Shown: piece by piece, positions 1 to 64,000 of the stretch
Numbering within the stretch: the stretch's first letter is position 1
Layout of the letters: each line of letters opens with the position of its first letter
From: Jannaschia maritima
GTDB lineage: Bacteria; Pseudomonadota; Alphaproteobacteria; Rhodobacterales; Rhodobacteraceae
Reading direction: 5' to 3'
Length of the DNA stretch: 64,000 nucleotides
Assembly: GCF_030973515.1 (NCBI RefSeq)
Contig: NZ_JARGZA010000008.1
Coordinates: 1-64,000 of the forward strand
Position numbers and translations under genes: made by a program
Notes under the pieces: generated by a model
What the model was told of the DNA's origin: nothing
The model's database searches: none
The model's input: the letters and a program-made list of their open reading frames with translations, nothing else

Positions 1-882
1 CTGATGCAAAGCGAGGGGTTCTCCGCCACGGAAGCCATGCTGGAGGCGGACGGGGCGTTCGCGGCCGCCGCGGCCGCCGCCCGTCCGGACGTGATCGTGC
101 ACCTCGCGGCGCAGGCGGGCGTGCGCTACTCGCTGGAGAACCCGCGCGCCTACGTGGACGCGAACCTGATCGGCACCTTCAACGTCATGGAAGGCGCCCG
201 CGCCGCCCGCGACGGGGCCGGCGTGGACCACCTTCTCATGGCGTCCACGTCGTCGGTCTATGGCGCCAACACCGAGATGCCCTTCGCGGAGGTCCAGAAG
301 ACCGAGACGCCGCTGACCTTCTATGCCGCGACCAAGAAGGCCAACGAGGCGATGGGCCATTCCTATGCTCATATCTACGGCCTGCCCGTGACGATGTTCC
401 GCTTCTTCACGGTCTATGGGCCCTGGGGACGGCCCGACATGGCGCTGTTCAAGTTCGCCGACGGCATCCGCGAAGGGCGTCCCATCGACATCTACAACCA
501 TGGCGAGATGTACCGCGACTTTACCTACGTGGAGGACCTAGTCCGCGGCATCGCGGGCCTGATCGACGCGGTGCCGCCCGCCCCGGACGCGCGGGACGGC
601 GACCCCGTGCCCGGCGACAGCCTATCCCCCGCCGCCCCCTGGCGCGTCGTGAACATCGGCAATTCCGCGAAGGTCCGCCTGCTCGATTACGTCGAGGCGC
701 TGGAGGACGCGATGGGCCGCAAGGCCGTGCGCAACTACATGGACATGCAGCTCGGCGACGTTCCCGCGACCTGGGCCGATGCATCGCTCCTCCAGGCGCT
801 GACGGGCTACCGTCCCGCGACGGACTACCGCGACGGGGTCCGGCGCTTCGTCGAATGGTACGAGGACTGGCGCGGGGCTTGA
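1..882 (+). CDS. NAD-dependent epimerase, UDP-glucuronate 4-epimerase-like (5'-truncated)
   Basis: The gene enters from outside the window: its frame is open from base 1 and the N-terminal Rossmann GxxGxxG motif is missing. Counting from the first visible Met (base 4), the extended-SDR signatures are HLAAQAGVRYS (33-43), the catalytic Ser region STSSVYG (81-87), Tyr107 and Lys111 of YAATK, and FRFFTVYGPWGRPDMA. This last stretch matches CapI/WbpP-type UDP-glucuronate 4-epimerases, which convert UDP-GlcA to UDP-GalA for polysaccharide synthesis. A Pro/Asp/Gly-rich insertion lies near residues 190-210. The gene converges on the nonulosonate operon, so it probably belongs to another polysaccharide unit upstream of the window. 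Family assignment is firm; substrate is inferred. Confidence 0.85.
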   Translation: MMQSEGFSATEAMLEADGAFAAAAAAARPDVIVHLAAQAGVRYSLENPRAYVDANLIGTFNVMEGARAARDGAGVDHLLMASTSSVYGANTEMPFAEVQKTETPLTFYAATKKANEAMGHSYAHIYGLPVTMFRFFTVYGPWGRPDMALFKFADGIREGRPIDIYNHGEMYRDFTYVEDLVRGIAGLIDAVPPAPDARDGDPVPGDSLSPAAPWRVVNIGNSAKVRLLDYVEALEDAMGRKAVRNYMDMQLGDVPATWADASLLQALTGYRPATDYRDGVRRFVEWYEDWRGA

Positions 883-1027
883 AGGCCCCGACCGTCATCA
901 TCGCCACGCCTCCCCGGCACGCATCGGATCGGCACGAACGTCCCCCGCGCGGAGACCTCCGCTCCCGACGGCGTCGATGGCGCCGCCCTGCATCGTGCGA
1001 AGCCCGTGCGGGGCGGGCCGGAACGAC

Positions 1028-1047
1028 GACCCGTCGGGCGACGGGTC
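1028..1047. terminator. Hairpin between convergent genes
   Basis: Perfect inverted repeat GACCCGTC-GGGC-GACGGGTC between the 3' ends of the epimerase gene and pseI. It has no T tract on either strand, so intrinsic termination is only a possibility. Its position between convergent ends is what favours a bidirectional 3'-end role. Confidence 0.35.
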
Positions 1048-1054
1048 CGACGGG

Positions 1055-2107
1055 TCATCCGACCAGATCGTGGGTCAGGGCGGTGCCCCGCGCGATGGCC
1101 ACGCGGGCGGGGCGACCGAGGATCTCCGGCAACAGGGGCGGCGCCATCCCATAGCCGGGCCGGATCGAGCGGACGTTGGCGCGGGTCAACGGCTCGCCCG
1201 CCGCGATGTCGGCCACGGCATAGAGCGAACGGCGGAACACGCGGTTCGCTTCCTCGGCGGGCTTCGTGCGGTAAGACACTTCGCCCAGGGCGGCCCAGCC
1301 GTCGCGGCAATCCCGGCACAGGCGCGAGAACTCGTCCGGCTCCAGGCTGAAGGCGGCGTCTGGGCCCCCATCGGCGCGCGCCAGGGTGAAGTGCTTCTCG
1401 ATCACGGCCGCGCCCAGGGCCACGGCCGCGACCGACGTGGCGGTGCCGTGGGTGTGGTCCGACAGGCCGCCCACGACGCCGAACGCCTGCGCCAGATGCG
1501 GCAGGGTCCGCAGGTTCGACTGATCCGTCGGCGCGGGATAGCTGCTGATGCAGTGCAGGAGGATCAGCTCGTCGCAGCCGTTCCCGCGCGCCGTGGCGAC
1601 CGCGCGCTCGATCTCGCCCAGATCCGCCAGGCCGGTCGAGACGATCATCGGCTTCCCCTTGCGCGCGACATGGGCGATCAGGGCCAGGTCGTTGGCTTCG
1701 AAGGACGCGATCTTGAAGGCGGGCGCACCCAGCCCGTCCAGCAGGTCCGCCGCGCTCTCGTCGAAGGGGGTCGAGAAGATCGTGACGCCGCGGGCGCGGG
1801 CGCGCGCGAAGATCGCCTCGTGCCATTCGAAGGGCGTGTGCGCTTCGCGGTAGAGATCGTAGAGCGTGCGTCCGCCCCACGGCCCCCCCTCGATCCTGAA
1901 GTCGTCCCGATCGCTGTCGATGGTCATCGTGTCGGGCGTGTAGGTCTGCACCTTGATCGCGTCGCAGCCCGTGTCGGCGGCGGCGTCCACCAGCGCCAGC
2001 ATCCGGTCCAGCGACCCGTTGTGGTTCCCCGACAGCTCGCAGATCACGTAGGGCGGGTGGTCCGGGCCGATGGCGCGGCCGGCGATCGTCACGGTTGGGT
2101 TCGTCAT
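1055..2107 (-). CDS. pseI: Pseudaminic acid synthase (NeuB family, PseI-type)
   Basis: Condenses a 6-deoxy-diamino hexose with phosphoenolpyruvate to give the nine-carbon nonulosonate; cytosolic. The 350-residue protein has the NeuB TIM barrel at about residues 15-260 (start ICELSGNHNG, then KVQTYTPDTMT, STGLADLGEI, LHCISSYPAP, GLSDHTHG, EKHFTL) and a C-terminal SAF antifreeze-like domain at about 290-350. The ATG at 2107 was chosen because the family homology starts there; further upstream the frame overlaps the preceding gene. Start and preceding stop overlap as ATGA. It is the last gene of the operon. The neighbouring PseB and PseC make pseudaminic-type synthase more likely than sialic or legionaminic acid synthase. 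Confidence 0.9.
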   Translation of the reverse strand: MTNPTVTIAGRAIGPDHPPYVICELSGNHNGSLDRMLALVDAAADTGCDAIKVQTYTPDTMTIDSDRDDFRIEGGPWGGRTLYDLYREAHTPFEWHEAIFARARARGVTIFSTPFDESAADLLDGLGAPAFKIASFEANDLALIAHVARKGKPMIVSTGLADLGEIERAVATARGNGCDELILLHCISSYPAPTDQSNLRTLPHLAQAFGVVGGLSDHTHGTATSVAAVALGAAVIEKHFTLARADGGPDAAFSLEPDEFSRLCRDCRDGWAALGEVSYRTKPAEEANRVFRRSLYAVADIAAGEPLTRANVRSIRPGYGMAPPLLPEILGRPARVAIARGTALTHDLVG

Positions 2108-2793
2108 GTGTCGTCCTTCGGGTTCGGTCCGGGGCCTGCGTCGATCTGGCGGATGACGGTGAACGCCTCCGCCGCCGCCAGGCCCACGGAGGCGCCGCGC
2201 CATTCGGCCAGGGCGCGCAGGGCGCGGGCCGAACGGGGGTGGGGGAAGTCCCTCATCTCTGCCGCATAACAATCCAGCGCGCGCATCTTGGCGTCCAGGG
2301 TCGCCGCGATGTCGACGAAGTGCTGCGGCTGAAACGGGTCGGGGGTGCCGAAGGCCCATTCGGTCGAGGACGCGACCTCGAAGCCCAGGATCGCGCGGAC
2401 CGGGCTGCCGGACATCGGGCGGAACGCGGTCAGCACCGCCCGGTGGCAGATCCGGTGGTCCACGTTCAGGTCGCCGCCGTGATGGGTGTAGATCAGGTCC
2501 GGCGCGCCCGCCGCCCCCTCGATCGCCTGCACAACGTCCAGCAACGGCACCGCGTCGATCCGGTTGTCGGGGAAGTCCAGCTGCACCACGTCCGCCGCGC
2601 CCAGCACCGCCGCCGCCGCGCGCGCCGCGTCCCGACGCGGGGCCGCGCCCCCGTCGCCCCGCGCGCCCACCCCGTCGGTCAGGAACAGCAGCCGGACCCG
2701 GTCGCCCGCCCCCGCATGCCGCGCGATCGTGCCGCCGCAGCCCAGGGCCTCGTCGTCGGAATGGGCGGCGACCACCAGGACGTCACGGGGCAT
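2104..2793 (-). CDS. PIG-L/LmbE family deacetylase
   Basis: Zinc-dependent N-deacetylase family acting on N-acetyl amino sugars and related conjugates. The 229-residue protein has metal-binding AHSDDE at 10-15 (Ser12 replaces the usual Pro of AHPDDE) and a second metal motif around H104/H105, D112 and H113 (HHGGDLNVDH). It lies between a formyltransferase-like gene (11-base overlap) and pseI (ATGA overlap), so it is translated with the nonulosonate pathway. The inferred role is removal of an acetyl group from the sugar, exposing an amine for another acyl group such as formyl. PIG-L proteins are not part of the classical six-enzyme Pse pathway. The family call is firm; the substrate is unproven. 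Confidence 0.85.
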   Translation of the reverse strand: MPRDVLVVAAHSDDEALGCGGTIARHAGAGDRVRLLFLTDGVGARGDGGAAPRRDAARAAAAVLGAADVVQLDFPDNRIDAVPLLDVVQAIEGAAGAPDLIYTHHGGDLNVDHRICHRAVLTAFRPMSGSPVRAILGFEVASSTEWAFGTPDPFQPQHFVDIAATLDAKMRALDCYAAEMRDFPHPRSARALRALAEWRGASVGLAAAEAFTVIRQIDAGPGPNPKDDT

Positions 2794-3481
2794 GGTCGGC
2801 CTTCTGGGCGGGGCCGTCGTCGTGGATCGCCAGGCGGTAGCGACGGCCGCGATGCTCGAAGAAGGCCGGATAGCGTTCGTTGTCCACCACGCGCAGCAGG
2901 TCGAACTGCGCCGCCAGGGTCGCGTGGGGGTCCAGGCGGCTGTCGGCCGGACGGCGGCGGGGATGCCAGCTGGGTGTGCCGGTCTGTGGACGTCCCACGG
3001 GGGGGGCGGGACGGCGCAGGACGTCCAGGCATATCTCCACCGTGGCCGCCCCCTGCGCGGCCCGCAGGGCGTCGCACAGCTCGGTCCCGTCCAGGACGAT
3101 CTCGGTCGTGGCGAAGACGTCGCCTTCGTCGGCCGCCTCGGCCGCCTCGATCAGCGAGACGGGGATGCGATCCGCCCCGTCCAGCACCGCCCAGGTCATC
3201 GGCGCGAAGCCGCGGCCCCGGGGCAGCGCGCTTTCGTGGACCACCAGGGTCAGGCGGTTGCGGGCCAGCACGTCGGGGGGGACGATGTGAACGCAGCCTA
3301 AGAGGAATGCGACCTCGCCCCGGGGCACGTCGTCCGCCCGGCGCGCCAGCACGCATTCGTCGCCATCGGCCCGGACCGCCGCCACCAACCGTTCCGCATG
3401 CGGCAGGATCCAGCTGTCGTTGTCCACGAGCGCGCAGATCCGCCGCGGCCGACGCCACCAATCCGGCGCCGTTCCGGTCAT
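2783..3481 (-). CDS. Formyltransferase-like protein (second of a tandem pair)
   Basis: This 232-residue protein resembles sugar N-formyltransferases related to methionyl-tRNA formyltransferase, which transfer formyl from N10-formyl-THF to an amine. It has the active-site His in VVHESALPRGRG (about 80-91) and the conserved Asp in ADEGDV (about 117-122). A C-terminal segment around RVVDNERYPAF resembles the formyltransferase C-terminal domain. The N-terminal region (ICALVDNDSWILPHAERLV) is a Rossmann-like start. The ATG at 3481 overlaps the upstream stop as ATGA. It is about the same size as its upstream neighbour but clearly diverged, so the two probably modify different positions or substrates. 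Catalytic completeness was not verified by alignment. Confidence 0.7.
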   Translation of the reverse strand: MTGTAPDWWRRPRRICALVDNDSWILPHAERLVAAVRADGDECVLARRADDVPRGEVAFLLGCVHIVPPDVLARNRLTLVVHESALPRGRGFAPMTWAVLDGADRIPVSLIEAAEAADEGDVFATTEIVLDGTELCDALRAAQGAATVEICLDVLRRPAPPVGRPQTGTPSWHPRRRPADSRLDPHATLAAQFDLLRVVDNERYPAFFEHRGRRYRLAIHDDGPAQKADHAP

Positions 3482-4170
3482 GCGCCGTCGTCCCGCCGGC
3501 GGATGGTGGCCCGGGCCGTCACCGTGCCGTCCGGCGTCAGGGCGGCGTCCCGCAGCGTGATCCGCAGTTCCCCATGATCCAGATAGGCGTGCGGATAGCC
3601 GGGCGCGTCCAGCATGCGGATGTGGTCGTGGATCCCCTCGGGCGTGGCGGTCCCCGGCAGGACGCTCTGAGCCGGGGTGCGGCGGGCGAAGGCCTCCTGA
3701 CCGGTGGCGTCGGGCTGGGGTTCGGGCCGCGGTTCGTCGCGCGCGATGCGGGCCATCAGGTCGATCGCCCGGTCCGCCATGCGCGCGAAGATCGCGTGGG
3801 CGGGTCCGTCCAGCGACAGCGGCGCCTTCAGATAGACCGGCCCCGCATCCAGAACGGCCGTCATGCGCAGCGCGGTCAGCACGGTCTCGCGGTGGCCGCG
3901 CGCGATCAGGTTCTGCAGCGGGCTGCCGCCGCGGCCATAGGGCACGTCGGTCATGTGGAAGCACACGCATTCCGTGGCCGCCAGCACCGCTTCGGGTACG
4001 ATATGCGACCAATGCGGAAAGAACGCATAGCGGGGGCGTACGGCCTCCACCGCGGCGGCCAGGTCGGCCTTGACCGTGACGAGCGTCCAGGTGCCCGGCA
4101 GCTCGGCCCGTCGGGCGGAGAAGGCCTCCAACGCCCAGGGCCTGTCCGTGGCATACAGATAGCGCGTCAT
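3478..4170 (-). CDS. Sugar N-formyltransferase-like protein (first of a tandem pair)
   Basis: A 230-residue member of the formyl transferase family (N-terminal formyl_trans fold plus a small C-terminal domain). The active-site region reads CFHMTDVPYGRGGSPLQN (about 70-87), with the catalytic His at 72, and the conserved Asp lies in VLDAGPVY (106-113). The C-terminal segment GIHDHIRMLDAPGYPHAY matches the extension found in ArnA- and MTF-like formyltransferases. It overlaps pseG (ATGA) and the next formyltransferase-like gene. Standing where a pseH acetyltransferase would be expected, it is the best candidate to N-acylate the 4-amino group of the PseC product with formyl. That role is inferred from context. 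Confidence 0.75.
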   Translation of the reverse strand: MTRYLYATDRPWALEAFSARRAELPGTWTLVTVKADLAAAVEAVRPRYAFFPHWSHIVPEAVLAATECVCFHMTDVPYGRGGSPLQNLIARGHRETVLTALRMTAVLDAGPVYLKAPLSLDGPAHAIFARMADRAIDLMARIARDEPRPEPQPDATGQEAFARRTPAQSVLPGTATPEGIHDHIRMLDAPGYPHAYLDHGELRITLRDAALTPDGTVTARATIRRRDDGA

Positions 4171-5195
4171 GCCGCCGCCCCCCGCGCCGTCCGGGCCAGG
4201 ATGACGTCGGCCACCCGCCCCGCGCCCTGCCCGTCGCAGAGTGCCGCCGCCGCCGCCGTCATCGCGGCGCGCGCGTCGTCGTCCAGGAGCGTATCCACCG
4301 CTCCGCGCAGCGCGGCGTCGTCCTGCGCCACCGCGCGGGCGGCCCCGGCCCGGTCCAGGGCGCGCGCGATGCCCCGCTGGTTGTCGGCCCAGGCCAAGGT
4401 CGCGGCGGGCAGGCCCAGGCAGCAGCGTTCCCACGAGGTCGAGCCGGCCGCCCCCACCGCCAGGTCGGCCTCCGCCATCAGCGCGGCCATGCGGTCGGTG
4501 CCGACCAGCAGGCGGGCCGGTCCGGGCCAGGCCTCGACGCGTATGCGCACCGCGTCCAGGTGGGGCGCGGCGGGCCCCAGCACCACGGTCAGGTCCAGCG
4601 CGGCGGCGGGCGGGTGGCCCGCCAGCGCGTCCAGCGCCCAGCCGGTCGTGTCCCCCGGATCCGTTCCGCCCATCGTCACCAGCAGCCGCCGCGCGGCACG
4701 GTCCCGGCGCGCGGTCAGGGCGGCGTCCCGGGCCCGCTCGAAGTCCGGGCGCAGCAGCGCGTGGTCCGGCCCGATCAGCAGCAGCGCGTCCGCCGGGACG
4801 CGGTCCGCGTAATCCGCCGCCGCCGCGCCCAGGTTCTGATCCAGCAGGATGTCGCAGCGATGGTCCCGGCCCACGTCGTCGATCGTCATGACGGGAACGG
4901 ACATCGCGGCCTCCCACGCCGCGCCCAGGTCGTAATGGTCCACGATCACGCGGTCCGCGTCCCGCGCCAGCCGGGCGGTCGCGGCGGCATCCGCATCCTC
5001 GGGCATCACCGGCAATGCGTTGCAGGCGAAGCCCCCGGCGCGCACGGCGTCCATCATGTGGCCCGGCCGGTCCGCGCAGGCGAAGGACACCCGCGCGCCC
5101 CGATCCCGCAACGCCCCCGCCAACGCCAAACAACGCGCTACGTGCCCCGCGCCGATGTCGATCGCGGCGTCGGCGCGGATCAGCACGCGGGTCAC
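4167..5195 (-). CDS. pseG: UDP-2,4-diamido-2,4,6-trideoxy-L-altrose hydrolase, PseG
   Basis: PseG removes UDP from the nucleotide-activated diamido sugar before condensation with PEP. The 342-residue protein has the typical N-terminal GxGHVARC motif (His18 in IDIGAGHVARC) and the VDHYDLG segment at about 85-91. The GT28-like C-terminal half carries MGGTDP (175-180) and AAGSTSWERCCLG (249-261). A GTG start at 5195 is favoured because VTRVLIRADAA aligns with PseG N-termini; it overlaps the stop of pseF as GTGA. The alternative ATG at 5237 would lie inside pseF. Neighbours on both sides belong to the same pathway. Confidence 0.88.
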   Translation of the reverse strand: MTRVLIRADAAIDIGAGHVARCLALAGALRDRGARVSFACADRPGHMMDAVRAGGFACNALPVMPEDADAAATARLARDADRVIVDHYDLGAAWEAAMSVPVMTIDDVGRDHRCDILLDQNLGAAAADYADRVPADALLLIGPDHALLRPDFERARDAALTARRDRAARRLLVTMGGTDPGDTTGWALDALAGHPPAAALDLTVVLGPAAPHLDAVRIRVEAWPGPARLLVGTDRMAALMAEADLAVGAAGSTSWERCCLGLPAATLAWADNQRGIARALDRAGAARAVAQDDAALRGAVDTLLDDDARAAMTAAAAALCDGQGAGRVADVILARTARGAAA

Positions 5196-5872
5196 GCCGC
5201 GGCCCCCGCGCGGAACAGGGCCTCGGCGCGGTCCCAATCCTCGGGCGTGTCGATGTCCTGGACCCGGTGGCGCGGCAGCGGCAGGGCGGCGGAATCCGGT
5301 CCGATCAGGGGCGCCTCCCCGAACCAGGCGTCACGCGTCCCCCAATAGAACTGCCCCGCGTCGTGCCACGTCTCCGGCAGGTCCTGGCTGCGGGTCAGGG
5401 CATGTTCGGGGTGCAGCATCTCCATCCGTCCGTCGCGGCGCAGGGTCACGGCCCGTTGCACGGGAAACGGAAACGTCGCGACGGGCAGCACGAAGCGCGC
5501 CCCCGATCGCCGCAACAGGGCCAGCCCCGCCGCCAGATCCGCCGCCCGCACGAAGGGGGCGGTGGCATAGAGGCAGCAGACCGGTCCCGCCCCCGCGTCC
5601 AGAGCCTCGATGGCGTGGCGGATGACGGGAATGGTGGGGGTGTGGTCGTCGGCCAGGGCGGCGGGCCGCGCGAAGGGCACATGGGCCCCCGCCGCGCGGG
5701 CCACCTCCGCGATCTCGGGGTCGTCGGTGGAGACGGCAACCCGGTCGAAGACGCCGCTCTCCAGGGCCGCGGCGATGGACCACTCGATCATCGGACGACC
5801 GGCGAAGGGCCGCACGTTCTTGCGCGGCACCCGCTTGGATCCGCCCCGCGCGGGGATCACGCAGAGCGTCAC
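5192..5872 (-). CDS. pseF: Pseudaminic acid cytidylyltransferase, PseF
   Basis: Activates the nonulosonate as its CMP derivative, the donor for glycosyltransfer. The 226-residue protein starts with the CMP-sialate synthetase signature PARGGSKRVPRKNVR (7-21), followed by WSIAAALESGVFDRVAVSTDD. The length is normal for the family (about 230). The start is GTG at 5872, overlapping the pseC stop (GTGA); a longer frame exists but runs through pseC. It sits between pseC and pseG in a translationally coupled chain. Whether the substrate is an acetylated or formylated pseudaminic acid cannot be read from the sequence. Confidence 0.9.
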   Translation of the reverse strand: MTLCVIPARGGSKRVPRKNVRPFAGRPMIEWSIAAALESGVFDRVAVSTDDPEIAEVARAAGAHVPFARPAALADDHTPTIPVIRHAIEALDAGAGPVCCLYATAPFVRAADLAAGLALLRRSGARFVLPVATFPFPVQRAVTLRRDGRMEMLHPEHALTRSQDLPETWHDAGQFYWGTRDAWFGEAPLIGPDSAALPLPRHRVQDIDTPEDWDRAEALFRAGAAA

Positions 5873-7017
5873 GCCAGTTGCCGCCGCAGCGCGCGGGTCA
5901 CGGCCTCCTGCTGATCGTCCGTCATCTGCGCGAAGAGCGGGATGGAGATCGCGCGCGCGTAGTAGTCCATCGAAGCGGGGAACGCGTCCGGCGCGAAGCC
6001 CATCGCGGCATAGTAGGGCTGCGTGTGGATGGGGATGTAGTGCAGGTTCACGCCGATCCCGTCCGCCTGCAGGCCCTCGAACACGGCGCGGTGGCGGGAC
6101 GGGTCGTCCAGCCGCACGACGTAGAGATGCCAGGACGACGACGCCCCCGCCCGCCGCCCCGGCAAGGCCAGCGGCAGACCCGCCAAAGCCGCGTCGTAGG
6201 CGTCGGCCCGCGCCATGCGGGCGGCGACGTAATCGTCCAGCCGCATCATCTGCGACACGCCCAACGCGGCCTGCATCTCCGTCATGCGGTAGTTCAGGCC
6301 CAGGGCGACCTGCTGGTAGTACCACGGCCCGTGGGAAGCTTCGGTCATCGCCGCGGGGTCGCGGGTGATGCCATGGCTGCGCAGCATCGCCATGCGCCGG
6401 GCCAGGGCCGCGTCCTGGGTGACGGCCATGCCCCCTTCGGCGGTGGTGACGATCTTCACGGGGTGGAAGCTGAACACCGTGATGTCCGCCTGCCCCGGCG
6501 CGCCCACGAAGGCGCCGTCCCACCGCGCGCCGATGGCATGGCTGGCGTCGTGGACGACCTTGAACCCGTAGCGGTCCGCCAGCCGCCGGATGCCGGCCAG
6601 GTCGGGGGGCAGCCCGCCCATCGCCACGGGCACCACGACCTTGGGCAGCGTGCCCGCCGCCTCCGCCCGTTCCAGCTTGGCGGCCAGGGCATCCACGGAC
6701 ATGGCGAACGTGTCCGGTTCGATGTCGACGAAATCGACCGACGCCCCGCAATAGAGGGCGCAATTGGCCGAGGCCACGAAGCTGATGGGCTGCGTCCACA
6801 GCCGGTCGCCCGGCCCCAGCCCCAGCGCCAGGCAGGCGACATGCAGCGCCGAGGTGGCCGAGTTCATCGCCACCCCGTGCGCCGCGCCGACATGGCCCGC
6901 GACCGCGTCCTCGAAGGCGGGGACCCGGGGCCCCTGGGTCAGGAAGTCGGACCGCAGCACCGCCGCCACGGCGTCCAGGTCGGCCTCCGTGATGTCCTGA
7001 CGGCCATAGGGGATCAT
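5869..7017 (-). CDS. pseC: UDP-4-amino-4,6-dideoxy-N-acetyl-beta-L-altrosamine transaminase, PseC
   Basis: PLP-dependent sugar aminotransferase of the DegT/DnrJ/EryC1 family that aminates C4 of the PseB product. The 382-residue protein shows IPYGRQDITEADLDAV at the N-terminus, the PLP-binding Asp in HDASHAIG (156-163), and Lys188 in SFHPVKIVTTAEGG as the Schiff-base lysine. The C-terminal GVNLHYIPIHTQPYY segment is typical of PseC. The gene starts at an ATG one base after the pseB stop. It catalyses the second step; the amine it creates would be the target of the downstream formyltransferase-like enzymes. Confidence 0.92.
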   Translation of the reverse strand: MIPYGRQDITEADLDAVAAVLRSDFLTQGPRVPAFEDAVAGHVGAAHGVAMNSATSALHVACLALGLGPGDRLWTQPISFVASANCALYCGASVDFVDIEPDTFAMSVDALAAKLERAEAAGTLPKVVVPVAMGGLPPDLAGIRRLADRYGFKVVHDASHAIGARWDGAFVGAPGQADITVFSFHPVKIVTTAEGGMAVTQDAALARRMAMLRSHGITRDPAAMTEASHGPWYYQQVALGLNYRMTEMQAALGVSQMMRLDDYVAARMARADAYDAALAGLPLALPGRRAGASSSWHLYVVRLDDPSRHRAVFEGLQADGIGVNLHYIPIHTQPYYAAMGFAPDAFPASMDYYARAISIPLFAQMTDDQQEAVTRALRRQLA

Positions 7018-8016
7018 TCACAGAACCCCGATCTTGCTGCGGTTCGCCTCGATCCAAGTGGCCAGCGCCGCCGGATCCATCCAGTCGTCGTTGGTGTCGG
7101 ATGCATAGCGGAAGCCTTCCGGAACGGGCGTGCCGTCCTTTATGCGCGCGGGGCTGGCGGACCAGTCGTTGATCGCGGGCAGGATTTTGAAGTGCTCAAG
7201 ATACTCGAACGTATGCGCCGCGTCCTCGGGGCCGATCATCTGCTCGTGCAGCTTCTCGCCGGGGCGGATGCCCACGACGCGCTGCGCGGCCTCGGGCGCC
7301 ACGGCGCGCGCGATGTCGGGCACGGTCATGGACGGGATCTTTTTCACGTAGATCTCGCCCCCTTCCATGTCGGCCAGGGCGTGCCAGACAAGCTCGACCC
7401 CCTGCTCCAGGGTGATCATGAACCGCGTCATGCGCGGATCCGTGATCGGCAGCGTGCCAGTATCCTTCACGGACAGGAAGAACGGGACGACCGATCCGCG
7501 CGAGCCCATCACGTTGCCATAGCGCACGACGCTGAACGTGGTCCCGTGCTCGCCCGAATAGGCGTTGCCCGAGACGAACAGCTTGTCGGAGGCCAACTTC
7601 GTCGCGCCATAGAGGTTCACGGGGCTCGACGCCTTGTCGGTGGACAGGGCGACGACCCGCTTGACCTTCTTGTCGATGCAGGCGTCGATCAGGTTCATCG
7701 CGCCCATCACGTTGGTCTTCACGCATTCGAAGGGGTTGTATTCGGCCGTCGGCACGATCTTCGTGGCGGCCGCGTGGACCACGAAGTCGACGCCGTCGAG
7801 CGCGCGGTACAGCCGTTCGCGGTCGCGCACGTCGCCGATGAAGAACCGCACGCGCGGATCGTCGCCGAACCGTTTCGCCATCTCCCACTGCTTCATCTCA
7901 TCGCGCGACAGGACGATGATCTTGCGGGGACCGAAGCGTTCCAGGGTCATGGGCAGGAAGGCGTGGCCGAACGACCCCGTGCCGCCCGTCACCAGGATGG
8001 TACTGTCTCTAAGCAT
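7018..8016 (-). CDS. pseB: UDP-N-acetylglucosamine 4,6-dehydratase (inverting), PseB
   Basis: First step of pseudaminic acid synthesis: dehydration of UDP-GlcNAc with C5 inversion. This is an extended SDR of 332 residues (usual about 330). It has the nucleotide-binding GGTGSFG (11-17), the catalytic STDKAS (125-130) and Y136GATK140, plus the family-typical AAATKIVPTAEYNPFE (82-97) and IRPGEKLHEQMI near the C-terminus. It is the promoter-proximal gene of the minus-strand operon. The 354-bp region upstream is shared with the divergent Wzc gene. The inverting C5 type separates it from the retaining LegB/PglF enzymes, judged on overall similarity. Confidence 0.92.
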   Translation of the reverse strand: MLRDSTILVTGGTGSFGHAFLPMTLERFGPRKIIVLSRDEMKQWEMAKRFGDDPRVRFFIGDVRDRERLYRALDGVDFVVHAAATKIVPTAEYNPFECVKTNVMGAMNLIDACIDKKVKRVVALSTDKASSPVNLYGATKLASDKLFVSGNAYSGEHGTTFSVVRYGNVMGSRGSVVPFFLSVKDTGTLPITDPRMTRFMITLEQGVELVWHALADMEGGEIYVKKIPSMTVPDIARAVAPEAAQRVVGIRPGEKLHEQMIGPEDAAHTFEYLEHFKILPAINDWSASPARIKDGTPVPEGFRYASDTNDDWMDPAALATWIEANRSKIGVL

Positions 8017-8370
8017 CGTCGCGCTTCCATCCCATCGCCGAACCCCTCCACTCGCGGTGGTCCTCTAATAACATAGGGTGGACCTGCGCCAGACCCCGGT
8101 CGGGAAATCGGCCCGGCGCCGCGCGGGCGCCGGACACCGGCGGACCGGACGAACGCCCGTCCCCTGCCGGTCCGGCCCCGTCCGCACGCCGGGCGTTCCC
8201 CGTTCCACCCATGGTCGGGCGAACCCCCACAGGAGAGTGATCGCCGCCCCGACGGGGTCCGCCCTTGGCCACCCGCCATAAGGGTTTGTTGTGGCCGGGG
8301 CCCATCCGTGCGAGGACGGCCGGAACGGAACGGGGGCGCGACGGCCCCGGCCTAACGTGGGGGCGGGGCG
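8017..8370. promoter_or_regulatory. Divergent intergenic region between pseB and wzc
   Basis: This 354-bp region must contain the promoters of both polysaccharide units. Its only AT-rich patch is CTCTAATAACATAGGG near 8064-8079; read on the minus strand it gives a TATGTT -10-like element about 55 bases before the pseB start. No convincing -35 partner was found. A GC-rich hairpin is at 8113-8133. Purine-rich GGGGGCGGGG just before 8371 could serve as the wzc ribosome binding site. No ORF longer than about 60 codons looks real here. Confidence 0.5.
8113..8133. other. Perfect GC-rich inverted repeat in the divergent promoter region
   Basis: CCGGCGCC-GCGCG-GGCGCCGG, 8-bp arms and a 5-base centre. 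It could be a regulator site or an RNA hairpin in a leader. It is the strongest inverted repeat in the pseB-wzc gap; function unknown. Confidence 0.35.
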
Positions 8371-10359
8371 ATGAACACCGTATCCAATCGCGCGGACCGA
8401 CGCGGCGGCCCCATGTCCACCGTGGAAGGGATCCAGCCGGTCCCCGGCCCCTCGGGCGCCGGTGAGGAGATCGACCTCGTCGCGCTCCTCGGCACGCTTT
8501 GGCGCGGCAAGCTGTGGATCGTCCTCGCCGGCATCCTGGCCGTATCGATCGGGGGGTTCTACGCCTTCCGCGTCGCGGTGCCGACATACAGCGCCACGGC
8601 CGTGGTCTCGCTGACCGGACAGGAACAGTCGATCGTCGACTTCGAGAGCGTGCTGTCCAGCCTCGGCGGGGACCAGGCCTCCGTCAACACCGAGATCGAG
8701 GTGATCCGCTCGCGTCAGTTGATCGAGATGGTCGTCGACCACCTGGACCTGCTGGACGACCCGGAGTTCAACGCCGCGGTCCGTCCCCATGAACCCGGCC
8801 TCCTGGACCGCCTGCCCTTCTACGAGGCGGCCGGGCCGGAGCCGCCGCCGACGCCCGAACGCCAGCTCGACCGTACCGTGGACGCGGTGCTCGACGTGCT
8901 GTCGATCAGCAACATCCGGCAAAGCATGGTCTTCCACATCACCGCCACCTCGGAGGACCCGCGCAAGGCGGCCGCGCTCGCCAACGCCGTGGCCCAGGCC
9001 TACATCGACGACCAGGTCGAGGCGAAGCTGGAGGCGACGGCCCGCGCCACGGAATGGCTGGGCGAGCGGATGGTCGAGTTGCGCGGCGATTTTGAGGATG
9101 CCCAGGCGGCGCTTCAGGACTTCAGCACCAACTCCGAGATCGTGACCTACGAAGGCCTCGCGGTGCTGAACCGGCAGATCAACGACCTGCGCGACCGGCT
9201 GTCCGGGGTCCGCGAGCAGCTGGACGCGACCGAAGGCACCGCACGCACCCGTCTGGAGGCGCAGGCGGTCGCCCTTCGGCGGACGCTGGACGACCTGGAG
9301 GAACGCATCGGCGCGCAGTCCGTCGCCCTGGCGGAGCGCCAGGAGCTGGAAAGCCAGGTGGAGCAGTTCCGCGTCCTGTTCGAGTATTTCCAGACCCGCC
9401 TGCGGGAAACCGCCGTGCAGCAGGGGATCCAGCAGGCCGACGCCCGCGTGCTGTCTCGTGCGGTCGTGCCGTTCGATCCGGTCGCCCCCCGAAAACCCCT
9501 CATCGTGGCCCTTTCCCTGATCCTGGGTCTGCTCGCGGGCGCGGGTGGCGTCCTCGCCAACGAACTGCGCCAGACCGGAGTGCGCAGCGGCGACGAGTTG
9601 GAGAAGATGTCGGGGCTCGTGGTCATGGGGCAACTCCCGCGGACCCCCGAGATCCGCAAGCGCGACAGCATCGCCCGCTACCTGCACGACAACCCGACGT
9701 CGCGATTGGCCGAGGCGATCCGCAACCTCCGGGTGTCCATCCTGCGATCCGGCTTCGACGCGACCTCCCGCGTCATCCTGTCGACGTCGTCGGTGCCCGG
9801 CGAGGGAAAGACGACCCAGTCGACCGCGCTCGCCCAGAGCTTCGCCGACACCGACATCCGGGTGCTGCTGGTCGAATGCGACATCCGGCGGCGTACGATG
9901 TCGCGCGCGATGGGGTTCTCCGACGAGTTCGGCCTGCTGGCGGTGCTGTCCGGCGAGGCCGAACTGGCCGACATCGTGCAGCGCGACGACAACATGCCCG
10001 GCGTGGACGTCCTCGTAGGCGACCGGGGCAAGACGAACCCGGTGGACGTGTTCTCGTCGGACGCGTTCGACCGCTTCCTCGACCGCGTCCGCCGCGACTA
10101 CGACGTGGTCGTGCTCGATGCCCCGCCTGTCCTGGCGGTGCCCGATGCGCGCGTGCTGGCGCCCAAGGCCGATACGGTCCTGTATGCGGTGAAATGGAAC
10201 GATACGCCCCGTACGGCGGTGCGCGAAGGGCTGCGTCTGCTGGAAACCGTGGGCGTGCGGCCTTCGGGACTGGTGCTGACCCAGGTCGATCTGAAGGGGC
10301 TGGCCCGCTATGGCTATGGCGATTATGGCCGGTACGGGCAGGGCTATTATGGCGATTGA
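8371..10359 (+). CDS. wzc: Polysaccharide co-polymerase / tyrosine autokinase (Wzc/Etk-like)
   Basis: Inner-membrane protein that controls chain length and couples polymerisation to export. The 662-residue protein has a Wzz domain with TM1 at about 47-66 and TM2 at about 376-396. Between them is a long periplasmic segment with heptad-like helices (about 200-345). A cytoplasmic BY-kinase domain follows: Walker A SSVPGEGKTT with Lys480, Walker A' LLVECDIRRR near 497-506, Walker B DVVVLDAPPV. The C-terminal tail is Tyr-rich, with six Tyr in RYGYGDYGRYGQGYYGD, the autophosphorylation cluster. The start could also be the ATG at 8413 (MSTVEG). It heads the export block of the plus-strand unit. No low-molecular-weight phosphatase partner is in the window. 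Confidence 0.92.
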   Translation: MNTVSNRADRRGGPMSTVEGIQPVPGPSGAGEEIDLVALLGTLWRGKLWIVLAGILAVSIGGFYAFRVAVPTYSATAVVSLTGQEQSIVDFESVLSSLGGDQASVNTEIEVIRSRQLIEMVVDHLDLLDDPEFNAAVRPHEPGLLDRLPFYEAAGPEPPPTPERQLDRTVDAVLDVLSISNIRQSMVFHITATSEDPRKAAALANAVAQAYIDDQVEAKLEATARATEWLGERMVELRGDFEDAQAALQDFSTNSEIVTYEGLAVLNRQINDLRDRLSGVREQLDATEGTARTRLEAQAVALRRTLDDLEERIGAQSVALAERQELESQVEQFRVLFEYFQTRLRETAVQQGIQQADARVLSRAVVPFDPVAPRKPLIVALSLILGLLAGAGGVLANELRQTGVRSGDELEKMSGLVVMGQLPRTPEIRKRDSIARYLHDNPTSRLAEAIRNLRVSILRSGFDATSRVILSTSSVPGEGKTTQSTALAQSFADTDIRVLLVECDIRRRTMSRAMGFSDEFGLLAVLSGEAELADIVQRDDNMPGVDVLVGDRGKTNPVDVFSSDAFDRFLDRVRRDYDVVVLDAPPVLAVPDARVLAPKADTVLYAVKWNDTPRTAVREGLRLLETVGVRPSGLVLTQVDLKGLARYGYGDYGRYGQGYYGD

Positions 10360-10464
10360 GGGACGCGGCGGCCACAGGTCGCCGCCGCCTCGATGACCGT
10401 GGTACCCTCGGGAGGAACGATCCGTATCCCCGACCGGGTGCGGGGGAACGGTGGAGTACGGTGC

Positions 10465-12618
10465 ATGGGGGCGGGATCGGCTTTGCTGCGGGCGATGGCG
10501 GGGCTTGCGCTGATGGCCACATGTGCCACGGCCCAGACGACGCGCGTCTTCGACACGTCGCCCGACCGGCCCCGCCTGACCTGGAACCTCTACGGTGCGC
10601 CCGGCCTGATCGACATGCCAACGGCGCGCGGCGCGCCCGACGGCGAACTTGCGTTGACGGTCAGCCATTTCGGTGGGCTGACCCGCAGCACCCTTACCTT
10701 TCAAATCCTGCCACGTCTGACGGGGTCGTTCCGCTACAGTCATCTGGAGAGATTCTCGGACCGAACGTCGGGCAACTACGATCGGTCCTTCGATCTGCGC
10801 TTCCGACTGCTCGACGAAGGACGATGGGGCTCCTGGACGCCTGCCGTGGCTGTCGGGTTGCAGGACTTCATCGGGACCGGATTGCAAACAGGCGAATATG
10901 TCGTTGCCACGAAAGCGATCACTCCGCGCTTCGATGCCAGCGTCGGCATCGGCTGGGGCCGGTTGGCGGGCGTTGGCTCGTTCGACAATCCACTTCGCGT
11001 CTTCGGTGACAGCTTAGCCGACCGACCCGGCCGCTCCGCCGGCGATCGGGGGGGCAATGCCAATTTCAACAGGTTGTTCCGCGGCAATGCCGCGATCTTC
11101 GGGGGAGCGTCATGGCAGGCGTCTGAGCGGTTAACCCTGTTGGCCGAATACTCGTCGGACGCCTATGCCCGGGCGCAGGCGGACGGTCTGTTCGAACGAC
11201 GCAGCCCGATCAGCTTCGGGTTCGACTACCAGGCGACGCGCCGGATGTCCGTCGGCGGCTACGTCATGCATGGGGACACCGCGGGGCTCCGCTTCACCTA
11301 TGCCCTGAACCCGGCCCGCCCCGATATCGCCGGCGGCGCGGAGGTCGGGCCCCCGCCCCTGACGCCGCGCCCGAGCGCCCGGTCCCAAGCGTTCTGGACC
11401 GCGCGGGCCACCGCCGAGCGGGTGCTGCGCGACCGTGTCGCCGAGGAACTGGAGACCGTCGACCTGAAGCTCGAAGCCCTGTCCGTCGGGCCGAACCAGG
11501 CCACGCTGCGCCTCCGCAACCCGACCTACGGGAACGAGGCGCAGGCCATCGGCCGGGCGGCGCGCGCGATGGCGCGGACGTTGCCCGCCGGGGTCGAGAC
11601 GTTCCGCATCGTGCCGGTGGTCGACGGACTGCCGGCTGCGACGATCACCCTGCGCCGCGGGGATCTGGAAGCGCTCGAGAACGATCCGGACGGTTCGTTC
11701 CGCATGCTGGCCCGAACCCGGATCGACGCCGCCGCGCCGGACGAGGATCCCGGGACCTTCGCGGACGGGCTGTACCCGCGCTTCGAATGGGACGTGGGGC
11801 CCTATCTGACCGCCAGCACCTTCGATCCGACGAACCCGCTGCGTCTGGATTTCGGCCTGGCCCTAGACGTCGCGTACCACGTCGTGCCGGGCCTCCTGGC
11901 CGAAGGACGCATCCAGGGCCGCGCCCTGGGCAACCGCGACGATCTGGTTCGCGGGTCGGGCTCGGGCGGACTGCCCCGCGTGCGCACGCTGGGGCCCAGG
12001 TACAACGATGCCGACGTCACGATGCCGCATGCGACCCTCACGCATCTGAGCCGACCGGCCGACGACGTCTACGCAAAGGCGACGGCCGGCTACCTCGAGC
12101 CGATGTACGGGGGCCTGGTCGGGGAACTGCTCTGGAAGCCCGCGAACAGTCGCCTCGCCCTCGGCGTCGAGGTGGCCTATGTGAAGCAACGCGACTTCGA
12201 TCAGGACCTGGGGTTCCGCGACTACGACGTCGTCACCGGACATGCCAGCGCCTACTATCGCTTCGCCAACGGGTTCAAGGGACAGCTCGACGTCGGGCGC
12301 TACCTGGCGGGGGACGTGGGCGCGACGCTGCGCGTCGACCGGACCTTCGCCAACGGGTGGTCGGTCGGGGCCTACGCCACCAAGACCGACGTCTCCTCGG
12401 AGGAGTTCGGCGAGGGTTCGTTCGACAAGGGCATCCTGATCGAGATTCCGATCTCGTGGTTCGGCGGCCAGCCCGAACGCAGCAGGCGGGGGATCCGCAT
12501 CCAACCGATCCAGCGCGACGGAGGGGCGCGCTTGTTCGTCCGCGACCGTCTGGAAGGCCTGGTGGAAGGGTACGACCGGGTCGACCTGGACCGCCGGTGG
12601 GGCAAGTTCTGGCGATGA
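10465..12618 (+). CDS. Outer-membrane exopolysaccharide protein YjbH/GfcD-like
   Basis: Beta-barrel-rich outer-membrane protein of the YjbH family (GfcD in group 4 capsule operons). The ATG at 10465 gives a clean signal peptide (MGAGSALLRAMAGLALMATCATAQ) and has a GGTGGAG upstream; the in-frame ATG at 10393 would place 24 extra residues before it. The mature protein begins with the family-typical NLYGAPGLIDMPTAR and contains the recurring aromatic strands of a porin-like barrel in both halves (about 40-300 and 450-690). The end overlaps the next gene as ATGA. It probably works with the YjbF/GfcB-like lipoprotein downstream. The exact biochemical role of YjbH is not established. Confidence 0.85.
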   Translation: MGAGSALLRAMAGLALMATCATAQTTRVFDTSPDRPRLTWNLYGAPGLIDMPTARGAPDGELALTVSHFGGLTRSTLTFQILPRLTGSFRYSHLERFSDRTSGNYDRSFDLRFRLLDEGRWGSWTPAVAVGLQDFIGTGLQTGEYVVATKAITPRFDASVGIGWGRLAGVGSFDNPLRVFGDSLADRPGRSAGDRGGNANFNRLFRGNAAIFGGASWQASERLTLLAEYSSDAYARAQADGLFERRSPISFGFDYQATRRMSVGGYVMHGDTAGLRFTYALNPARPDIAGGAEVGPPPLTPRPSARSQAFWTARATAERVLRDRVAEELETVDLKLEALSVGPNQATLRLRNPTYGNEAQAIGRAARAMARTLPAGVETFRIVPVVDGLPAATITLRRGDLEALENDPDGSFRMLARTRIDAAAPDEDPGTFADGLYPRFEWDVGPYLTASTFDPTNPLRLDFGLALDVAYHVVPGLLAEGRIQGRALGNRDDLVRGSGSGGLPRVRTLGPRYNDADVTMPHATLTHLSRPADDVYAKATAGYLEPMYGGLVGELLWKPANSRLALGVEVAYVKQRDFDQDLGFRDYDVVTGHASAYYRFANGFKGQLDVGRYLAGDVGATLRVDRTFANGWSVGAYATKTDVSSEEFGEGSFDKGILIEIPISWFGGQPERSRRGIRIQPIQRDGGARLFVRDRLEGLVEGYDRVDLDRRWGKFWR

Positions 12619-13280
12619 GCGTGCGGCGTATCCTCGGACCGGCGGGTCTTGCCCTCGTCCTGGCGCTCGCGTCCGGCTGCGACCGGATCGTCGATGCGGT
12701 CCCTTCGGTCGGCGCCCTCCTCGAACGCGCGGACGGCCCGCCCCCCGCCGCCGCCATCCTGGCGACTCTGTCGCGTCCGGGCCTCGCGCCGTTCGGCTCG
12801 GAGCAGCTCGTCGCCGTCCTGGAACGGCGCGACGTGGCCGCCGTCCTCCTGCCCGGCCCCACGGTGGCGGGCACGACGACCTGGATCGCCGCGGATGCGA
12901 CCACCGTCTCGGTCCGACACGATGGGCTGGTGGTCGCCACGCGCGGGTTGGCCCCCGACCTGATGCGGGCCGACCTGTCCGAGATCGCGTCCGCGCTGGA
13001 TGCCGGTGCGGGACCGGCCACGCGGGTGCACCGCCATCTCGACGGTCTCGACCGCGAGGTCGTCGCCGCCTACGCATGCCGGATACGGACGGAAGGGCCC
13101 GGAACCGTGACGATCCTGGGCAGGGCGATCCCCGCCCTCCACCTGACGGAGCGTTGCGCGAACGGTCGCGTCCGCTTCCGGAACGACTATTGGCGCGACC
13201 GGACCGGCCGATACGTGCGGTCCCGTCAGTGGATCGGCGAAGAAGCGGGCCATATCCGCCTCGAATACATCGGACCTTGA
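12615..13280 (+). CDS. YjbF/GfcB-family lipoprotein
   Basis: The 221-residue protein has a lipoprotein signal (GLALVLALASGC, lipobox Cys at about 22), so it is expected to be lipid-anchored in the periplasm. The remainder resembles the YjbF/GfcB family: a beta-rich periplasmic domain with the C-terminal NDYWRDRTGRYVRSRQWIG segment, where this family has its best-conserved Trp/Arg positions. It is coupled to the yjbH-like gene by an ATGA overlap. In E. coli yjbEFGH and gfcABCDE the equivalent gene also neighbours the barrel protein. No yjbG/gfcC homologue is visible here. Confidence 0.78.
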   Translation: MSVRRILGPAGLALVLALASGCDRIVDAVPSVGALLERADGPPPAAAILATLSRPGLAPFGSEQLVAVLERRDVAAVLLPGPTVAGTTTWIAADATTVSVRHDGLVVATRGLAPDLMRADLSEIASALDAGAGPATRVHRHLDGLDREVVAAYACRIRTEGPGTVTILGRAIPALHLTERCANGRVRFRNDYWRDRTGRYVRSRQWIGEEAGHIRLEYIGP

Positions 13281-13349
13281 CAAGGCACCGCCGAGTCAAG
13301 GCAAGAAGCAGCTAGCATTCACCACGATGCCCCCAACCGGAGATATGTC

Positions 13350-13688
13350 ATGAAAATCATCCTTCCCGCGCTCCTGGCCGCGGCCCTCGCCCTTCCGGCC
13401 GCCGCGCAGAACCTGTCCCCCGACGTGCAGGCGCAGGTCGTGCCGGGCGCGAACCTGACCCAGGTGGCGGCCGCCAACAACGTTCCGCTGCAGGACCTGG
13501 TCGCCTATGCGCAGAGCCAGGGCTTCACGACCACGACCATATCCGGTGGTGGTGCCGCGGCCGGTGGTGTCGCGTTGGGCGGTCTGGGCACCGCGGGTGC
13601 GGTCGTCGCGGGCGTGGTCGTCGTCGCCGGGGTGGCCGCCGCGCTGGACGACGATTCGTCGTCTTCGACCACCACGACCACGAACTGA
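13350..13688 (+). CDS. Small secreted or membrane protein with Ser/Thr tail (YjbE/GfcA-like by position)
   Basis: The 112-residue protein has a signal peptide (MKIILPALLAAALALPAAAQ). A LysM-like short helical segment follows (NLTQVAAANNVPLQDLVAYAQ, in fragments). Then comes a Gly/Ala/Val hydrophobic stretch at about 65-97 long enough to span a membrane, and finally an acidic-polar tail DDDSSSSTTTTTN. A GGAG sits nine bases before the ATG. The terminator at 13727-13755 ends its transcript. Small Thr-rich proteins (YjbE, GfcA) occur in the related enterobacterial operons. This one is assigned to that role by position and composition only, since no sequence similarity could be tested. Confidence 0.6.
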   Translation: MKIILPALLAAALALPAAAQNLSPDVQAQVVPGANLTQVAAANNVPLQDLVAYAQSQGFTTTTISGGGAAAGGVALGGLGTAGAVVAGVVVVAGVAAALDDDSSSSTTTTTN

Positions 13689-13726
13689 TCCCTCCGGGCG
13701 CGACGCGCCCCGGCGAGGGACCGGAG

Positions 13727-13755
13727 GAGCCGATCTGCAACAGGTCGGCTCTTTT
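13727..13755 (+). terminator. Rho-independent terminator after the small Thr-tailed protein gene
   Basis: Stem GAGCCGA / TCGGCTC (7 bp) with an 11-base loop, followed directly by TTTT. It separates the wzc-yjbH-yjbF-small protein unit from wza, so wza either relies on read-through or has its own promoter in 13756-13828. Confidence 0.75.
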
Positions 13756-13828
13756 CGTGTCGGGCGTCGATCCGCTCCGATCCCCGATCGATAGAGGTTG
13801 GACGTCGATCGAGCATTTCGGAGGTTGC

Positions 13829-15169
13829 ATGCGTTTCCCCCTGGTTCTGGCATTCTGCATCGCCCTTACGGGGTGCGGCGTGATTTACGTCTCGCCCTCC
13901 GTCCGCGACGTGGCCGCGGCCGGTCCCGTGCGCGTCCTGCCGCTGACGGCCGAAACGGTGCTGGTCGCCAACCGCTCCGATTACCGGGCCAAGACCCTGC
14001 CCGATGCCTTCTTCGCCACCGCGGGGACGCAGGCGAGGGCCGCTCCGGCGGGCGCGGTGCCGCCGTCCGCCCTCGACCGGCAGGTCCGGCCCGACGCGTT
14101 GCGTCTGATCCCGCCCCCGTCCGCCCCGATGGGGCCCTACATCATCGGCGTGGGCGACATCATCATCCTGGCGACCCGCTCCGGTGCCGACACGGTCGAA
14201 CAGCTGTCGGGCCTGCTCGCCTCCCAGAACCAGCGTCAGGGATACACGGTCCAGGACGACGGCGCGATCGCGGTGCCCGACGTCGGTCGGGTCCGCCTGG
14301 CGGGCCTGACCATCGACGAGGCGGAGGCGGCCGTCTTCGAAAGCCTCGTGGAGGCACGGATCACGCCCGCCTTCTCGCTCGAGATCGCGGAGTTCAACTC
14401 GAAGAACGTGTCCGTCGGCGGGGCCGTGGGCCAGGCCGCCCTGGTCCCGATCACCCTTCGGCCCCTGACCCTGACCGAGGCGCTGACCGCGGCGGGGGGC
14501 GTGCAGACCCGCGACGAGGAGTTCACCTCGATCCGCATCTACCGCGATGGACAACTCTATCAGATACCCTTGGAGGACTATCTCGCCCGCCCCGATCTCC
14601 AAAGCCTTCGCTTGGCGTCCCAGGACAGCGTGTATGTCGACGTGGCCTACGACACGGAACGGGCGCTGGCGTACTTCCAGGAACAGATCACCCGCGCGGA
14701 TTTCCGCCAGGGGCAACGGATCCAGGCCCTGTCGGAACTGCAGACGGCGGTCGACCTCCGGCGGGGCGAACTGATCGAGCGTCGCAGCAACTTCCAGACG
14801 CGGGCCGAACTGGATGCCGTCGATCGCGACTACGTGTACCTGACCGGGGAGGTCACGCGCCCGGCCCGCTTCCCCCTGCCCTTCGGCCGCACCGCGAACC
14901 TGGCGGATGCGCTCTACGACAACGACGGCTTCGACCTCGAGACCGGGAACTCGCGGCAACTGTACCTCCTGCGTGGTGCGGACGCGTTCGGCGGCGTCAC
15001 GGCATATCAACTGGACGCTTCCAACGCCGCGAACCTGATCCTCGCCACGAGGCTGGAACTGCGACCCAACGACGTGATCTTCGTGGCCGAGCAACCGATC
15101 ACGCGATGGAACCGGTCGATCACCCAGATCTTCCCGCAACTCGTCACGCTCGGGAACCTGACGAACTGA
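13829..15169 (+). CDS. wza: Polysaccharide export outer-membrane lipoprotein (Wza/GfcE-like)
   Basis: Forms the outer-membrane export channel for polysaccharide. The 446-residue protein begins with a lipoprotein signal (MRFPLVLAFCIALTGC), and a GGAGG lies five bases before the ATG at 13829, which decides this start over an upstream in-frame ATG at 13757. The poly_export domain (about 105-190: GPYIIGVGDIIIL, QDDGAIAVPDVGRVRLAGLT) is followed by SLBB-type repeats, the first at about 200-245 and the second around YVYLTGEVTRPARFPLPFGRT. The C-terminal NRSITQIFPQLVTL is the short helix expected for the Wza transmembrane alpha-barrel. It works with the Wzc-like kinase encoded upstream. Confidence 0.9.
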   Translation: MRFPLVLAFCIALTGCGVIYVSPSVRDVAAAGPVRVLPLTAETVLVANRSDYRAKTLPDAFFATAGTQARAAPAGAVPPSALDRQVRPDALRLIPPPSAPMGPYIIGVGDIIILATRSGADTVEQLSGLLASQNQRQGYTVQDDGAIAVPDVGRVRLAGLTIDEAEAAVFESLVEARITPAFSLEIAEFNSKNVSVGGAVGQAALVPITLRPLTLTEALTAAGGVQTRDEEFTSIRIYRDGQLYQIPLEDYLARPDLQSLRLASQDSVYVDVAYDTERALAYFQEQITRADFRQGQRIQALSELQTAVDLRRGELIERRSNFQTRAELDAVDRDYVYLTGEVTRPARFPLPFGRTANLADALYDNDGFDLETGNSRQLYLLRGADAFGGVTAYQLDASNAANLILATRLELRPNDVIFVAEQPITRWNRSITQIFPQLVTLGNLTN

Positions 15170-15368
15170 GGGACACGACCCCACCGCGAAGCCGGGCCGA
15201 GGGCGTCAGGTCGACCCGCCGATCGGTGCCCGGGCCCGGAACGCGACCCCTCCATCCGATCCCGTCGCGGGAGGTTCCGGGACGCGCGACGCACCGGCGG
15301 CACGCGGGACCGCGCCCGGAACCGACGCGCGCGACCCGATCCGATCGACGCCATTCCTTTCGCGACCT

Positions 15369-16643
15369 ATGGAGAACCCCGCTGACACAAACGTCGGGGA
15401 CGACCGGATGACACCACCCAAGCGGATCGTGATGACCGGCGCGACCGGCTTCGTCGGGTCGCAGGTCGTGCCGATCCTGCTGGAGAAGGGCGTCGAGGTC
15501 CTCGTCGTGAGCCGCGATCCGATGCGGGCCCCGAAACGCTTCCCCAATTGCAGGACGATCGGCTACGACGCCCTGGCGGACGAAGCCCGCGACACCGACG
15601 TGCTCGTGCATATGGCGACGCGAAACAACGACCGCGGGGGCGACGACGCGGATTTCCGGGCGGCAAATGTCGATCTGTTCCGTCGCGTCCTGGATACGGC
15701 CTGCGCCGCTGGTATTGGCCTGGTCGTCCACCTGTCGTCCCTGCACGCGCTCGACCCGGCAGATGCGTCTCCCTATGCGAAGTCGAAGCGCGAAGCGGAC
15801 GCCTTGGCCAGGGCGACCGTCGATCCCAGGGTGGTGACGCTCCATCTCGCGGCCGTGTACGGACGAGGGCCGGATGGCGCGCACGTGTATGCCGGGCGCT
15901 TGAAGACGATCGAGCGGCTCCCAAACGCGCTGCGCCCGGTCGCGTTCGCTTGCCTATCCGCGCTGCGCCCGACCCTTTCGGCGGACCGTCTGGCCGAGCA
16001 TCTGCTGATGCCGCCGGGGGAGGACGCGATCCTTTCGGATGGTCAGCGAGACAACACGGTCTACGCGGCCATTACGGCGATCCTGGATGTCGTGGTCGCC
16101 GCCGCGATCTTCATCCTGTTGTTCTGGTTGCTCCTGCTGATCTGGGCCGCCGTTCGGCTCGACTCGCGAGGCCCCGGCCTGTTCGTGCAGGAGCGCGTGG
16201 GTCGCGATGGAAAGCACTTCTCGTGTTGGAAGTTCCGGACGATGCGGGTCGGCGTCCAGCAGGCGGGAACGCATGAATTGTCCGGTTCGGCCGTGACCCG
16301 GGTGGGTCGCATCCTCCGACCCCTCAAGCTCGACGAACTACCGCAGGCCTGGAACCTCTTGAACCGGAGCATGTCGATCGTGGGTCCGCGACCCTGCCTC
16401 CCCGTTCAGCGCGAACTCGTGGATGCACGCGACCGACGCGGCGTCCTCGACATACGACCCGGGATCACCGGCCTTTCGCAAGTCGAGGACATCGACATGA
16501 GCACGCCATGCAGGCTCGCCCGACGGGACGCCGACTACGTCGCGCTCCGCAGCATTCCCCTCGATCTGAAGCTCATGGTCCGGACGGTCGGGGGCGGCGG
16601 ACGCGGGGATCGGACGGATCGGATGTCCGACGAGCCCCGATAG
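15369..16643 (+). CDS. Fused SDR epimerase/dehydratase and initiating phosphoglycosyltransferase
   Basis: Two domains sit in one 424-residue frame. Residues about 17-205 are an extended SDR: MTGATGFVGSQVV, the motif HLSSLHALD, and catalytic-type YAKSK. This part is shorter than a full epimerase (about 300) and may lack much of the substrate-binding half. Residues about 230-415 are a monotopic phosphoglycosyltransferase of the WcaJ/PglC/WbaP catalytic-core type. They show a hydrophobic re-entrant helix (AAIFILLFWLLLLIWAAV), VQERVGRDGKHFSCWKFRTM, LKLDELPQAWNLL, SIVGPRPCLP and RPGITGLSQV. The latter transfers sugar-1-phosphate to undecaprenyl phosphate, starting repeat-unit assembly. No stop or frameshift separates the domains. 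An internal ATG start for the PGT alone cannot be excluded. Confidence 0.82.
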   Translation: MENPADTNVGDDRMTPPKRIVMTGATGFVGSQVVPILLEKGVEVLVVSRDPMRAPKRFPNCRTIGYDALADEARDTDVLVHMATRNNDRGGDDADFRAANVDLFRRVLDTACAAGIGLVVHLSSLHALDPADASPYAKSKREADALARATVDPRVVTLHLAAVYGRGPDGAHVYAGRLKTIERLPNALRPVAFACLSALRPTLSADRLAEHLLMPPGEDAILSDGQRDNTVYAAITAILDVVVAAAIFILLFWLLLLIWAAVRLDSRGPGLFVQERVGRDGKHFSCWKFRTMRVGVQQAGTHELSGSAVTRVGRILRPLKLDELPQAWNLLNRSMSIVGPRPCLPVQRELVDARDRRGVLDIRPGITGLSQVEDIDMSTPCRLARRDADYVALRSIPLDLKLMVRTVGGGGRGDRTDRMSDEPR

Positions 16644-16721
16644 GACCCGAAGCGCGCCGAGGCCGACTTACGGCTCCGCGCCGGAACCTTTAACGTCGGT
16701 CCCAAGCAGGAGCGGTCAGGC

Positions 16722-17996
16722 GTGCCAGTTCATCTCATCCAGACGGGCGTGATCCATCTCGGGTCCGTCGTTCTGTCCGTCGGGGTCGGGGTCGTCCTCG
16801 CGCGGTTCCTCGGCCCCGGGGAGTTCGGCCTCTATGCGTTCGCGCTGGCGATCGTGACCCTTTCGGTCGTGCTGGTGGAGTTCGGGCTGCCGACGGTCAT
16901 GCTTCGCGAGGCTGCCGCGCGGCGCGAGGATCCGGCGATGATCCGAGCGATCGCCTCGCGCCTGGCCGTCGTGGTGCTGGTGAACGGGGCGGTCGCCGTC
17001 GGCCTGCTGATCGGCTCGTGGCTGATCGCACGCGTGGCGATGCGGGACGCGGTCCCGTTGGCACCCTATGGACCCGTGCTGGGGATCGGACTGGCGCTCC
17101 TTCCGGTCCTCGCGCTCGTCAAGCTCGGCAGCGGGACGCTGCGGGGAACGGGCGCCATGCTCACCGGGCAGACGACGGAGTTCGTGGTCCGGAACCTCCT
17201 CCTGTCGCTCGCGGCCCTCGCGACCTTCGCGATATGGCCGGATGCGCGGACGGCCCCGAGCGCGATGGCGATCCATGTCTGCGCCGCCCTCGCGACCCTG
17301 GCGATCACGGGGGCCGCCCTCGCGCGGGTCCTGCCCCGACCACCGAAGGCCGCGCGGCCGGACCCGGTCAAGGCACCGGCGATCCGCCCGCGTCTGCGCA
17401 GCGGCTTCTTCTTCCTGCTCGGCAGCAGCGCGCTGATCGTCAACACGCAGCTCGACGTCGTCATGGTCGGCAGCCTCCTGGGCGCCGAGGATGTCGGCCT
17501 CTACCGGGTCGCCGCACAGGCGGCGATCCTGACCAGCTTCGGCCTGCAGATCGTACAGGTCGCCCTCGCGCCGCGATTCTCCCGGGCCTGGCGCGAAGGC
17601 GACCTCGCCGCGATGAAACGGCTGTGGCTGCAGGGTGCGGCGTTCGGGGGCGGGCTGGCCCTGATCGCGCTGGCGGCCTTCGCGTCATCGGGACGGGTCC
17701 TGCTGGCCACGGTCTTCGGGGACGCCTATTCGGGCAGCTTCACCGTCCTCCTCATCCTCTGCGTCGGCTATGCTGCGAACGCCGCCTGCGGCCCGGTCGG
17801 CGTGATGCTGTCGATGGCCAACCGCGAACGCCTCGTGGCGGCGTGCATATGGGCGACCTTGCTCGGCAACGTGGCGCTCAACTTCACCCTCATCCCCCTT
17901 TTCGGCCTACAAGGCGCGGCGATCGCCACGGCGGTGGCCGTGGCGGGCCTGCAAGGCGCGATGGCCATCGTCGCCTATCGAACCCTGAACGGATAG
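16722..17996 (+). CDS. Wzx-type polysaccharide flippase (MOP superfamily)
   Basis: The 424-residue integral membrane protein has about 12 predicted membrane segments. They start with HLGSVVLSVGVGVVLARFLGPGEFGLYAFA, cut here into two motifs: VVLARFLGP and GEFGLYAFA, the hallmark N-terminus of Wzx/RfbX flippases. The C-terminal half repeats the fold (SALIVNTQLDVVMVG, GLYRVAAQ). It moves lipid-linked repeat units across the inner membrane. The start is GTG at 16722, with AGGAG about nine bases upstream. The gene sits between the initiating transferase and a glycosyltransferase, as expected for a Wzx/Wzy-dependent locus. Confidence 0.88.
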   Translation: MPVHLIQTGVIHLGSVVLSVGVGVVLARFLGPGEFGLYAFALAIVTLSVVLVEFGLPTVMLREAAARREDPAMIRAIASRLAVVVLVNGAVAVGLLIGSWLIARVAMRDAVPLAPYGPVLGIGLALLPVLALVKLGSGTLRGTGAMLTGQTTEFVVRNLLLSLAALATFAIWPDARTAPSAMAIHVCAALATLAITGAALARVLPRPPKAARPDPVKAPAIRPRLRSGFFFLLGSSALIVNTQLDVVMVGSLLGAEDVGLYRVAAQAAILTSFGLQIVQVALAPRFSRAWREGDLAAMKRLWLQGAAFGGGLALIALAAFASSGRVLLATVFGDAYSGSFTVLLILCVGYAANAACGPVGVMLSMANRERLVAACIWATLLGNVALNFTLIPLFGLQGAAIATAVAVAGLQGAMAIVAYRTLNG

Positions 17997-18006
17997 AGGC
18001 GTTGGA

Positions 18007-19095
18007 ATGACCAGGAAACCGCATCTCGCGATCTTCTTGCCCAGCCTGCGGGGTGGCGGCGCGGAACGGGTGATGGTCACCGTCGCGAACGGCATGGTCG
18101 ACCGGGGCTACCGCGTCGACGTTCTGTTGACCAAGGCGGAAGGCCCCTACCTGCAGGACGTGGACCGCACGATCGAGATCGTCGACTTCGACAGGACGCG
18201 GGTCCTGAGCTCCTTCCTTCCGCTCGTCCGGTATCTTCGAAGGGAGAAGCCGGACGCCATGCTGTCCGCGATGAGCCACGTCAACGTCGTCGCGGCGCTG
18301 GCGCGAACGGCGTCCCGGACGAGCACGCGCCTCGTCGTCAGCGAGCGGAACGACGTGAAGCAGATCGAAGGGCGCAGCCCGATCGGTCTTGCGATGCGGA
18401 CGACCTACCCCTCGGCGGACCACGTCGTCGCCGTGTCGGAAGGGATCGCGCGCGACCTCCGACGGCTCCTCCATCTGCCCGACGGCAAGGTCTCGCACAT
18501 CCCCAACCCCGTGGACGTCGAGCGGATAAGGCGACAGGGGCAGGCGCGCCCCGAACATCCGTGGTTCGCCGACGCGGCCGGACCGATCGTCGTCGCGACG
18601 GGCCGGCTCGAGGCGCAGAAGGACTATCCCACGCTCCTGAAGGCCTTCGCATCGATGCGGGGGAAGCGCGGGGTCCGCCTCGCGATCCTCGGACGGGGAT
18701 CGCGGGAAGGGGACCTGCGACGGCAGGCGTCGGACCTGGGCATCGCGGACAGGGTGCACTTCGCCGGGTTCCAGAAGAACCCCTATGCGTGGATGACCCA
18801 TTCCGCGCTGTTCGTCATGTCGTCGCGGCACGAAGGCTTTCCGAACGCCCTGCTGGAGGCGATGGCCTGCGGCACGCCGGTCGTCAGCACGGATTGCCCG
18901 ACGGGGCCGCACGAGATCCTGGATGGCGGACGCTGGGGCGCCCTGGTGCCCGTCGGCGACCCGGAGGCGCTGGCCGACGCCATGTGCCAAACCCTCGACG
19001 ATCCCGGCCCGCCCGACGTCCTCGGCCGAAGCAGGATCTTCGATCCCCGGTCGATCACGCTCTCCTACGCCCGGGCCCTCGGTCTCGAAGCATGA
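18007..19095 (+). CDS. GT4-family glycosyltransferase
   Basis: The 362-residue GT-B enzyme begins with LAIFLPSLRGGGAERVMV, the N-terminal signature of GT4 transferases. It has the donor-binding ATGRLEAQKDYPTLLKAF and the EX7E motif E276GFPNALLE284, followed by AMACGTPVV. It adds one sugar to the lipid-linked repeat unit at the cytosolic membrane face. The gene begins 10 bases after the flippase gene and overlaps the polymerase gene by ATGA. Donor and acceptor cannot be predicted from the sequence alone. Confidence 0.88.
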   Translation: MTRKPHLAIFLPSLRGGGAERVMVTVANGMVDRGYRVDVLLTKAEGPYLQDVDRTIEIVDFDRTRVLSSFLPLVRYLRREKPDAMLSAMSHVNVVAALARTASRTSTRLVVSERNDVKQIEGRSPIGLAMRTTYPSADHVVAVSEGIARDLRRLLHLPDGKVSHIPNPVDVERIRRQGQARPEHPWFADAAGPIVVATGRLEAQKDYPTLLKAFASMRGKRGVRLAILGRGSREGDLRRQASDLGIADRVHFAGFQKNPYAWMTHSALFVMSSRHEGFPNALLEAMACGTPVVSTDCPTGPHEILDGGRWGALVPVGDPEALADAMCQTLDDPGPPDVLGRSRIFDPRSITLSYARALGLEA

Positions 19096-20096
19096 GAGCG
19101 CCGCCGCCCCATCCGCAAAGGTTCGCCGCCGGCCCGCGGATCGTGGTCCCGACGCGAACGCTCTACGCGGTCGTGTTCTCGCTGGCCTATGCGAGCGTGC
19201 TCGCGAGCCTTCCCGTCGACGCCTTCATCGACAGGGAGAACTATCTCTCGTATGCGGGCCGCAGCGACATCATCCTGGAAAGATCCCGCGCCCTCGGATG
19301 GCTGGTCATGCTCTTCAACGAGCCGGCCTGGCTGTATCTGAACATCCTGATCGGAACGTATCTTCCGGCGGAAGGCACCCTGCGGGTCATCATCTTCGGC
19401 TCCGCCCTCGCGCTGTCCATGACGACCTTCGCCCTGTGCCGGCGCAACGTGATCTGGGCGTCCGTCTTCCTTCTCGTCCCGATGGTCCTGAAGAACAACG
19501 TCATCCACCTCCGTCAGGGCGTCGGCATCGCCGTGTTCATCACGGGCTATCACCTTCGGCACAGGGCCGTCGGGAAAGGGCTGATGGCCGTTTCGGGGTT
19601 CGTCCACGCCTCGTTCTTCATCATCGGCTTCATCGGGACCGTGATCTGGTGCATGGACATCGCTCGCCTTTCGGCGCGCGGCAAGGTCGTCATCGCCACC
19701 TTGTCCTTCGTCGCGCTCGGCACCGTGGTCATCGTCATCGCCGGCTTCCTCGGCGCGCGCCAGGCGGAGGTCTACGAAGACTTCGACCTTTCGGGAAGCG
19801 GGTTCGGATTCGTCTTCTGGCTGCTCCTCATGGCGGTCTTCCTGTCGTCCGGAAGGGCGTTCCTCGCGCGCCACACGTTCCCGATCGCGATCGTGGGCTT
19901 CTACATCGCGACCTACTTCACCGTTCCCTTCACCGCGCGGGTGCTGGAAAGCGGCATGGTGCTGATCCTGGTGGCCAGCCTGGACCTGACGGGGTGGCGC
20001 AAGCCGACCTTCCTCGCGATGATCGTTACCCTCTCGCTGGCCTTCTACGCGTCCCGGATCGGCGAGCCGTGGCTCGGATGGGGCGCGCCATTCTGA
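19092..20096 (+). CDS. EpsG-family membrane protein, candidate Wzy polymerase
   Basis: The 334-residue protein has about nine to ten hydrophobic segments. Landmarks seen in EpsG-type polymerases are the acidic DAFIDRENYLSY loop after TM1 and the HLRQGVGIAVFITGYHLRHRA region (given in parts: HLRQGVG and FITGYHLR), followed by GFVHASFFI. These RQG-x-A and H-x-S/A motifs are typical of EpsG O-antigen/exopolysaccharide polymerases. The start is fixed by ATGA overlap with the preceding glycosyltransferase. As the only polymerase candidate in the locus, it probably joins repeat units in the periplasm under control of the Wzc-like co-polymerase. Polymerases diverge strongly, so the specific function rests on context. 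Confidence 0.75.
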   Translation: MRAPPPHPQRFAAGPRIVVPTRTLYAVVFSLAYASVLASLPVDAFIDRENYLSYAGRSDIILERSRALGWLVMLFNEPAWLYLNILIGTYLPAEGTLRVIIFGSALALSMTTFALCRRNVIWASVFLLVPMVLKNNVIHLRQGVGIAVFITGYHLRHRAVGKGLMAVSGFVHASFFIIGFIGTVIWCMDIARLSARGKVVIATLSFVALGTVVIVIAGFLGARQAEVYEDFDLSGSGFGFVFWLLLMAVFLSSGRAFLARHTFPIAIVGFYIATYFTVPFTARVLESGMVLILVASLDLTGWRKPTFLAMIVTLSLAFYASRIGEPWLGWGAPF

Positions 20097-20265
20097 GGGG
20101 GTCCGGCCGAGCCGTCACCGATCCCGCGCGCCCGGCGGCGTCCTTCATGCCGATCCGGGTCGCGGGACGGGCGTCCCGTCCGATCCGGGAGGTATGGCTC
20201 ATTCCCGCCACGACCTGTACCGCTCCCCGCGGGCGGAGCGCGGACTATTGCGAAGGCGGACGACC

Positions 20266-22227
20266 ATGTGTGGACTCGTAGGGTACTGGGCCCCTGGGGA
20301 AGCGTTCTCCGATCGTCTGATCGACGGAATGGCCGAACGGATCGCCCACAGGGGCCCCGACAGTTCGGGCCGATGGCACGACCGGAAGGCCGGCCTCGCC
20401 CTGGGTCACCGGCGCCTGGCCATCGTCGATCTTTCGACCGCCGGACATCAGCCGATGACCTCGCCCTCCGGGCGCTACGTGATCAGCTACAACGGCGAGA
20501 TCTACAACTTCGCGGAGATCCGGGACGAGTTGGCCCGCATCGGCCGGGCGCCGGACTGGAAGGGGCATTCCGATACCGAGGTCCTCCTGGCCGCGATCGA
20601 CGCCTATGGGCTCGAGGAAACGCTTTCCCGCTTGGACGGCATGTTCGCCTTCGCGCTATGGGATCGGTCGGACCGGGTCCTGACCCTGGCGCGGGATCGG
20701 CTGGGAGAGAAGCCCCTCTACTATGGCCTGTCGAACGGCGCCCTGCTGTTCGGATCCGAGCTATCGGCCTTCGCGCCGTTTCCCGGATACGAACCGCGGA
20801 TCGACCGAAGCGTGCTGGCGCTCTTCTTGCGGCACAACTACATCCCCGCGCCCCACAGCATCTTCCAGGGGATCCACAAGTTGCGACCGGGGCATTTCGT
20901 GCGCCTCGAAGGTCCGGGGGACGCGGACGCGCCGACCACCTGCTATTGGGACATCGTCGAGCGAACCCTGGAGGCCGAGCCGGAGCCCGGCGACGCGGCC
21001 CATCTGAAGGCCCGGCTGGACGGGATGCTGCACCGATCGGTGGCGCGTCGCATGGTCGCCGACGTGCCGCTGGGCGCCTTCCTTTCGGGCGGGTTCGACT
21101 CGACCCTGGTCGCGGCGATCATGCAGGCGCAGTCGGATCGACCGGTCAAGACGTTCACGATCGGCTTCTCGGAGGAAGGGTACGACGAGGCGCATCACGC
21201 CCGCGCGGTGGCCGATCACCTGCGGACCGACCACACGGAGCTCTACGTCTCGCCCTCGCAGGCACGCGACGTCATCCCGCGCCTGCCCGAAATCTGGAGC
21301 GAGCCCTTCTCCGACAGCTCGCAGATCCCGACCTTCCTCGTCAGCCGCCTCGCGCGCGAGGACGTGACCGTCAGCCTGTCGGGTGACGGCGGGGACGAGT
21401 TGTTCGGGGGTTACGGACGCTACGATCTCGTGGCGCGGACATGGAAGCGCATCGACGCCGTTCCCGCGATCCTGCGTCGCACAACGGCGGCCGGGCTGCG
21501 AGGGGTTCCGAACGGCGTCCTGCGCGGGATCGAGCGGGCCCTGCCCTCGCGCCTGCGGGCGATGCATCCGGCGGACCGGATGCCCAAGGTCGCCGCGATC
21601 CTCGGCGCCGGTTCGGGCATGACGTTCTACAAGCAGATGGTCTCCCATCAGATCGACCCCACCGCCCTGGTCCTCGGATCCCAGGGCGAACCGCGGACCC
21701 TGCTCGACGATGGCGCCCGGCTGGCGGAGCGCGTGGGCCTCGACGCCGCGATGGCCCTGGCGGACACGGTCACCTACCTGCCCGGCGACATCCTGACGAA
21801 GGTCGACCGGGCCGGCATGGCCGTCAGCCTCGAAGGGCGCATCCCGCTGCTCGACCACGAGCTGGTCGAATTCGCGATGCGGGTCCCGCAGGCCTACAAA
21901 TGCCGTGACGGCCAGTCCAAGTGGCTCCTGCGACAGGTCCTCTACGACTACGTGCCCCGTTCCCTGATGGAGCGTCCGAAGATGGGGTTCGGCGTTCCGA
22001 TCGAGCATTGGCTGGGCGGCGCCCTCCGCGACTGGGCGGAAGCCCTGCTCGGCGAGGATCGCCTGAGAAGCGACGGATACTTCGATCCGAAGCGGGTCCG
22101 CCGGATGTGGCTCGAACATACGAGCGGCAAGCGGCGCTGGCACGCGCAGCTCTGGGACGTCCTCATGTTCCAAGCCTGGCTCGACCGCCATCGCGAGACG
22201 ACCGTCGCCTCGAACGCCGCAGCCTAG
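20266..22227 (+). CDS. asnB: Asparagine synthase-type glutamine amidotransferase (AsnB family)
   Basis: The 653-residue class II amidotransferase has catalytic Cys2 (MCGLVGYW), which fixes the ATG at 20266. The N-terminal Ntn-hydrolase domain (about 2-190) carries RGPDSSG and SYNGEIYN. The C-terminal synthetase domain has the PP-loop L-SGGFDST (274-280) and SGDGGDELFGGYGRY. The length and the EKPLYYG, VDRAGMAVSLEGRIPLLD and ERPKMGFGVPI motifs agree with AsnB1-type proteins. In polysaccharide loci such proteins often amidate uronic acids rather than make asparagine, so the likely role is amidation of a sugar carboxylate in the exopolysaccharide. The 169-bp gap before it holds no other gene. 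Confidence 0.88.
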   Translation: MCGLVGYWAPGEAFSDRLIDGMAERIAHRGPDSSGRWHDRKAGLALGHRRLAIVDLSTAGHQPMTSPSGRYVISYNGEIYNFAEIRDELARIGRAPDWKGHSDTEVLLAAIDAYGLEETLSRLDGMFAFALWDRSDRVLTLARDRLGEKPLYYGLSNGALLFGSELSAFAPFPGYEPRIDRSVLALFLRHNYIPAPHSIFQGIHKLRPGHFVRLEGPGDADAPTTCYWDIVERTLEAEPEPGDAAHLKARLDGMLHRSVARRMVADVPLGAFLSGGFDSTLVAAIMQAQSDRPVKTFTIGFSEEGYDEAHHARAVADHLRTDHTELYVSPSQARDVIPRLPEIWSEPFSDSSQIPTFLVSRLAREDVTVSLSGDGGDELFGGYGRYDLVARTWKRIDAVPAILRRTTAAGLRGVPNGVLRGIERALPSRLRAMHPADRMPKVAAILGAGSGMTFYKQMVSHQIDPTALVLGSQGEPRTLLDDGARLAERVGLDAAMALADTVTYLPGDILTKVDRAGMAVSLEGRIPLLDHELVEFAMRVPQAYKCRDGQSKWLLRQVLYDYVPRSLMERPKMGFGVPIEHWLGGALRDWAEALLGEDRLRSDGYFDPKRVRRMWLEHTSGKRRWHAQLWDVLMFQAWLDRHRETTVASNAAA

Positions 22228-22368
22228 CGGGTTCGCGGCTCCCGCGTCGCGACGCCCCATGCGGTCCGATGGGACGTCGGACGACATCCGAGGCATCGGC
22301 GCCCCCCGCACGTTGTCTCTCCCGGACCCTTCGGCTAGCACGTCGTGCCGAACCGATGTCGGAGACCC

Positions 22369-23481
22369 ATGACCGCCCCGCCCGCCACCATCCTCCACGT
22401 GATTTCGGGGCTCGGCATCGGCGGTGCGGAACGCGCGCTCTACGAATTGCTGCGCGGCGGTCTGAACGATCGGTACGGCAACCGCGTCCTGTCGCTGACC
22501 GATGCGGGGGCCTATGGTCCGCGCCTGCACGACCTTGGGATCCCGGTCGACACGCTCGACATGCGCCGTGGGCGTCCCTCGGTCGGCGCGGCGGCACGCC
22601 TGCGCCGCATCGTCGCCGCGACGCGCCCTGCCCTGATCCAAGGCTGGATGTATCACGGAAACGTCGCGGCCAGCGTGACGGCCGCGACGCTGCGATCGCG
22701 ACCGGTCGTGACGTGGAACGTCCGCACATCGCTGAACGAAGGCGCGCCCGTCCGGCCGCTCGTGCGGGTCTCCGCCCGGCTTTCGCGCGCATCGCGGCCC
22801 CGGGCGATCCTCTACAATTCCGACCGCGCCCTTCGACAGCACGAAGCGGCGGGCTTCCTGGCGAACGGACGGGTGATGCCCAACGGTTTCGACATCGGAC
22901 GGTGGCGGCCCGACCCCGAGGCCGGGTCGCAACTGCGCGACACGCTGTCGATCCCGGCCCGTTGCCGGGTGGTGGGCTACGTCGGGCGCGTGGATCCGGC
23001 GAAGAACCCGCCGAACCTGCTGGCCGCATTGAAGTCCGTCCTGGCCCACGACCCGTCGATCCACGCGGTCGTCGTCGGCCGGGACTGGGACACGGTCGTC
23101 GGACGCGATGCGTCCCCCCGGCTCCATCTCCTCGGGCAGCGCGACGACGTGGTGGCACTGATGCCGGGCTTCGACCTGCTCTGCCTCGCCTCCGACTACG
23201 AGGGGTTCCCCAACGTCGTGGGCGAGGCCATGGCCTGCGGCGTGCCCGTCGCCACGACCGACGTGGGCGACGTGGCGGAGATTGTCGGACCCACGGGCCG
23301 GGTGGTCCCGATCCGCGATCCCGACGCCCTGGCCCAGGCGATCCTGGAAGTGTCGGGCATGGAGCCCGAGGCGCGGCGCGCCCTCGGCATGGCGGCCCGC
23401 GCCCGGGTGGTGGACCGCTACGGGATCGATGCGGCGGTGGGGCGTTACGCGACCCTCTACGAGGGGCTGATCGGGTCCTGA
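22369..23481 (+). CDS. GT4-family glycosyltransferase
   Basis: The 370-residue GT-B protein has N-terminal ILHVISGLGIGGAERALYEL, the central GYVGRVDPAKNPPNLLAAL donor-domain start, and the EX7E motif in YEGFPNVVGEAMACGVPV. The ATG at 22369 is preceded by GGAG at about seven bases; an upstream in-frame ATG (22345) has none. It is the last gene of the polysaccharide unit and presumably adds one sugar of the repeat unit. It shares overall family but little detailed sequence with the other GT4 enzyme upstream, so it is not a recent duplicate. Confidence 0.87.
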   Translation: MTAPPATILHVISGLGIGGAERALYELLRGGLNDRYGNRVLSLTDAGAYGPRLHDLGIPVDTLDMRRGRPSVGAAARLRRIVAATRPALIQGWMYHGNVAASVTAATLRSRPVVTWNVRTSLNEGAPVRPLVRVSARLSRASRPRAILYNSDRALRQHEAAGFLANGRVMPNGFDIGRWRPDPEAGSQLRDTLSIPARCRVVGYVGRVDPAKNPPNLLAALKSVLAHDPSIHAVVVGRDWDTVVGRDASPRLHLLGQRDDVVALMPGFDLLCLASDYEGFPNVVGEAMACGVPVATTDVGDVAEIVGPTGRVVPIRDPDALAQAILEVSGMEPEARRALGMAARARVVDRYGIDAAVGRYATLYEGLIGS

Positions 23482-23836
23482 CGTCCCCGGAACGCCGGCG
23501 GTGCATCCGGTGACGCGGCTCGTCGGGGCGGGCATGCCCGTCATCGGTCAGCGGCGACGGCCCTCCGACACGGCTCGGACGGTTCGCCGCGGCGGACGCC
23601 GGACGCGGGGCCCCCGGACCGACGATGGCCCAATCGCCGGGTCCCGCGCCGTCCGGTCCCCGGCCGGACCATGGGGGATGTCGGGCGCCGAACGACGCTG
23701 CGGCATGATGCGCGTCTTGCCAGACCGGGCATGGGACCCCTAGGCTGCGGACCAGGGACAGGTTCGACGCACCCCTTCCGCCCCGAACGGGCGGATGCAG
23801 GCGCGGCGTCGAACGGCAGCGACAGGGGAGGTGACG
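23482..23836. other. Intergenic region between the polysaccharide and molybdenum hydroxylase units
   Basis: This 355-bp stretch has no credible gene. It contains a perfect 12-bp palindrome CGGGCATGCCCG at 23529-23540, shortly after the glycosyltransferase stop. It must also hold the promoter of the next operon; a weak TTGCCA...CTAGGCT pair near 23717-23746 is the best seen and is not convincing. GGGGAGG precedes the downstream ATG. Confidence 0.45.
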
Positions 23837-24346
23837 ATGCCGGAGATTTCGATGCGCGTGAACGGGACGGACCGGACCGTCCGGGTTGAGAACCGGACGC
23901 TTCTGGTCCACGCCCTGCGCGACGGGCTGCGCCTGACGGGGACCCATGTGGGATGCGACACGTCGCAATGCGGGGCCTGCACGATCCACGTCGACGGCGC
24001 CCCCGTGAAGGCCTGCTCGATGCTCGCGGTCGAAGCGGACGGCGCGGAGGTCGAGACCATCGAAGGGCAGGCCATGTCGGACGGGTCGCTGAACACGATC
24101 CAGCAGGCGTTCCAGGACCACCACGGCCTGCAATGCGGCTTCTGCACGCCGGGCATGGTGATGGCGACCGCCGCCCTGCTGCGCGAGAACCCCAAGCCCG
24201 GCGACGCCGAGATCCGGCACGCGCTGAAGGGCAACATCTGCCGCTGCACCGGATATCAGGGGATCGTGAACGCGATCCTGGCCGCCTCCGGGCAACCCGT
24301 GCCTGCGGCGATGGACAGCGAACCGGCCCCCGTGGCCGCCGAATAA
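23837..24346 (+). CDS. Molybdenum hydroxylase small subunit, two [2Fe-2S] clusters
   Basis: The 169-residue protein carries electrons between the Mo active site and FAD. The plant-type cluster motif is C-x4-C-x2-C in [10 protein letters not shown] with a later ACSM cysteine. The second, all-helical cluster has CGFCTPG and CRCTGY. Both are complete, and the length matches CoxS/CutS-type subunits; a Pro/Ala tail follows. A GGGGAGG ribosome binding site lies about seven bases before the ATG at 23837. It is the first gene of a small-large-medium subunit operon. Confidence 0.92.
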
Positions 24347-24374
24347 GAACGACGACACACAGGGAGGATACGTC

Positions 24375-26744
24375 ATGTTGGACGGCGGCATCGGCACCGC
24401 GACCAAGCGGCGCGAAGACGTTCGGTTCCTGATGGGACGCGGCAAGTACACCGACGACCACACGCCGGCGGGCACCTGTTACGCCGCCTTCGCGCGGTCT
24501 GACATGGCGCATGGGCGCATCGTGTCCATCGACGCGGCCGCGGCCGAAGGCATGCCCGGCGTGCTGGCCGTCTTCACCGGCGCCGACTTCGCCGACGTGG
24601 GCAGCAACCCGGCCGGTTGGCTGATCAACAGCCGCGACGGCACGCCGATGTACGAGCCCAAGCGCCCCGTCCTGGCGCATGGCAAGGTCCGGCACGTGGG
24701 CGACGCCTATGCCGCCGTGATCGCCGAGACGCGCGAGCAGGCGATGGACGCCGTGGAGGCGCTGGAGGTCGAGATCGAGCCGTTGGACGCCGTGGTCGAC
24801 ATGGCCGCGGCCCTGGCCGACGGCGACAACCGCGTCCACGACGACCTTCCCGGCAACCAGTGCTTCGACTGGGGCTGGATCGAGGACAACCGCGAGGCGA
24901 CGGCGGCGGCGATCGAGGCCGCGCCCCACGTCACCACGCTGGAGCTGGTCAACAACCGCCTGGTCCCCAACGCGATCGAGCCGCGCTGCTCCATCGGCGA
25001 GTACGATCCCGGCACCGGTGACTACAAGCTAACGACGACGTCGCAGAACCCGCACCTGACGCGGCTGCTGATCTCCGCGTTCGTGCTGGGCATCCCGGAG
25101 AACAAGCTGACCGTGATCGGCCCCGACGTGGGCGGCGGCTTCGGATCGAAGATCTACCATTACGGCGAGGAGGCGCTGGTCCTGTCCGCCGCCAAGCGCC
25201 TGGGCCGTCCGGTCAAGTGGACCGCCACCCGGTCGGAAGCGTTCCTGACGGACGCCCACGGCCGCGACCACGTCACCAGGATCGAGCTGGCCTGCGAGAC
25301 GGACGGCACCTTCATCGCCTTCCGCACGGAAACGATGGCCAATGTCGGCGCCTACCTGTCGAACTTCTCCACCGCGACGCCCACCTTCCTGCACGGGACG
25401 CTGATGGCGGGGAACTACACCGTCCCCAACGTCTACGTGAACGTGAAGGCCGTGTTCACCAACACCGCGCCCGTGGACGCCTATCGTGGCGCGGGCCGGC
25501 CGGAGGCCACGTATTCCCTGGAACGCGTGATCGACAAATGCGCGCGAGAACTGGGGATCGACCCCATCGCGATCCGGCGCAAGAACTTCATCCAGCCCGA
25601 CCAGTACCCCTATGCCTCCGCCGCGGGGCTGGAATACGATTCCGGCAACTACGACGCCCTGATGGACGTGCTGGAACGCCGCGCGGACCTCGCCGGGTTC
25701 GAGGGGCGGCGCGCGGAAAGCGAACGGCGCGGCAAGCTGCGCGGCCTGGGGATCAACAGCTACATCGAGGCCTGCGGCATCGCGCCGTCGAACCTGGTGG
25801 GCCAGCTGGGCAGCCGCGTGGGCCTCTACGACGCGGCCACCGTGCGGGTGAACGCGACGGGCAACATATCGGTCATGGTCGGCGCGCACAGCCACGGTCA
25901 GGGGCACGAGACCGCGTTTCCGCAGATCGTGGCCGACATGCTCGGCGTCGATCCGGCGACCATCGAGATCGTCCATGGCGACACGTCGAAGATCCCCTTC
26001 GGCATGGGCACCTACGGGTCGCGGTCGCTGGCGGTCTGCGGATCGGCCGTGCACCGCGCGACCGAGAAGGTGATCGTCAAGGCCAGGAAGATCGCCGCCC
26101 ACATGATGTCGGTCTCCGCCGACGACGTGGACTTCGCGGACGGCCAGTTCAGCGTGCCCGGCACGAACAAGTTCGTGGCCTGGGGCGACGTGGCGCTGAA
26201 GGCCTACATCCCCCACGACTTCCCCTTGGAGGAGATCGAGCCGGGATTGGAGGAGACGGCGTTCTACGACCCCGCCAACTTCACCTATCCCTCGGGCGCC
26301 TATGCCTGCGAGGTGGAGGTCGACCCGGAGACGGGGGTCGTCGACGTCGTGTCCATGGTGGCCGCCGACGACTTCGGCAACGTCGTCAACCCCTTGATCG
26401 TCACGGGCCAGGTCCAGGGCGGGCTGGCGCAGGGCATCGGCCAGGCCCTGCTGGAGCAGACGACCTACGATGCGGACGGCCAGCTCCTGTCGGCCAGCTA
26501 CATGGACTACGCCATGCCGCGCGCCGACGACCTGCCGACCCTGGTGGTGGACCATTCCTCCGTCACGGAATGCACCCACAACCCCCTGGGGGTGAAGGGT
26601 TGCGGCGAGGCGGGGGCCATCGGCTCGCCACCCACGGTGGTCAACGCGGTGATCGACGCGCTGGCCCGCGGCGGCCACGACGTCGCCCATATCGACATGC
26701 CCCTGACGCCCGTGCGCGTCTGGACGGCGCTGCAGCAGGCCTGA
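24375..26744 (+). CDS. Molybdopterin-binding large subunit, form-II CoxL-like aldehyde/xanthine oxidase family
   Basis: The 789-residue catalytic subunit binds molybdopterin cytosine dinucleotide. It contains the Moco motif GGGFGSKIY, the active-site loop AYRGAGR (369-375) and the catalytic Glu745 in [20 protein letters not shown] marks form-II ('putative CODH') enzymes; true aerobic CO dehydrogenases have AYXCSFR with the Cu-binding Cys. CO oxidation is therefore unlikely, and a heterocycle or aldehyde substrate is more probable. It lies 28 bases after the iron-sulfur subunit gene and 14 bases before the FAD subunit gene. Substrate is unknown. The nearby hydantoinase genes suggest, but do not prove, a nitrogen heterocycle. 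Confidence 0.9.
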
Positions 26745-26758
26745 GGGGGGGACGGGAC

Positions 26759-27544
26759 ATGTACGACTTCGACTTCGCCAACCCCGCCACCCTGGACGAG
26801 GCCGTGGCCGCGCTGGGGCGCGGCGACGCGCAGGCCCTGGCCGGCGGGCAAACCTATCTGCCCGCGCTGCGGCAGCGCCTGGCCGCGCCGGACACCATCG
26901 TCAGCCTGAAGCGCGTCGAGGGCCTGTCCGACATCGAGGCCACGGTCGACACCCTGCGCATCGGGGCCATGGCCACCCACGCCCGGATCGCGCGGGAAAC
27001 GGCGGACCGGTTCCCCGCCCTGTCCCGCCTGGCGGGCAACATCGGGGACATGGCCGTGCGGTCGCGCGGCACGCTGGGGGGCAGCCTGGCGAACAACGAC
27101 CCCTCCGCCTGCTATCCGGCGATGGCGCTGGCCACGGGCGCCACGATCCACACCAACGCCCGCGACATCGCGGCGGAGGACTTCTTCCGCGGCATGTTCG
27201 AGACGGCGCTCGACGACGGCGAGATCATCACCGCCGTCACCGTGCCCGTCGCGCAGGCCGCGCATTACGAGAAGTTCGTCCAGCGCGCGTCGCGCTTCGC
27301 CCTCGTGGGCGTGTTCGCCGCCCGCTACCCGGACGGGGCGCGCGTCGCCGTCACCGGCGCGTCGAGCGGGGGCGTGTTCCGCTGGACCGAGGCGGAGGAA
27401 CGGCTGTCCGACAGGTTCGAGGCATCCGCGCTGGATGGCCTGACGATCGCGCCGGACGACATGATCGAGGATCTGCACGCGACGAAGCCGTACCGCGCGC
27501 ATCTGGTCTCCGTGATGACGCGCCGGGCCGTCGAGCACGCCTGA
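26759..27544 (+). CDS. FAD-binding medium subunit of the molybdenum hydroxylase
   Basis: The 261-residue CoxM/XdhB-like protein has two FAD-binding segments, LAGGQTYLPALRQRL (the usual AGGQSL-type loop) and RGTLGGSLANNDPS, and a C-terminal CO_deh_flav_C domain from about 165. It passes electrons from the [2Fe-2S] subunit to an external acceptor. The ATG at 26759 is the first after the large-subunit stop, with GGGGGGGACGGG before it. It completes the heterotrimer. No maturation or accessory genes (CoxD/E/F type, MobA) are visible in the window. Confidence 0.9.
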   Translation: MYDFDFANPATLDEAVAALGRGDAQALAGGQTYLPALRQRLAAPDTIVSLKRVEGLSDIEATVDTLRIGAMATHARIARETADRFPALSRLAGNIGDMAVRSRGTLGGSLANNDPSACYPAMALATGATIHTNARDIAAEDFFRGMFETALDDGEIITAVTVPVAQAAHYEKFVQRASRFALVGVFAARYPDGARVAVTGASSGGVFRWTEAEERLSDRFEASALDGLTIAPDDMIEDLHATKPYRAHLVSVMTRRAVEHA

Positions 27545-27629
27545 CGCACGCCCCGACCCGGCCGTCCGGGTCGGACGCCGATCCCGCCGGACCGGGAAGA
27601 CCCCCGCCCGACTGCGTCCGACGCGTGGC

Positions 27630-28028
27630 CTATCCGCGTTCGACGGGCTCCACCGGGCCGCCCCGCTCGGCCCAGGTGCCGAACCCTTCGCGCAGGTGCG
27701 ACGCGGCGAAGCCCATGTCCTGCAGGGTGGCGACCGTCAGGGCCGACCGCCAGCCCGACGCGCAGTGGAACACGTACCGCTTGCCCGGCTGCGCGAAGAC
27801 GTCCTTGTGGTACGGGCTGTCGGGATCGACCCAGAACTCGATCATGCCGCGCGGCGCATGGACCGAACCCGGGATGGCGCCCGTGCGCTGGCGTTCGCGG
27901 ACGTCCCGGATGTCGACGACCACGACGTCGGGATCGTCCAGCATCGCGATCAGGTCCGCCGTCTCCACCTCGTCGATGCGGGCGCGGGCCTCGTCCACCA
28001 TCTGCGCCGCGGTTCGCTTCAAGGCCAT
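27630..28028 (-). CDS. Rhodanese-domain protein
   Basis: Single rhodanese domain in a 132-residue protein. The catalytic Cys is in the active-site loop VFHCASGWRSAL, and the earlier VVVVDIRDVRERQRTGAIPGSVHAP is typical of the fold (quoted in parts: DIRDVRER and GAIPGSVHAPRG). Such proteins transfer sulfane sulfur or act as sulfur carriers. The ATG at 28028 was chosen because homology starts shortly after it (MALKRTAAQM). It converges on the FAD subunit gene and diverges from the hydantoinase genes. A role in sulfuration of the molybdenum cofactor is possible from proximity only. Confidence 0.82.
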   Translation of the reverse strand: MALKRTAAQMVDEARARIDEVETADLIAMLDDPDVVVVDIRDVRERQRTGAIPGSVHAPRGMIEFWVDPDSPYHKDVFAQPGKRYVFHCASGWRSALTVATLQDMGFAASHLREGFGTWAERGGPVEPVERG

Positions 28029-28123
28029 GCGTCCCACCCTTCCGTCCATCCGGTCCGCCCGACGTTGACACCGCCCGGCGCCGCGATGCAACGGTGCCCC
28101 GTCCGACGATCCGAGGGGTTGCG

Positions 28124-30229
28124 ATGCGCCCGACCGAGCCGACCCATACCGACATCCGCATCCGCGCGGGCGTGGACATCGGGGGCACCTTCACCGACGT
28201 GGCGCTGGCGGGGCCGCACGGCCTGACGACCTGCAAGGTCCTGACCGACTATGCCGGGCCGGAACGCGCGATCCTCGACGGCCTTCGCCAGGCGGCGGAC
28301 CAGGCGGGGGTGGCGCTGTCGGACGTGGCCCAGGTCATCCACGGCACGACCCTGGTCACGAACGCCCTGATCCAGCGCCGCGGGGCCCGGGTGGCGTTCG
28401 TCACGACGCAGGGCTTCCGCGACGTGATCGAGATGCGGTCCGAGAACCGGTTCGAGCAGTACGACCTGAACCTGGTCCTGCCCGAACCCCTCGTCCCGCG
28501 CGAGGATCGGCTGACCGTGCCCGAACGCGTCGGCCCGGGGGGCGAGGTCCTCCTGCCCCTGGACGAGGACGCGCTGGGGGACGTAGTGGCCCGCATCGCC
28601 GCGGGCGGGTACGACGCGGTGGCCGTGGGCCTGATGCACGCCTATGCGAACGACGCGCACGAACGCCGCGTCGCGGCCGCCCTGCGGACCGCCCTGCCCC
28701 GGGTGCCGCTGTCCCTGTCCTCCGTCGTCTCGCCCCAGATGCGCGAGCTGCCGCGCTTCAACACGACGGTGGCCAACGCCTACGTGCAACCGATGGTGGC
28801 CGCCTATCTGGGGCGTCTGGTGGACGACCTGCGGGGCGCGGGCATGGCCGGTCCGGTCTTCATGCTCCATTCGGGCGGCGGCCTGATGTCGGTGGAGGAC
28901 GCGGCGGCCCAGCCCGTGCGGCTGCTGGAATCGGGGCCCGCGGGCGGGGCGATCTTCGCGGCCCGCTACGCCCGCGCGCACGGCATCGACCGGGCGCTAT
29001 CGTTCGACATGGGCGGCACCACGGCCAAGATCTGCCTGGTGGAGGACGGCGCGCCCAAGACCGCGTCGACGTTCGAGGTCGCGCGCACCTATCGGTTCAA
29101 GAAGGGCTCGGGGATGACCGTCTCCACCCCCGTGGTCGAGATGGTCGAGATCGGGGCCGGTGGCGGGTCGATCGCGTCCATCGACGCGATGGGCCGCATC
29201 CAGGTCGGCCCCCGCTCCGCCGGGTCGGAACCGGGGCCCGCCTGCTATGGACGCGGCGGGACAGACCCGACCGTCACCGACGCCAACCTCCTGCTGGGGC
29301 GCCTCGACGCGGACGGGTTCGCGGGCGGCACCATGCCGCTCGATCAGGGCGCCGCCGCCCGCGCGGTCGACGCGCACTTGACCCGGACCGGCCTGGACCC
29401 CCGGGACGCGGCCTTCGGCGTGACCGAGATGGTGGACGAGAACATGGCCAACGCCGCCCGCGTCCACGCGGTCGAGAACGGGCGCGACGTGGAACGCTTC
29501 ACGATGGTGGCGTTCGGCGGGGGCGCGCCGCTGCACAGCTGCCGCCTGGCCGAGAAGCTGGGCCTCGACGCCGTCCTCGTGCCCCCCGGCGCGGGCGTGG
29601 GATCGGCCATCGGCTTCCTGACCGCGCCCTTCAGCTTCGACGCGACCCGCGGCCTGTTCCAGCGGATGGACGCCTTCGACGCGGACGCCGTGAACGACGC
29701 CCTGGCCGACATGGAGGCGGAGGCGAGCGGCTTCGTCGCCGCCGGCGCGGACGGGGCGTCCACGACGACCGCCCTGACCGCGCACATGCGCTATGCCGGC
29801 CAGGGGTGGGAGATCCCCGTTTCCCTGCCCCACCGCCGCCTGACGCCGGACGACGCCGCCCGGATCGAGGCGGCCTTCGCCGACGCCTATCGCGCGCTGT
29901 TCGGCCGGACCATCGACGGCCTGGCCTGCGAGGTCACGAACTGGTCGCTCCTGGTATCCACCCCCCTGCCCGAGATCGTCCCGGCCGACCGCTTCGCCAC
30001 CGGCGACCCGGTCGCGGCGGGCGCCCGCCGCCCCTTCTACGACGCGGCCCTGCGGCGCATGGTGGACGCGGCGGCGGTCCCGCGCAGCGCCCTGACGCCC
30101 GGCACCGCGCTCGACGGACCCGCCGTGGTGGTCGAGGACGAGACGACCACGATCGTCACCTCCGCCTTCCGGGTTGTCGGACAGGGGGACGGCTGCCTGC
30201 TGCTCCTGCGCAAGGAAGACGCGCCATGA
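28124..30229 (+). CDS. Hydantoinase/5-oxoprolinase subunit A (HyuA-like)
   Basis: The 701-residue ATP-dependent subunit of the hydantoinase/oxoprolinase family hydrolyses cyclic amides together with subunit B. The actin-like nucleotide-binding start is VDIGGTFTDVAL (about 17-28). Further landmarks are IHGTTLVTNALIQR, the HSGGGLMS segment, DMGGTTAKICL (second phosphate loop) and AFGGGAPLH near the C-terminal third. The ATG at 28124 has GAGGGG upstream. It overlaps hyuB by ATGA. The family also contains acetone and acetophenone carboxylases, but those usually carry a third subunit, not seen here. Substrate cannot be fixed. Confidence 0.88.
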   Translation: MRPTEPTHTDIRIRAGVDIGGTFTDVALAGPHGLTTCKVLTDYAGPERAILDGLRQAADQAGVALSDVAQVIHGTTLVTNALIQRRGARVAFVTTQGFRDVIEMRSENRFEQYDLNLVLPEPLVPREDRLTVPERVGPGGEVLLPLDEDALGDVVARIAAGGYDAVAVGLMHAYANDAHERRVAAALRTALPRVPLSLSSVVSPQMRELPRFNTTVANAYVQPMVAAYLGRLVDDLRGAGMAGPVFMLHSGGGLMSVEDAAAQPVRLLESGPAGGAIFAARYARAHGIDRALSFDMGGTTAKICLVEDGAPKTASTFEVARTYRFKKGSGMTVSTPVVEMVEIGAGGGSIASIDAMGRIQVGPRSAGSEPGPACYGRGGTDPTVTDANLLLGRLDADGFAGGTMPLDQGAAARAVDAHLTRTGLDPRDAAFGVTEMVDENMANAARVHAVENGRDVERFTMVAFGGGAPLHSCRLAEKLGLDAVLVPPGAGVGSAIGFLTAPFSFDATRGLFQRMDAFDADAVNDALADMEAEASGFVAAGADGASTTTALTAHMRYAGQGWEIPVSLPHRRLTPDDAARIEAAFADAYRALFGRTIDGLACEVTNWSLLVSTPLPEIVPADRFATGDPVAAGARRPFYDAALRRMVDAAAVPRSALTPGTALDGPAVVVEDETTTIVTSAFRVVGQGDGCLLLLRKEDAP

Positions 30230-31860
30230 CCGGAACGATCGACCTCCAGATCATGTGGAACCGCCTGATCGCCGTGGTGGAGGAACAGGCCACCACCCTG
30301 ATCCGCACCGCGTTCAGCACCTCCGTGCGCGAAGCGGGCGACCTGTCGGCGGGCCTGTTCGACGCCCGCGCCCGCATGATCGCGCAGGCCGTCACCGGGA
30401 CGCCCGGCCACGTCAACGCGATGGCCGAGAGCGTGGGACACTTCGCCCGCGCCATCCCGCCCGCCGAAACGTATCCCGGCGACGTCTTCCTGACGAACGA
30501 CCCCTGGCTGGGCACGGGCCACCTCCACGACATCACCGTCGTCACCCCCGTCTTCCGCCGCGACAGGCTGATCGGCTACTTCGCCTGCACCGCGCATGTG
30601 GTGGACGTGGGCGGACGCGGCTTCGGCCCCGACGCCTCGGAGGTGTACGAGGAGGGGCTGCTGATCCCCATCACCAAATTCGCCGAACGCGGACGGGTGT
30701 CGCGCGACCTCGTGCGCCTGATCCGCGCCAACGTCCGCACCCCGGACCAGACGGTGGGCGACATCCATTCGCTCGCCGCCTGCAACGAGGCGGGGGACCG
30801 CAGGCTCCAGGCTATGCTGGACGAGTTCGGCTTGGACGATCTGCAAGCCCTGTCGGACCACATCGTCGAAGCCAGCCGGAACGCGACGCGCGCGGCCATC
30901 GCGGCGGTGCCGGACGGAACCTATCGCAACCACATGCGCGTCGACGGATTCGAGGCGCCGGTGGACATGCATGTCCGCCTGGACGTGACGGGCGACCGGC
31001 TGGATTGCGACTTCGCGGGCACGTCCGGGCCCAGCCGGTTCGGCGTCAACTGCCCGGAGGTCTATACCCGCGCCTATGCGTGCTACGGCCTGAAGGTCGC
31101 CATCGCACCCGACGTGCCGAACAACGCGGGCTCGCTGGAACCCTTCGCCATAACCGCCCCCGAAGGCTGCATCCTGGCCGCCCGCCGCCCCGCGCCCGTG
31201 TCGGTGCGGCACGTGATGGGCCATCTGGTGCCCGACGTCGTCCTGGGCGCGCTGCACGGCGCCCTACCCGGCACCGTGCCGGCCGAAGGCGCAGCCGCCC
31301 TGTGGAACATCCAGATCTCCGCCCGCGCCGCGGACCCGGACGCGGACCTGCCCTCGGCGGAGGTGCTGATGTTCAACTCCGGCGGCACGGGCGCGCGGCC
31401 GGGGCTGGACGGGCTGTCGGCCACCGCCTTCCCGTCCGGCGTCTCGACCATGAGCGTGGAGGCGACGGAGCATACGGGTCCGATCGTCGTTTGGCGCAAG
31501 GACCTGCGCGAAGGATCGGGCGGGCGGGGCCGCCAGCGCGGGGGCCTGGGCCAGGTGATCGAGATCGAGCCGCGGGCGGGCTACGAGATGTGGTTCAACG
31601 CGATGTTCGACCGCGTCGCCCACCCCGCCCGCGGGCGGGACGGCGGGGAACCGGGGGCCGGGGGCCGGGTCGAGCTGGCCGACGGCACCCCCCTGCACCC
31701 GAAGGGCCGCCAGAAGGTCCCCGAAGGCGCCCGCCTGCGCCTGTCCCTGCCCGGCGGCGGCGGCCTGGGCGACCCCGCCGAACGCGATCCGGAAGTCGCG
31801 GCCCGCGACGTCGCCGCAGGCTACGTCCGGGGATCGGACCGGGACGGAACCGGGCGATAG
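30226..31860 (+). CDS. Hydantoinase/5-oxoprolinase subunit B (HyuB-like)
   Basis: The 544-residue partner of the preceding protein shows the conserved blocks IMWNRLIAVVEEQA, TPGHVNAM, NDPWLGTGHLHD (metal-ligand-like His/Asp region), CTAHVVDVGG, NSGGTGARPGLDG and the C-terminal LPGGGGLGDPAERD. The length is within the family's 500-600 range. The start is fixed by ATGA overlap with hyuA. The 274-bp space that follows, before the convergent phnE-like gene, contains no convincing gene or T-tailed hairpin. Confidence 0.88.
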   Translation: MTGTIDLQIMWNRLIAVVEEQATTLIRTAFSTSVREAGDLSAGLFDARARMIAQAVTGTPGHVNAMAESVGHFARAIPPAETYPGDVFLTNDPWLGTGHLHDITVVTPVFRRDRLIGYFACTAHVVDVGGRGFGPDASEVYEEGLLIPITKFAERGRVSRDLVRLIRANVRTPDQTVGDIHSLAACNEAGDRRLQAMLDEFGLDDLQALSDHIVEASRNATRAAIAAVPDGTYRNHMRVDGFEAPVDMHVRLDVTGDRLDCDFAGTSGPSRFGVNCPEVYTRAYACYGLKVAIAPDVPNNAGSLEPFAITAPEGCILAARRPAPVSVRHVMGHLVPDVVLGALHGALPGTVPAEGAAALWNIQISARAADPDADLPSAEVLMFNSGGTGARPGLDGLSATAFPSGVSTMSVEATEHTGPIVVWRKDLREGSGGRGRQRGGLGQVIEIEPRAGYEMWFNAMFDRVAHPARGRDGGEPGAGGRVELADGTPLHPKGRQKVPEGARLRLSLPGGGGLGDPAERDPEVAARDVAAGYVRGSDRDGTGR

Positions 31861-32134
31861 GCCGCCACCGGACCGGGGCGGGCAGCCCGAATCGCCGCAG
31901 CCGTCGGACGGAACGCAGACGCGGCGCAGACGCGCGGCAGACACGCGCCGTCCCCGACCCCGCGCCGCGTCGTCGCCGCGCCCCGGCGGCTCCGGCGCCC
32001 CGCGAAGCCCAGGCATCGTTGCAAATCCCGCGCCCTTGCGCCCGGCACGTGCTCCGGTCCAATCTGATCCCGCCGGCACCCCCGTCGCGCCCCAGGCCCG
32101 AGAACAATTTCGCCGCAGCGCAGCGAAACCCGTC

Positions 32135-32989
32135 TCACCGCGCCGCGCCTGCGTGGACGACGGCCCCGCCCCTGCCCGACCGCAACCGATGGCGCAGGGC
32201 CGCCCCCATCGCGTCCACCGCGGTCACCGCGCCCAGCACGACCAACAGCAGCGCGGACACCTGACCGTAATCCAGGATGCGCAGCGACCCGATCAGCTCC
32301 GTGCCGATCCCGCCCGCGCCGACCATGCCCATCACGGTGGAGGCGCGGAAGTTGTACTCCCACCGGTACATCGCGATGTCGGCGAATTGCGGCCACACCT
32401 GCGGCAGGATGGCGTGGCCAACGACCTGCAGGCGCGACGCGCCCGTCGCCTCCACCGCCTCGATCGGCGCGGGATGCGCGTGCTCGATCCCTTCGGCGAA
32501 GAACTTGCCCACCATGCCGACCGAATGCAGCCCCAACGCAAGCACGCCCGGCAGCATCCCGAACCCCACCGCGGCCACGAAGACGATGCCCAGGATCAGC
32601 TCCGGTATGGCGCGCAGGACGTTCAGGACCCCCCGCGCCGCGGCGTGCAGCCACCGGTTCGGCGTCGTGTTCCGCGCCGCCAGCAGCGCCAGCGGCAGCG
32701 ACGCCGCCAGCGCCAGGGCCGTGCCCGCGACCGACATCGCCAGCGTTTCGGCCATGGGAACGACCCAGTCCCGCCAGCGTCCGAAGTCGGGGGGCAGCAT
32801 CTCGGCCAGCAGCGTGCCGATGGCGGGCAAACCGTCCGCCAACCGGGCCCCGTCCAGCATCCCCGTCGTCCAGAAGCAGGCCGCCACCACGGCCAGGACC
32901 AGCCCCCCCCGCCACCGGGCCCGTCTGCGGCGCGCGCGGTCCGCGGCCAGGATGGACCGGATCAGGGTGTCCCGGCCCGGCGGCGTCAT
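32135..32989 (-). CDS. phnE: Phosphonate/phosphate-type ABC permease (PhnE-like)
   Basis: The 284-residue inner-membrane permease has about six hydrophobic segments. The PhnE-type core reads LRAIPELILGIVFV, followed by GIEHAHPAPIEAVEATGASRLQVVGHAILPQ (the EAA-like loop, cited as EAVEATGAS). The C-terminal part contains YRWEYNFRASTVMG and GAGGIGTEL, all characteristic of phosphonate permeases. The start overlaps the phnD-like stop as ATGA. Its usual ATPase partner PhnC is not in the window. It may share an ATPase encoded elsewhere, or the system may be incomplete. Confidence 0.88.
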   Translation of the reverse strand: MTPPGRDTLIRSILAADRARRRRARWRGGLVLAVVAACFWTTGMLDGARLADGLPAIGTLLAEMLPPDFGRWRDWVVPMAETLAMSVAGTALALAASLPLALLAARNTTPNRWLHAAARGVLNVLRAIPELILGIVFVAAVGFGMLPGVLALGLHSVGMVGKFFAEGIEHAHPAPIEAVEATGASRLQVVGHAILPQVWPQFADIAMYRWEYNFRASTVMGMVGAGGIGTELIGSLRILDYGQVSALLLVVLGAVTAVDAMGAALRHRLRSGRGGAVVHAGAAR

Positions 32990-33882
32990 TCGTCCTGCAC
33001 GGTCCGCCGGATGTCGCGGATCACGTCGAAGGCCGCATCGTCGATGGGCGCGAAGCCTTCCGCCTTGAACGGCGCCAGCACGGCGTCGCCCATCGCGGTC
33101 CCGGCTTCCAGGTCCAGGAACGCCGCGCGGATGCGGTCCTGCAACGCGGCCGTCAGGTCGGTGCGCAGGACCCAGGGGTATTGCGGCAGCGCGGCGGTGT
33201 GGCCCAGCACGACGACGCGGTCCGCGTCGATGGTGCCCCGTTCGACCAGCCGCTCGAAGATGGGCTCGCTCAGGCCGCCGATCGGGGCGTTGCCCAGCTC
33301 GACGTTGCGGGCCACCGCGTCGTGCGCCCCCGTGAACCGCGGGGTGTAATCCTCGCCCGCGACCGCGCCCTCCCCCAGCAGCGCATACCGCGGCGCGTAG
33401 TGGCTGGAGGTGGAGGCCGGATCCCCGAACGCCACGTCGATCCCCGACCCCGCCACGTCGGCCAGCGCGGCGATCCCCGCATCCGCGTTCGCGATCAGCA
33501 CGGAGCGATAGGTCGTGGCCCCGTCCGTCACCCGCGCCGCGAACGGCTCGATGTCGATCGCCCCGCCCGCCACGCGGTCCTTCGCGATCGTATAGGACAC
33601 GGGGCCGAAATACGCGACGTCGATGCGCCCGAAGCGCATCGCCTCGATCATCGACGAGTAATCCGTCGTCACCACCATCTCGACCCCGCGGCCCAACGCC
33701 TCCTCCAAATGCGCGGCCAGCGGCGCGTTGTCCTGGATCACGGTCGCCGCGTCCTCGTCGGGCAGCAGGGCCACGCGCAGGGTGTCCGGGTCGTGGGTCC
33801 CCTGCGCCGCGGCCCCCGCCGCCAGGGCCGTCAGGGCGGTCAGCGCGGCGGAGACCATCCGGGTCGCGGATCGGATCGGCAT
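32986..33882 (-). CDS. phnD: Phosphate/phosphite/phosphonate-binding protein (PhnD-like)
   Basis: The 298-residue periplasmic binding protein has a signal peptide ending in LAAGAAAQG. It shows the PhnD pattern: LRVALLPDEDAATVIQDNAPLA, DYSSMIEAMRFGRIDVAYFGPVSY, and the ligand-loop GDPASTSSHYAPR. The length is typical of the family. It is coupled to the phnE-like permease. A 101-bp gap separates it from the end of the PanB-like gene, so it may lie on the same transcript as the upstream ribose-type operon or have its own promoter. Ligand specificity among phosphate, phosphite and phosphonates cannot be decided. Confidence 0.87.
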   Translation of the reverse strand: MPIRSATRMVSAALTALTALAAGAAAQGTHDPDTLRVALLPDEDAATVIQDNAPLAAHLEEALGRGVEMVVTTDYSSMIEAMRFGRIDVAYFGPVSYTIAKDRVAGGAIDIEPFAARVTDGATTYRSVLIANADAGIAALADVAGSGIDVAFGDPASTSSHYAPRYALLGEGAVAGEDYTPRFTGAHDAVARNVELGNAPIGGLSEPIFERLVERGTIDADRVVVLGHTAALPQYPWVLRTDLTAALQDRIRAAFLDLEAGTAMGDAVLAPFKAEGFAPIDDAAFDVIRDIRRTVQDE

Positions 33883-33983
33883 GGGCGTGGGACCTTTTGG
33901 GCTCGGGTCGCGGGCGGCGTCGGGGGCCGTGCGTCGTGCATATCGGATGGCCCGTCAAGGCGCGTCGCGGCCGCCCCGTTCCG

Positions 33984-34802
33984 TCAAAGCGACCCCGCCA
34001 GGCGGTCGGCCTCCCCCGGATGCATGGCCACGCTCTGGGCCGCGGCGGGAAAGGTCCCCGCTTCCACGTCGGCGGTCCAGGCGCCCAGGGCGCGGACGCG
34101 TTCCTCGTGGACGCGGGCCTGCAGCGCCGCGACGTCGCCATAGGCGCGGGCGTGGCGCGGCAGGCGTCCGGGACCGCCGCACACGTCGTCCTGGAACAGG
34201 AACGCCACCTCCCCCGCCGGACCGGAACCCAGCGACACGACGACGAGGCCGGTGCGCGGCGCGATCGCGGCCAACGCGTCCTGCGCCACCAGCTCCGCCT
34301 CCACGGCGAAGGCGCCCGCATCCTCCAGGCGGCGGAAGGCCTCCGCCAGGGCCTTCGCCTCCGCGGCGTCGCGGCCCACGGCGCGGACCCGCCCCCGCCA
34401 GGTCGACTTGCGCGGCACGAAGCCCAGATGCCCCATCACGGGGATCTCCTCGCGCGCAAGCACCTCGACCATGGCGGGGCTGCGACCCGTGATGACCGCA
34501 TCCGCCCCCGCGGCGACCGCTCCGAAGGCCGCGCGCAGCATCTCGTCGGCGGTGATCGCGGCGTCGAAGCCCAGGGCGGCGGTCAGGAAGGCGTGCGGCG
34601 CATGGCTGCGGACCTGCGGCACGCTCGCGGCCCGGCAGACCAGCATCCCGATGCCCGCCGCATGGGCCGCCGCCGCCTCCTCGCGCGTTTCGGCCGTGGT
34701 CTGCACGGCGCGGCGGCCGGTGCCCTTCAGCGTGCGCAGGCTGGCCACCGTCCAGTGGCGTTCCACCGGGCGGCCGCCGAAATCGAACAGGCGCGCCGTC
34801 AC
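33984..34802 (-). CDS. PanB-like ketopantoate hydroxymethyltransferase family protein (divergent)
   Basis: The 272-residue protein of the PEP-mutase/PanB superfamily shows LRTLKGTGRRAVQTTAET, ALGFDAAITADEMLRAA, ITGRSPAMVEVLAREEIPVMGHLGFVPRKS (cited as IPVMGHLGFVPR) and AVEAELVAQD. PanB normally has a VGDS motif in its first active-site strand. The equivalent position here reads GIGMLVCRAAS, so a classical metal-ligand Asp is not evident. The start is GTG at 34802, overlapping the rbsD stop as GTGA. Its place in a sugar-transport operon rather than with panC argues for a catabolic or altered activity. The function is uncertain. Confidence 0.68.
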   Translation of the reverse strand: MTARLFDFGGRPVERHWTVASLRTLKGTGRRAVQTTAETREEAAAAHAAGIGMLVCRAASVPQVRSHAPHAFLTAALGFDAAITADEMLRAAFGAVAAGADAVITGRSPAMVEVLAREEIPVMGHLGFVPRKSTWRGRVRAVGRDAAEAKALAEAFRRLEDAGAFAVEAELVAQDALAAIAPRTGLVVVSLGSGPAGEVAFLFQDDVCGGPGRLPRHARAYGDVAALQARVHEERVRALGAWTADVEAGTFPAAAQSVAMHPGEADRLAGSL

Positions 34803-35257
34803 GTCAGCTTGTCGGCATAGTAGTCCGGCGCCACCGTTCCGGGCTTCGAGAACCAGTCCCGCACCTCCACCCCGGAATAGAGCAGGATGTTCCCCCACGG
34901 GTCGAACGCGCCCGTCCGGACGATGCACTTCGCCCGCGCGGCCAGTCCGCCCAGGATGTCCTCGTGCGTCTCGAACCCATGCTCGGCGTCGGGGAACAGG
35001 CCGCGCACGGTTTCCAGAAGCGGCGCGTTGTGCTCGGGCAGCGTGTCGGCATAGGCGACCTTCTCGGCGATGAATGCGTCCGCGACGGCGCCCAGAACGG
35101 TCTTCAGGTCGGGCACGTCGGGCACCAGCGCCAGGTCGATGCGCCAGGCATCTCGCGGGATGGGGAACCCCGCGTCGCAGACGATCATCAGGTCGCCGTG
35201 GCCCATGCTGGCGATCGCATGGGACAACTCGGCGTTCAGCAGGCGGGACCGCTTCAT
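34799..35257 (-). CDS. rbsD: RbsD/FucU-family sugar mutarotase
   Basis: The 152-residue protein interconverts pyranose/furanose or anomeric forms of a monosaccharide. The family features are the LNAELSHAIASMGHGDLMIVCDAGFPIP N-terminus (cited as ASMGHGD and CDAGFPIP, with the catalytic His in MGHGD) and the C-terminal FDPWGNILLYSGV. It overlaps rbsK by ATGA and the PanB-like gene by GTGA. RbsD and ribokinase adjacent to a ribose-type ABC transporter suggest uptake of ribose or a ribose-like pentose. Confidence 0.88.
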   Translation of the reverse strand: MKRSRLLNAELSHAIASMGHGDLMIVCDAGFPIPRDAWRIDLALVPDVPDLKTVLGAVADAFIAEKVAYADTLPEHNAPLLETVRGLFPDAEHGFETHEDILGGLAARAKCIVRTGAFDPWGNILLYSGVEVRDWFSKPGTVAPDYYADKLT

Positions 35258-36201
35258 CGGGACCTCCGGGGTTGGGGAACGTTGGACAGAAAGGCGTCGG
35301 CCTGCGCCCGGTCGGGCAGCGCGGGGATGACCCCGAGCGCGGTGCAGGCATGGCCGCCGCAGGCCACCCCCATGCGCACCGCGTCCATCAGCGGCCGGCC
35401 CTCGGCCAGGGCGGTGGCGAAGCCCGCGTTGAACGCGTCGCCCGCCCCGGTCGTGTCGACGGGGGACAGGGGCAGCGCCTCGACGGTGGTCTCGCCCTCC
35501 TCCGTCAGCACGAGCGCGCCGCGCCCGCCCAACGTGACCACGACGTTCGACACGCCCCGCGCCCGCAACTCGCGGGCCAGCTCGCGGGACGAGCGCGGAT
35601 CGTCGGGGCGCAGCCCGAGCAGGATCCGAAGCTCCGATTCGTTGGGCGTCATGTAGTCGACATTCGGAAGGACGTCCGCCGGGACGGGCGCGGCGGGGGC
35701 CGGGTTCAGGATGGTGCGCGCGCCGTGCCGCCGCCCCAACGCCATGGCGCGCGCCGCGGCGGCCATCGGGATCTCCAGCACGGTGGCGACGACGTCGCTC
35801 CGCGCGATCCGGTCCTCGGCGGCGTCCACGCGGGCGGCGTCCATCGCCTCGTTCGCGCCCATGTCGAGCAGGATGAAGTTGTCCCCCGCCTCGTTCAGGA
35901 TGATGAACCCCGCCCCCGTGGCCCGGGCGTCGTCCACCCGGACATGCGTCGCGTCGACCCCGTCCGCCCGCCACAGGGCATGACCGACCTCGGCCAGCTG
36001 ATCGCGCCCGACGACCGCGACCAGGGCCGCGTCCGCGCCCAGGCGCGCGGCGGCGACCGCCTGGTTCGACCCCTTGCCGCCCGGACCCATGTCGAACTCG
36101 CGCCCGAACATGGTTTCGCCGAAGACGGGCAGCTTGGGCGCCCGCATCGTCAGCCCGACGGCGAAGCTGCCGACCACGGTGATGACCGGTCCGCCCGTCA
36201 T
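35254..36201 (-). CDS. rbsK: Ribokinase-family sugar kinase
   Basis: The 315-residue PfkB-family kinase is of normal length. It has the N-terminal GPGGKGSNQAVAAARLG substrate and lid motif, ILNPAPAAPVP, TPNESEL, VTLGGRGALV, and the C-terminal anion hole and catalytic base DTTGAGDAFNAGF. It phosphorylates an imported sugar, probably ribose, at O5. The start overlaps the ABC ATPase stop as ATGA. The context (RbsA-, RbsB-, RbsC- and RbsD-like genes) fits ribose or a ribose-related sugar, but other pentoses are possible. Confidence 0.88.
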   Translation of the reverse strand: MTGGPVITVVGSFAVGLTMRAPKLPVFGETMFGREFDMGPGGKGSNQAVAAARLGADAALVAVVGRDQLAEVGHALWRADGVDATHVRVDDARATGAGFIILNEAGDNFILLDMGANEAMDAARVDAAEDRIARSDVVATVLEIPMAAAARAMALGRRHGARTILNPAPAAPVPADVLPNVDYMTPNESELRILLGLRPDDPRSSRELARELRARGVSNVVVTLGGRGALVLTEEGETTVEALPLSPVDTTGAGDAFNAGFATALAEGRPLMDAVRMGVACGGHACTALGVIPALPDRAQADAFLSNVPQPRRSR

Positions 36202-37706
36202 GGCACGGCCCTCTGCATGATCGCCTCCTCGGTGATGGCGGCGCCCGTCAGCTCGTCGGACAGCCGCCCGGCGCGCACGACCACGACCCGCGACGCCTGC
36301 AGCACCAGCTCCGTCATCTCCGACGTGATCATCACGATGCCCACGCCCTCGGCGGCCACGTCCCGCAGGATGGCATAGATCTCCGCCTTCGCGCCCACGT
36401 CCACGCCGCGCGTCGGCTCGTGCAGGATCAGGACGCGGGGGTCGCTGACCAGCCCGCGGCTCAGGATGATCTTCTGCTGGTTGCCCCCCGACAGCGTGGC
36501 GATGCGCTGGCCCAGGCTGCTGATGCGCGCGTCCAGCCGCGCCACCTGCGCGCGTGCCGTGCGCTCCACCGCGCGGCGGCGCAGGATGCCCGCCCAGGAC
36601 ACCGCCCCGAGGGTGGAGGCGACGACGTTGTGGGCCACCGACATGGTCGACAGCATGCCCCCGTTGCGCCGGTCCGCGGGGATGTACGCCAGCCCCGCGC
36701 GCAGGGCGGCCCCCGACGACGCGCCGACCTCGCGCCCGTCCACGCGGACGGATCCGCTGCGCGGTCGCAGTCCGAACAGGGCATCGCCCAGGCTGTCCTT
36801 GCCCGAATCCGGCAGCCCGCCCACCCCCAGGATCTCGCCCGCCCGCAGCGTGAAGGACACGTCCGCGACGTCGGGCGCGCAGGCCAGACCCGCGACCTCC
36901 AGCACCGCGGGGGCGTCGGCGCTGGCCTCCGCGGCGGGGCTCAGGGCGAAGGGCGTCGCGCCCACCAGGTCGCGACCCACCATCGCGCGGATCAACCGGT
37001 CCTCGTCGGCGTCGGCGGCATTCATCGTCTCGACGTGGCGGCCGTCGCGCAGGACGCTGATCCGGTCGGCCAGACCCAGGACCTCGTCCAGGTAATGCGA
37101 CACGTAGAGGACGCAGACCCCCTCGCCGCGCAGCTGGCGCACGACGCGGAACAGCTCCTCCGACTCGCGGGGGGACAGGGCGCTGTTGGGCTCGTCCAGC
37201 ACCAGCACGCGGACGTCGCGCCCGATGGCGCGCGCGATCTCGACCATCTGCATCTCGGCCACCGACAGGCGGGACACGGGCGTGTCGGGGTCGACATGAC
37301 CCATGCCCAGCCGCGCCAGCGCGCGCCGCGTCATGTCGCGCATCGCGGCGCGTGGCATGGGCCGCACCGCGCCGCGCGCCGCGACGGTGGGCATGGTGAC
37401 GTTCTCGGCCACCGTCAGGTTCCGGCACAGCGCCAGCTCCTGGTACACGACGCCGATGCCGCGGGACTGCGCGTCCAGCGGACCGGCCAGACGCACCGGC
37501 GCGCCGCCCAGGTAAACCGCGCCCGCATCGGGCGACAGGTCGCCGCCCAGCACGTGCATCAGCGTGGACTTGCCCGCGCCGTTCTCGCCGATCACGGCGT
37601 GGACCTCGCCCGGCCGGAAGGCCAAGCTGACGTCGTCCAGTGCCAGGACGCCCGGGAACCGCTTGGTCAGCCCCCGGACCTCCAGGATGGCATCGCCGTC
37701 CGTCAC
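36198..37706 (-). CDS. Ribose-type sugar ABC transporter ATPase (RbsA-like, two NBDs)
   Basis: The 502-residue protein contains two nucleotide-binding domains. NBD1 (about 5-240) has Walker A GENGAGKST, the degenerate signature LSVAEMQMVEIARA and Walker B VLVLDEPNSAL. NBD2 (about 260-490) has a non-canonical Walker A (GLPDSGKDSL), the signature LSGGNQQK and LILHEPTRGVDVG. This asymmetry is normal for RbsA/MglA proteins. The start is GTG at 37706, overlapping the binding-protein stop as GTGA; longer in-frame starts would run through that gene. It energises uptake with the permease and binding protein encoded upstream. Confidence 0.9.
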   Translation of the reverse strand: MTDGDAILEVRGLTKRFPGVLALDDVSLAFRPGEVHAVIGENGAGKSTLMHVLGGDLSPDAGAVYLGGAPVRLAGPLDAQSRGIGVVYQELALCRNLTVAENVTMPTVAARGAVRPMPRAAMRDMTRRALARLGMGHVDPDTPVSRLSVAEMQMVEIARAIGRDVRVLVLDEPNSALSPRESEELFRVVRQLRGEGVCVLYVSHYLDEVLGLADRISVLRDGRHVETMNAADADEDRLIRAMVGRDLVGATPFALSPAAEASADAPAVLEVAGLACAPDVADVSFTLRAGEILGVGGLPDSGKDSLGDALFGLRPRSGSVRVDGREVGASSGAALRAGLAYIPADRRNGGMLSTMSVAHNVVASTLGAVSWAGILRRRAVERTARAQVARLDARISSLGQRIATLSGGNQQKIILSRGLVSDPRVLILHEPTRGVDVGAKAEIYAILRDVAAEGVGIVMITSEMTELVLQASRVVVVRAGRLSDELTGAAITEEAIMQRAVP

Positions 37707-38656
37707 TGGACTTCGGCGATGTTGTCCTGCGTATAGATGCCGACGCCCGTATCGACGTCCTCGATCGTTTCGCCGGCCAGGAACCGCCGGATCAGGTCCA
37801 CCGCCTCGTAGCCCTGACGCTCCGGCGCCTGGTCGATCGTCGCGTCGATCACGCCGTCGGCCACCAGCGCCACGGTCCCGTCCAGCAGGTCGAAGCCCAC
37901 GACGTCGATGCGGTCCACCGCGCCGTTGCGCTCGACCCATTCGCCCGCCGCGGGGGTGGAGCAGCATTCGAGCGACAGGATCCCGTCCACGTTCGGGTTG
38001 GCCAGCATCGCGTTCTCGATGGAGGCATAGATCTCCTGCGGATCGGTGCCGGTGTTGATCGTGGCGATGACCTCGACCCCGGCCTCCTCCAGTGCCTCTC
38101 GCGCGCCCGTCTCGCGGTCGATCGACCACTGCGCGGCGGCGTCCAGCGTGGTGATGACCACCCGCCCCTCGCCGCCCAGCACGTCTGCCATCAGCTTGCC
38201 TGCCTCGCGGCCCGACTGAACCAAGTCCTGTCCCGCGAAGGCCAGCCGCCCCGAATCCGGGTTGTCGGTGTTGTAGGTCACGACGGGGATGCCGGCCTCC
38301 ATCAGACGGTCGATCAGGGGCGCCACGGCGTCCGTCGACACCGACGAGATCGCGAGCCCGTCGATCTGGTCCATCAGGGTCTCGATCTCCGAGATCTGGC
38401 CGTCGGCGTCGGCGCCCACGGGGCCGATGAAGCGGGCGGTGACGCCGTCCTCCGCATCGGCGCGCTCGACGCCCGCGCGCACTGACGGCGCGAACTCGTT
38501 GCTGACGTCATGATAGCTGACGAAGACGTTCAGCTCCTCGCCCGCCTCGACCTTCTGGGCGATCCGGTCGGACAGGGCGAAGTCGGACACGTTGGCCTGG
38601 GCCAGGGCGGCCGCGGGCGCGCAGGCGATCAGGCCGATCGCGAACAGGGTTCTCAT
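37703..38656 (-). CDS. Periplasmic sugar-binding protein (ribose/peripla_BP_4 type)
   Basis: The 317-residue protein has a signal peptide (MRTLFAIGLIACAPAAALAQ). The type-I periplasmic fold is visible in the ligand-contact segments VSYHDVSNEF, ISSVSTDAVAPLIDRLMEAGIPVV and YNTDNPDSGRLAFAGQD, followed by GFDLLDGT and TIDQAPERQGYEAVDL. The Asp/Asn/Arg-rich ligand loops agree with a monosaccharide ligand. A good ribosome binding site (GGGAGGAAA) precedes the ATG. It sits between the permease gene (50-bp gap) and the ATPase gene. Confidence 0.9.
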   Translation of the reverse strand: MRTLFAIGLIACAPAAALAQANVSDFALSDRIAQKVEAGEELNVFVSYHDVSNEFAPSVRAGVERADAEDGVTARFIGPVGADADGQISEIETLMDQIDGLAISSVSTDAVAPLIDRLMEAGIPVVTYNTDNPDSGRLAFAGQDLVQSGREAGKLMADVLGGEGRVVITTLDAAAQWSIDRETGAREALEEAGVEVIATINTGTDPQEIYASIENAMLANPNVDGILSLECCSTPAAGEWVERNGAVDRIDVVGFDLLDGTVALVADGVIDATIDQAPERQGYEAVDLIRRFLAGETIEDVDTGVGIYTQDNIAEVQ

Positions 38657-38706
38657 GGTCTTTCCTCCCTTTGGTGGGGCCACCATTCGACGGCGGGCCC
38701 CTTCGT

Positions 38707-39726
38707 TCAACCGCCTCGGCGACGGCTCCACTTGTCGATGGCCACGGCCACGATGATCACCAACCCGATCATCAATTCCTGGACGAAAGGCGACACGCCC
38801 ATCAGGACCAGTCCGTTGCGCATCACGCCGATGATCAGCACGCCCAGGATCGTGCCCAGGATCGTGCCCTCCCCACCGGCCAGCGACGCGCCGCCGATGA
38901 TCGTCGCGGCGATCACGTCCAGCTCCAGCCCCAGGCCGGTGCGGCCCGCCTGACCGGAAGGCAGGAACGCCATCGCCAGAATGCCCGCCAGGGCGGCCAA
39001 CGTCCCCATGACGGTGAACGCCCAGATCTTCACGGCTTCGATGCGGATCCCGCTGATGCGCGCGGCCTTCGCGCTGCCGCCCACGGCGAACACGCGGAAC
39101 CCGAAGGTCGTGCCCGCCAGCACCGCCCAGGCCACGGCGGCCACGGCGGCGAAGAACACCAGCTGCATGGGGATCACGTCGAACAGGCGCCCCTGCCCCA
39201 TGAACTCGAACGCCGCCAGCGTGTCGGGGTCTGCGCCGAGGCGCTCGTTCACCGTGACGGGACGGCCGTCGGTCAGGATCAGCGCGGCGCCGCGCACGAT
39301 CGACAGCATGCCAAGCGTCGCGATCAGGCTGGGCAGGCGGCCATAGGTCGACAGCAGCCCGTTGATCGCCCCGATCACCGCACCGCACAGCAGCCCCGCC
39401 GCCAGCGCGGGCAGCAGGGCCCAGCCGCCCACGATCAGCATGCCGGTGGCCAGCCCCGCGAACGCATAGATCGAGCCGATGGACAGATCGACCTCGCCCG
39501 AGATCAGAACGAAGGTCATGCCGACCGCCATGATGCCCAGAAGCGACACCTGGCGCCCGACGTTCAGCAGGTTCGTCTGCGTGAGGAAGCTTTCGGTCGC
39601 CAGCGACAGCACCACGCAGAGCGCGATGAGCGCCAGGGCGACCCCCGTCTCGCGCAGGCCGAACAGGCGGGACAGGGCGCCGCGCCGGGTCCGGCCCGGC
39701 GCGGACTGGACGTCCGCTGCGCTCAT
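38707..39726 (-). CDS. Ribose-type sugar ABC transporter permease (RbsC-like)
   Basis: The 339-residue membrane protein has about nine to ten hydrophobic segments. The BPD_transp_2 signature includes GMTFVLISGEVDLSIGSI (cited from ISGEVDLSIGS), LPSLIATLGMLSIVRG, GGSAKAARISGIRIEAVK (the coupling loop with the ATPase) and the later GGASLAGGEGTILG. It overlaps the PhyH dioxygenase gene by ATGA, so the dioxygenase and permease are translated together. This links the oxygenase to the imported substrate. Confidence 0.9.
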   Translation of the reverse strand: MSAADVQSAPGRTRRGALSRLFGLRETGVALALIALCVVLSLATESFLTQTNLLNVGRQVSLLGIMAVGMTFVLISGEVDLSIGSIYAFAGLATGMLIVGGWALLPALAAGLLCGAVIGAINGLLSTYGRLPSLIATLGMLSIVRGAALILTDGRPVTVNERLGADPDTLAAFEFMGQGRLFDVIPMQLVFFAAVAAVAWAVLAGTTFGFRVFAVGGSAKAARISGIRIEAVKIWAFTVMGTLAALAGILAMAFLPSGQAGRTGLGLELDVIAATIIGGASLAGGEGTILGTILGVLIIGVMRNGLVLMGVSPFVQELMIGLVIIVAVAIDKWSRRRGG

Positions 39727-40502
39727 GCGGCGTCCTTGAAGCTGCCGGCGGCCACCGTCTTCAGTTCCTCGTAGTTGCCATAGTCGCGCACCCGCTTGAA
39801 GGGCGCGTTCTCGACCGCGTTGTACGAGCAGATGTAGCCCCAGCGATGCTGATCGGACCGGTTCGCGTCCGACCGGTGCAGCAGGTTGCCGTGGAAGACC
39901 AGCGCGTCGCCGGGCTCCATCTCGACATAGACGTGCTCGAACCGTTCCAGCGCGGCGTCCAGATGCTCCTGGCTCACGTTGGTCTGCCCGTCCTCGCGGA
40001 TGTGGTCCAGGCGGCCCAGGGCGTGCGTGCCCTTCAGGACCTGCAGGCAGCCGTTCTCCCGCGTGGCGCGGTCGAGGCTGACGTAGATGCTGTTCATCTG
40101 CGGCGCCAGGCAGCCATAGTTGTACCAGTACCCGAAGTCCTGGTGCCATTCCCAGGCCCCGCCCTCGCGCGGCTGCTTCATGGTCATCTTGTGGCTGTAC
40201 AGGTAGATCGGCGCGCCGATCGTCGACTCCGCCAGGCCCACCATGCGCTCGTCGCGCGCCAGCAGGCCGTACTTGTCGTCGCCCGCGGTGGTCCACATCT
40301 TCAGGAGCGTCGCATTGCCCTGCTTGTCGCCCTTGGACATGATCCCGCCCGCCGCGGCCTCCGCTTCCAGCTGGGCCCGGGCGTGGCCGCGGAAGTCCTC
40401 CACCTCGTCGGGGGACAGCAGGCCCTTGCGGATGAAGTAGCCGTCCCGGGCATAGGCCGCCGCTTCGTCGGCGGTCGGTCGGATGTCGGTGTCGTTCGCC
40501 AT
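39723..40502 (-). CDS. Phytanoyl-CoA dioxygenase (PhyH) family Fe(II)/2-oxoglutarate oxygenase
   Basis: The 259-residue protein has a jelly-roll 2-oxoglutarate oxygenase fold. The iron-binding facial triad is visible as H-x-D in EWHQDFGYWYNYG and the distal His in HGNLLHRSDANRS, where the Arg/Ser region would bind 2-oxoglutarate. Other family segments are RDGYFIRKGLLSPDEV and NGCLQVLKGTHALG. It is the first gene of the ribose-type operon, facing the AraC regulator. Relatives hydroxylate a wide range of small molecules, including phosphonates and ethers. The role here is inferred to be oxidation of the imported substrate before the kinase step. Confidence 0.87.
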   Translation of the reverse strand: MANDTDIRPTADEAAAYARDGYFIRKGLLSPDEVEDFRGHARAQLEAEAAAGGIMSKGDKQGNATLLKMWTTAGDDKYGLLARDERMVGLAESTIGAPIYLYSHKMTMKQPREGGAWEWHQDFGYWYNYGCLAPQMNSIYVSLDRATRENGCLQVLKGTHALGRLDHIREDGQTNVSQEHLDAALERFEHVYVEMEPGDALVFHGNLLHRSDANRSDQHRWGYICSYNAVENAPFKRVRDYGNYEELKTVAAGSFKDAA

Positions 40503-40626
40503 GCTCTCGTCTCCCCTGAGGCGGCCCCGGCCCCGTGGCCCGGCGGCGTTGCGTTCGGTGCAATCTGGCCTCCGGGCGCCCATCCGTCGATTGACGTTCC
40601 AGCCGTCCGTTTTGTACGCAACGCGC
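40503..40626. promoter_or_regulatory. Divergent promoter region, PhyH operon and AraC regulator
   Basis: The 124-bp gap holds an 8-bp inverted repeat, GCGTTGCG at 40546-40553 and CGCAACGC at 40617-40624, a candidate regulator site. For the plus strand, TTGACG (40591-40596) and TGTACG (about 40613-40618) are spaced 16 bp. That -10 would place the transcript start at or next to the AraC ATG (40627), so the AraC mRNA may be leaderless. GGGGAGA serves as ribosome binding site for the PhyH gene. Confidence 0.45.
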
Positions 40627-41466
40627 ATGGCCGACCCCGTCCATCGCATCGACCTGACCCACATCCCGGCCGCGGGGTGGACCCGAACGGGCATGACCGT
40701 CACGCGGGCCGGACGGTTGACGGCGGGGCCGGGCGATGCGGTCCGGCGGCCGGCGTATCCCGGCCAGGACCTCCTGCTATGCCTGTCGGGACGCGGCACG
40801 ATCGACAGCGGCGGGCGGGCGCAGCGGGTGGCCCAGGGCGATCTGGCCTGGATCGCCAACGACGGGCCCCACGGTCACAGGGCCGACGAGGCCGATCCCT
40901 GGACGCTGGCTTGGTGCCGGATCGACGGGCCGGAACTGGGTGCGATGCGGTCCGCGCTCCACCCCGGGGCGCAGACGGTGACGCGCCTGGCCCGGCCCGC
41001 GGGCGCGCTGGCCTGGTTCGAACGCCTGTTCGCCCTGCTGCGCGCCCCCTCCCCCGGCGTGGGGACGGATCTGCGGCTGAACCGGATGGTGGCCGAACTG
41101 CTGGACCACCTGCCGCAGGGCTGGGGGGACGATTGCGGGCGCGGGATGCCGAAGGTGCTGGACCCCCTGCTGCGGGCGATGCGCGCCCGTCCCGAACTGG
41201 CGTGGTCCGCCGGGGAGATGACCGCCGTCACCGGCCTGTCCGAAGCACAGTTGCGCCGCCTGTTCGCACGTCACCTGTCCCTGGCCCCGCGGGCCTGGCT
41301 GCGGCGCGAGCGGATCACCCTCGCGCAGCGGCTGATCGCTGAAGGGAACACGCCCCTGAAGACCGTGGCGCTGCGCTGCGGGTTCTGCGACGTCTATCAC
41401 TTCTCGCGCGCCTTCCGGCAGGAAACGGGCCTCGCCCCGGGGGCATGGCGCGCGGGACGGGTCTGA
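40627..41466 (+). CDS. AraC-family transcriptional regulator
   Basis: The 279-residue protein has an N-terminal cupin-like sensor (about 10-140; GQDLLLCLSGRGTIDSGGRA) and two C-terminal helix-turn-helix motifs. These are GEMTAVTGLSEAQLRRLFARHLSLAPRAWL (cited as LSEAQLRRLFARHLS) and LKTVALRCGFCDVYHFSRAFRQETG (cited as HFSRAFRQETGLAPGAWR, the AraC signature). The ATG at 40627 was taken as start because the cupin homology begins just after it. It diverges from the PhyH/ribose-type operon and is its likely activator or repressor. The inducer is probably the transported sugar or a derivative. Confidence 0.88.
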   Translation: MADPVHRIDLTHIPAAGWTRTGMTVTRAGRLTAGPGDAVRRPAYPGQDLLLCLSGRGTIDSGGRAQRVAQGDLAWIANDGPHGHRADEADPWTLAWCRIDGPELGAMRSALHPGAQTVTRLARPAGALAWFERLFALLRAPSPGVGTDLRLNRMVAELLDHLPQGWGDDCGRGMPKVLDPLLRAMRARPELAWSAGEMTAVTGLSEAQLRRLFARHLSLAPRAWLRRERITLAQRLIAEGNTPLKTVALRCGFCDVYHFSRAFRQETGLAPGAWRAGRV

Positions 41467-41494
41467 CGGCGATCCGCCCGCGAACGACCCTGCG

Positions 41495-42295
41495 TCACTC
41501 CGCCATCGAGCGTTCCACCACGTCGGCGGGATAGCGCAGCGGATCGGGCGTGGCCGATGCCAGCCGCAGATAGCCCAGCACCCGCCCGTCACGCTTGGGA
41601 TCGACCATCAGCATCTCGCCTTCGTAGATGCGGAAGTTCGTCATCGCCTCCACGTTGTCGAAATGAGTGATAACCAGCAGGGGTCCCTCCCCCTCGCCCC
41701 CGTCCCAGTCCATCACGACCTCGCGCAGCGATGCGCCGTCGCCCCCGTTCCGCGTTCCCAGCCGCGTCAGGCGCGGATCCAGGTCCGCGGTCATGCCGTC
41801 GAGCGCGTTCATGTCGAGGTTCAGCATCCCGCGCTCCAGCGCGGCATATGTCTGTTGCGCCGCGCAGCGTTCGGACACGAGGATCCGGCCGGGGCGCAAC
41901 TCGTTGACGACGAGCAACGTGCCCAGCTGCCGCATCGCATCGTCGCCGCGGTTGGACAGCGGCCGTTGTCCCGTGCAGTCCATCGGTCCGGCCTCCGGGT
42001 CGTCGGGGGCGTCCCAGTCGGACGGACCGGCGCGCATCACGAAGACGATGTCGTTGCGGAAGAGCTCATCCAGCATCTGCCACGGCTCGAAGCGGATCGC
42101 TTCCGTGACGGCCATGTCCTGGGGCGTCTCGCTCTCCATGGTCATGGTCATCTCGCCGGTGAAGCCCGACACGGGCGCGATGGCGGCGGACCAGCCGTCG
42201 CCCTTCATCTCGCGCGCCTCCTGCGCGGCCGCGACCGATGCCAGGACGCTCAGCGCGACGGCGGCGGCGGCGGCGGCGATGCGACGGGGGCTCAT
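41495..42295 (-). CDS. Secreted histidine-phosphatase-like protein lacking the catalytic His
   Basis: The 266-residue protein has a signal peptide ending in LASVAAAQ. It is a paralogue of the next gene upstream: they share the LRPGRILVS-x2-C core, DWDGG-x-G-x-GPLLVITHF, FRIYEGEMLMVDP and VLGYLRLASATPD. In histidine phosphatases the phosphorylated His is in RHG. Here the motif reads FVMRAGPSDWD, so that His is Ala. The second conserved His (ITHF) and Arg residues remain. Loss of the phosphate acceptor suggests a non-enzymatic or regulatory role, or decay. The start is fixed by ATGA overlap. Family assignment by motif is moderately sure. Confidence 0.7.
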   Translation of the reverse strand: MSPRRIAAAAAAVALSVLASVAAAQEAREMKGDGWSAAIAPVSGFTGEMTMTMESETPQDMAVTEAIRFEPWQMLDELFRNDIVFVMRAGPSDWDAPDDPEAGPMDCTGQRPLSNRGDDAMRQLGTLLVVNELRPGRILVSERCAAQQTYAALERGMLNLDMNALDGMTADLDPRLTRLGTRNGGDGASLREVVMDWDGGEGEGPLLVITHFDNVEAMTNFRIYEGEMLMVDPKRDGRVLGYLRLASATPDPLRYPADVVERSMAE

Positions 42296-43038
42296 TCGAA
42301 ATGCCCCACGTCGGGCGTGGCGGATGCCAAGCGCAACATGCCCAGCACCCGACTCCCCTCGCGCGGGTCGAGCAGCAGCATCTGACCTTCGAACACCGAA
42401 ACGTCCGTAAGCTCCTGAATGTTCGTGAAGTGCGAGATCACCAGCAGCGGCCCCTGTCCGTTTCCGCCGTCCCAGTCCTCGATGAAGTCGCGCATCGCCG
42501 CCACGTCGGGGGCGCCCTGCAGCGCCAACAACAGGTTCAGGTCGCTCATGGTCTCGACGGCGATCCCGTCCAGCGCGGCGGGGTCGGCGTCCAGCATGCC
42601 CCGACGCATCGCGTCCAGCGTTTCCTGGTTGCGGCACCAGTCGCTGACGACGATCCGTCCAGGCCGCAGGTCGTGGGCCACCATCAAGGCTCCCAGCTCG
42701 TACATCTGCCGCTTGCCCGGTTCGGTCATCACGCGCTGGTTCTCGCAATCGTCCGGCGCCACGTCGGTCGCGTCGCGCATGGACCAGTCCGTCGGGCCGT
42801 GTCGCATCAAGAGGACGACGTCGTCGCGCAACAACGCATCGAGCGTTTCCCACGGGGCGAACGTCAGTTCCTCCGCCACGACCCGGTCGGGGTCGCTCGC
42901 CGACCCAGGCATCACCATGCTCAACCGACCGCCATCGCCGTCGCGCGCGACGGCGCCCGACATGGTCTGCGCGGCTGGGGGCAGCGCCGTCGCCAGCATG
43001 GCCGCCAGCGCGAGGGCGAGGGGTCGGTACGGTCTCAT
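42292..43038 (-). CDS. Secreted histidine-phosphatase-family protein
   Basis: The 248-residue protein has a signal peptide (ALALAAMLATALPPAAQ), so it is periplasmic or secreted. It has the phosphohistidine motif LLMRHGPTDWS and the second His in LLVISHFTNIQELT, as expected for the phosphoglycerate-mutase-like superfamily. A Cys pair (DDCENQR, SDWCRNQ) may form a disulfide. It precedes its paralogue and is coupled to it by ATGA. It lies next to the partition locus without an obvious functional link. The substrate is unknown. Confidence 0.75.
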   Translation of the reverse strand: MRPYRPLALALAAMLATALPPAAQTMSGAVARDGDGGRLSMVMPGSASDPDRVVAEELTFAPWETLDALLRDDVVLLMRHGPTDWSMRDATDVAPDDCENQRVMTEPGKRQMYELGALMVAHDLRPGRIVVSDWCRNQETLDAMRRGMLDADPAALDGIAVETMSDLNLLLALQGAPDVAAMRDFIEDWDGGNGQGPLLVISHFTNIQELTDVSVFEGQMLLLDPREGSRVLGMLRLASATPDVGHFE

Positions 43039-43093
43039 GATGTGGCATCTCCCGGTTCGGTGGCAGGGGCGGGGCGGGGCCCGCATCCGGTAT

Positions 43094-43105
43094 ATGACAT
43101 GTCAT
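43094..43105. repeat. 12-bp palindrome ATGACATGTCAT
   Basis: Perfect palindrome 50 bp from the first parS-like site and about 55 bp upstream of the phosphatase-like start. It could be an operator for that gene or part of the centromere region; function unknown. Confidence 0.4.
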
Positions 43106-43145
43106 GGCGGGATCCCCACCCCCATCGACGCACGGACGTCGTGCG

Positions 43146-43165
43146 GAGTTGACAGCTGTCAACTC
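43146..43165. other. parS: parS-like centromere site 1
   Basis: Perfect 20-bp palindrome GAGTTGACAGCTGTCAACTC. Its core GTTGACAGCTGTCAAC fits the GTTNNNNGCNNNNAAC pattern known for alphaproteobacterial plasmid parS sites. An identical copy lies 60 bp downstream, and parA follows. Confidence 0.82.
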
Positions 43166-43205
43166 GAACGACGTGCCGTCCATCTGCTCGGTCCGGCCTG
43201 CCGCC

Positions 43206-43225
43206 GAGTTGACAGCTGTCAACTC
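43206..43225. other. parS: parS-like centromere site 2
   Basis: Second perfect copy of GAGTTGACAGCTGTCAACTC, exactly 60 bp (about six helical turns) from the first, so both lie on the same DNA face. It is the likely binding site of the ParB encoded at 44613-45533. Confidence 0.82.
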
Positions 43226-43384
43226 GAGCGGGCCGATGGCCAGTTGCGGGTCCGCAACGGGGTCGGGCCGCACACGGACGATACTTGCGCGATGCATCCC
43301 GCCGCGGTCAGATACGCCAACGAGCAGTCAGAACGCCGCGCGCCGTAACAAGCGCCCAGACGGCGCAGCACCGGAGGCCAGGAC

Positions 43385-44611
43385 ATGGACGGCACACCCC
43401 CGAACGAAGGGGCCAGCTTGGGCCGGCCCGATCCCGCGCGGAAACCCCGGATCGACGAGTTGGTGGGTCGGCACGCCCATCTGTTGTCGCAACGCCTGCA
43501 GGCCCACCGCGCGCAACTGTTCCCGCCCGATGCGCGCCGGGTCATGCGCTCCTTCACGTCGGGGGAGGCGGCCAAACTGCTGGGCGTCAAGGACGCCTAT
43601 CTGCGGCGGCTGCATCTGGACGGTCGAGGCCCCGAACCCGCCACGAAGGCCGGCCGGCGGCACTACACCACGCGGGACCTGTCGGACCTGCGCGACCTCT
43701 TGGAGGCGGGCGCCAAGCAGCCGGGCACCTATCGTCCCGGTCGCCGTTCGGGCGATCACTGCCAGGTCGTGACGGTCATCAACTTCAAGGGCGGCTCCGG
43801 CAAGACGACCACCGCGGCGCATCTGGCGCAGAAGCTGGCGCTCGACGGGTATCGCGTCCTGGCGATCGACCTGGATCCCCAGGCCAGCCTGTCGGCGCTG
43901 CACGGCTATCAACCGGAGATGGACCTGCCGGATGGCGGGACGATCTACGACGCGATCCGCTACGACGACCCGGTGCCGCTGCGCGACGTGATCCGCCCGA
44001 GCTACATCGCCGGGCTCGACATCGTGCCGGGCAACCTGGAGCTGATGGAGTTCGAGCACGACACCCCCCGTGCGCTGGCGGGCGGGGCAGGGGAGGCCGG
44101 GTTCTTCTTCACCCGGATCGGCCATGCCCTTTCGGACGTATCGGATGACTACGACGTCGTGGTCGTCGATTGTCCGCCGCAATTGGGGTTCCTGACCATG
44201 TCGGCCCTTTCGGCCGCCACCGCCGTTCTGGTCACCGTGCATCCGCAGATGCTGGACGTGATGTCGATGTGCCAGTTCCTCCTGATGGTGTCGAACCTGC
44301 TTGGCGTGGTCGCGGATGCGGGGGGCGACATGTCGTACGACTGGATGCGCTATCTGGTGACGCGGTACGAGCCGGGGGACGGGCCCCAGAACCAGATGGT
44401 GGGCTTCATGCGGGCGATGTTCGGCGATCACGTCCTGAACCATCCGGTCCTGAAATCCACGGCCATCTCGGATGCGGGCTTGACCAAGCAGACGCTCTAC
44501 GAAGTGGATCGCACGCAATTCACCCGCGCCACGTACGAACGGGCGCGCGACAGTCTGGACGCGGCCAACGCGGAGATCGCTGGCTTGATCCAAGGGGCAT
44601 GGGGACGCTGA
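43385..44611 (+). CDS. parA: Plasmid partition ATPase ParA
   Basis: The 408-residue protein has an N-terminal MerR-like helix-turn-helix (about 55-100: SFTSGEAAKLLGVKDAYLRR), typical of long, self-regulating plasmid ParA (type Ia). The ATPase domain follows: deviant Walker A FKGGSGKTTTAAH (near 136-148), LAIDLDPQASLS, and Walker B VVVVDCPPQLG. It segregates the replicon by moving ParB-parS complexes on the nucleoid. CCGGAGG precedes the ATG. parB starts one base after its stop. The HTH suggests it represses its own promoter in the parS-containing region. Confidence 0.93.
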   Translation: MDGTPPNEGASLGRPDPARKPRIDELVGRHAHLLSQRLQAHRAQLFPPDARRVMRSFTSGEAAKLLGVKDAYLRRLHLDGRGPEPATKAGRRHYTTRDLSDLRDLLEAGAKQPGTYRPGRRSGDHCQVVTVINFKGGSGKTTTAAHLAQKLALDGYRVLAIDLDPQASLSALHGYQPEMDLPDGGTIYDAIRYDDPVPLRDVIRPSYIAGLDIVPGNLELMEFEHDTPRALAGGAGEAGFFFTRIGHALSDVSDDYDVVVVDCPPQLGFLTMSALSAATAVLVTVHPQMLDVMSMCQFLLMVSNLLGVVADAGGDMSYDWMRYLVTRYEPGDGPQNQMVGFMRAMFGDHVLNHPVLKSTAISDAGLTKQTLYEVDRTQFTRATYERARDSLDAANAEIAGLIQGAWGR

Positions 44612-44612
44612 C

Positions 44613-45533
44613 ATGGCACGCAAGGATCTGTTGAAGGGGTTGATGGACGCGCCCGCACCACAGGCGGGGACGCGTGAGGCAGCGTCCGGCAGGCGGGACC
44701 CGGCCCCCCGCGCCGCGGGAGGCGCCATCGGGGCGGTCAGTCGATCGGTCGCCGACCTCAAGTCGCGCGCCGTGATCGAGGTCGATGCCCGCATGATCGA
44801 CGGTGCGGGCATCGCCGATCGCATGGACGAGGATGCCGACCTCGACCGACTGGCCGAGTCGATCCGGGAATACGGCCAGCAGGTTCCCGTCCTGTTGAGG
44901 GTCAATCCGAACGATCCCGAACGGTGGGAGGTCGTGTACGGCCGCCGCCGGGTCGCGGCGCTGAAGCGTCTGGGCCAACCCGTCCGCGCGCTGGTGCGCG
45001 ACCTGAACGACCGTGCGCTGGTGATCGCGCAGGGTCAGGAGAACGCGCATCGCAAGGACCTGACCTTCATTGAGCGCGCGAACTTCGCGCGTCAGATGGT
45101 CGATGCGGGATACGACCGCACGACCATCGGGGCCGCGCTGGCTGTGGACAAGACCGTCATCAGCCGGATGCTGAACGTGATGGATCGCGTCCCGTTGCAG
45201 GTCGTGCACGCGATCGGCGCGGCCCCGTCCTTCGGTCGCGACCGTTGGATCCGGCTCGCCGATGCGATCGGGGATCGCGGCGCGGACGCGGTCGCGGCGC
45301 TGGCCGAAGGCGACACGTCGGACGATCGCTTCTCGGCCGTGATGGCGGGCCTCGCCAGACCGAGGCGGCAGGCGGATCCCAGAAGGGTGGTGTCCGGGCC
45401 TGGGGGGCGCATCGCGACCGTCCAGGTCGAGGGAGGTCGCGCCAGGTTGACGGTCGAGGATGCGCGGTTCGGTGATTGGTTGGCCGGGCGGTTGGAGCGG
45501 CTTCATGACGAATGGGTGGCCGCGCGGGAATGA
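44613..45533 (+). CDS. parB: Plasmid partition protein ParB
   Basis: The 306-residue ParB/RepB-family protein has an N-terminal basic segment that likely contacts ParA. The ParB CTPase box follows: DLDRLAESIREYGQQVPVLLRV, VVYGRRRVAALKRLG and QGQENAHRKDLTFIERANFA (cited as ENAHRKDLTFIE). A helix-turn-helix for parS recognition comes next (TTIGAALAVDKTVISRML). The C-terminal region is a probable dimerisation domain. It is co-transcribed with parA. The two identical palindromes upstream of parA are the natural target sites. Confidence 0.93.
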   Translation: MARKDLLKGLMDAPAPQAGTREAASGRRDPAPRAAGGAIGAVSRSVADLKSRAVIEVDARMIDGAGIADRMDEDADLDRLAESIREYGQQVPVLLRVNPNDPERWEVVYGRRRVAALKRLGQPVRALVRDLNDRALVIAQGQENAHRKDLTFIERANFARQMVDAGYDRTTIGAALAVDKTVISRMLNVMDRVPLQVVHAIGAAPSFGRDRWIRLADAIGDRGADAVAALAEGDTSDDRFSAVMAGLARPRRQADPRRVVSGPGGRIATVQVEGGRARLTVEDARFGDWLAGRLERLHDEWVAARE

Positions 45534-45578
45534 TCGGCGGGGGGTCTGGGGACGCGGTTCTCCGCCCGATCCTCGCCT

Positions 45579-45607
45579 GTGTTATATCGTGTTAAGGAGT
45601 CGTGTTA
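45579..45607 (+). repeat. Three GTGTTA direct repeats in an AT-richer stretch (candidate unwinding element)
   Basis: GTGTTA occurs at 45579-45584, 45589-45594 and 45602-45607, in the least GC-rich stretch of the origin region. Its place just upstream of the iterons is where a DNA unwinding element could lie. A TATATC in the same stretch could alternatively be part of the repA promoter. Confidence 0.4.
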
Positions 45608-45673
45608 CGCGTGAGCTTGTTTAGCCCAAGCGTCTGACTTCGTTCGACTTATCACGGCTCTGCGGCATCGCCA

Positions 45674-45925
45674 GTCACCGATCCCCCGAACGATCGTCAC
45701 GGATCCCCCGGTTCAGGGTCATCGTTCCCCCGAACGCTGGCATCAGGGCGGTTCGAGCGGCGCGATCGTCACCGATACCCCGAATTTCGCATGCTACAGA
45801 TGCTTGTGGTCATCGAAACCCCGAATCCCTTGACATGGTCACCGTTCCCCCGAATATCGGCCTATGGTCACCGATTCCCCGAATGATGCATCCGGCGACG
45901 TCCTGATCGTCACGGATCCCCCGAA
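45674..45925 (+). repeat. Replication origin iterons (eight 17-bp direct repeats)
   Basis: The consensus is GTCACCGATCCCCCGAA. Copies start at 45674, 45696, 45718, 45768, 45809, 45838, 45867 and 45909; spacings are 22, 22, 50, 41, 29, 29 and 42 bases. Each copy differs from consensus at no more than a few positions, mostly in the middle. The last two lie inside the annotated repA frame. Such iterons bind the replication initiator and control copy number. They are not CRISPR repeats: they are too short and the spacing is irregular. Confidence 0.92.
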
Positions 45926-46964
45926 TGTGGACGATCACCTCCTGCCCGATCGTCATCCCCAAACGGAACTGTTCGTGTGCGACGTGGGCGACGCCGTCCT
46001 GAAGGACATCGTCCAGGAGATGGAGCATCCGTTCTATTCGCTGTCGAAGAAGCCTGAGACGACGGTCCGTCGCTACGAGCACAACGGCCATTGGCTGGAG
46101 GTGACGCCGAGCGTGAAGGGCTTGGCGACCATTTACGACAAGGACATCCTGATCTACGCGATCAGCCAGATCATGGGCGCCCTGAAGCGGGGGCAGAAGG
46201 TCGCCAAGCGGGTCCGTATCAACAGCCACGAGTTCCTGGCCTTCTCGAACCGCGGCACGGGGGGCAAGGACTACAAGGCTCTGGTGGAATCGCTCGAACG
46301 GCTGCGCGGCACGACGATCAGCACCAACATCCGGTCCGGCGACGAGGAGCAGATCGACACGTTCGGCCTGATCGAATCGTCGTCCGTGCGGCGCAAGTTC
46401 GGCTTGGACGGGCGTCTGCAATGGGTCGAGGTGACGTTGTCGGACTGGGTGTTCAACGCCATCCGCAACCAGGAGGTGCTGACGCTCCATCCATCCTACT
46501 TCCGGCTGCGCAAGCCCATGGAGCGGCGCATCTACGAACTGGCGCGCAAGCATTGCGGGCAGCAGCGGCAATGGCGGTGCGGGATCGGGATCCTGCACAA
46601 GAAGTCGGGCTCCAAGTCGCCGGTGAAGCATTTCCGCTATCTGCTGAAGGACATCGCGGAAACGAACCATCTGCCGGACTATACCATCGAACTGGAGGAG
46701 GGGGGCGAGATCGTCCGCTTCACCAACCGCGGCACGATGCACGAAGCCGCGGAGGCGAAGGCGCTGGAATCGACGGGGGCGGTCCGGTTGTCGGACGCGG
46801 GAATGCAGGCCGGGCGGGAGGCCGCGCCGGGCTGGGACATCTACGTCTTGGAACAGGAATGGCGGTGCTGGATGGCCGATGGCGGCCTGGATGCGCCGCG
46901 GGATGCGGACAAGGCCTTCGCCGGCTTCTGCCGCAAATGGTACGAGCGGCGTGGCGCGCCGTGA
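45864..46964 (+). CDS. repA: Plasmid replication initiator protein A (RepA)
   Basis: The 366-residue initiator is of the RPA family found in Rhodobacterales plasmids and chromids. The conserved core starts at about residue 38 (LFVCDVGDAVLKDIVQEMEH) and continues with FYSLSKKPETTVRRYEHNG, the winged-helix-like SVKGLATIYDKDILIYAISQ, RGTTISTNIRSGD and FRLRKPMERRIYELARKHC. The first 24 codons overlap two iterons and encode a repeated VTD-x-PN peptide. Translation might therefore really begin later, for example at GTG 45926 (VDDHLLPDR). The gene follows parAB and the iterons and defines the replicon. Confidence 0.9.
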   Translation: MVTDSPNDASGDVLIVTDPPNVDDHLLPDRHPQTELFVCDVGDAVLKDIVQEMEHPFYSLSKKPETTVRRYEHNGHWLEVTPSVKGLATIYDKDILIYAISQIMGALKRGQKVAKRVRINSHEFLAFSNRGTGGKDYKALVESLERLRGTTISTNIRSGDEEQIDTFGLIESSSVRRKFGLDGRLQWVEVTLSDWVFNAIRNQEVLTLHPSYFRLRKPMERRIYELARKHCGQQRQWRCGIGILHKKSGSKSPVKHFRYLLKDIAETNHLPDYTIELEEGGEIVRFTNRGTMHEAAEAKALESTGAVRLSDAGMQAGREAAPGWDIYVLEQEWRCWMADGGLDAPRDADKAFAGFCRKWYERRGAP

Positions 46965-47060
46965 CGCGGTGCATTCTGGGGCCGGCGGGGGCGGTCCGCC
47001 GCGTTGCAACGCCGCCCCGTTTCCCCTAGCTGGTCAGCGAACTGGTCAGGAGGGTTCGGC

Positions 47061-47324
47061 ATGTGGAGCTTGCAGGATGCCAAGGCCCGCTTCTCGGCCG
47101 TGGTGGACGCCGCCATGGCGGGCGAGCCGCAGGAGGTGACGCGCCGGGGCAAGCCCGCGGTCGTCGTCGTGTCCGTGGAGGAATGGCGGCGCTTGAGCGA
47201 GGCGAGCCAGACGCGCACGGAGGCGGAGGCCTTCAAGGAGCACCTGCTTTCGATCCCATGGCGCGAGGATGTGCCGGATCCATTTCCACGCATCGACGCT
47301 CAGGCGCGACCCGTCGAGTTTTGA
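47061..47324 (+). CDS. Phd/YefM-family antitoxin
   Basis: The 87-residue protein starts WSLQDAKARFSAVVDAAMAG and continues VTRRGKPAVVVVSVEEWRRL, the DNA-binding and dimerisation domain of Phd/YefM antitoxins. The C-terminal part would wrap the toxin. CAGGAGGG lies about nine bases before the ATG. Its stop overlaps the TTG start of the VapC-like toxin gene (TTGA), the usual antitoxin-toxin coupling. The toxin frame is interrupted, so the antitoxin may persist without a partner. Confidence 0.88.
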   Translation: MWSLQDAKARFSAVVDAAMAGEPQEVTRRGKPAVVVVSVEEWRRLSEASQTRTEAEAFKEHLLSIPWREDVPDPFPRIDAQARPVEF

Positions 47325-47731
47325 GCTTCCGTCTCGACACGGACGTCCTGTCGCTATCGCGGCGGCTGGATCGGGCGCCTGCGATCTAGGGCTGGATCGA
47401 CGCGCAGGACGCAGGGGCTCTCTATATCAGTACCGTCACCATCGGTGAGATCGCGCGTGGCATCGCGCTGCAGCGTCCTCGCGATCCGGGATTCGCTGAG
47501 GATCTGCAACGGTGGTACGACGGCGTCGTGAGGCAGTCGGCCTCCCGGATCCTGCCGTTCGGAATTTCCGATGCAGAAGTCTGGGGGAACTTTTGTGCTA
47601 GGGTCGGGCATGTCTCGTACGACCTGATGATCGCGGCGACCGCGCATGTCGTCGGCGCGACCGTCGTAACCTGCAACGGGCGGCATTACGACCGCACCGG
47701 GGTGGCACTGGTGGAACTGCCCGTCACGTAG
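47321..47731 (+). pseudogene. vapC: VapC-type PIN toxin gene interrupted by an in-frame amber codon
   Basis: Read in one frame from TTG 47321, the translation starts LSFRLDTDVLSLSRRLDRAPAI, then meets TAG at 47387-47389. It continues in the same frame as GWIDAQDAGALYISTVTIGEI, ILPFGISDAEVWGNFCARVG, YDLMIAATAHVVGATVVTCN to a stop at 47731. The PIN acidic residues are all present: Asp in RLDTD, Glu in TIGEI, Asp in SYDLMIAATA. A single substitution (for example from CAG, AAG, TGG or GAG) explains the break, and no frameshift is needed. Full length would be 136 codons, normal for VapC. Inactivation is likely unless amber suppression or a sequencing error is involved. Confidence 0.85.
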
Positions 47732-47791
47732 CATGGGCGGATATGCAATGCTGCGCCCGCCTCCGACGATCGCGATCCGCCGATCCACGCT

Positions 47792-50700
47792 CTAGGCCGG
47801 CGTCGCGGGCGCGCGCCGCCGGGGCAGCCAGCGCTTCTCGCCCAGCATCAGCATGGCGGGGGTGACGATCAGGGTCAGGATCGTGGCGACGACCAGGCCG
47901 CCCGCGATGGCCGAGGACAGTTCGGTCCACCACTGCGTGGACGGGGCGCCGTAGATCACCTCGCGGGTGAAGAAGTTCAGATTCACGCCGATCACCATGG
48001 GCATCAGCCCCAACGCGGTCGTGATGGACGTCAGCAGCACGGGACGCAGGCGTTGCGCGCCCGTGCGCAGCGCCGCCGTGCGGGGGTCGAGGCCCGTTCG
48101 CCGCAGATCATTGTAGGTGTCGATCAGCACGATGTTGTTGTTCACCACGATCCCCGCCAGCGCGATGACGCCGATGCCGCCCATCACCACGCCGAAGGGT
48201 CGCCCCGTCACGAGAAGGCCGAGCAGCACGCCCGCGACCGAGAAGACGATGGCCGACATCACGACGAAGGCCTGGAGGAAGCTGTTGAACTGGATCACCA
48301 GGATCACCAGCATCAAGCCGATCGCGGCCGCGAACGCGCCCACGAGGAACGTCATCGCCTCGGCCTGATCCTCCGCCTCGCCGCCGAAGGACCAGGTGGC
48401 GCCGGGCGGCAGGTCGGCCCCCTCCAGGGCGCCGGACAGGGCCGCGACCTGCTGGTCGACCAGCAGGCCGGGCGCGACGTTCGCCTCGATCGTGACGACG
48501 CGGCGCTCGTCCTCGCGGCGGATCACGCCGACGCGCTCCGAAGGCAGGAAGGTCACGAAGTTCTGGATCGGCACCAGCCCCGCGGCGGTGGGCACGCGAA
48601 GGGCGCCCAGCTCCGCCAGGCTGCGGTCGTCGCGCGGGAAGCGCACGCGGATGTCAAGCGCACCATCCGCGTCGTCGGGGCGGTAGTCGGCGACCGTGAT
48701 CCCCTGGGTCAGCAATTGCACCGCCTGGCCCAGCAGGCTGACATCGGCGCCGAAGCGCGCGGCCTCCTCCCGGTCCACGAGGATCGACACCTCGACGCCG
48801 GGCAGGGGGCGCGTGTCGGTGACGTCGGTGAACCCGCCGATCCGCTCCATCTGCGCCAGCACGACCTCGACCGCTCGCGCCTGCGCGTCCGGGCTGCGGG
48901 CCTGGACCTGCAACTGCACCGGCTTGCCCGCGGTGGGGCCGCCCTGCTCGGTCTGGACCTGCACGTCGATGCCCGCGATGTCGGCGACGGCGTCGCGGAT
49001 GTCCCCGCCGATCACGTCCGCCGTGCGCCGGCGGTCCCAGTCGATCAGGTCCAGTTGGATCGTGCCGATCGTCTCCTCGTCGCCTTGCCCCGCGCTCATG
49101 GTCGAGCGGGCATAGACGGACGCGACCTCCGGCATGTCCAGCAGGCGGGCCTCGACGGCGCGGACCAGGGCGTCGCGCTCCCAGATCGAGAAGTTGTCGC
49201 GCGCACGGATCTGGACCTGCATCGCTTCCGGCTCGACGGATGGGAAGAAGGTCAGGCCGCGGCCGAACTGCCCATAGGTCGCGAACGCCCCCAGCAGCAG
49301 GGCCACCGCCAGCATGAGCGTGGCGCCGGGGCGCAGGATGGCCCATTGCAGAACGCGAACGTAGGCGCCCGTCAGGCCGCCCACCTCGCGCGGGTCGCCC
49401 CCTTCCGCGGCCTGCAACGCGCGGCGCGAAGCGGCGGTCTGCGGCTGCCGGCGGCCGATCACGCCGCCCACGACGGGGATGAAGATCAGCGCCATGAAGA
49501 GCGAGGCGAACAGCGTCACGATCACCGTGATGGGCAGGAACTTCATGAACTCGCCCACCATGCCCGTCCAGAACAGCAGCGGGAAGAACACGGACAGCGT
49601 GGTCGCAGTGGACGCGATCACGGGCCAGGCCATGCGCTTGGCGGCCTGGGCATAGGCCTCGCGCGGGGTGGCCCCGTCCTGCAGGCGGCGGTCGGCCAGC
49701 TCGGTCGTGACGATCGCGCCGTCCACGAGCATGCCGACGACCAGGATCAGGCTAAACAGGACGACGATGTTCATGGTCGCCCCCATCGCCCACAGCGCCA
49801 CGACCCCCGCCAGGAACGCCCCCGGGATCGCCAAGCCAACCAGGATGGCCGACCGCAGCCCCAGGGCGAAGACGATCACGATCATCATCAGGATCACGGC
49901 GGCGATGACGTTGGCCTCCAAATCGGACAGGAGGTCCTGCACCTCCTCCGACTGGTCCTGCAGGAACGTTACCTGCACGCTTTCGGGCCAATCGACGCGC
50001 AGGTCGGCCACCGTGGCGCGCACGGCGGCCACGGTCTCGATGATGTTGGCGCCGGACCGCTTCTTGACCTCCAGCGACAGGGCGGGCTGGCCGTCGATGC
50101 GCGCGAAGCCGTCGGGATCCTCGAAGGCGCGGCGCACGGTGGCGACGTCGCCGAAGGTGACGACGGCATCGCCACGGACCTTGATGGGCAGGTCCATCAC
50201 GTCCTCCACCCCCTCGATGAGCCCGGGAACCTTCAGGACGATGCGTCCGCCGCCCGTCTCGATGGCGCCGGCGGCGATTAGGCGGTTGTTGCGCTGGACC
50301 TGGGCCACGACCTCGTCGAAGGACAGGCCGTAGGTCTGGAACACGGTGGGGTCGATCAGGACCTCCAGGAACTCGTCGCGCTCGCCGCCGATATCGACCT
50401 CCAGGACGCCGGGCAGGCCTTCCAGCGCCTCCTGCGCGTCGTTTGCCAAGCGGTTGAGGGTGCGTTCGGGGACCGGGCCGGACAGGACCGCCGTGACGAT
50501 CGGGAACAGGGCGGTGTTAATCTCGGTCACGTTCAGGTCGGTCGCGTCCGCCGGCAGCTCCGACTCGACGCGGTCCACGGCGTCGCGCACGCGGTCCAGC
50601 GCCTCGTCGATGTCGCCGCCCGCCGTGAACTCCAACTGCACGGAGGCGAAGCCCTCCGCGGCCTCCGAGGACATGGTGTCCAGATCCTCGATGCCCCCGA

Positions 50701-50914
50701 ACTCCGCCTCCATGGGCTCCAGCAGCAGGCGTTCCGCGTCCGCGGGGCTGATGCCGTCGAGCGTCGTGCTGACATAGACCAGGGGGAGGGGGATCTCCGG
50801 GTTGGCCTCCTTCGGAATGGACGCATAGGACAGCGCGCCCACGGCCAGGATGACCGCCAGGGCCAGGATCACCACTCGCGTGCGCGAGAAGGCGGCGTCG
50901 ATCAGGGCGTTCAT
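47792..50914 (-). CDS. RND efflux transporter permease subunit
   Basis: The 1040-residue inner-membrane protein has the AcrB-like layout: TM1 near 14-33, a large periplasmic domain, TM2-6 at about 330-470, a second periplasmic domain, and TM8-12 at about 850-1020. The proton-relay position in TM4 reads LVVGMLVDGAIV: one Asp is kept while the AcrB pair would be DD. A shorter relay is common outside the classical HAE1 group. The repeat GIVVNNNIVLIDTYNDLR is in TM10. It is coupled to the adaptor gene by ATGA. No outer-membrane channel gene is adjacent. It probably exports drugs, metals or metabolites; the substrate is unknown. Confidence 0.9.
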   Translation of the reverse strand: MNALIDAAFSRTRVVILALAVILAVGALSYASIPKEANPEIPLPLVYVSTTLDGISPADAERLLLEPMEAEFGGIEDLDTMSSEAAEGFASVQLEFTAGGDIDEALDRVRDAVDRVESELPADATDLNVTEINTALFPIVTAVLSGPVPERTLNRLANDAQEALEGLPGVLEVDIGGERDEFLEVLIDPTVFQTYGLSFDEVVAQVQRNNRLIAAGAIETGGGRIVLKVPGLIEGVEDVMDLPIKVRGDAVVTFGDVATVRRAFEDPDGFARIDGQPALSLEVKKRSGANIIETVAAVRATVADLRVDWPESVQVTFLQDQSEEVQDLLSDLEANVIAAVILMMIVIVFALGLRSAILVGLAIPGAFLAGVVALWAMGATMNIVVLFSLILVVGMLVDGAIVTTELADRRLQDGATPREAYAQAAKRMAWPVIASTATTLSVFFPLLFWTGMVGEFMKFLPITVIVTLFASLFMALIFIPVVGGVIGRRQPQTAASRRALQAAEGGDPREVGGLTGAYVRVLQWAILRPGATLMLAVALLLGAFATYGQFGRGLTFFPSVEPEAMQVQIRARDNFSIWERDALVRAVEARLLDMPEVASVYARSTMSAGQGDEETIGTIQLDLIDWDRRRTADVIGGDIRDAVADIAGIDVQVQTEQGGPTAGKPVQLQVQARSPDAQARAVEVVLAQMERIGGFTDVTDTRPLPGVEVSILVDREEAARFGADVSLLGQAVQLLTQGITVADYRPDDADGALDIRVRFPRDDRSLAELGALRVPTAAGLVPIQNFVTFLPSERVGVIRREDERRVVTIEANVAPGLLVDQQVAALSGALEGADLPPGATWSFGGEAEDQAEAMTFLVGAFAAAIGLMLVILVIQFNSFLQAFVVMSAIVFSVAGVLLGLLVTGRPFGVVMGGIGVIALAGIVVNNNIVLIDTYNDLRRTGLDPRTAALRTGAQRLRPVLLTSITTALGLMPMVIGVNLNFFTREVIYGAPSTQWWTELSSAIAGGLVVATILTLIVTPAMLMLGEKRWLPRRRAPATPA

Positions 50915-52059
50915 TCCACCACCTCCGCGGGTTCGGCCAGATCCGTTTCCGGCTGGGGGGTCACGGCCTCGCCGTCGCGCACGAAGCCCTGGCCCACCGT
51001 GATCAGGTCCACGGCGTCGGGCAGGCCCGTGACGAAGATCCCTTCGATCTCGGCGCGCACGACCTCCACCGGATAGAAGGCGACGCGCCCGTCCTCCACG
51101 GCCTTGACGCCGATGCGCCCTTCGGGGCCCAGCGACACGATGGAGGGCGAGATGAAATGCGCCCGCGCCCGGCCGGTGGGGATCGTCACCTCGGCCGAGA
51201 TGCCGGCGCGGATGGCGCCGTCGCGGTTCGGGACTTCGATCTCGACGAGGAAGGTGCGCGTTTCGGACGCCGCGGCCGTGCCGACGAAGGCGACCTCGCC
51301 CTCCGCGGTTTCGCCCGTGATGAAGGACACGGCGGCGGGCTGTCCGCTCTCGATGCGCTGCAGGGCCTGCTGGGGGACCTGGATGGCGACCGTCAGGGGG
51401 CTGTTGTCCACGATCCGCCCGACCTGGGTGCCGGCCTGCACGAACTCGCCCGCGTCCAGGCTGAGCGTTTCCACGCGGCCGGCGAAGGGGGCGGTGATCC
51501 GCGCGGCGTCCAGCGCCTCGCGCGCGGCGGCCACCTGGGCCTCGGCGGCGGTCAGGGCGGTGCGGGCGTCGGTCACGCGATCGACGGTCGCGACCCCGCG
51601 GTCCAGAAGCTGGGACGCGTTGTCGAACTCCCGCTGGGCGCGCTCGGCCTCGCCCTCGGCGCGGCGGAGGTCGGCCTCCAGCCGGGTGGTGGACAGGCGG
51701 GCGATCACCTGGTCGCGCTCGACGTCCCGGCCCTTGTCGACCAGCACCTCCGCCACGTCGCCGGACGCTTCGGCCAGAAGCGCGGTGTCCCGATCGGGCT
51801 GGGCCTGCCCTTCGGCGCGGAAGGTCAGCGTGACGTCGTCGGCCACCGAGGGGCGGACCGCGACGGCCGTGGGGGCGGGGGCGTCGGCGCGCGCGACGAC
51901 GGGGTCCGGGTCGTTTCCGGGCAGGACGAGGCCGGACCCCATCCAAGCGACGACCGCCACGAGGATCAGGCCCGCGATCCAGGTGGATCGGCGCGCGCCC
52001 GGGTCGTCGCGGAAGCGCAAGGCGTCCGGCCGGGAGGTGTCGTCGGAGGTATCGGTCAT
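50911..52059 (-). CDS. RND efflux periplasmic adaptor (membrane fusion protein)
   Basis: The 382-residue protein has an uncleaved-looking N-terminal membrane anchor (WIAGLILVAVVAWMGSGLVL) and no lipobox. It has a lipoyl-like half-motif (ALLAEASGDVAEVLVDKGRDVERDQVIARL), a helical hairpin (about 125-185, Ala/Glu/Arg-rich) and the second half-motif ITAPFAGRVETLSLDAGEFV. Beta-barrel and membrane-proximal domains follow. It bridges the inner-membrane pump and an outer-membrane channel. The ATG at 52059 gives the natural N-terminus. It is the promoter-proximal gene of the two-gene efflux operon. Confidence 0.9.
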   Translation of the reverse strand: MTDTSDDTSRPDALRFRDDPGARRSTWIAGLILVAVVAWMGSGLVLPGNDPDPVVARADAPAPTAVAVRPSVADDVTLTFRAEGQAQPDRDTALLAEASGDVAEVLVDKGRDVERDQVIARLSTTRLEADLRRAEGEAERAQREFDNASQLLDRGVATVDRVTDARTALTAAEAQVAAAREALDAARITAPFAGRVETLSLDAGEFVQAGTQVGRIVDNSPLTVAIQVPQQALQRIESGQPAAVSFITGETAEGEVAFVGTAAASETRTFLVEIEVPNRDGAIRAGISAEVTIPTGRARAHFISPSIVSLGPEGRIGVKAVEDGRVAFYPVEVVRAEIEGIFVTGLPDAVDLITVGQGFVRDGEAVTPQPETDLAEPAEVVE

Positions 52060-52156
52060 CGGTGCGCCCTGTTCGGCCGTCCCGCCATGCCGGGGCAGGT
52101 CGTGACCTAACGATGCGGGCGCCGCTGTCAATTTGCCCGGGCGGACGGGCGGCGGG

Positions 52157-53026
52157 TCAGGCCGGGACGGGACCCGGCAGGGGCATGCCGCCCGCGCGCG
52201 TCACCGCCCGCGCGCCGCAGGCGATGCCGGCCTCCAGGCAGGCGGCGTCGGTGCCCCCCGCGAGCCAGCGATCGAGGAAGCCCGCGTCGAAGGCGTCGCC
52301 CGCGCCGGTCGCGTCGACCGCGTGCAGGGCGGGAGCGGGGCGGGCGAGGATCGTCCCGCCGCGGCGCAGCTCGGCCCCGTCCGCGCCGCGCTTGACCGCC
52401 GTGACGGCGGGCCAGCGGTCCAGGCCCCGCGCGGCCAGGTGCGCGACCTCCGCCGCATTGGGGAAGAACAGGTCCAGCCGGGGCACGAGGTCGGCGAAGC
52501 CGGGATCGGGCGCGTCGTCCCAGGCGCAATCGGCGGACAGGCTGGCGCCGAGGTCGCGGGCCAGGTCGAGCAGGGCGGGGTGGTCGGTCAGGGTCCGCAG
52601 CTCGCCCACGTGGAGGTGACGGACGCCCGCGCGGCGCAGGGCGTCCGCATCCAGGGGCGGGATGGCGGGGCCGGGGGCGCGGGTCACGAAGGCGCGGTCG
52701 CCATCCAGGGGCAGGGCCACCGTGACCTGAGGCTCGGACCCCGTCGCGGGGCGGCAGGGGGACAGGTCGACGCCCGCGGCGATCAGGTCGCGGGTCACGG
52801 CGGCGTCGAAGGGCGCCGCGGGAAGGTGCGCGGCCAGCAGCGTCCGCCGCCCCAGCGCGGCCAGCCATGCGGCGGTGATCGCCGCGCCCCCGCCGGCCGC
52901 GACGGTCAGCCCGTCCGCGAACACCTCGCGCCCCGCTTCCGGCGGACGGGGCAGGCCGGTGAAGATCAGGTCGGCATAGACCCGCCCGACGCACAAGACG
53001 GCGCCGTCCCCGTCGCGGCCGTCCAT
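52157..53026 (-). CDS. PfkB-family carbohydrate kinase
   Basis: The 289-residue ribokinase-like protein starts VLCVGRVYADLIFTGLPRPPEAG. It has the Gly-rich lid AAGGGAAITAAWLAALG, FPNAAEVAHLA, TAVKRGADGAEL and the catalytic DATGAGDAFDAGFL. It is the last gene of the minus-strand sugar ABC operon and follows the ATPase gene by one base. It presumably phosphorylates the imported sugar or a product of the preceding lyase. The family includes fructokinases, KDG kinases and nucleoside kinases, and the sequence does not choose among them. Confidence 0.88.
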   Translation of the reverse strand: MDGRDGDGAVLCVGRVYADLIFTGLPRPPEAGREVFADGLTVAAGGGAAITAAWLAALGRRTLLAAHLPAAPFDAAVTRDLIAAGVDLSPCRPATGSEPQVTVALPLDGDRAFVTRAPGPAIPPLDADALRRAGVRHLHVGELRTLTDHPALLDLARDLGASLSADCAWDDAPDPGFADLVPRLDLFFPNAAEVAHLAARGLDRWPAVTAVKRGADGAELRRGGTILARPAPALHAVDATGAGDAFDAGFLDRWLAGGTDAACLEAGIACGARAVTRAGGMPLPGPVPA

Positions 53027-53027
53027 G

Positions 53028-54056
53028 TCAGGCCACGCGCAGGGCCGCGCCGGAGGCGGCGTCGAACACGTGCAGGTCCTGTGCGGCGGCACCCAGCCGG
53101 ACGGTGGCGCCAACGGCGGGCGGTGTGCGGGCATCGGCCTTCGCCACAACCTCGCCCGACGGCGTGTCGACGTAGATCAGCGTGTCGGGGCCCAGCGGCT
53201 CGCGCACGGTGACGCGCCCCTCGACCAGGGGGGCGTCGGTCACGGGGTGCAGGTCGTCGGGGCGGATGCCGACGAGCACCGCGCCGTCCGACGCCCGCGG
53301 CACGGTGCCCGGCGGCAGCGACGCGCCATCGAGCAGGTTCATGCTGGGCGCGCCGATGAAGCGGGCGACGAAGGTGTTGGCGGGACTGCGATAGACCTCG
53401 TCCGGGGTGCCGACCTGCTGGATGTGGCCGTCCTTCATGATGACGATGCGGTCGGCCAGGGTCATCGCTTCCACCTGGTCGTGCGTGACGAAGACGATGG
53501 TGGATCCGACCCGCTGGTGCAGCTTCTTGATCTCCAGCCGCATCTGGGTGCGCAGCTGCGCGTCGAGGTTGGACAGGGGTTCGTCGAACAGGAACACGGC
53601 CGGGTCGCGCACCATGGCCCGCCCGATGGCGACGCGCTGGCGCTGCCCGCCCGACAGCTGCGACGGCTTGCGGTCCAGCAGCGCGGTCATGTCCAGAAGG
53701 GCCGCCACCTCGTCGATGCGGCGCTCCTTGTCGGCGCGGGGCATCCGGGCGGCGCGCAGGCCGAAGCCGATGTTCTTGCGGACCGTCATGTGGGGATAGA
53801 TCGCGTAGTTCTGGAACACCATCGCGATGTCGCGGTCCTTGGGCTCCAGGTCGTTCACCACCCGGCCCCCGATGGACACGGTGCCGCCGCTGATCTCCTC
53901 CAGGCCCGCGATCATGCGCAGCGTGGTGGACTTGCCGCAGCCCGACGGGCCGACCAGCACCACGAACTCGCCGTCGCGGATGTCCAGGTCGATGCCGTGC
54001 AGGACCTGCGTCTCGCCGTAGCGCTTGATCAGGTCGGCGATGGCGATGTCGGCCAT
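53028..54056 (-). CDS. Sugar ABC transporter ATPase (MalK/UgpC type)
   Basis: The 342-residue protein has Walker [11 protein letters not shown]-loop [13 protein letters not shown], the signature [16 protein letters not shown], Walker [14 protein letters not shown] and the H-loop [10 protein letters not shown]. The C-terminal TOBE/regulatory region (about 235-342) contains [13 protein letters not shown], usual for MalK/UgpC subunits. It energises the two permeases encoded upstream in the same operon. It starts six bases after the lyase gene end. The lengths are those of a complete single-NBD CUT1 ATPase. Confidence 0.92.
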
Positions 54057-54061
54057 GGCGG

Positions 54062-55543
54062 TCAGTCCTCCAATGCGGCGAAGGCCGCGGCCCGGGCGGC
54101 GGCGGCCTCCGCGTGGCGGTCGGTGCGCGCGCGCGCGTTGGCGCGCAGCACGTCCAGGTCCTCGCGGTAGCGGATCAGCGCCTCCGCCAGGGCGGCGGGG
54201 GCGGGGCCGCCCAGCCGGTCCCGGCGGGCGACGAACGCGTCCGGCGAGACGGCCTCCGCGAAGGCGTCGCGGTCCAGGGCGGCGTCGCGTCCCGCCGTCG
54301 CGCGGAAGGCGTCGGCGAAGGCGTCGAACCCCTGTCCCAGGGGCACGCCGCGGGCGATCGCGGCGCGCGCCGTCTGGGCCGCGACGTGATGGGCCTGTCG
54401 GAAGGTCAGCCCTTCGGCGCGCACGAGCGTGTCGGCCAGCTCGGTGACGGTGACGCAGGCCGCGTCGGCGTTGCGCCGCACGCGCGCGCCGTCGATCCGC
54501 GCGCCCCGCAACACGGCCTCCATCAGCGCCAGCATCCGGTCGCCGCCCGCGAAGGCGGCATAGCCGGCCTGCTGCACCTCGCCCTCGCTGTCGTTCATGT
54601 CGGTGAAGGGCGTGTTGCGCATCGTGTCCACGACCGCGTCGCAGCGTCCGGCGGTCATCGCGGCCAGATGGCGCATGTGCTCGATCGGGACGGGGTTGCG
54701 CTTCTGCGGCATGATCGAGCTGACCTGCACCAGCGCGTCCGACAGCCGGAGTTGCCCGACCTCGAACGCGGACCAGAACGCCATGTCCTGCACCACCCGC
54801 CCCAGATGGACGAAGATCAGCTTCAGAGCGGAATAGAGCCCCGTAACGTAATCGACGGAGGCGATGCAGTTGTAGGAGTTGGTCATGGGCCGCGTGAAGC
54901 CCAGAAGGGTCGCGACCTGCGCGCGGTCCACGGGGAAGCCCGACGTGGTGATCGCGGCCGCGCCCATGGGGCACAGTTCCAGGGCGTCGCACGCCTCGCA
55001 CAGGCGGTGGGCGTCGCGCAAGAGGACCTCGGCCACGGCGCAGAGATAGTGGCCCCAGGTCGTCGGCTGCGCGGGCTGGCCATGGGTGTAGGCCACGATC
55101 AGGGTGGACCGTTCGCGGTCGGCGATGCGCAGCAGCCGGTCCGCCAGGGCGTGGATCAGCGCCAGCGTCCGCGCGGTCCGGTCGCGCAGGGCCATCTTGA
55201 ACACCGTGTGGTCGATGTCGTTGCGCGACCGCGCCGTGTGAAGCGCGCCGCCCAGGTCCCCCAGGCGCGCGCGCAGCTCGTGCTCGACGAGGAAGAACCA
55301 GTCCTCGTGCGCACCGGTATAGGTCTGCGCGTCGCGGTCCAGGTCGGCCGCGATGCCGCGCAGGGCGGCGGCGATGCGGGCGCCGTCGGCGCGCGACAGG
55401 ATGCCGGTATCGACCAGCATCACCAGATGCGCGCGGTCGATGGCATCCATGTGGTCGGCGAAATGGATCTTCACCCCCTCGAACAGGGGGGCCAGCACCG
55501 TGTCCCGATAGGTCGGGTCGGGGAAGGTGGGGGCGTCGGTCAT
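54062..55543 (-). CDS. Argininosuccinate lyase-like protein (aspartase/fumarase superfamily)
   Basis: The 493-residue lyase has the superfamily signature [15 protein letters not shown]. Two other conserved regions are [25 protein letters not shown] (cited as [12 protein letters not shown]) and [21 protein letters not shown] (cited as [14 protein letters not shown], with the catalytic-type His). In classical argininosuccinate lyase these release fumarate from an N-substituted aspartate. Its position between sugar permease and ATPase genes, not with arg genes, suggests that it cleaves a sugar or amino-acid conjugate. Start: ATG at 55543, with GGGGAAA-type purines just upstream. The physiological substrate is unknown. 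Confidence 0.85.
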
Positions 55544-55605
55544 GGGGAAAGCCACTCGGACTTGCTGTTGTGTCCGGCCGCGCTTGCGCGCAACCGTTCG
55601 TCGCT

Positions 55606-55630
55606 TCGGACATGCCCCCGGCATGTCCGA
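55606..55630. other. Strong hairpin between permease and lyase genes
   Basis: Perfect 10-bp stem TCGGACATGC / GCATGTCCGA with a 5-base loop in the operon's only sizeable downstream gap. There is no T tract in the transcribed direction, so it is more likely an RNA-processing or stability element than a terminator. Confidence 0.5.
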
Positions 55631-55652
55631 TCCGGCGATGCCGGACCGCCCC

Positions 55653-56543
55653 TCATCCCTTCAGCCCCGCCATCACGACGCCGCGGATGATGAACCGTTG
55701 GAATATCAGGAACACGACGAGGGTGGGGATGGTCGAGATGGCCGCGCCGGTCATGATCAGCTCCCACGCGACGTCGACCTCGTCCCCGAAGCCGGACAGG
55801 CCCACGGGCAGGGTGTAGAGCTCGACGGAGTTGGTCACGATCAGTGGCCACAGGAAGGCCGTCCAGTTGCCCAGGAACACGAAGATCGCCAGGGCCGCCA
55901 GCGCGGGCTTCACCAAGGGCATCGCGACGGTCCACCAGATCTGCAGCTCGTTCAGGCCGTCGATGCGGGCGGCTTCGAGGAAGTCGTCCGGCACGGACTC
56001 GAAGAACTGCTTCATCAGGAACGTCCCGAAGGCCGTCATGAGGCCGGGGAACATGATGCCCCAGTAGCTGTCGAGCCATCCGAACTGCTGGGACATCAAG
56101 TACCAGGGGATCACCAGCATCTCGGTCGGGATCATCAGCGTGGACAGGATCGCGATGAAGACCAGCTGACGACCGGGGAAGCGGAACTTGCACAGCGTGT
56201 AGCCGACCAGGCTGTCGAACAGGACGTTCGAGATCGTGGTGATGGTGGCGATGACGAGCGAGTTGACGAACCAGTCGTAGAAGCGCCCGTCCTCCAGCAC
56301 GTAGGTGTAGTTCTCGATCGTCGGCTCTTCGGGGATCAGGTTGACGTCATAGACCTCGTGCGGCCATTTCAGCGACGTGCTGACCATGTAGACCAGCGGC
56401 ATCACCATCAGCACGCCGCCCAGGAACAGCAGGATCCAGCGCACCGCCTGACCGTGTCCGCGCGGCCCGCGCCCGGTGGGGTTCCGCAGCAGCCCTTCGG
56501 TGGTGGGCTTGGCGGGGGCGGGAACGTCGGTCAGGCTGGCCAT
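55653..56543 (-). CDS. Sugar ABC transporter permease (MalG/UgpE type)
   Basis: The 296-residue membrane protein has six hydrophobic segments and a long cytosolic N-terminus. The EAA loop EAARIDGLNELQIWWTVAMPL (given as EAARIDGLNELQ) couples to the ATPase, and the C-terminus GVVMAGLKG is typical of MalG/UgpE-type CUT1 permeases. It starts one base after the stop of the partner permease. With that partner it forms the heterodimeric channel. Confidence 0.92.
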   Translation of the reverse strand: MASLTDVPAPAKPTTEGLLRNPTGRGPRGHGQAVRWILLFLGGVLMVMPLVYMVSTSLKWPHEVYDVNLIPEEPTIENYTYVLEDGRFYDWFVNSLVIATITTISNVLFDSLVGYTLCKFRFPGRQLVFIAILSTLMIPTEMLVIPWYLMSQQFGWLDSYWGIMFPGLMTAFGTFLMKQFFESVPDDFLEAARIDGLNELQIWWTVAMPLVKPALAALAIFVFLGNWTAFLWPLIVTNSVELYTLPVGLSGFGDEVDVAWELIMTGAAISTIPTLVVFLIFQRFIIRGVVMAGLKG

Positions 56544-56544
56544 G

Positions 56545-57432
56545 TCAGTCGCTCCGCAGGATCCAAAGCTGCGCCAGGCTGACGATCAGCAGGATCAGGA
56601 ACAGCACCACCGTCTGCGCCGCGGCGTATCCCATGTCGAACGACGTGAACGCCGTCTGATAGATCATCAGCACCAACGGCTTGGTGCTGTCGAGCGGACC
56701 GCCCGGGTTGTTCGTCGTCATGTTGAAGACGTGGTCGAAGATCCGCAGGAACCCGATGGACGAGAAGACGACGATGAACACGATCGTGGGACGCAGGAGC
56801 GGGATGGTGATCTGGGTCAGCTGCGTCCACCAGCCGACGCCGTCCACGCGCGCGGCCTCGTAGTACGTCGTGGGGATCGCGCGCAGGCCGGCCATGAAGA
56901 TGATGATCTGGAAGCCCAGGCCCGCCCAGATCGCGGGCGCCAGCACGGCGGGCAGGGCGTTGGTGGTCGAGTTCAGGAACTCGATCTGCGGGATGCCTAC
57001 CGAAGCGAGCAGTTTGTTGAACAGCCCCGACGGCACCGGCTGATAGAACCAGCGCCACACCCAGGCCATCGCGACGGCCGACGTCATGAACGGCAGGAAG
57101 TAGAGCATCCGCAGGAAGCCGTGCATGAACCGCACCTTGTCCAGGTGGTACGCGATCACGAACGAGATCAGCAGAGACAGCGGCGTTCCGATCAGCAGGT
57201 ACTCGAACGTATTGACGAACACCTTCCAGAAGACCGGATCGTTCCACAGCTTGGCGTAGTTCTCCCACCCCGCCCAGGTGCGGCTGCCCAGGAGGTTCCA
57301 GTCCTGGAACGAGATCAGGATCGCGTTCCCCGTCGGATAGAACCGGATGACGCCGTAGAACAGCACCGGCAGGGCCAGGAAGGCCCAGGCCCAGGCGATC
57401 TGCTTCTGCCGGATGGTCAGGTTGGCGAACAT
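56545..57432 (-). CDS. Sugar ABC transporter permease (MalF/UgpA type)
   Basis: The 295-residue membrane protein has about six hydrophobic segments. An N-terminal TM is followed by FYPTGNAILISFQDWNLLG (cited as SFQDWNLLG), and the EAA loop is EAARVDGVGWWTQLTQITIP. It is the partner of the MalG/UgpE-type permease that follows. A 117-bp gap containing a large hairpin separates it from the binding-protein gene, as commonly seen where binding-protein mRNA is made in excess. Confidence 0.92.
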   Translation of the reverse strand: MFANLTIRQKQIAWAWAFLALPVLFYGVIRFYPTGNAILISFQDWNLLGSRTWAGWENYAKLWNDPVFWKVFVNTFEYLLIGTPLSLLISFVIAYHLDKVRFMHGFLRMLYFLPFMTSAVAMAWVWRWFYQPVPSGLFNKLLASVGIPQIEFLNSTTNALPAVLAPAIWAGLGFQIIIFMAGLRAIPTTYYEAARVDGVGWWTQLTQITIPLLRPTIVFIVVFSSIGFLRIFDHVFNMTTNNPGGPLDSTKPLVLMIYQTAFTSFDMGYAAAQTVVLFLILLIVSLAQLWILRSD

Positions 57433-57461
57433 GGGCGGCCCAGCCTTCTTGCGGCGTCCAT

Positions 57462-57517
57462 CCCCGGGCTCGACCCGGGGATCTCTCGCGGCGGGAGGCC
57501 CCCGGTCGAGCCGGGGG
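57462..57517. repeat. REP-like inverted repeat between binding-protein and permease genes
   Basis: CCCCGGGCTCGACCCGGGG (57462-57480) and CCCCCGGTCGAGCCGGGGG (57499-57517) pair over 19 positions with two mismatches across an 18-base loop; each arm is itself nearly palindromic. Such CCCGG-x-TCGA-x-CCGGG elements are common intergenic repeats in alphaproteobacteria. Here it could protect the 3' end of the binding-protein mRNA. Confidence 0.7.
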
Positions 57518-57549
57518 TCGACGGTACGCGGGCCGGAACCCCCGCATCG

Positions 57550-58812
57550 TCAGTTGGTCGCGTTGGCCTCGTCCAGGATGGCCTGCTCGCCTTGGGCCGC
57601 CTGCGTGAGGCTGTCCGCGACGGACTGCCCTTCCAGGGTGATGCGCTCGACCATCTGAACCATCTGCTCGCGCTGCGCGCTCTCGTTCACGAACTGCGTC
57701 GTGTTCGCGTATTCCAGCCCGCGGATGAACGGCCCATAGACCGGATCGTTGGCGTTCTCGTCCGTCATGCCGACCGACGGCTTGGCGGGCAGCTCACCCA
57801 CGACGTCGAGCCAGACCTGCATCGCCTCGTCGGAGGTGACGTATTCCATGAACTTGACGGCGGCGTCGTACCGTTCGCCCTCCGCCTTCGTGGTGATCGC
57901 GTTCACCCAATAGCTGCTGTAGTTCGACCGCGTGCCGTCCGGTCCCGCGGGCAGCTCGGCCACGCCCCAGTTCAGGCCGCGCGTGTCGGCCAGCGACCCG
58001 ATGCGGAAGCTGCCGTCGATGTGCATGCCCGCCCGCCCGGCTTTGAACGCGGCCTGCGGCTCGTCCATGAAGCCGATAGACGACACCGCGTCCTCGCCCT
58101 CCGTCAGACCCACGTAGAACTCCAACGCCTGACGCCCGGCATCGGAGTCGTAGGCGACCTCGCGCGCCGTCTCGTCGGCATAGGGTTGGCCGCCGAACTG
58201 CCGGACCAGGACCTCCCTGAACCAATGGTGGTCCTGCGCCGTCATGCCCGCGGTCAGGCCGACCTGGGTGATGTTGCCCGCGCCGTCCCGCTCGGTCAGC
58301 TGGGCGGCGACCTCGACCAGCTCGTCCAGGGTTTCCGGCGGGCCGTCGATGCCCGCGGCTTCGAACAGGCGCTCGTTGTAGAACAGCGCCAGCGAGCGCA
58401 CGGCGGTGGGCAGGGCCCAGTACTCGCCGTCGACCTTCATGGCCTGGACCATGGGGAAGAAGTCCGCGTCGATCCGGTCGGCGGGGAACGCATCGGCGGG
58501 CAGGGGCTGGATCAGCCCTGCCTCGATGTAGTCGTTCAGCCAGCCATAGAACAGCTGCACCACGTCCGGTCCCTCGCCCGCGGGGATCGCGGCGGCGACC
58601 TTCGTGCGGTAGTCGGCATAGGGAAAGGTGGTCATCGTGACGGTGATGTCGGGGTTCGCCTCCTCGAAGGACGCGATCAGCTGCTCCATCGCATCGACCC
58701 GGGCGTCGAAGAAGTACTGCCAGTACTCGATCTCGACCTGCTGCGCGGACGCGCCCGCGGCCCAGATCGCCGTGCCTGCCGCCAGAGCGGCCATGCGTGC
58801 CTTCGTGGTCAT
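57550..58812 (-). CDS. Sugar ABC transporter substrate-binding protein (family 1)
   Basis: The 420-residue periplasmic protein has a signal peptide (MTTKARMAALAAGTAIWAAGASAQ). Its family-1 features include EIEYWQYFFDARVDAMEQLIASFEEANPDI (cited as ANPDITVTMTTFPYADY), WALPTAVRSLALFYN, and a late GRAGMHIDGSFRIG. The WALP/ALFYNE segment is a common ligand loop. The start at 58812 follows a GGGGAGAA ribosome binding site. It is the first gene of the minus-strand operon, divergent from the ROK regulator across a palindromic operator. Confidence 0.92.
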   Translation of the reverse strand: MTTKARMAALAAGTAIWAAGASAQQVEIEYWQYFFDARVDAMEQLIASFEEANPDITVTMTTFPYADYRTKVAAAIPAGEGPDVVQLFYGWLNDYIEAGLIQPLPADAFPADRIDADFFPMVQAMKVDGEYWALPTAVRSLALFYNERLFEAAGIDGPPETLDELVEVAAQLTERDGAGNITQVGLTAGMTAQDHHWFREVLVRQFGGQPYADETAREVAYDSDAGRQALEFYVGLTEGEDAVSSIGFMDEPQAAFKAGRAGMHIDGSFRIGSLADTRGLNWGVAELPAGPDGTRSNYSSYWVNAITTKAEGERYDAAVKFMEYVTSDEAMQVWLDVVGELPAKPSVGMTDENANDPVYGPFIRGLEYANTTQFVNESAQREQMVQMVERITLEGQSVADSLTQAAQGEQAILDEANATN

Positions 58813-58869
58813 GTCGTTCTCCCCATCTGCGGCCCGCGGGGCGGGCGTCGAACCCATGCAAAGCTCAAA

Positions 58870-58889
58870 CCGCTTGAGCGGTCAAGCGG
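58870..58889. promoter_or_regulatory. Palindromic operator between ROK regulator and sugar operon
   Basis: CCGCTTGA-GCGG-TCAAGCGG, perfect 8-bp arms around a 4-bp centre, in the 96-bp divergent gap. The site lies 19 bases before the ROK gene start and 57 bases before the binding-protein start, so one bound repressor could block both promoters. Confidence 0.75.
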
Positions 58890-58908
58890 CTTGCCCTATC
58901 GCTTCCGC

Positions 58909-60078
58909 ATGACCACCGCTCCCGACCATCCGCGCCGCGGCGCGAACGCCGCCCGGTCGCGGGACCACAACCGGCAACTGGTGCTGGGCCAACTGCACGC
59001 GGGCGGCGCCCTGGGACGGGCTGAGATCGCGCGCCGGTCGGGCCTGACGACGCAGGCGGTCAGCAACATCATCGCGGACCTGGAGGCGGAAGGGCTGCTG
59101 CGTCCCGCGGGCGCCGCGCGGGGCCGTCGGGGCCTTCCCGCGATCCAGTACGCGGTGAACCCCGCGGGTGCCTATGCCCTGGGCGTGGAGATCCGGCCCG
59201 CCGCGCTTCTGGCCACGCTGCTGGACCTGGGGGGCGGCCCCGTCTGGCAGGGCCGCGTGGCCGTGGAGGCCGCCGACCCGGACGCGGTGGCGGCCCCCCT
59301 GCGTGCGCTGCGCGACGCGGCTCTGAGCGCGGTGCCGCCGGGAGGGGGCCGGGTCCTGGGCGCGGGCGTGGCCATGCCCGGTCCGTTCGGTCGCACGGCG
59401 TTGTCGGGACAGGCGACGGACCTACCGGGCTGGCAGGACGCCGACCCGGCCGCACGCCTGGCCGACATGCTGGATCTGGACGTGGTGGTCGAGAACGACG
59501 CCAACGCCGCGGCCATGGCCGAGCGCATCGCCCTGGCGCCCGAGGGGATCGACACGTTCGCGTGCCTGTACTTCGGCACGGGGCTGGGCCTGGGCATCGT
59601 GCAGGACGGGCGCCTGGTCCTGGGCGCGCACGGCAACGCGGGCGAGGTGGGGCAGATCCCCATACCCGGCGCGGCAGGCGGCGCGGTGCCGTTGGAGCAC
59701 GCCCTGTCGCGCGCATCGGTCGAACGCCACCTGCGCCTATCGGGACGCGACGCGCGCGAGATGGACGCGGTGGCGGCCCTTCACGCGCGCGGCGACGGGG
59801 CGATGCGCGAATGGATCGCGACCGCGGCGGCTGCGCTGTCCCACGTCCTGACGCTGATCGAGAACATGCTCGACCCCCGGACCGTGGTGCTGTGCGGCGC
59901 GATGCCCGCCCCCGTGCTGCGCGACGTGATCGCCGCCACCGCCTTGTCGCCCACCGTGTCGCGCCGCCCCGACGCCACGGCGCCCTTGCGGGTCGGGACT
60001 TGCTCGCGCATGGCGGCGGCGCGGGGCGGGGCCGCGTTGATGCTGTCGCGCGCCTTCACTCCGGCCCTGGCCGCGTGA
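58909..60078 (+). CDS. ROK-family transcriptional regulator
   Basis: The 389-residue NagC/XylR-like protein has an N-terminal winged helix (about 20-75: GRAEIARRSGLTTQAVSNII, the recognition helix region) followed by a ROK sugar-binding domain with VVVENDANAAAMAE and FGTGLGLGIV. The cysteine-rich zinc motif common in ROK proteins (CxCGxxGC) is not present: the corresponding stretch reads GEVGQIPIPGAAGGAVPLEH. It is the likely repressor of the divergent ABC operon, relieved by the imported sugar or its phosphate. It is followed at 13 bases by a PIG-L-type gene, so both are probably co-transcribed. Confidence 0.88.
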   Translation: MTTAPDHPRRGANAARSRDHNRQLVLGQLHAGGALGRAEIARRSGLTTQAVSNIIADLEAEGLLRPAGAARGRRGLPAIQYAVNPAGAYALGVEIRPAALLATLLDLGGGPVWQGRVAVEAADPDAVAAPLRALRDAALSAVPPGGGRVLGAGVAMPGPFGRTALSGQATDLPGWQDADPAARLADMLDLDVVVENDANAAAMAERIALAPEGIDTFACLYFGTGLGLGIVQDGRLVLGAHGNAGEVGQIPIPGAAGGAVPLEHALSRASVERHLRLSGRDAREMDAVAALHARGDGAMREWIATAAAALSHVLTLIENMLDPRTVVLCGAMPAPVLRDVIAATALSPTVSRRPDATAPLRVGTCSRMAAARGGAALMLSRAFTPALAA

Positions 60079-60091
60079 CGGTGGACGATCG

Positions 60092-62332
60092 ATGACGCCC
60101 GATCAGGCCCGGCTGGAGGACGACCGCGCGGCGCCCCGCCTCGTGACGCTGTGGCATGTCCTGACCGCCCTGCGCAGCCCCGTGCGGTTCCTGCAATCGG
60201 GCGCGCATCCCGACGACGAGACCTCGGCCATGCTGGCCGCCCTGCGGTTCCGCGACGGGATCGACCTAGCCTATGTCTGCTCGACCCGCGGCGAGGGGGG
60301 GCAGAACGACATCGGATGGGAATCGGGCGCGGCCCTGGGCGTCCTGCGGACGGCGGAGATGGAGCGCGCGGCCGACCGCCTGGACATGGCGCTGTGGTGG
60401 ATGGGGGAGGGGCCGGACGACCCGATGCGGGACTTCGGCTTCTCGAAGTCGGGCGAGGAGACGCTGGAGCGTTGGGGTCGCGACCACACGCTGCGGCGGT
60501 TCGTCCGCGCGGTCCGCGAGGCCAGGCCCGACATCCTGTGCCCGACCTTCCTGGACGTGCCGGGCCAGCATGGACACCACCGCGCGATGACCTGGGCCGC
60601 GGGCGAGGTGATGGGCCTTGCCGCGGATCCGGCCTTCGCGGTCGACGGGACCGACCCCTGGACGGTGGCCAAGCTGTACCTGCCCGCATGGTCCGGGGCG
60701 GGCACGGCCTATGACGACGATCTTCCGCCGCCGCCCGCCACCGTGGCGGTCGATGGCGGCGGCCGATGCCCCGTCACCGGCTGGCCCTGGGCGCGGATGG
60801 GACAGCACAGCCGCGCCATGCACCGGACGCAGGGCATGGGCCGGTGGACCGGGAACGAGGGCGGCGCCTTTCCGCTGCACCGGGTCGGCGGGGGACGGGA
60901 GGGGGCGATCACGGACGGCCTGCCCGCCGACCTGTCCGACATCGGCGCGGGGGCTGCGATGGCGGCGTTCGAGGAAGCGCGCATGGCGTTCCCGGACGGC
61001 GGGGCGGTCGCCGCGGCGCTGGCCCGCGGCCTGGCCGCCCTGCCGGAGGGCGGGCCCCACGCCCACCGGTTGGACCGCAAGCGCGCGCAGGCGATGCGGG
61101 CGCTGTGGCTGGCCTCCGGCGCGGAGGTGCGGGGCGCGGCCGACCGGTCCTTCGCGGCGCCGGGCGAGCGGGTCGCCGTCGCGGTGGACCGGCACGACGG
61201 GATCGCGACGGACGTGACGGTCTCGGTAGCGTGGCCCGACGGATGGGCGGATGGCGCGCCCGTGGCGGGCCACCGTCCGGCGGCCTATGCCATGCGCTAC
61301 GACCCCCTGGACCCGCCGAGCCCGGCACTGGCGGTCACCGCCCGCGTGGCGGGACAGGCGGTCGCCGTGGCCCTGCCGCTGGACCGGACCGTCGCGGCCC
61401 GGCCGGACGGGGTGGCGCTGGATCCGCCCGCGCAGATCCTGAACCGCGCTGCTGGGTCGGATGCGGCCACGCCCGTGGTCCTTTCGCCTGCGGGCGCCGC
61501 GCTGGATCTGCCCCCGGGATGGCGTCACGCGGCGGGCGCGCTCCATCCTCCGTCGGACGCGGCGGGCGCCGTCGGGATACCGGTCCTTCGGGACGGCGCG
61601 CCCGCCGCCGTGGTGACGCCGGTGCAGGCGCCGCACGTGCCGCCGCGCGTGCTGGCCATGCCCGCGATCCTGCGCATCGCCGTGCTGGACGTCCTTCTTC
61701 CGGACGCGCGGATCGCCGTCGCCTCCGCCGGGCGGGACAGGGTGGCGCATTGGCTGGGCCGCCTGGGGGCCGACGTGGTGGAGGCCGACGACGCGCTGCT
61801 GGATGCGGGCCTGCCGGGGGTGGACACGCTGGTCCTGGGGATCTTCGCCCTGCGCTTCCGCCCGGGCCTGTCGGCGCGGATGCGGGCCATATCCGACTGG
61901 GTCCGGGCGGGTGGCACCCTGGTCACGCTGTACCACCGGCCCTGGGACGATTGGGACCCGACCGCCATGCCCGCACGGCTGGAGATCGGGCAGCCGTCCC
62001 TTCGCTGGCGGGTGACGGACCCGGAGGCGGCGGTCACGCATCTGGCTCCGGACCACCCCGTCCTGACGGGGCCGAACCCGATCGGGCCGGACGACTGGGC
62101 CGGGTGGGACAAGGAGCGCGGCCTCTATTTCGCGTCGTCCTGGGACGGGGCGTACCGGCCGCTGCTGTCGATGTCCGATCCGGGCGAGGCGCCGCTGGAG
62201 GGCGCGCTCGTGTCCGGCGACGTGGGCCGGGGGCGGCACGCGCATTGCGCGCTGATCCTGCACCATCAGATGGAGCGGCTGGTCCCCGGGGCGTTCCGGT
62301 TGATGGCGAACCTGTGCGCGCCCCGGCGCTGA
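60092..62332 (+). CDS. Long PIG-L-family deacetylase with C-terminal extension
   Basis: The 746-residue protein has a PIG-L domain at about 30-240 with SGAHPDDETSAM (metal motif HPDDE), GEGGQNDIGWESG and a second His cluster GQHGHHRAM, which together form the zinc site. About 500 residues follow. They include Ala/Val-rich beta-type segments (about 320-480) and a C-terminal amidotransferase-like alpha/beta region (LGRLGADVVEADDALLD, LVLGIFALRF, VRAGGTLVTLYHRP) without an obvious catalytic Cys. No signal peptide is seen, so it is cytosolic. Co-transcription with the ROK gene suggests N-deacylation of the imported amino-sugar conjugate. Much longer than the usual 230-300 residue PIG-L proteins. 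Confidence 0.8.
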   Translation: MTPDQARLEDDRAAPRLVTLWHVLTALRSPVRFLQSGAHPDDETSAMLAALRFRDGIDLAYVCSTRGEGGQNDIGWESGAALGVLRTAEMERAADRLDMALWWMGEGPDDPMRDFGFSKSGEETLERWGRDHTLRRFVRAVREARPDILCPTFLDVPGQHGHHRAMTWAAGEVMGLAADPAFAVDGTDPWTVAKLYLPAWSGAGTAYDDDLPPPPATVAVDGGGRCPVTGWPWARMGQHSRAMHRTQGMGRWTGNEGGAFPLHRVGGGREGAITDGLPADLSDIGAGAAMAAFEEARMAFPDGGAVAAALARGLAALPEGGPHAHRLDRKRAQAMRALWLASGAEVRGAADRSFAAPGERVAVAVDRHDGIATDVTVSVAWPDGWADGAPVAGHRPAAYAMRYDPLDPPSPALAVTARVAGQAVAVALPLDRTVAARPDGVALDPPAQILNRAAGSDAATPVVLSPAGAALDLPPGWRHAAGALHPPSDAAGAVGIPVLRDGAPAAVVTPVQAPHVPPRVLAMPAILRIAVLDVLLPDARIAVASAGRDRVAHWLGRLGADVVEADDALLDAGLPGVDTLVLGIFALRFRPGLSARMRAISDWVRAGGTLVTLYHRPWDDWDPTAMPARLEIGQPSLRWRVTDPEAAVTHLAPDHPVLTGPNPIGPDDWAGWDKERGLYFASSWDGAYRPLLSMSDPGEAPLEGALVSGDVGRGRHAHCALILHHQMERLVPGAFRLMANLCAPRR

Positions 62333-62336
62333 GGCG

Positions 62337-63203
62337 GTGAGCGGGCGGTCCCCGCCGGGCGAATGGCGGGGCGTCGCATGGCTGCTGGCGGATATAGGGC
62401 TGAACGTCTGGGCGCTGACCATCGTCAAGGCGACGGGGGCGGAGCTGTCGGCGTGGCAGCTGGTCTTCCTTCGCGCCGCCGTGGGGCTGGCGCTGATGGT
62501 GCCATGGATCGCGTGGTCGCGGGCCGAGTTCCGCCGCGCCCGCCGTCCGGGCCTGCATCTGCTGCGGATCGCCCTGTCCGCCGTGACGCTGACCGCCAGC
62601 TTCCATGCGGTCGCGCGCCTGCCCTTCGCCCTGTTCACCGCGATGAACTTCACCCGACCCCTGGTGATGATCGCCATGGCCGCCCTGTTCCTGGCGGAGC
62701 CCGCGACCCCGCGACGGTGGGCCGCAGCCCTTCTGGGCCTAGCGGGTGTGGTCGTGGCGGTGGGGCCCACGGCGACCCCCGATCCGGCGCTTCTGGCCAT
62801 GGCGGTGACGGTGCTGTGCGGGACGGGTGCGATCGTGGTGACGCGCAAGCTGAACGACCAGCCGCCCGTGGTCCTGATGACGGCCTACACCGCGGGGCTG
62901 GCCCTGGCGACGGCCGGACCGGCCCTGGCGGCGTGGCGGCCGGTGAGTGCGGATCTGTGGCCCGTCCTGCTGGCGGTGGGGCTGTTCGCGCAGGGCGCGC
63001 AGTTCTGCTTCCTGCGCGCGCACCGATTCGCGACGGCGGGGCGGCTGGCCATCGCGGGCTATGCCGGGTTCGTGCTGACGACCGCGATCGGGTGGGCCGT
63101 GTTCGGCGAATGGCCCGCGCCGGCGTTCTGGCCCGGCGCCGCGGCGATCCTGTTCGCGGGTTGGCTCGCGCGGCCCGTGCGGGGGCGGGGGGCGGATCGA
63201 TGA
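62337..63203 (+). CDS. EamA-family (DMT) membrane transporter
   Basis: The 288-residue protein has ten predicted TM segments in two EamA repeats (about 10-140 and 150-285). The EamA-typical landmarks are AWQLVFLRAAVGLALMVPWI, FTAMNFTRPLVMIAMAALFL (cited as MNFTRPLV) and ALFLAEPATPRRWAAALLG. A GTG start at 62337 lies five bases after the preceding gene's stop region. DMT proteins export or import small metabolites. Here it may release a product of the adjacent catabolic genes. No signals link it specifically to one substrate. Confidence 0.82.
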   Translation: MSGRSPPGEWRGVAWLLADIGLNVWALTIVKATGAELSAWQLVFLRAAVGLALMVPWIAWSRAEFRRARRPGLHLLRIALSAVTLTASFHAVARLPFALFTAMNFTRPLVMIAMAALFLAEPATPRRWAAALLGLAGVVVAVGPTATPDPALLAMAVTVLCGTGAIVVTRKLNDQPPVVLMTAYTAGLALATAGPALAAWRPVSADLWPVLLAVGLFAQGAQFCFLRAHRFATAGRLAIAGYAGFVLTTAIGWAVFGEWPAPAFWPGAAAILFAGWLARPVRGRGADR

Positions 63204-63306
63204 CGTGGGCGGATCGGTGACGTGGGCGGATCGAGCCGCATGCGTGGCGCGCGGACCGGACGAATCGACCTCCGGCCGGCTGATCGGACTTGGCAGGACC
63301 GGCAGA

Positions 63307-63330
63307 TGTTGTAACCATCCGGTTACAACA
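63307..63330. promoter_or_regulatory. Perfect palindromic operator upstream of the second sugar-binding protein gene
   Basis: TGTTGTAACC-ATCC-GGTTACAACA, perfect 10-bp arms around a 4-bp centre, 14 bases before the downstream ATG. The even-centred, GTAACC/GGTTAC-type palindrome fits a LacI- or ROK-family operator. The regulator gene is not in the window. Confidence 0.8.
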
Positions 63331-63344
63331 AACGGGAGGACGAC

Positions 63345-64000
63345 ATGATCCGGATTCTTACGACGACGGTGGCGCTGACCGCGGCCCCCTTCGCGGCCTT
63401 CGCGGACGGCCATTCGGGCGACGTGGAAGTGCTGCACTGGTGGACGTCCGGCGGCGAGGCCGCGGCGTTGAACGTCCTGAAGGAAGATCTGGAAGGGCAG
63501 GGCATCGGTTGGACCGACATGCCCGTCGCGGGCGGCGGCGGCGAGCAGGCGATGACTGTGCTGCGCGCGCGCGTGACCGCCGGCAACGCGCCGACCGCGG
63601 TGCAGGCCCTGGGCTTCGACATCCTCGACTGGGCCGACCAGGGCGCGCTGGCCGACCTGAACGCGGTCGCCGCGGAACAGGGCTGGGACGACGTGGTGCC
63701 CGAGGCGCTGAAGGCGTTCGCCAAGTCGGACGGCCAATGGGTGTCCGCGCCGGTCAACGTCCATTCGACCAATTGGGTCTGGGCCAACACCGCGGTGCTG
63801 GAGGAGAACGGCATCGAGATCCCCACGACCTGGGAGGAGTTCACCGCCGCCGTCGAGACCTTGAAGGCCGCCGGCATCACCCCCATCGCCCATGGCGGGC
63901 AGGCGTGGCAGGACGCGACCGTGTTCGACGCGGTCGCCATGTCGACCGGCGGGCCGGAGTTCTACGAGGCCGCGTTCATCGACCTCGATCCCGAGGTCCT
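63345..64000 (+). CDS. Sugar ABC transporter substrate-binding protein (family 1), 3'-truncated
   Basis: The gene is open to the window end (218 codons visible). It has a signal peptide ([20 protein letters not shown]). Family-1 features are [20 protein letters not shown] and [20 protein letters not shown] (cited as [10 protein letters not shown]), as in glucose/mannose-type binding proteins. It starts after GGGAGGA. The gene begins another sugar-transport operon with its own operator and is not a copy of the 57550-58812 protein. Its permeases and ATPase are expected just beyond the window. Confidence 0.85.

Follow-up and report, generated by a model that had tools for sequence, protein, structure and literature searches.

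The canonical route to pseudaminic acid (Pse) employs six enzymes, PseB, PseC, PseH, PseG, PseI and PseF. A formyltransferase, PseJ, acts on the product of PseC. Both 7-N-formyl-Pse and Pse with a replaced N5-acyl group occur in nature according to the available portions of two reports (PMC7281560, PMC6222762), as the original prediction had held for N-formylated forms in other bacteria; the sugar on the pilin of Pseudomonas aeruginosa 1244, for example, is described in the latter as Pse5(beta-hydroxybutyryl)7Fm. Structures are also known for Pseudoalteromonas distincta KMM 638 (7-formamido) and Psychrobacter marincola KMM 277 (5-N-lactoyl, 7-N-acetyl). The parts of the literature examined name no enzyme for taking off the acetyl group that Pse originally carries. 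The accessible text on the pse islands of Aeromonas places deacetylases within them, one strain having a GlcNAc-PI de-N-acetylase, but it gives them no role and mentions no formyltransferase with them (PMC7874193). Formyl groups, deacetylases, LmbE and PIG-L are not mentioned in PMC7371886 or PMC13317340, and a literature match to LMBE proved to be an accession prefix and not the deacetylase.

The window, a stretch of 64,000 nucleotides from a contig of Jannaschia maritima analysed as a whole, holds an eight-gene operon on the minus strand (8016-1055). Six of its seven junctions are start/stop overlaps of 4-11 nucleotides, the exception being pseB and pseC, which abut. In the order of transcription, the genes are:

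pseB, 7018..8016, minus strand: UDP-GlcNAc 4,6-dehydratase (inverting); TIGR03589, 512.9 bits (cut-off 407.75)
pseC, 5869..7017, minus strand: UDP-4-amino-4,6-dideoxy-L-AltNAc transaminase, which makes the C4 amine; TIGR03588, 502.8 bits (cut-off 423.5)
pseF, 5192..5872, minus strand: CMP-pseudaminic acid synthetase, GTG start; TIGR03584, 304.1 bits (cut-off 205.7)
pseG, 4167..5195, minus strand: UDP-sugar hydrolase, GTG start; TIGR03590, 254.9 bits (cut-off 153.55)
FT1, 3478..4170, minus strand: formyltransferase-fold protein of 230 amino acids; PF21553 (Formyl_trans_C_2), 61.5 bits; Cys70-x-His72 and Asp108
FT2, 2783..3481, minus strand: formyltransferase-fold protein of 232 amino acids; PF00551 (Formyl_trans_N), 34.9 bits; Val80-x-His82 and Asp118
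PIG-L, 2104..2793, minus strand: predicted deacetylase of the PIG-L/LmbE family; PF02585, 87.5 bits (cut-off 28.2), E 1.4e-24
pseI, 1055..2107, minus strand: pseudaminic acid synthase; TIGR03586, 485.3 bits (cut-off 340.25)

The operon shares five of the six canonical enzymes, PseB, PseC, PseG, PseI and PseF, each scoring above its curated NCBIfam equivalog cut-off, and differs from the canonical pathway in lacking PseH and in carrying a deacetylase and two formyltransferases. This agrees with the original prediction with regard to the five Pse enzymes, the tandem formyltransferase-like genes and the PIG-L protein, although the span that it gave, 2104-8016, takes in the other genes of the operon and leaves out pseI. 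pseC is the sole match in the genome at E<=1e-40 and pseI at E<=1e-60. Exopolysaccharide genes adjoin the operon.

No PseH is encoded in the cluster, which was rightly said to have no recognisable acetyltransferase, and none exceeds the cut-off of TIGR03585 across the genome (99.98% complete). A PseH located elsewhere was rejected, as the search returned two weak matches, of 28.5 and 22.5 bits where the model requires 93.1, and neither lies on the contig with the Pse operon. Given that the same model yields 22.0-148.8 bits for in-cluster GNATs of eight related loci, this negative is not absolute and a weak PseH-like GNAT may reside elsewhere. Thirteen generic GNATs (Acetyltransf_3 matches) are found elsewhere in the genome and could serve as acetylating enzymes.

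FT1 exceeds the cut-off for Formyl_trans_C_2 (27 bits) and falls below that for Formyl_trans_N (21.0 against 26.1 bits), while FT2 exceeds the latter and falls below the former (15.2 against 27 bits). As had been anticipated, AlphaFold2 models of both proteins (mean pLDDT 93.9 for FT1 and 91.3 for FT2) adopt formyltransferase folds, and for each model the 50 listed structures of similar fold consist entirely of formyltransferases and enzymes of formyl-folate. In a tree with unsettled bootstrap values, and with Fmt rows that include long and unsure branches, FT1 and FT2 fall into separate clades. These are two old clades, and the idea that one formyltransferase gene was recently duplicated in tandem was rejected on this ground. 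A phage origin was likewise rejected: a tblastn search with FT1 found no match among 50,697 phage records, and neither FT1 nor FT2 has a PHROGs family. The PIG-L protein matches one PHROG, of unknown function.

The usual catalytic triad of formyltransferases is Asn-His-Asp. The original prediction named it as a point to check in both proteins, and neither has it complete: FT1 has Cys70 and FT2 has Val80 at the position of Asn, while His and Asp are retained in both. This substitution is found throughout each clade; in a motif search of their relatives, those of FT2 being the best 80 of 240, Asn is missing from every readable row (48 of 50 for FT1, 81 of 83 for FT2) and Asp is found in 47 of 50 and 80 of 83, respectively. 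The eight Fmt proteins of the residue alignment were chosen by a motif that contains Asn and hence merely place the column; independent support comes from the Met-tRNA formyltransferase 4iqf, which has Asn when aligned to FT1. No statement of the triad was found in PMC12650200 or PMC10924466. The closest solved chain to FT1, 1zgh of Clostridium thermocellum (E 1.7e-41; TM 0.92 with the FT1 model), has the same x-F-H-M-T-D motif without Asn, and probably represents one of the Asn-less clades under a doubtful name, methionyl-tRNA formyltransferase. PseJ (PDB 6ci2, 6ci4, 6ci5, 6edk) belongs to the same family and is matched by the FT2 profile at E 4.2e-6, but is distant from FT2, ranking below 1zgh (1.6e-20), ArnA, Fmt and VioF. 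With the motif Asn missing from both clades, formyl-folate chemistry is not assured, and transfer of another small acyl group, or use of a donor other than N10-formyl-tetrahydrofolate, would accord with the contrast to 4iqf. Such chemistry is nevertheless considered unlikely, since the fold, His and Asp are all retained, and 1zgh, a Met-tRNA formyltransferase by its deposited name only, lacks Asn as well.

The genomic context of the two clades points to separate roles. Loci with FT1 or FT2 relatives, the FT2 relatives again being the best 80 of 240, numbered 93, or 91 once the near-duplicates L054 and L104 were dropped, and the locus counts in this paragraph, save those for a GNAT at PseG, are within that scope. 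FT2 relatives lie directly after pseG in 52 of 83 cases and form one open reading frame with it in seven, which is the slot, following or fused to PseG, where PseH-like GNATs sit. In 22 of 93 loci FT2 occurs with neither PIG-L nor FT1, and 11 of these 22 have PseB, PseC, PseG and PseI; some of the 22 are short contigs (e.g. L051, L057, L070, L100) where absence means little. A GNAT is present at PseG in 21 of 34 loci without FT2 versus 6 of 69 with it, a comparison that is descriptive only because the samples were drawn differently. The GNAT profile started from domains fused to PseG and was then remade with the hits that it gave in these loci, and may in consequence collect GNATs other than PseH. 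In six loci (L087, L099, L105, L109, L111, L117), FT2 is accompanied by a GNAT that adjoins PseG or is fused to it, which is one acyltransferase more than a simple rule of replacement allows.

FT1, by comparison, goes together with PIG-L. A search for FT1 made without regard to PIG-L in genome samples of the class and phylum recovered 13 genomes, that of J. maritima included, and PIG-L was present in 13 of 13 loci. Within the 91-locus set (FT2 relatives, best 80 of 240), the related FT1 loci number 49, and 48 of them include PIG-L, 47 times within 1.3 kb; the lone exception, L063, stops at a contig edge. In a set of 51 PseI loci from the class, picked solely by a PseI above its cut-off, PIG-L occurs in 6 of 6 with FT1 versus 2 of 45 without (Fisher p 1.6e-6); the window is one of the six, and two others of them are near-identical loci. 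A PseH-like GNAT lies beside FT1 and PIG-L in 9 of 10 FT1 loci without FT2 (same 91-locus set and FT2 scope), so FT1 is no substitute for PseH; of eight GNATs tested from such loci, only one passes the PseH cut-off. Two genomes with near-identical loci (G124, G347) have FT1 and PIG-L, with neither FT2 nor a PseH match (E<=1e-6). All three genes occur together in 38 of 91 loci from several phyla (FT2 relatives, best 80 of 240), and so the combination is not unique to this genome, even though it is confined to the window among the 51 PseI loci of the class. As to the suggestion that it may be new, non-exhaustive searching of the literature found no description of FT1, FT2 and PIG-L together. A glycosyltransferase-like protein encoded in 17 of the loci is matched by none of the window's open reading frames of at least 150 amino acids.

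An exchange of roles, with FT1 acylating the PseC amine and FT2 acting with PIG-L at C2, would fit the order of genes in the window (PseG-FT1-FT2), where FT1 adjoins PseG and FT2 adjoins PIG-L, together with the 21 of 93 loci that have FT2 and PIG-L without FT1 (FT2 relatives, best 80 of 240). It is considered very improbable, given that FT1 and PIG-L are found in loci that have a PseH-like GNAT and lack FT2, and that FT2 is found without PIG-L and in some loci is fused to PseG. Somewhat less remote, but still doubtful, is that the C4 amine alone is formylated to give Pse5Ac7Fm, with PIG-L and FT1 acting on another sugar of the adjoining exopolysaccharide. Pse5Ac7Fm is recorded from nature in a title cited by PMC7281560, and FT2 is common without FT1 or PIG-L. 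Against this, the FT1 gene shares 4-11 nucleotides with each of pseG and FT2, as does the PIG-L gene with each of FT2 and pseI, and PIG-L accompanies FT1 across the Pse clusters of several phyla.

The operon PIG-L shares with LmbE/PIG-L deacetylases such as BshB and MshB both PF02585 and the HXDD + H motif, as described in the accessible part of PMC4101496; its metal site, H11-x-D13-D14 with H113, is intact, and all 13 of the 13 proteins aligned have these residues. Its scores fall far short of the equivalog cut-offs for BshB1, BshB2 and MshB, from which its substrate is inferred to differ from theirs, and its predicted reaction is removal of the N-acetyl that comes from GlcNAc. Clusters with PIG-L and without FT1 often hold other ligase or acylation genes, as seen in a domain search of chosen neighbours in 14 of 21 such loci and L147, with no control set of clusters lacking PIG-L; for L117, the neighbour searched was an irrelevant Uma2 protein. 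PIG-L may hence open the way to N5 variants in general.

Taken from gene content, the operon probably makes CMP-5,7-di-N-formyl-pseudaminic acid (Pse5Fm7Fm). PseB and PseC would convert UDP-GlcNAc to UDP-4-amino-4,6-dideoxy-L-AltNAc, and FT2, in place of PseH, would add formyl to the C4 amine, which becomes N7 of the final sugar. PIG-L would strip the GlcNAc-derived N-acetyl from C2 and FT1 would formylate the freed amine, later N5, both acting at the stage of the UDP-sugar, of the free sugar or later. PseG, PseI and PseF would complete the CMP sugar, destined probably for the exopolysaccharide encoded beside the operon. Gene co-occurrence supports both acylations of the original prediction, formylation of the C4 amine being assigned to FT2 (2783-3481) and replacement of the other N-acetyl to PIG-L with FT1 (3478-4170). 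As with the P. aeruginosa 1244 sugar, both nitrogens of the predicted product would be non-acetyl with formyl at N7; the difference is at N5, hydroxybutyryl there and formyl here.

A wider proposal is put forward tentatively, at slightly less than even confidence: PIG-L would give general access to diverse N5 groups in Pse, followed by interchangeable re-acylating modules, and FT1 and FT2 would be undescribed Asn-less clades of sugar N-formyltransferases that jointly make Pse5Fm7Fm. The modules would comprise FT1 (formyl), an AMP-ligase with a short-chain reductase (hydroxyacyl), an ATP-grasp ligase paired with a phosphatase-like protein (an aminoacyl group or the like), and WbqC and others. 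N5-acyl variants of Pse are known chemically, and PIG-L provides a concrete candidate for the removal of the acetyl group. The analysis also draws attention to a pair of formyltransferase clades in which the customary catalytic Asn is missing. The same gene set recurs in many unrelated bacteria. A rule of partners, FT1 or other ligases, would make the N5 and N7 acyl groups of Pse predictable from gene content.

The window opens a 183-kb contig, beginning with its first base. Near its start, the pse operon runs leftward from 8016 to 1055 in the gene order pseB, pseC, pseF, pseG, FT1, FT2, PIG-L, pseI (FT1 and FT2 being its two formyltransferase-fold proteins and PIG-L its deacetylase), with overlaps of 4-11 nt at six of the seven junctions. 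As originally observed, this is a Pse pathway without PseH, with two formyltransferase-like genes and PIG-L instead: all five Pse enzymes scored above their NCBIfam equivalog cut-offs, and a search of the 99.98%-complete genome with the PseH model TIGR03585 (cut-off 93.1 bits) found nothing above threshold, only two sub-threshold GNATs on contigs C11 and C24. This cut-off is strict; it was passed in one of 13 FT1/FT2 genomes (eight match at E<=1e-6) and in two of 26 FT2 genomes (seven match at E<=1e-10). The sole PseC match (E<=1e-40) and sole PseI match (E<=1e-60) of the genome both lie with the operon on C44. The genome also holds 13 Acetyltransf_3 matches, and hence another of its GNATs might in principle carry out the acetylation. 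Eight consecutive divergent GNAT matches of the RimJ/L type were found over approximately 4 kb of genome G000 (contig C8:34714-38830; locus L179, outside the window); these ORFs match one another with roughly 31-46% identity.

Polysaccharide machinery follows on the opposite strand, and the sugar made by the operon is therefore probably destined for an exopolysaccharide.

Exopolysaccharide cluster adjoining the operon
8371-23481, + strand: Wzz/tyrosine kinase-like protein, YjbH, export protein, initiating sugar transferase, two group-1 glycosyltransferases
17018-18010, 18923-20281 and 20268-21386, within this cluster: ORFs with no Pfam match at E<=1e-5

The structure models of FT1 and FT2 (mean pLDDT of 93.9 and 91.3, respectively) both point to the formyltransferase fold, as the 50 fold matches listed for each were all formyltransferases or formyl-folate enzymes. 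The closest solved relative of FT1 is 1zgh (E 1.7e-41, TM 0.92), which is also the closest solved sequence for FT2 (E 2.1e-12); it was deposited as a methionyl-tRNA formyltransferase, yet its sequence and motif place it near the FT1 clade, and it is possibly a misnamed sugar formyltransferase. PseJ, a named formyltransferase, was matched at E 4.2e-6 by a profile of 25 FT2 sequences. The N-H-D active site sought in both proteins proved incomplete: in the alignment, the C-I-N-V-H of Met-tRNA formyltransferase (4iqf; Fmt rows) is replaced by C-V-C-F-H in FT1 and T-L-V-V-H in FT2, the Asn being lost while the His and later Asp are retained. Across loci, the Asn position is occupied by Cys (30), Val (13) or Ile (5) in 50 FT1 sequences, and by Val (76), Ile (4) or Ala (1) in 83 FT2 sequences, with two unread in each set. 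A tree of 142 proteins set the 82 FT2 proteins apart by a 100/97 branch and the 50 FT1 proteins by a 93/97 branch. The PIG-L metal site is complete (H11-x-D13-D14 and H113) and invariant in all 13 aligned cluster members; HXDD plus H is the motif given for PIG-L-type deacetylases (PMC4101496).

At E<=1e-15, FT1 matches came from 6 of the 385 genomes sampled in the class and 8 of the 398 sampled in the phylum, each tally including the window's own genome. Of two plasmid matches, one was an FT1 carried by [Synechococcus] sp. NIES-970 and the other a weak Fmt match. PIG-L was present in all FT1 loci from these searches, and FT2 in three of the 13 FT1-bearing class/phylum genomes (the window, L043 and L044). 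GTDB genomes were scanned with an FT2 alignment, and the best 80 of 240 relatives, which were used, came from Pseudomonadota, Bacillota, Bacteroidota, Cyanobacteria, Verrucomicrobiota, candidate phyla, one archaeon and others. Gene content was labelled at 93 loci, excluding the window and L032 (a copy of L033); later counts concern 91, following removal of L054, which shares its genome with L044, and of L104, which looks like a duplicate of L102.

Gene content of the 93 loci
FT1+FT2+PIG-L: 39
FT2 without FT1 or PIG-L: 22
FT2+PIG-L without FT1: 21
FT1+PIG-L without FT2: 10
FT1+FT2 without PIG-L: 1, at a contig end

A PseH-like GNAT occurs in nine of the ten FT1 loci without FT2, fused to PseG in four; among the GNATs from eight of these nine, TIGR03585 was the top model for six (40.6-148.8 bits, one above cut-off). 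Of 83 FT2 cases, by contrast, 52 come directly after PseG and seven share its ORF. A GNAT fused to PseG or within 300 nt of it was found in 21 of 34 loci without FT2 compared with 6 of 69 FT2 loci, and anywhere in the locus in 37/49 compared with 24/81. Single ORFs encoding PseG-FT2 or PseG-GNAT-FT2 (L103:7975, L114:7798, L105, L109, L117) are paralleled by PseG-GNAT fusions in L031, L034, L035 and L047. In L030 (from G058, which belongs to the window's family), FT2 occurs without FT1 or PIG-L; this cluster has two PseI/NeuB-like genes, of which the first shares just 35% identity with PseI of the window.

A control sample was taken on PseI, found above cut-off in 51 of 289 class genomes (51 loci: 45 new, the window and five earlier ones). 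PIG-L accompanied FT1 in 6/6 loci (5/5 excluding the window) and was present in 2/45 without FT1; FT2 occurred in 2/51, neither with a GNAT, which was present in 37/49 without FT2. The window alone combined FT1, FT2 and PIG-L. In L083 (10344 onwards) and L103 (11049 onwards), PseI is split over two ORFs, which points to an interrupted gene or a faulty assembly.

Position at PseG and the co-occurrence of FT1, PIG-L and GNATs suggest that FT2 behaves as a substitute for PseH at the PseC amine (N7), and FT1 as the partner of PIG-L at the original GlcNAc N-acetyl (N5). Counting against so simple a rule are six loci with both FT2 and a GNAT at PseG (L087, L099, L105, L109, L111, L117); the FT1+PIG-L genomes G124 and G347, which have no PseH match at E<=1e-6 and no FT2 (their best FT2-profile match is FT1 itself, 67.6 bits vs 296-338 for true FT2); and the window, where the PseG neighbor is FT1, not FT2. 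The proposal that the PseC amine is formylated and the second N-acetyl exchanged was partly supported by gene co-occurrence, and sharpened by the assignment of each formyltransferase. On balance, the product would be 5,7-di-N-formyl-pseudaminic acid (Pse5Fm7Fm). Among the papers listed in literature searches, no account of pseudaminic acid synthesis was found that pairs a formyltransferase with PIG-L, which is weak evidence because most subscription papers fell outside the search; Aeromonas pse islands are described with deacetylases of unassigned role, one strain having a GlcNAc-PI de-N-acetylase (PMC7874193). For legionaminic acid, a 5-N-formyl form is known (PMC6137143).

Candidate N5 modules in PIG-L clusters without FT1
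AMP-binding ligase and short-chain reductase: L092
ATP-grasp proteins: L053, L089, L095, L097, L147
Inositol-monophosphatase-like proteins adjoining PIG-L: L053, L095, L097, L147
HisH/HisF-like proteins: L053
WbqC: L112, L118
Hexapeptide transferase: L078
2-hydroxyacid dehydrogenase: L088
Methyltransferases: L075, L101, L105, L129

The ATP-grasp proteins, with or without the inositol-monophosphatase-like proteins, are a possible separate N5-ligation module. As a lead drawn from PIG-L clusters alone, rather than a test, these neighbors suggest that PIG-L may serve as a hub for other N5 groups, consistent with the known 5-N-lactoyl (PMC7281560) and 5-N-hydroxybutyryl-7-N-formyl (PMC6222762) variants of pseudaminic acid.
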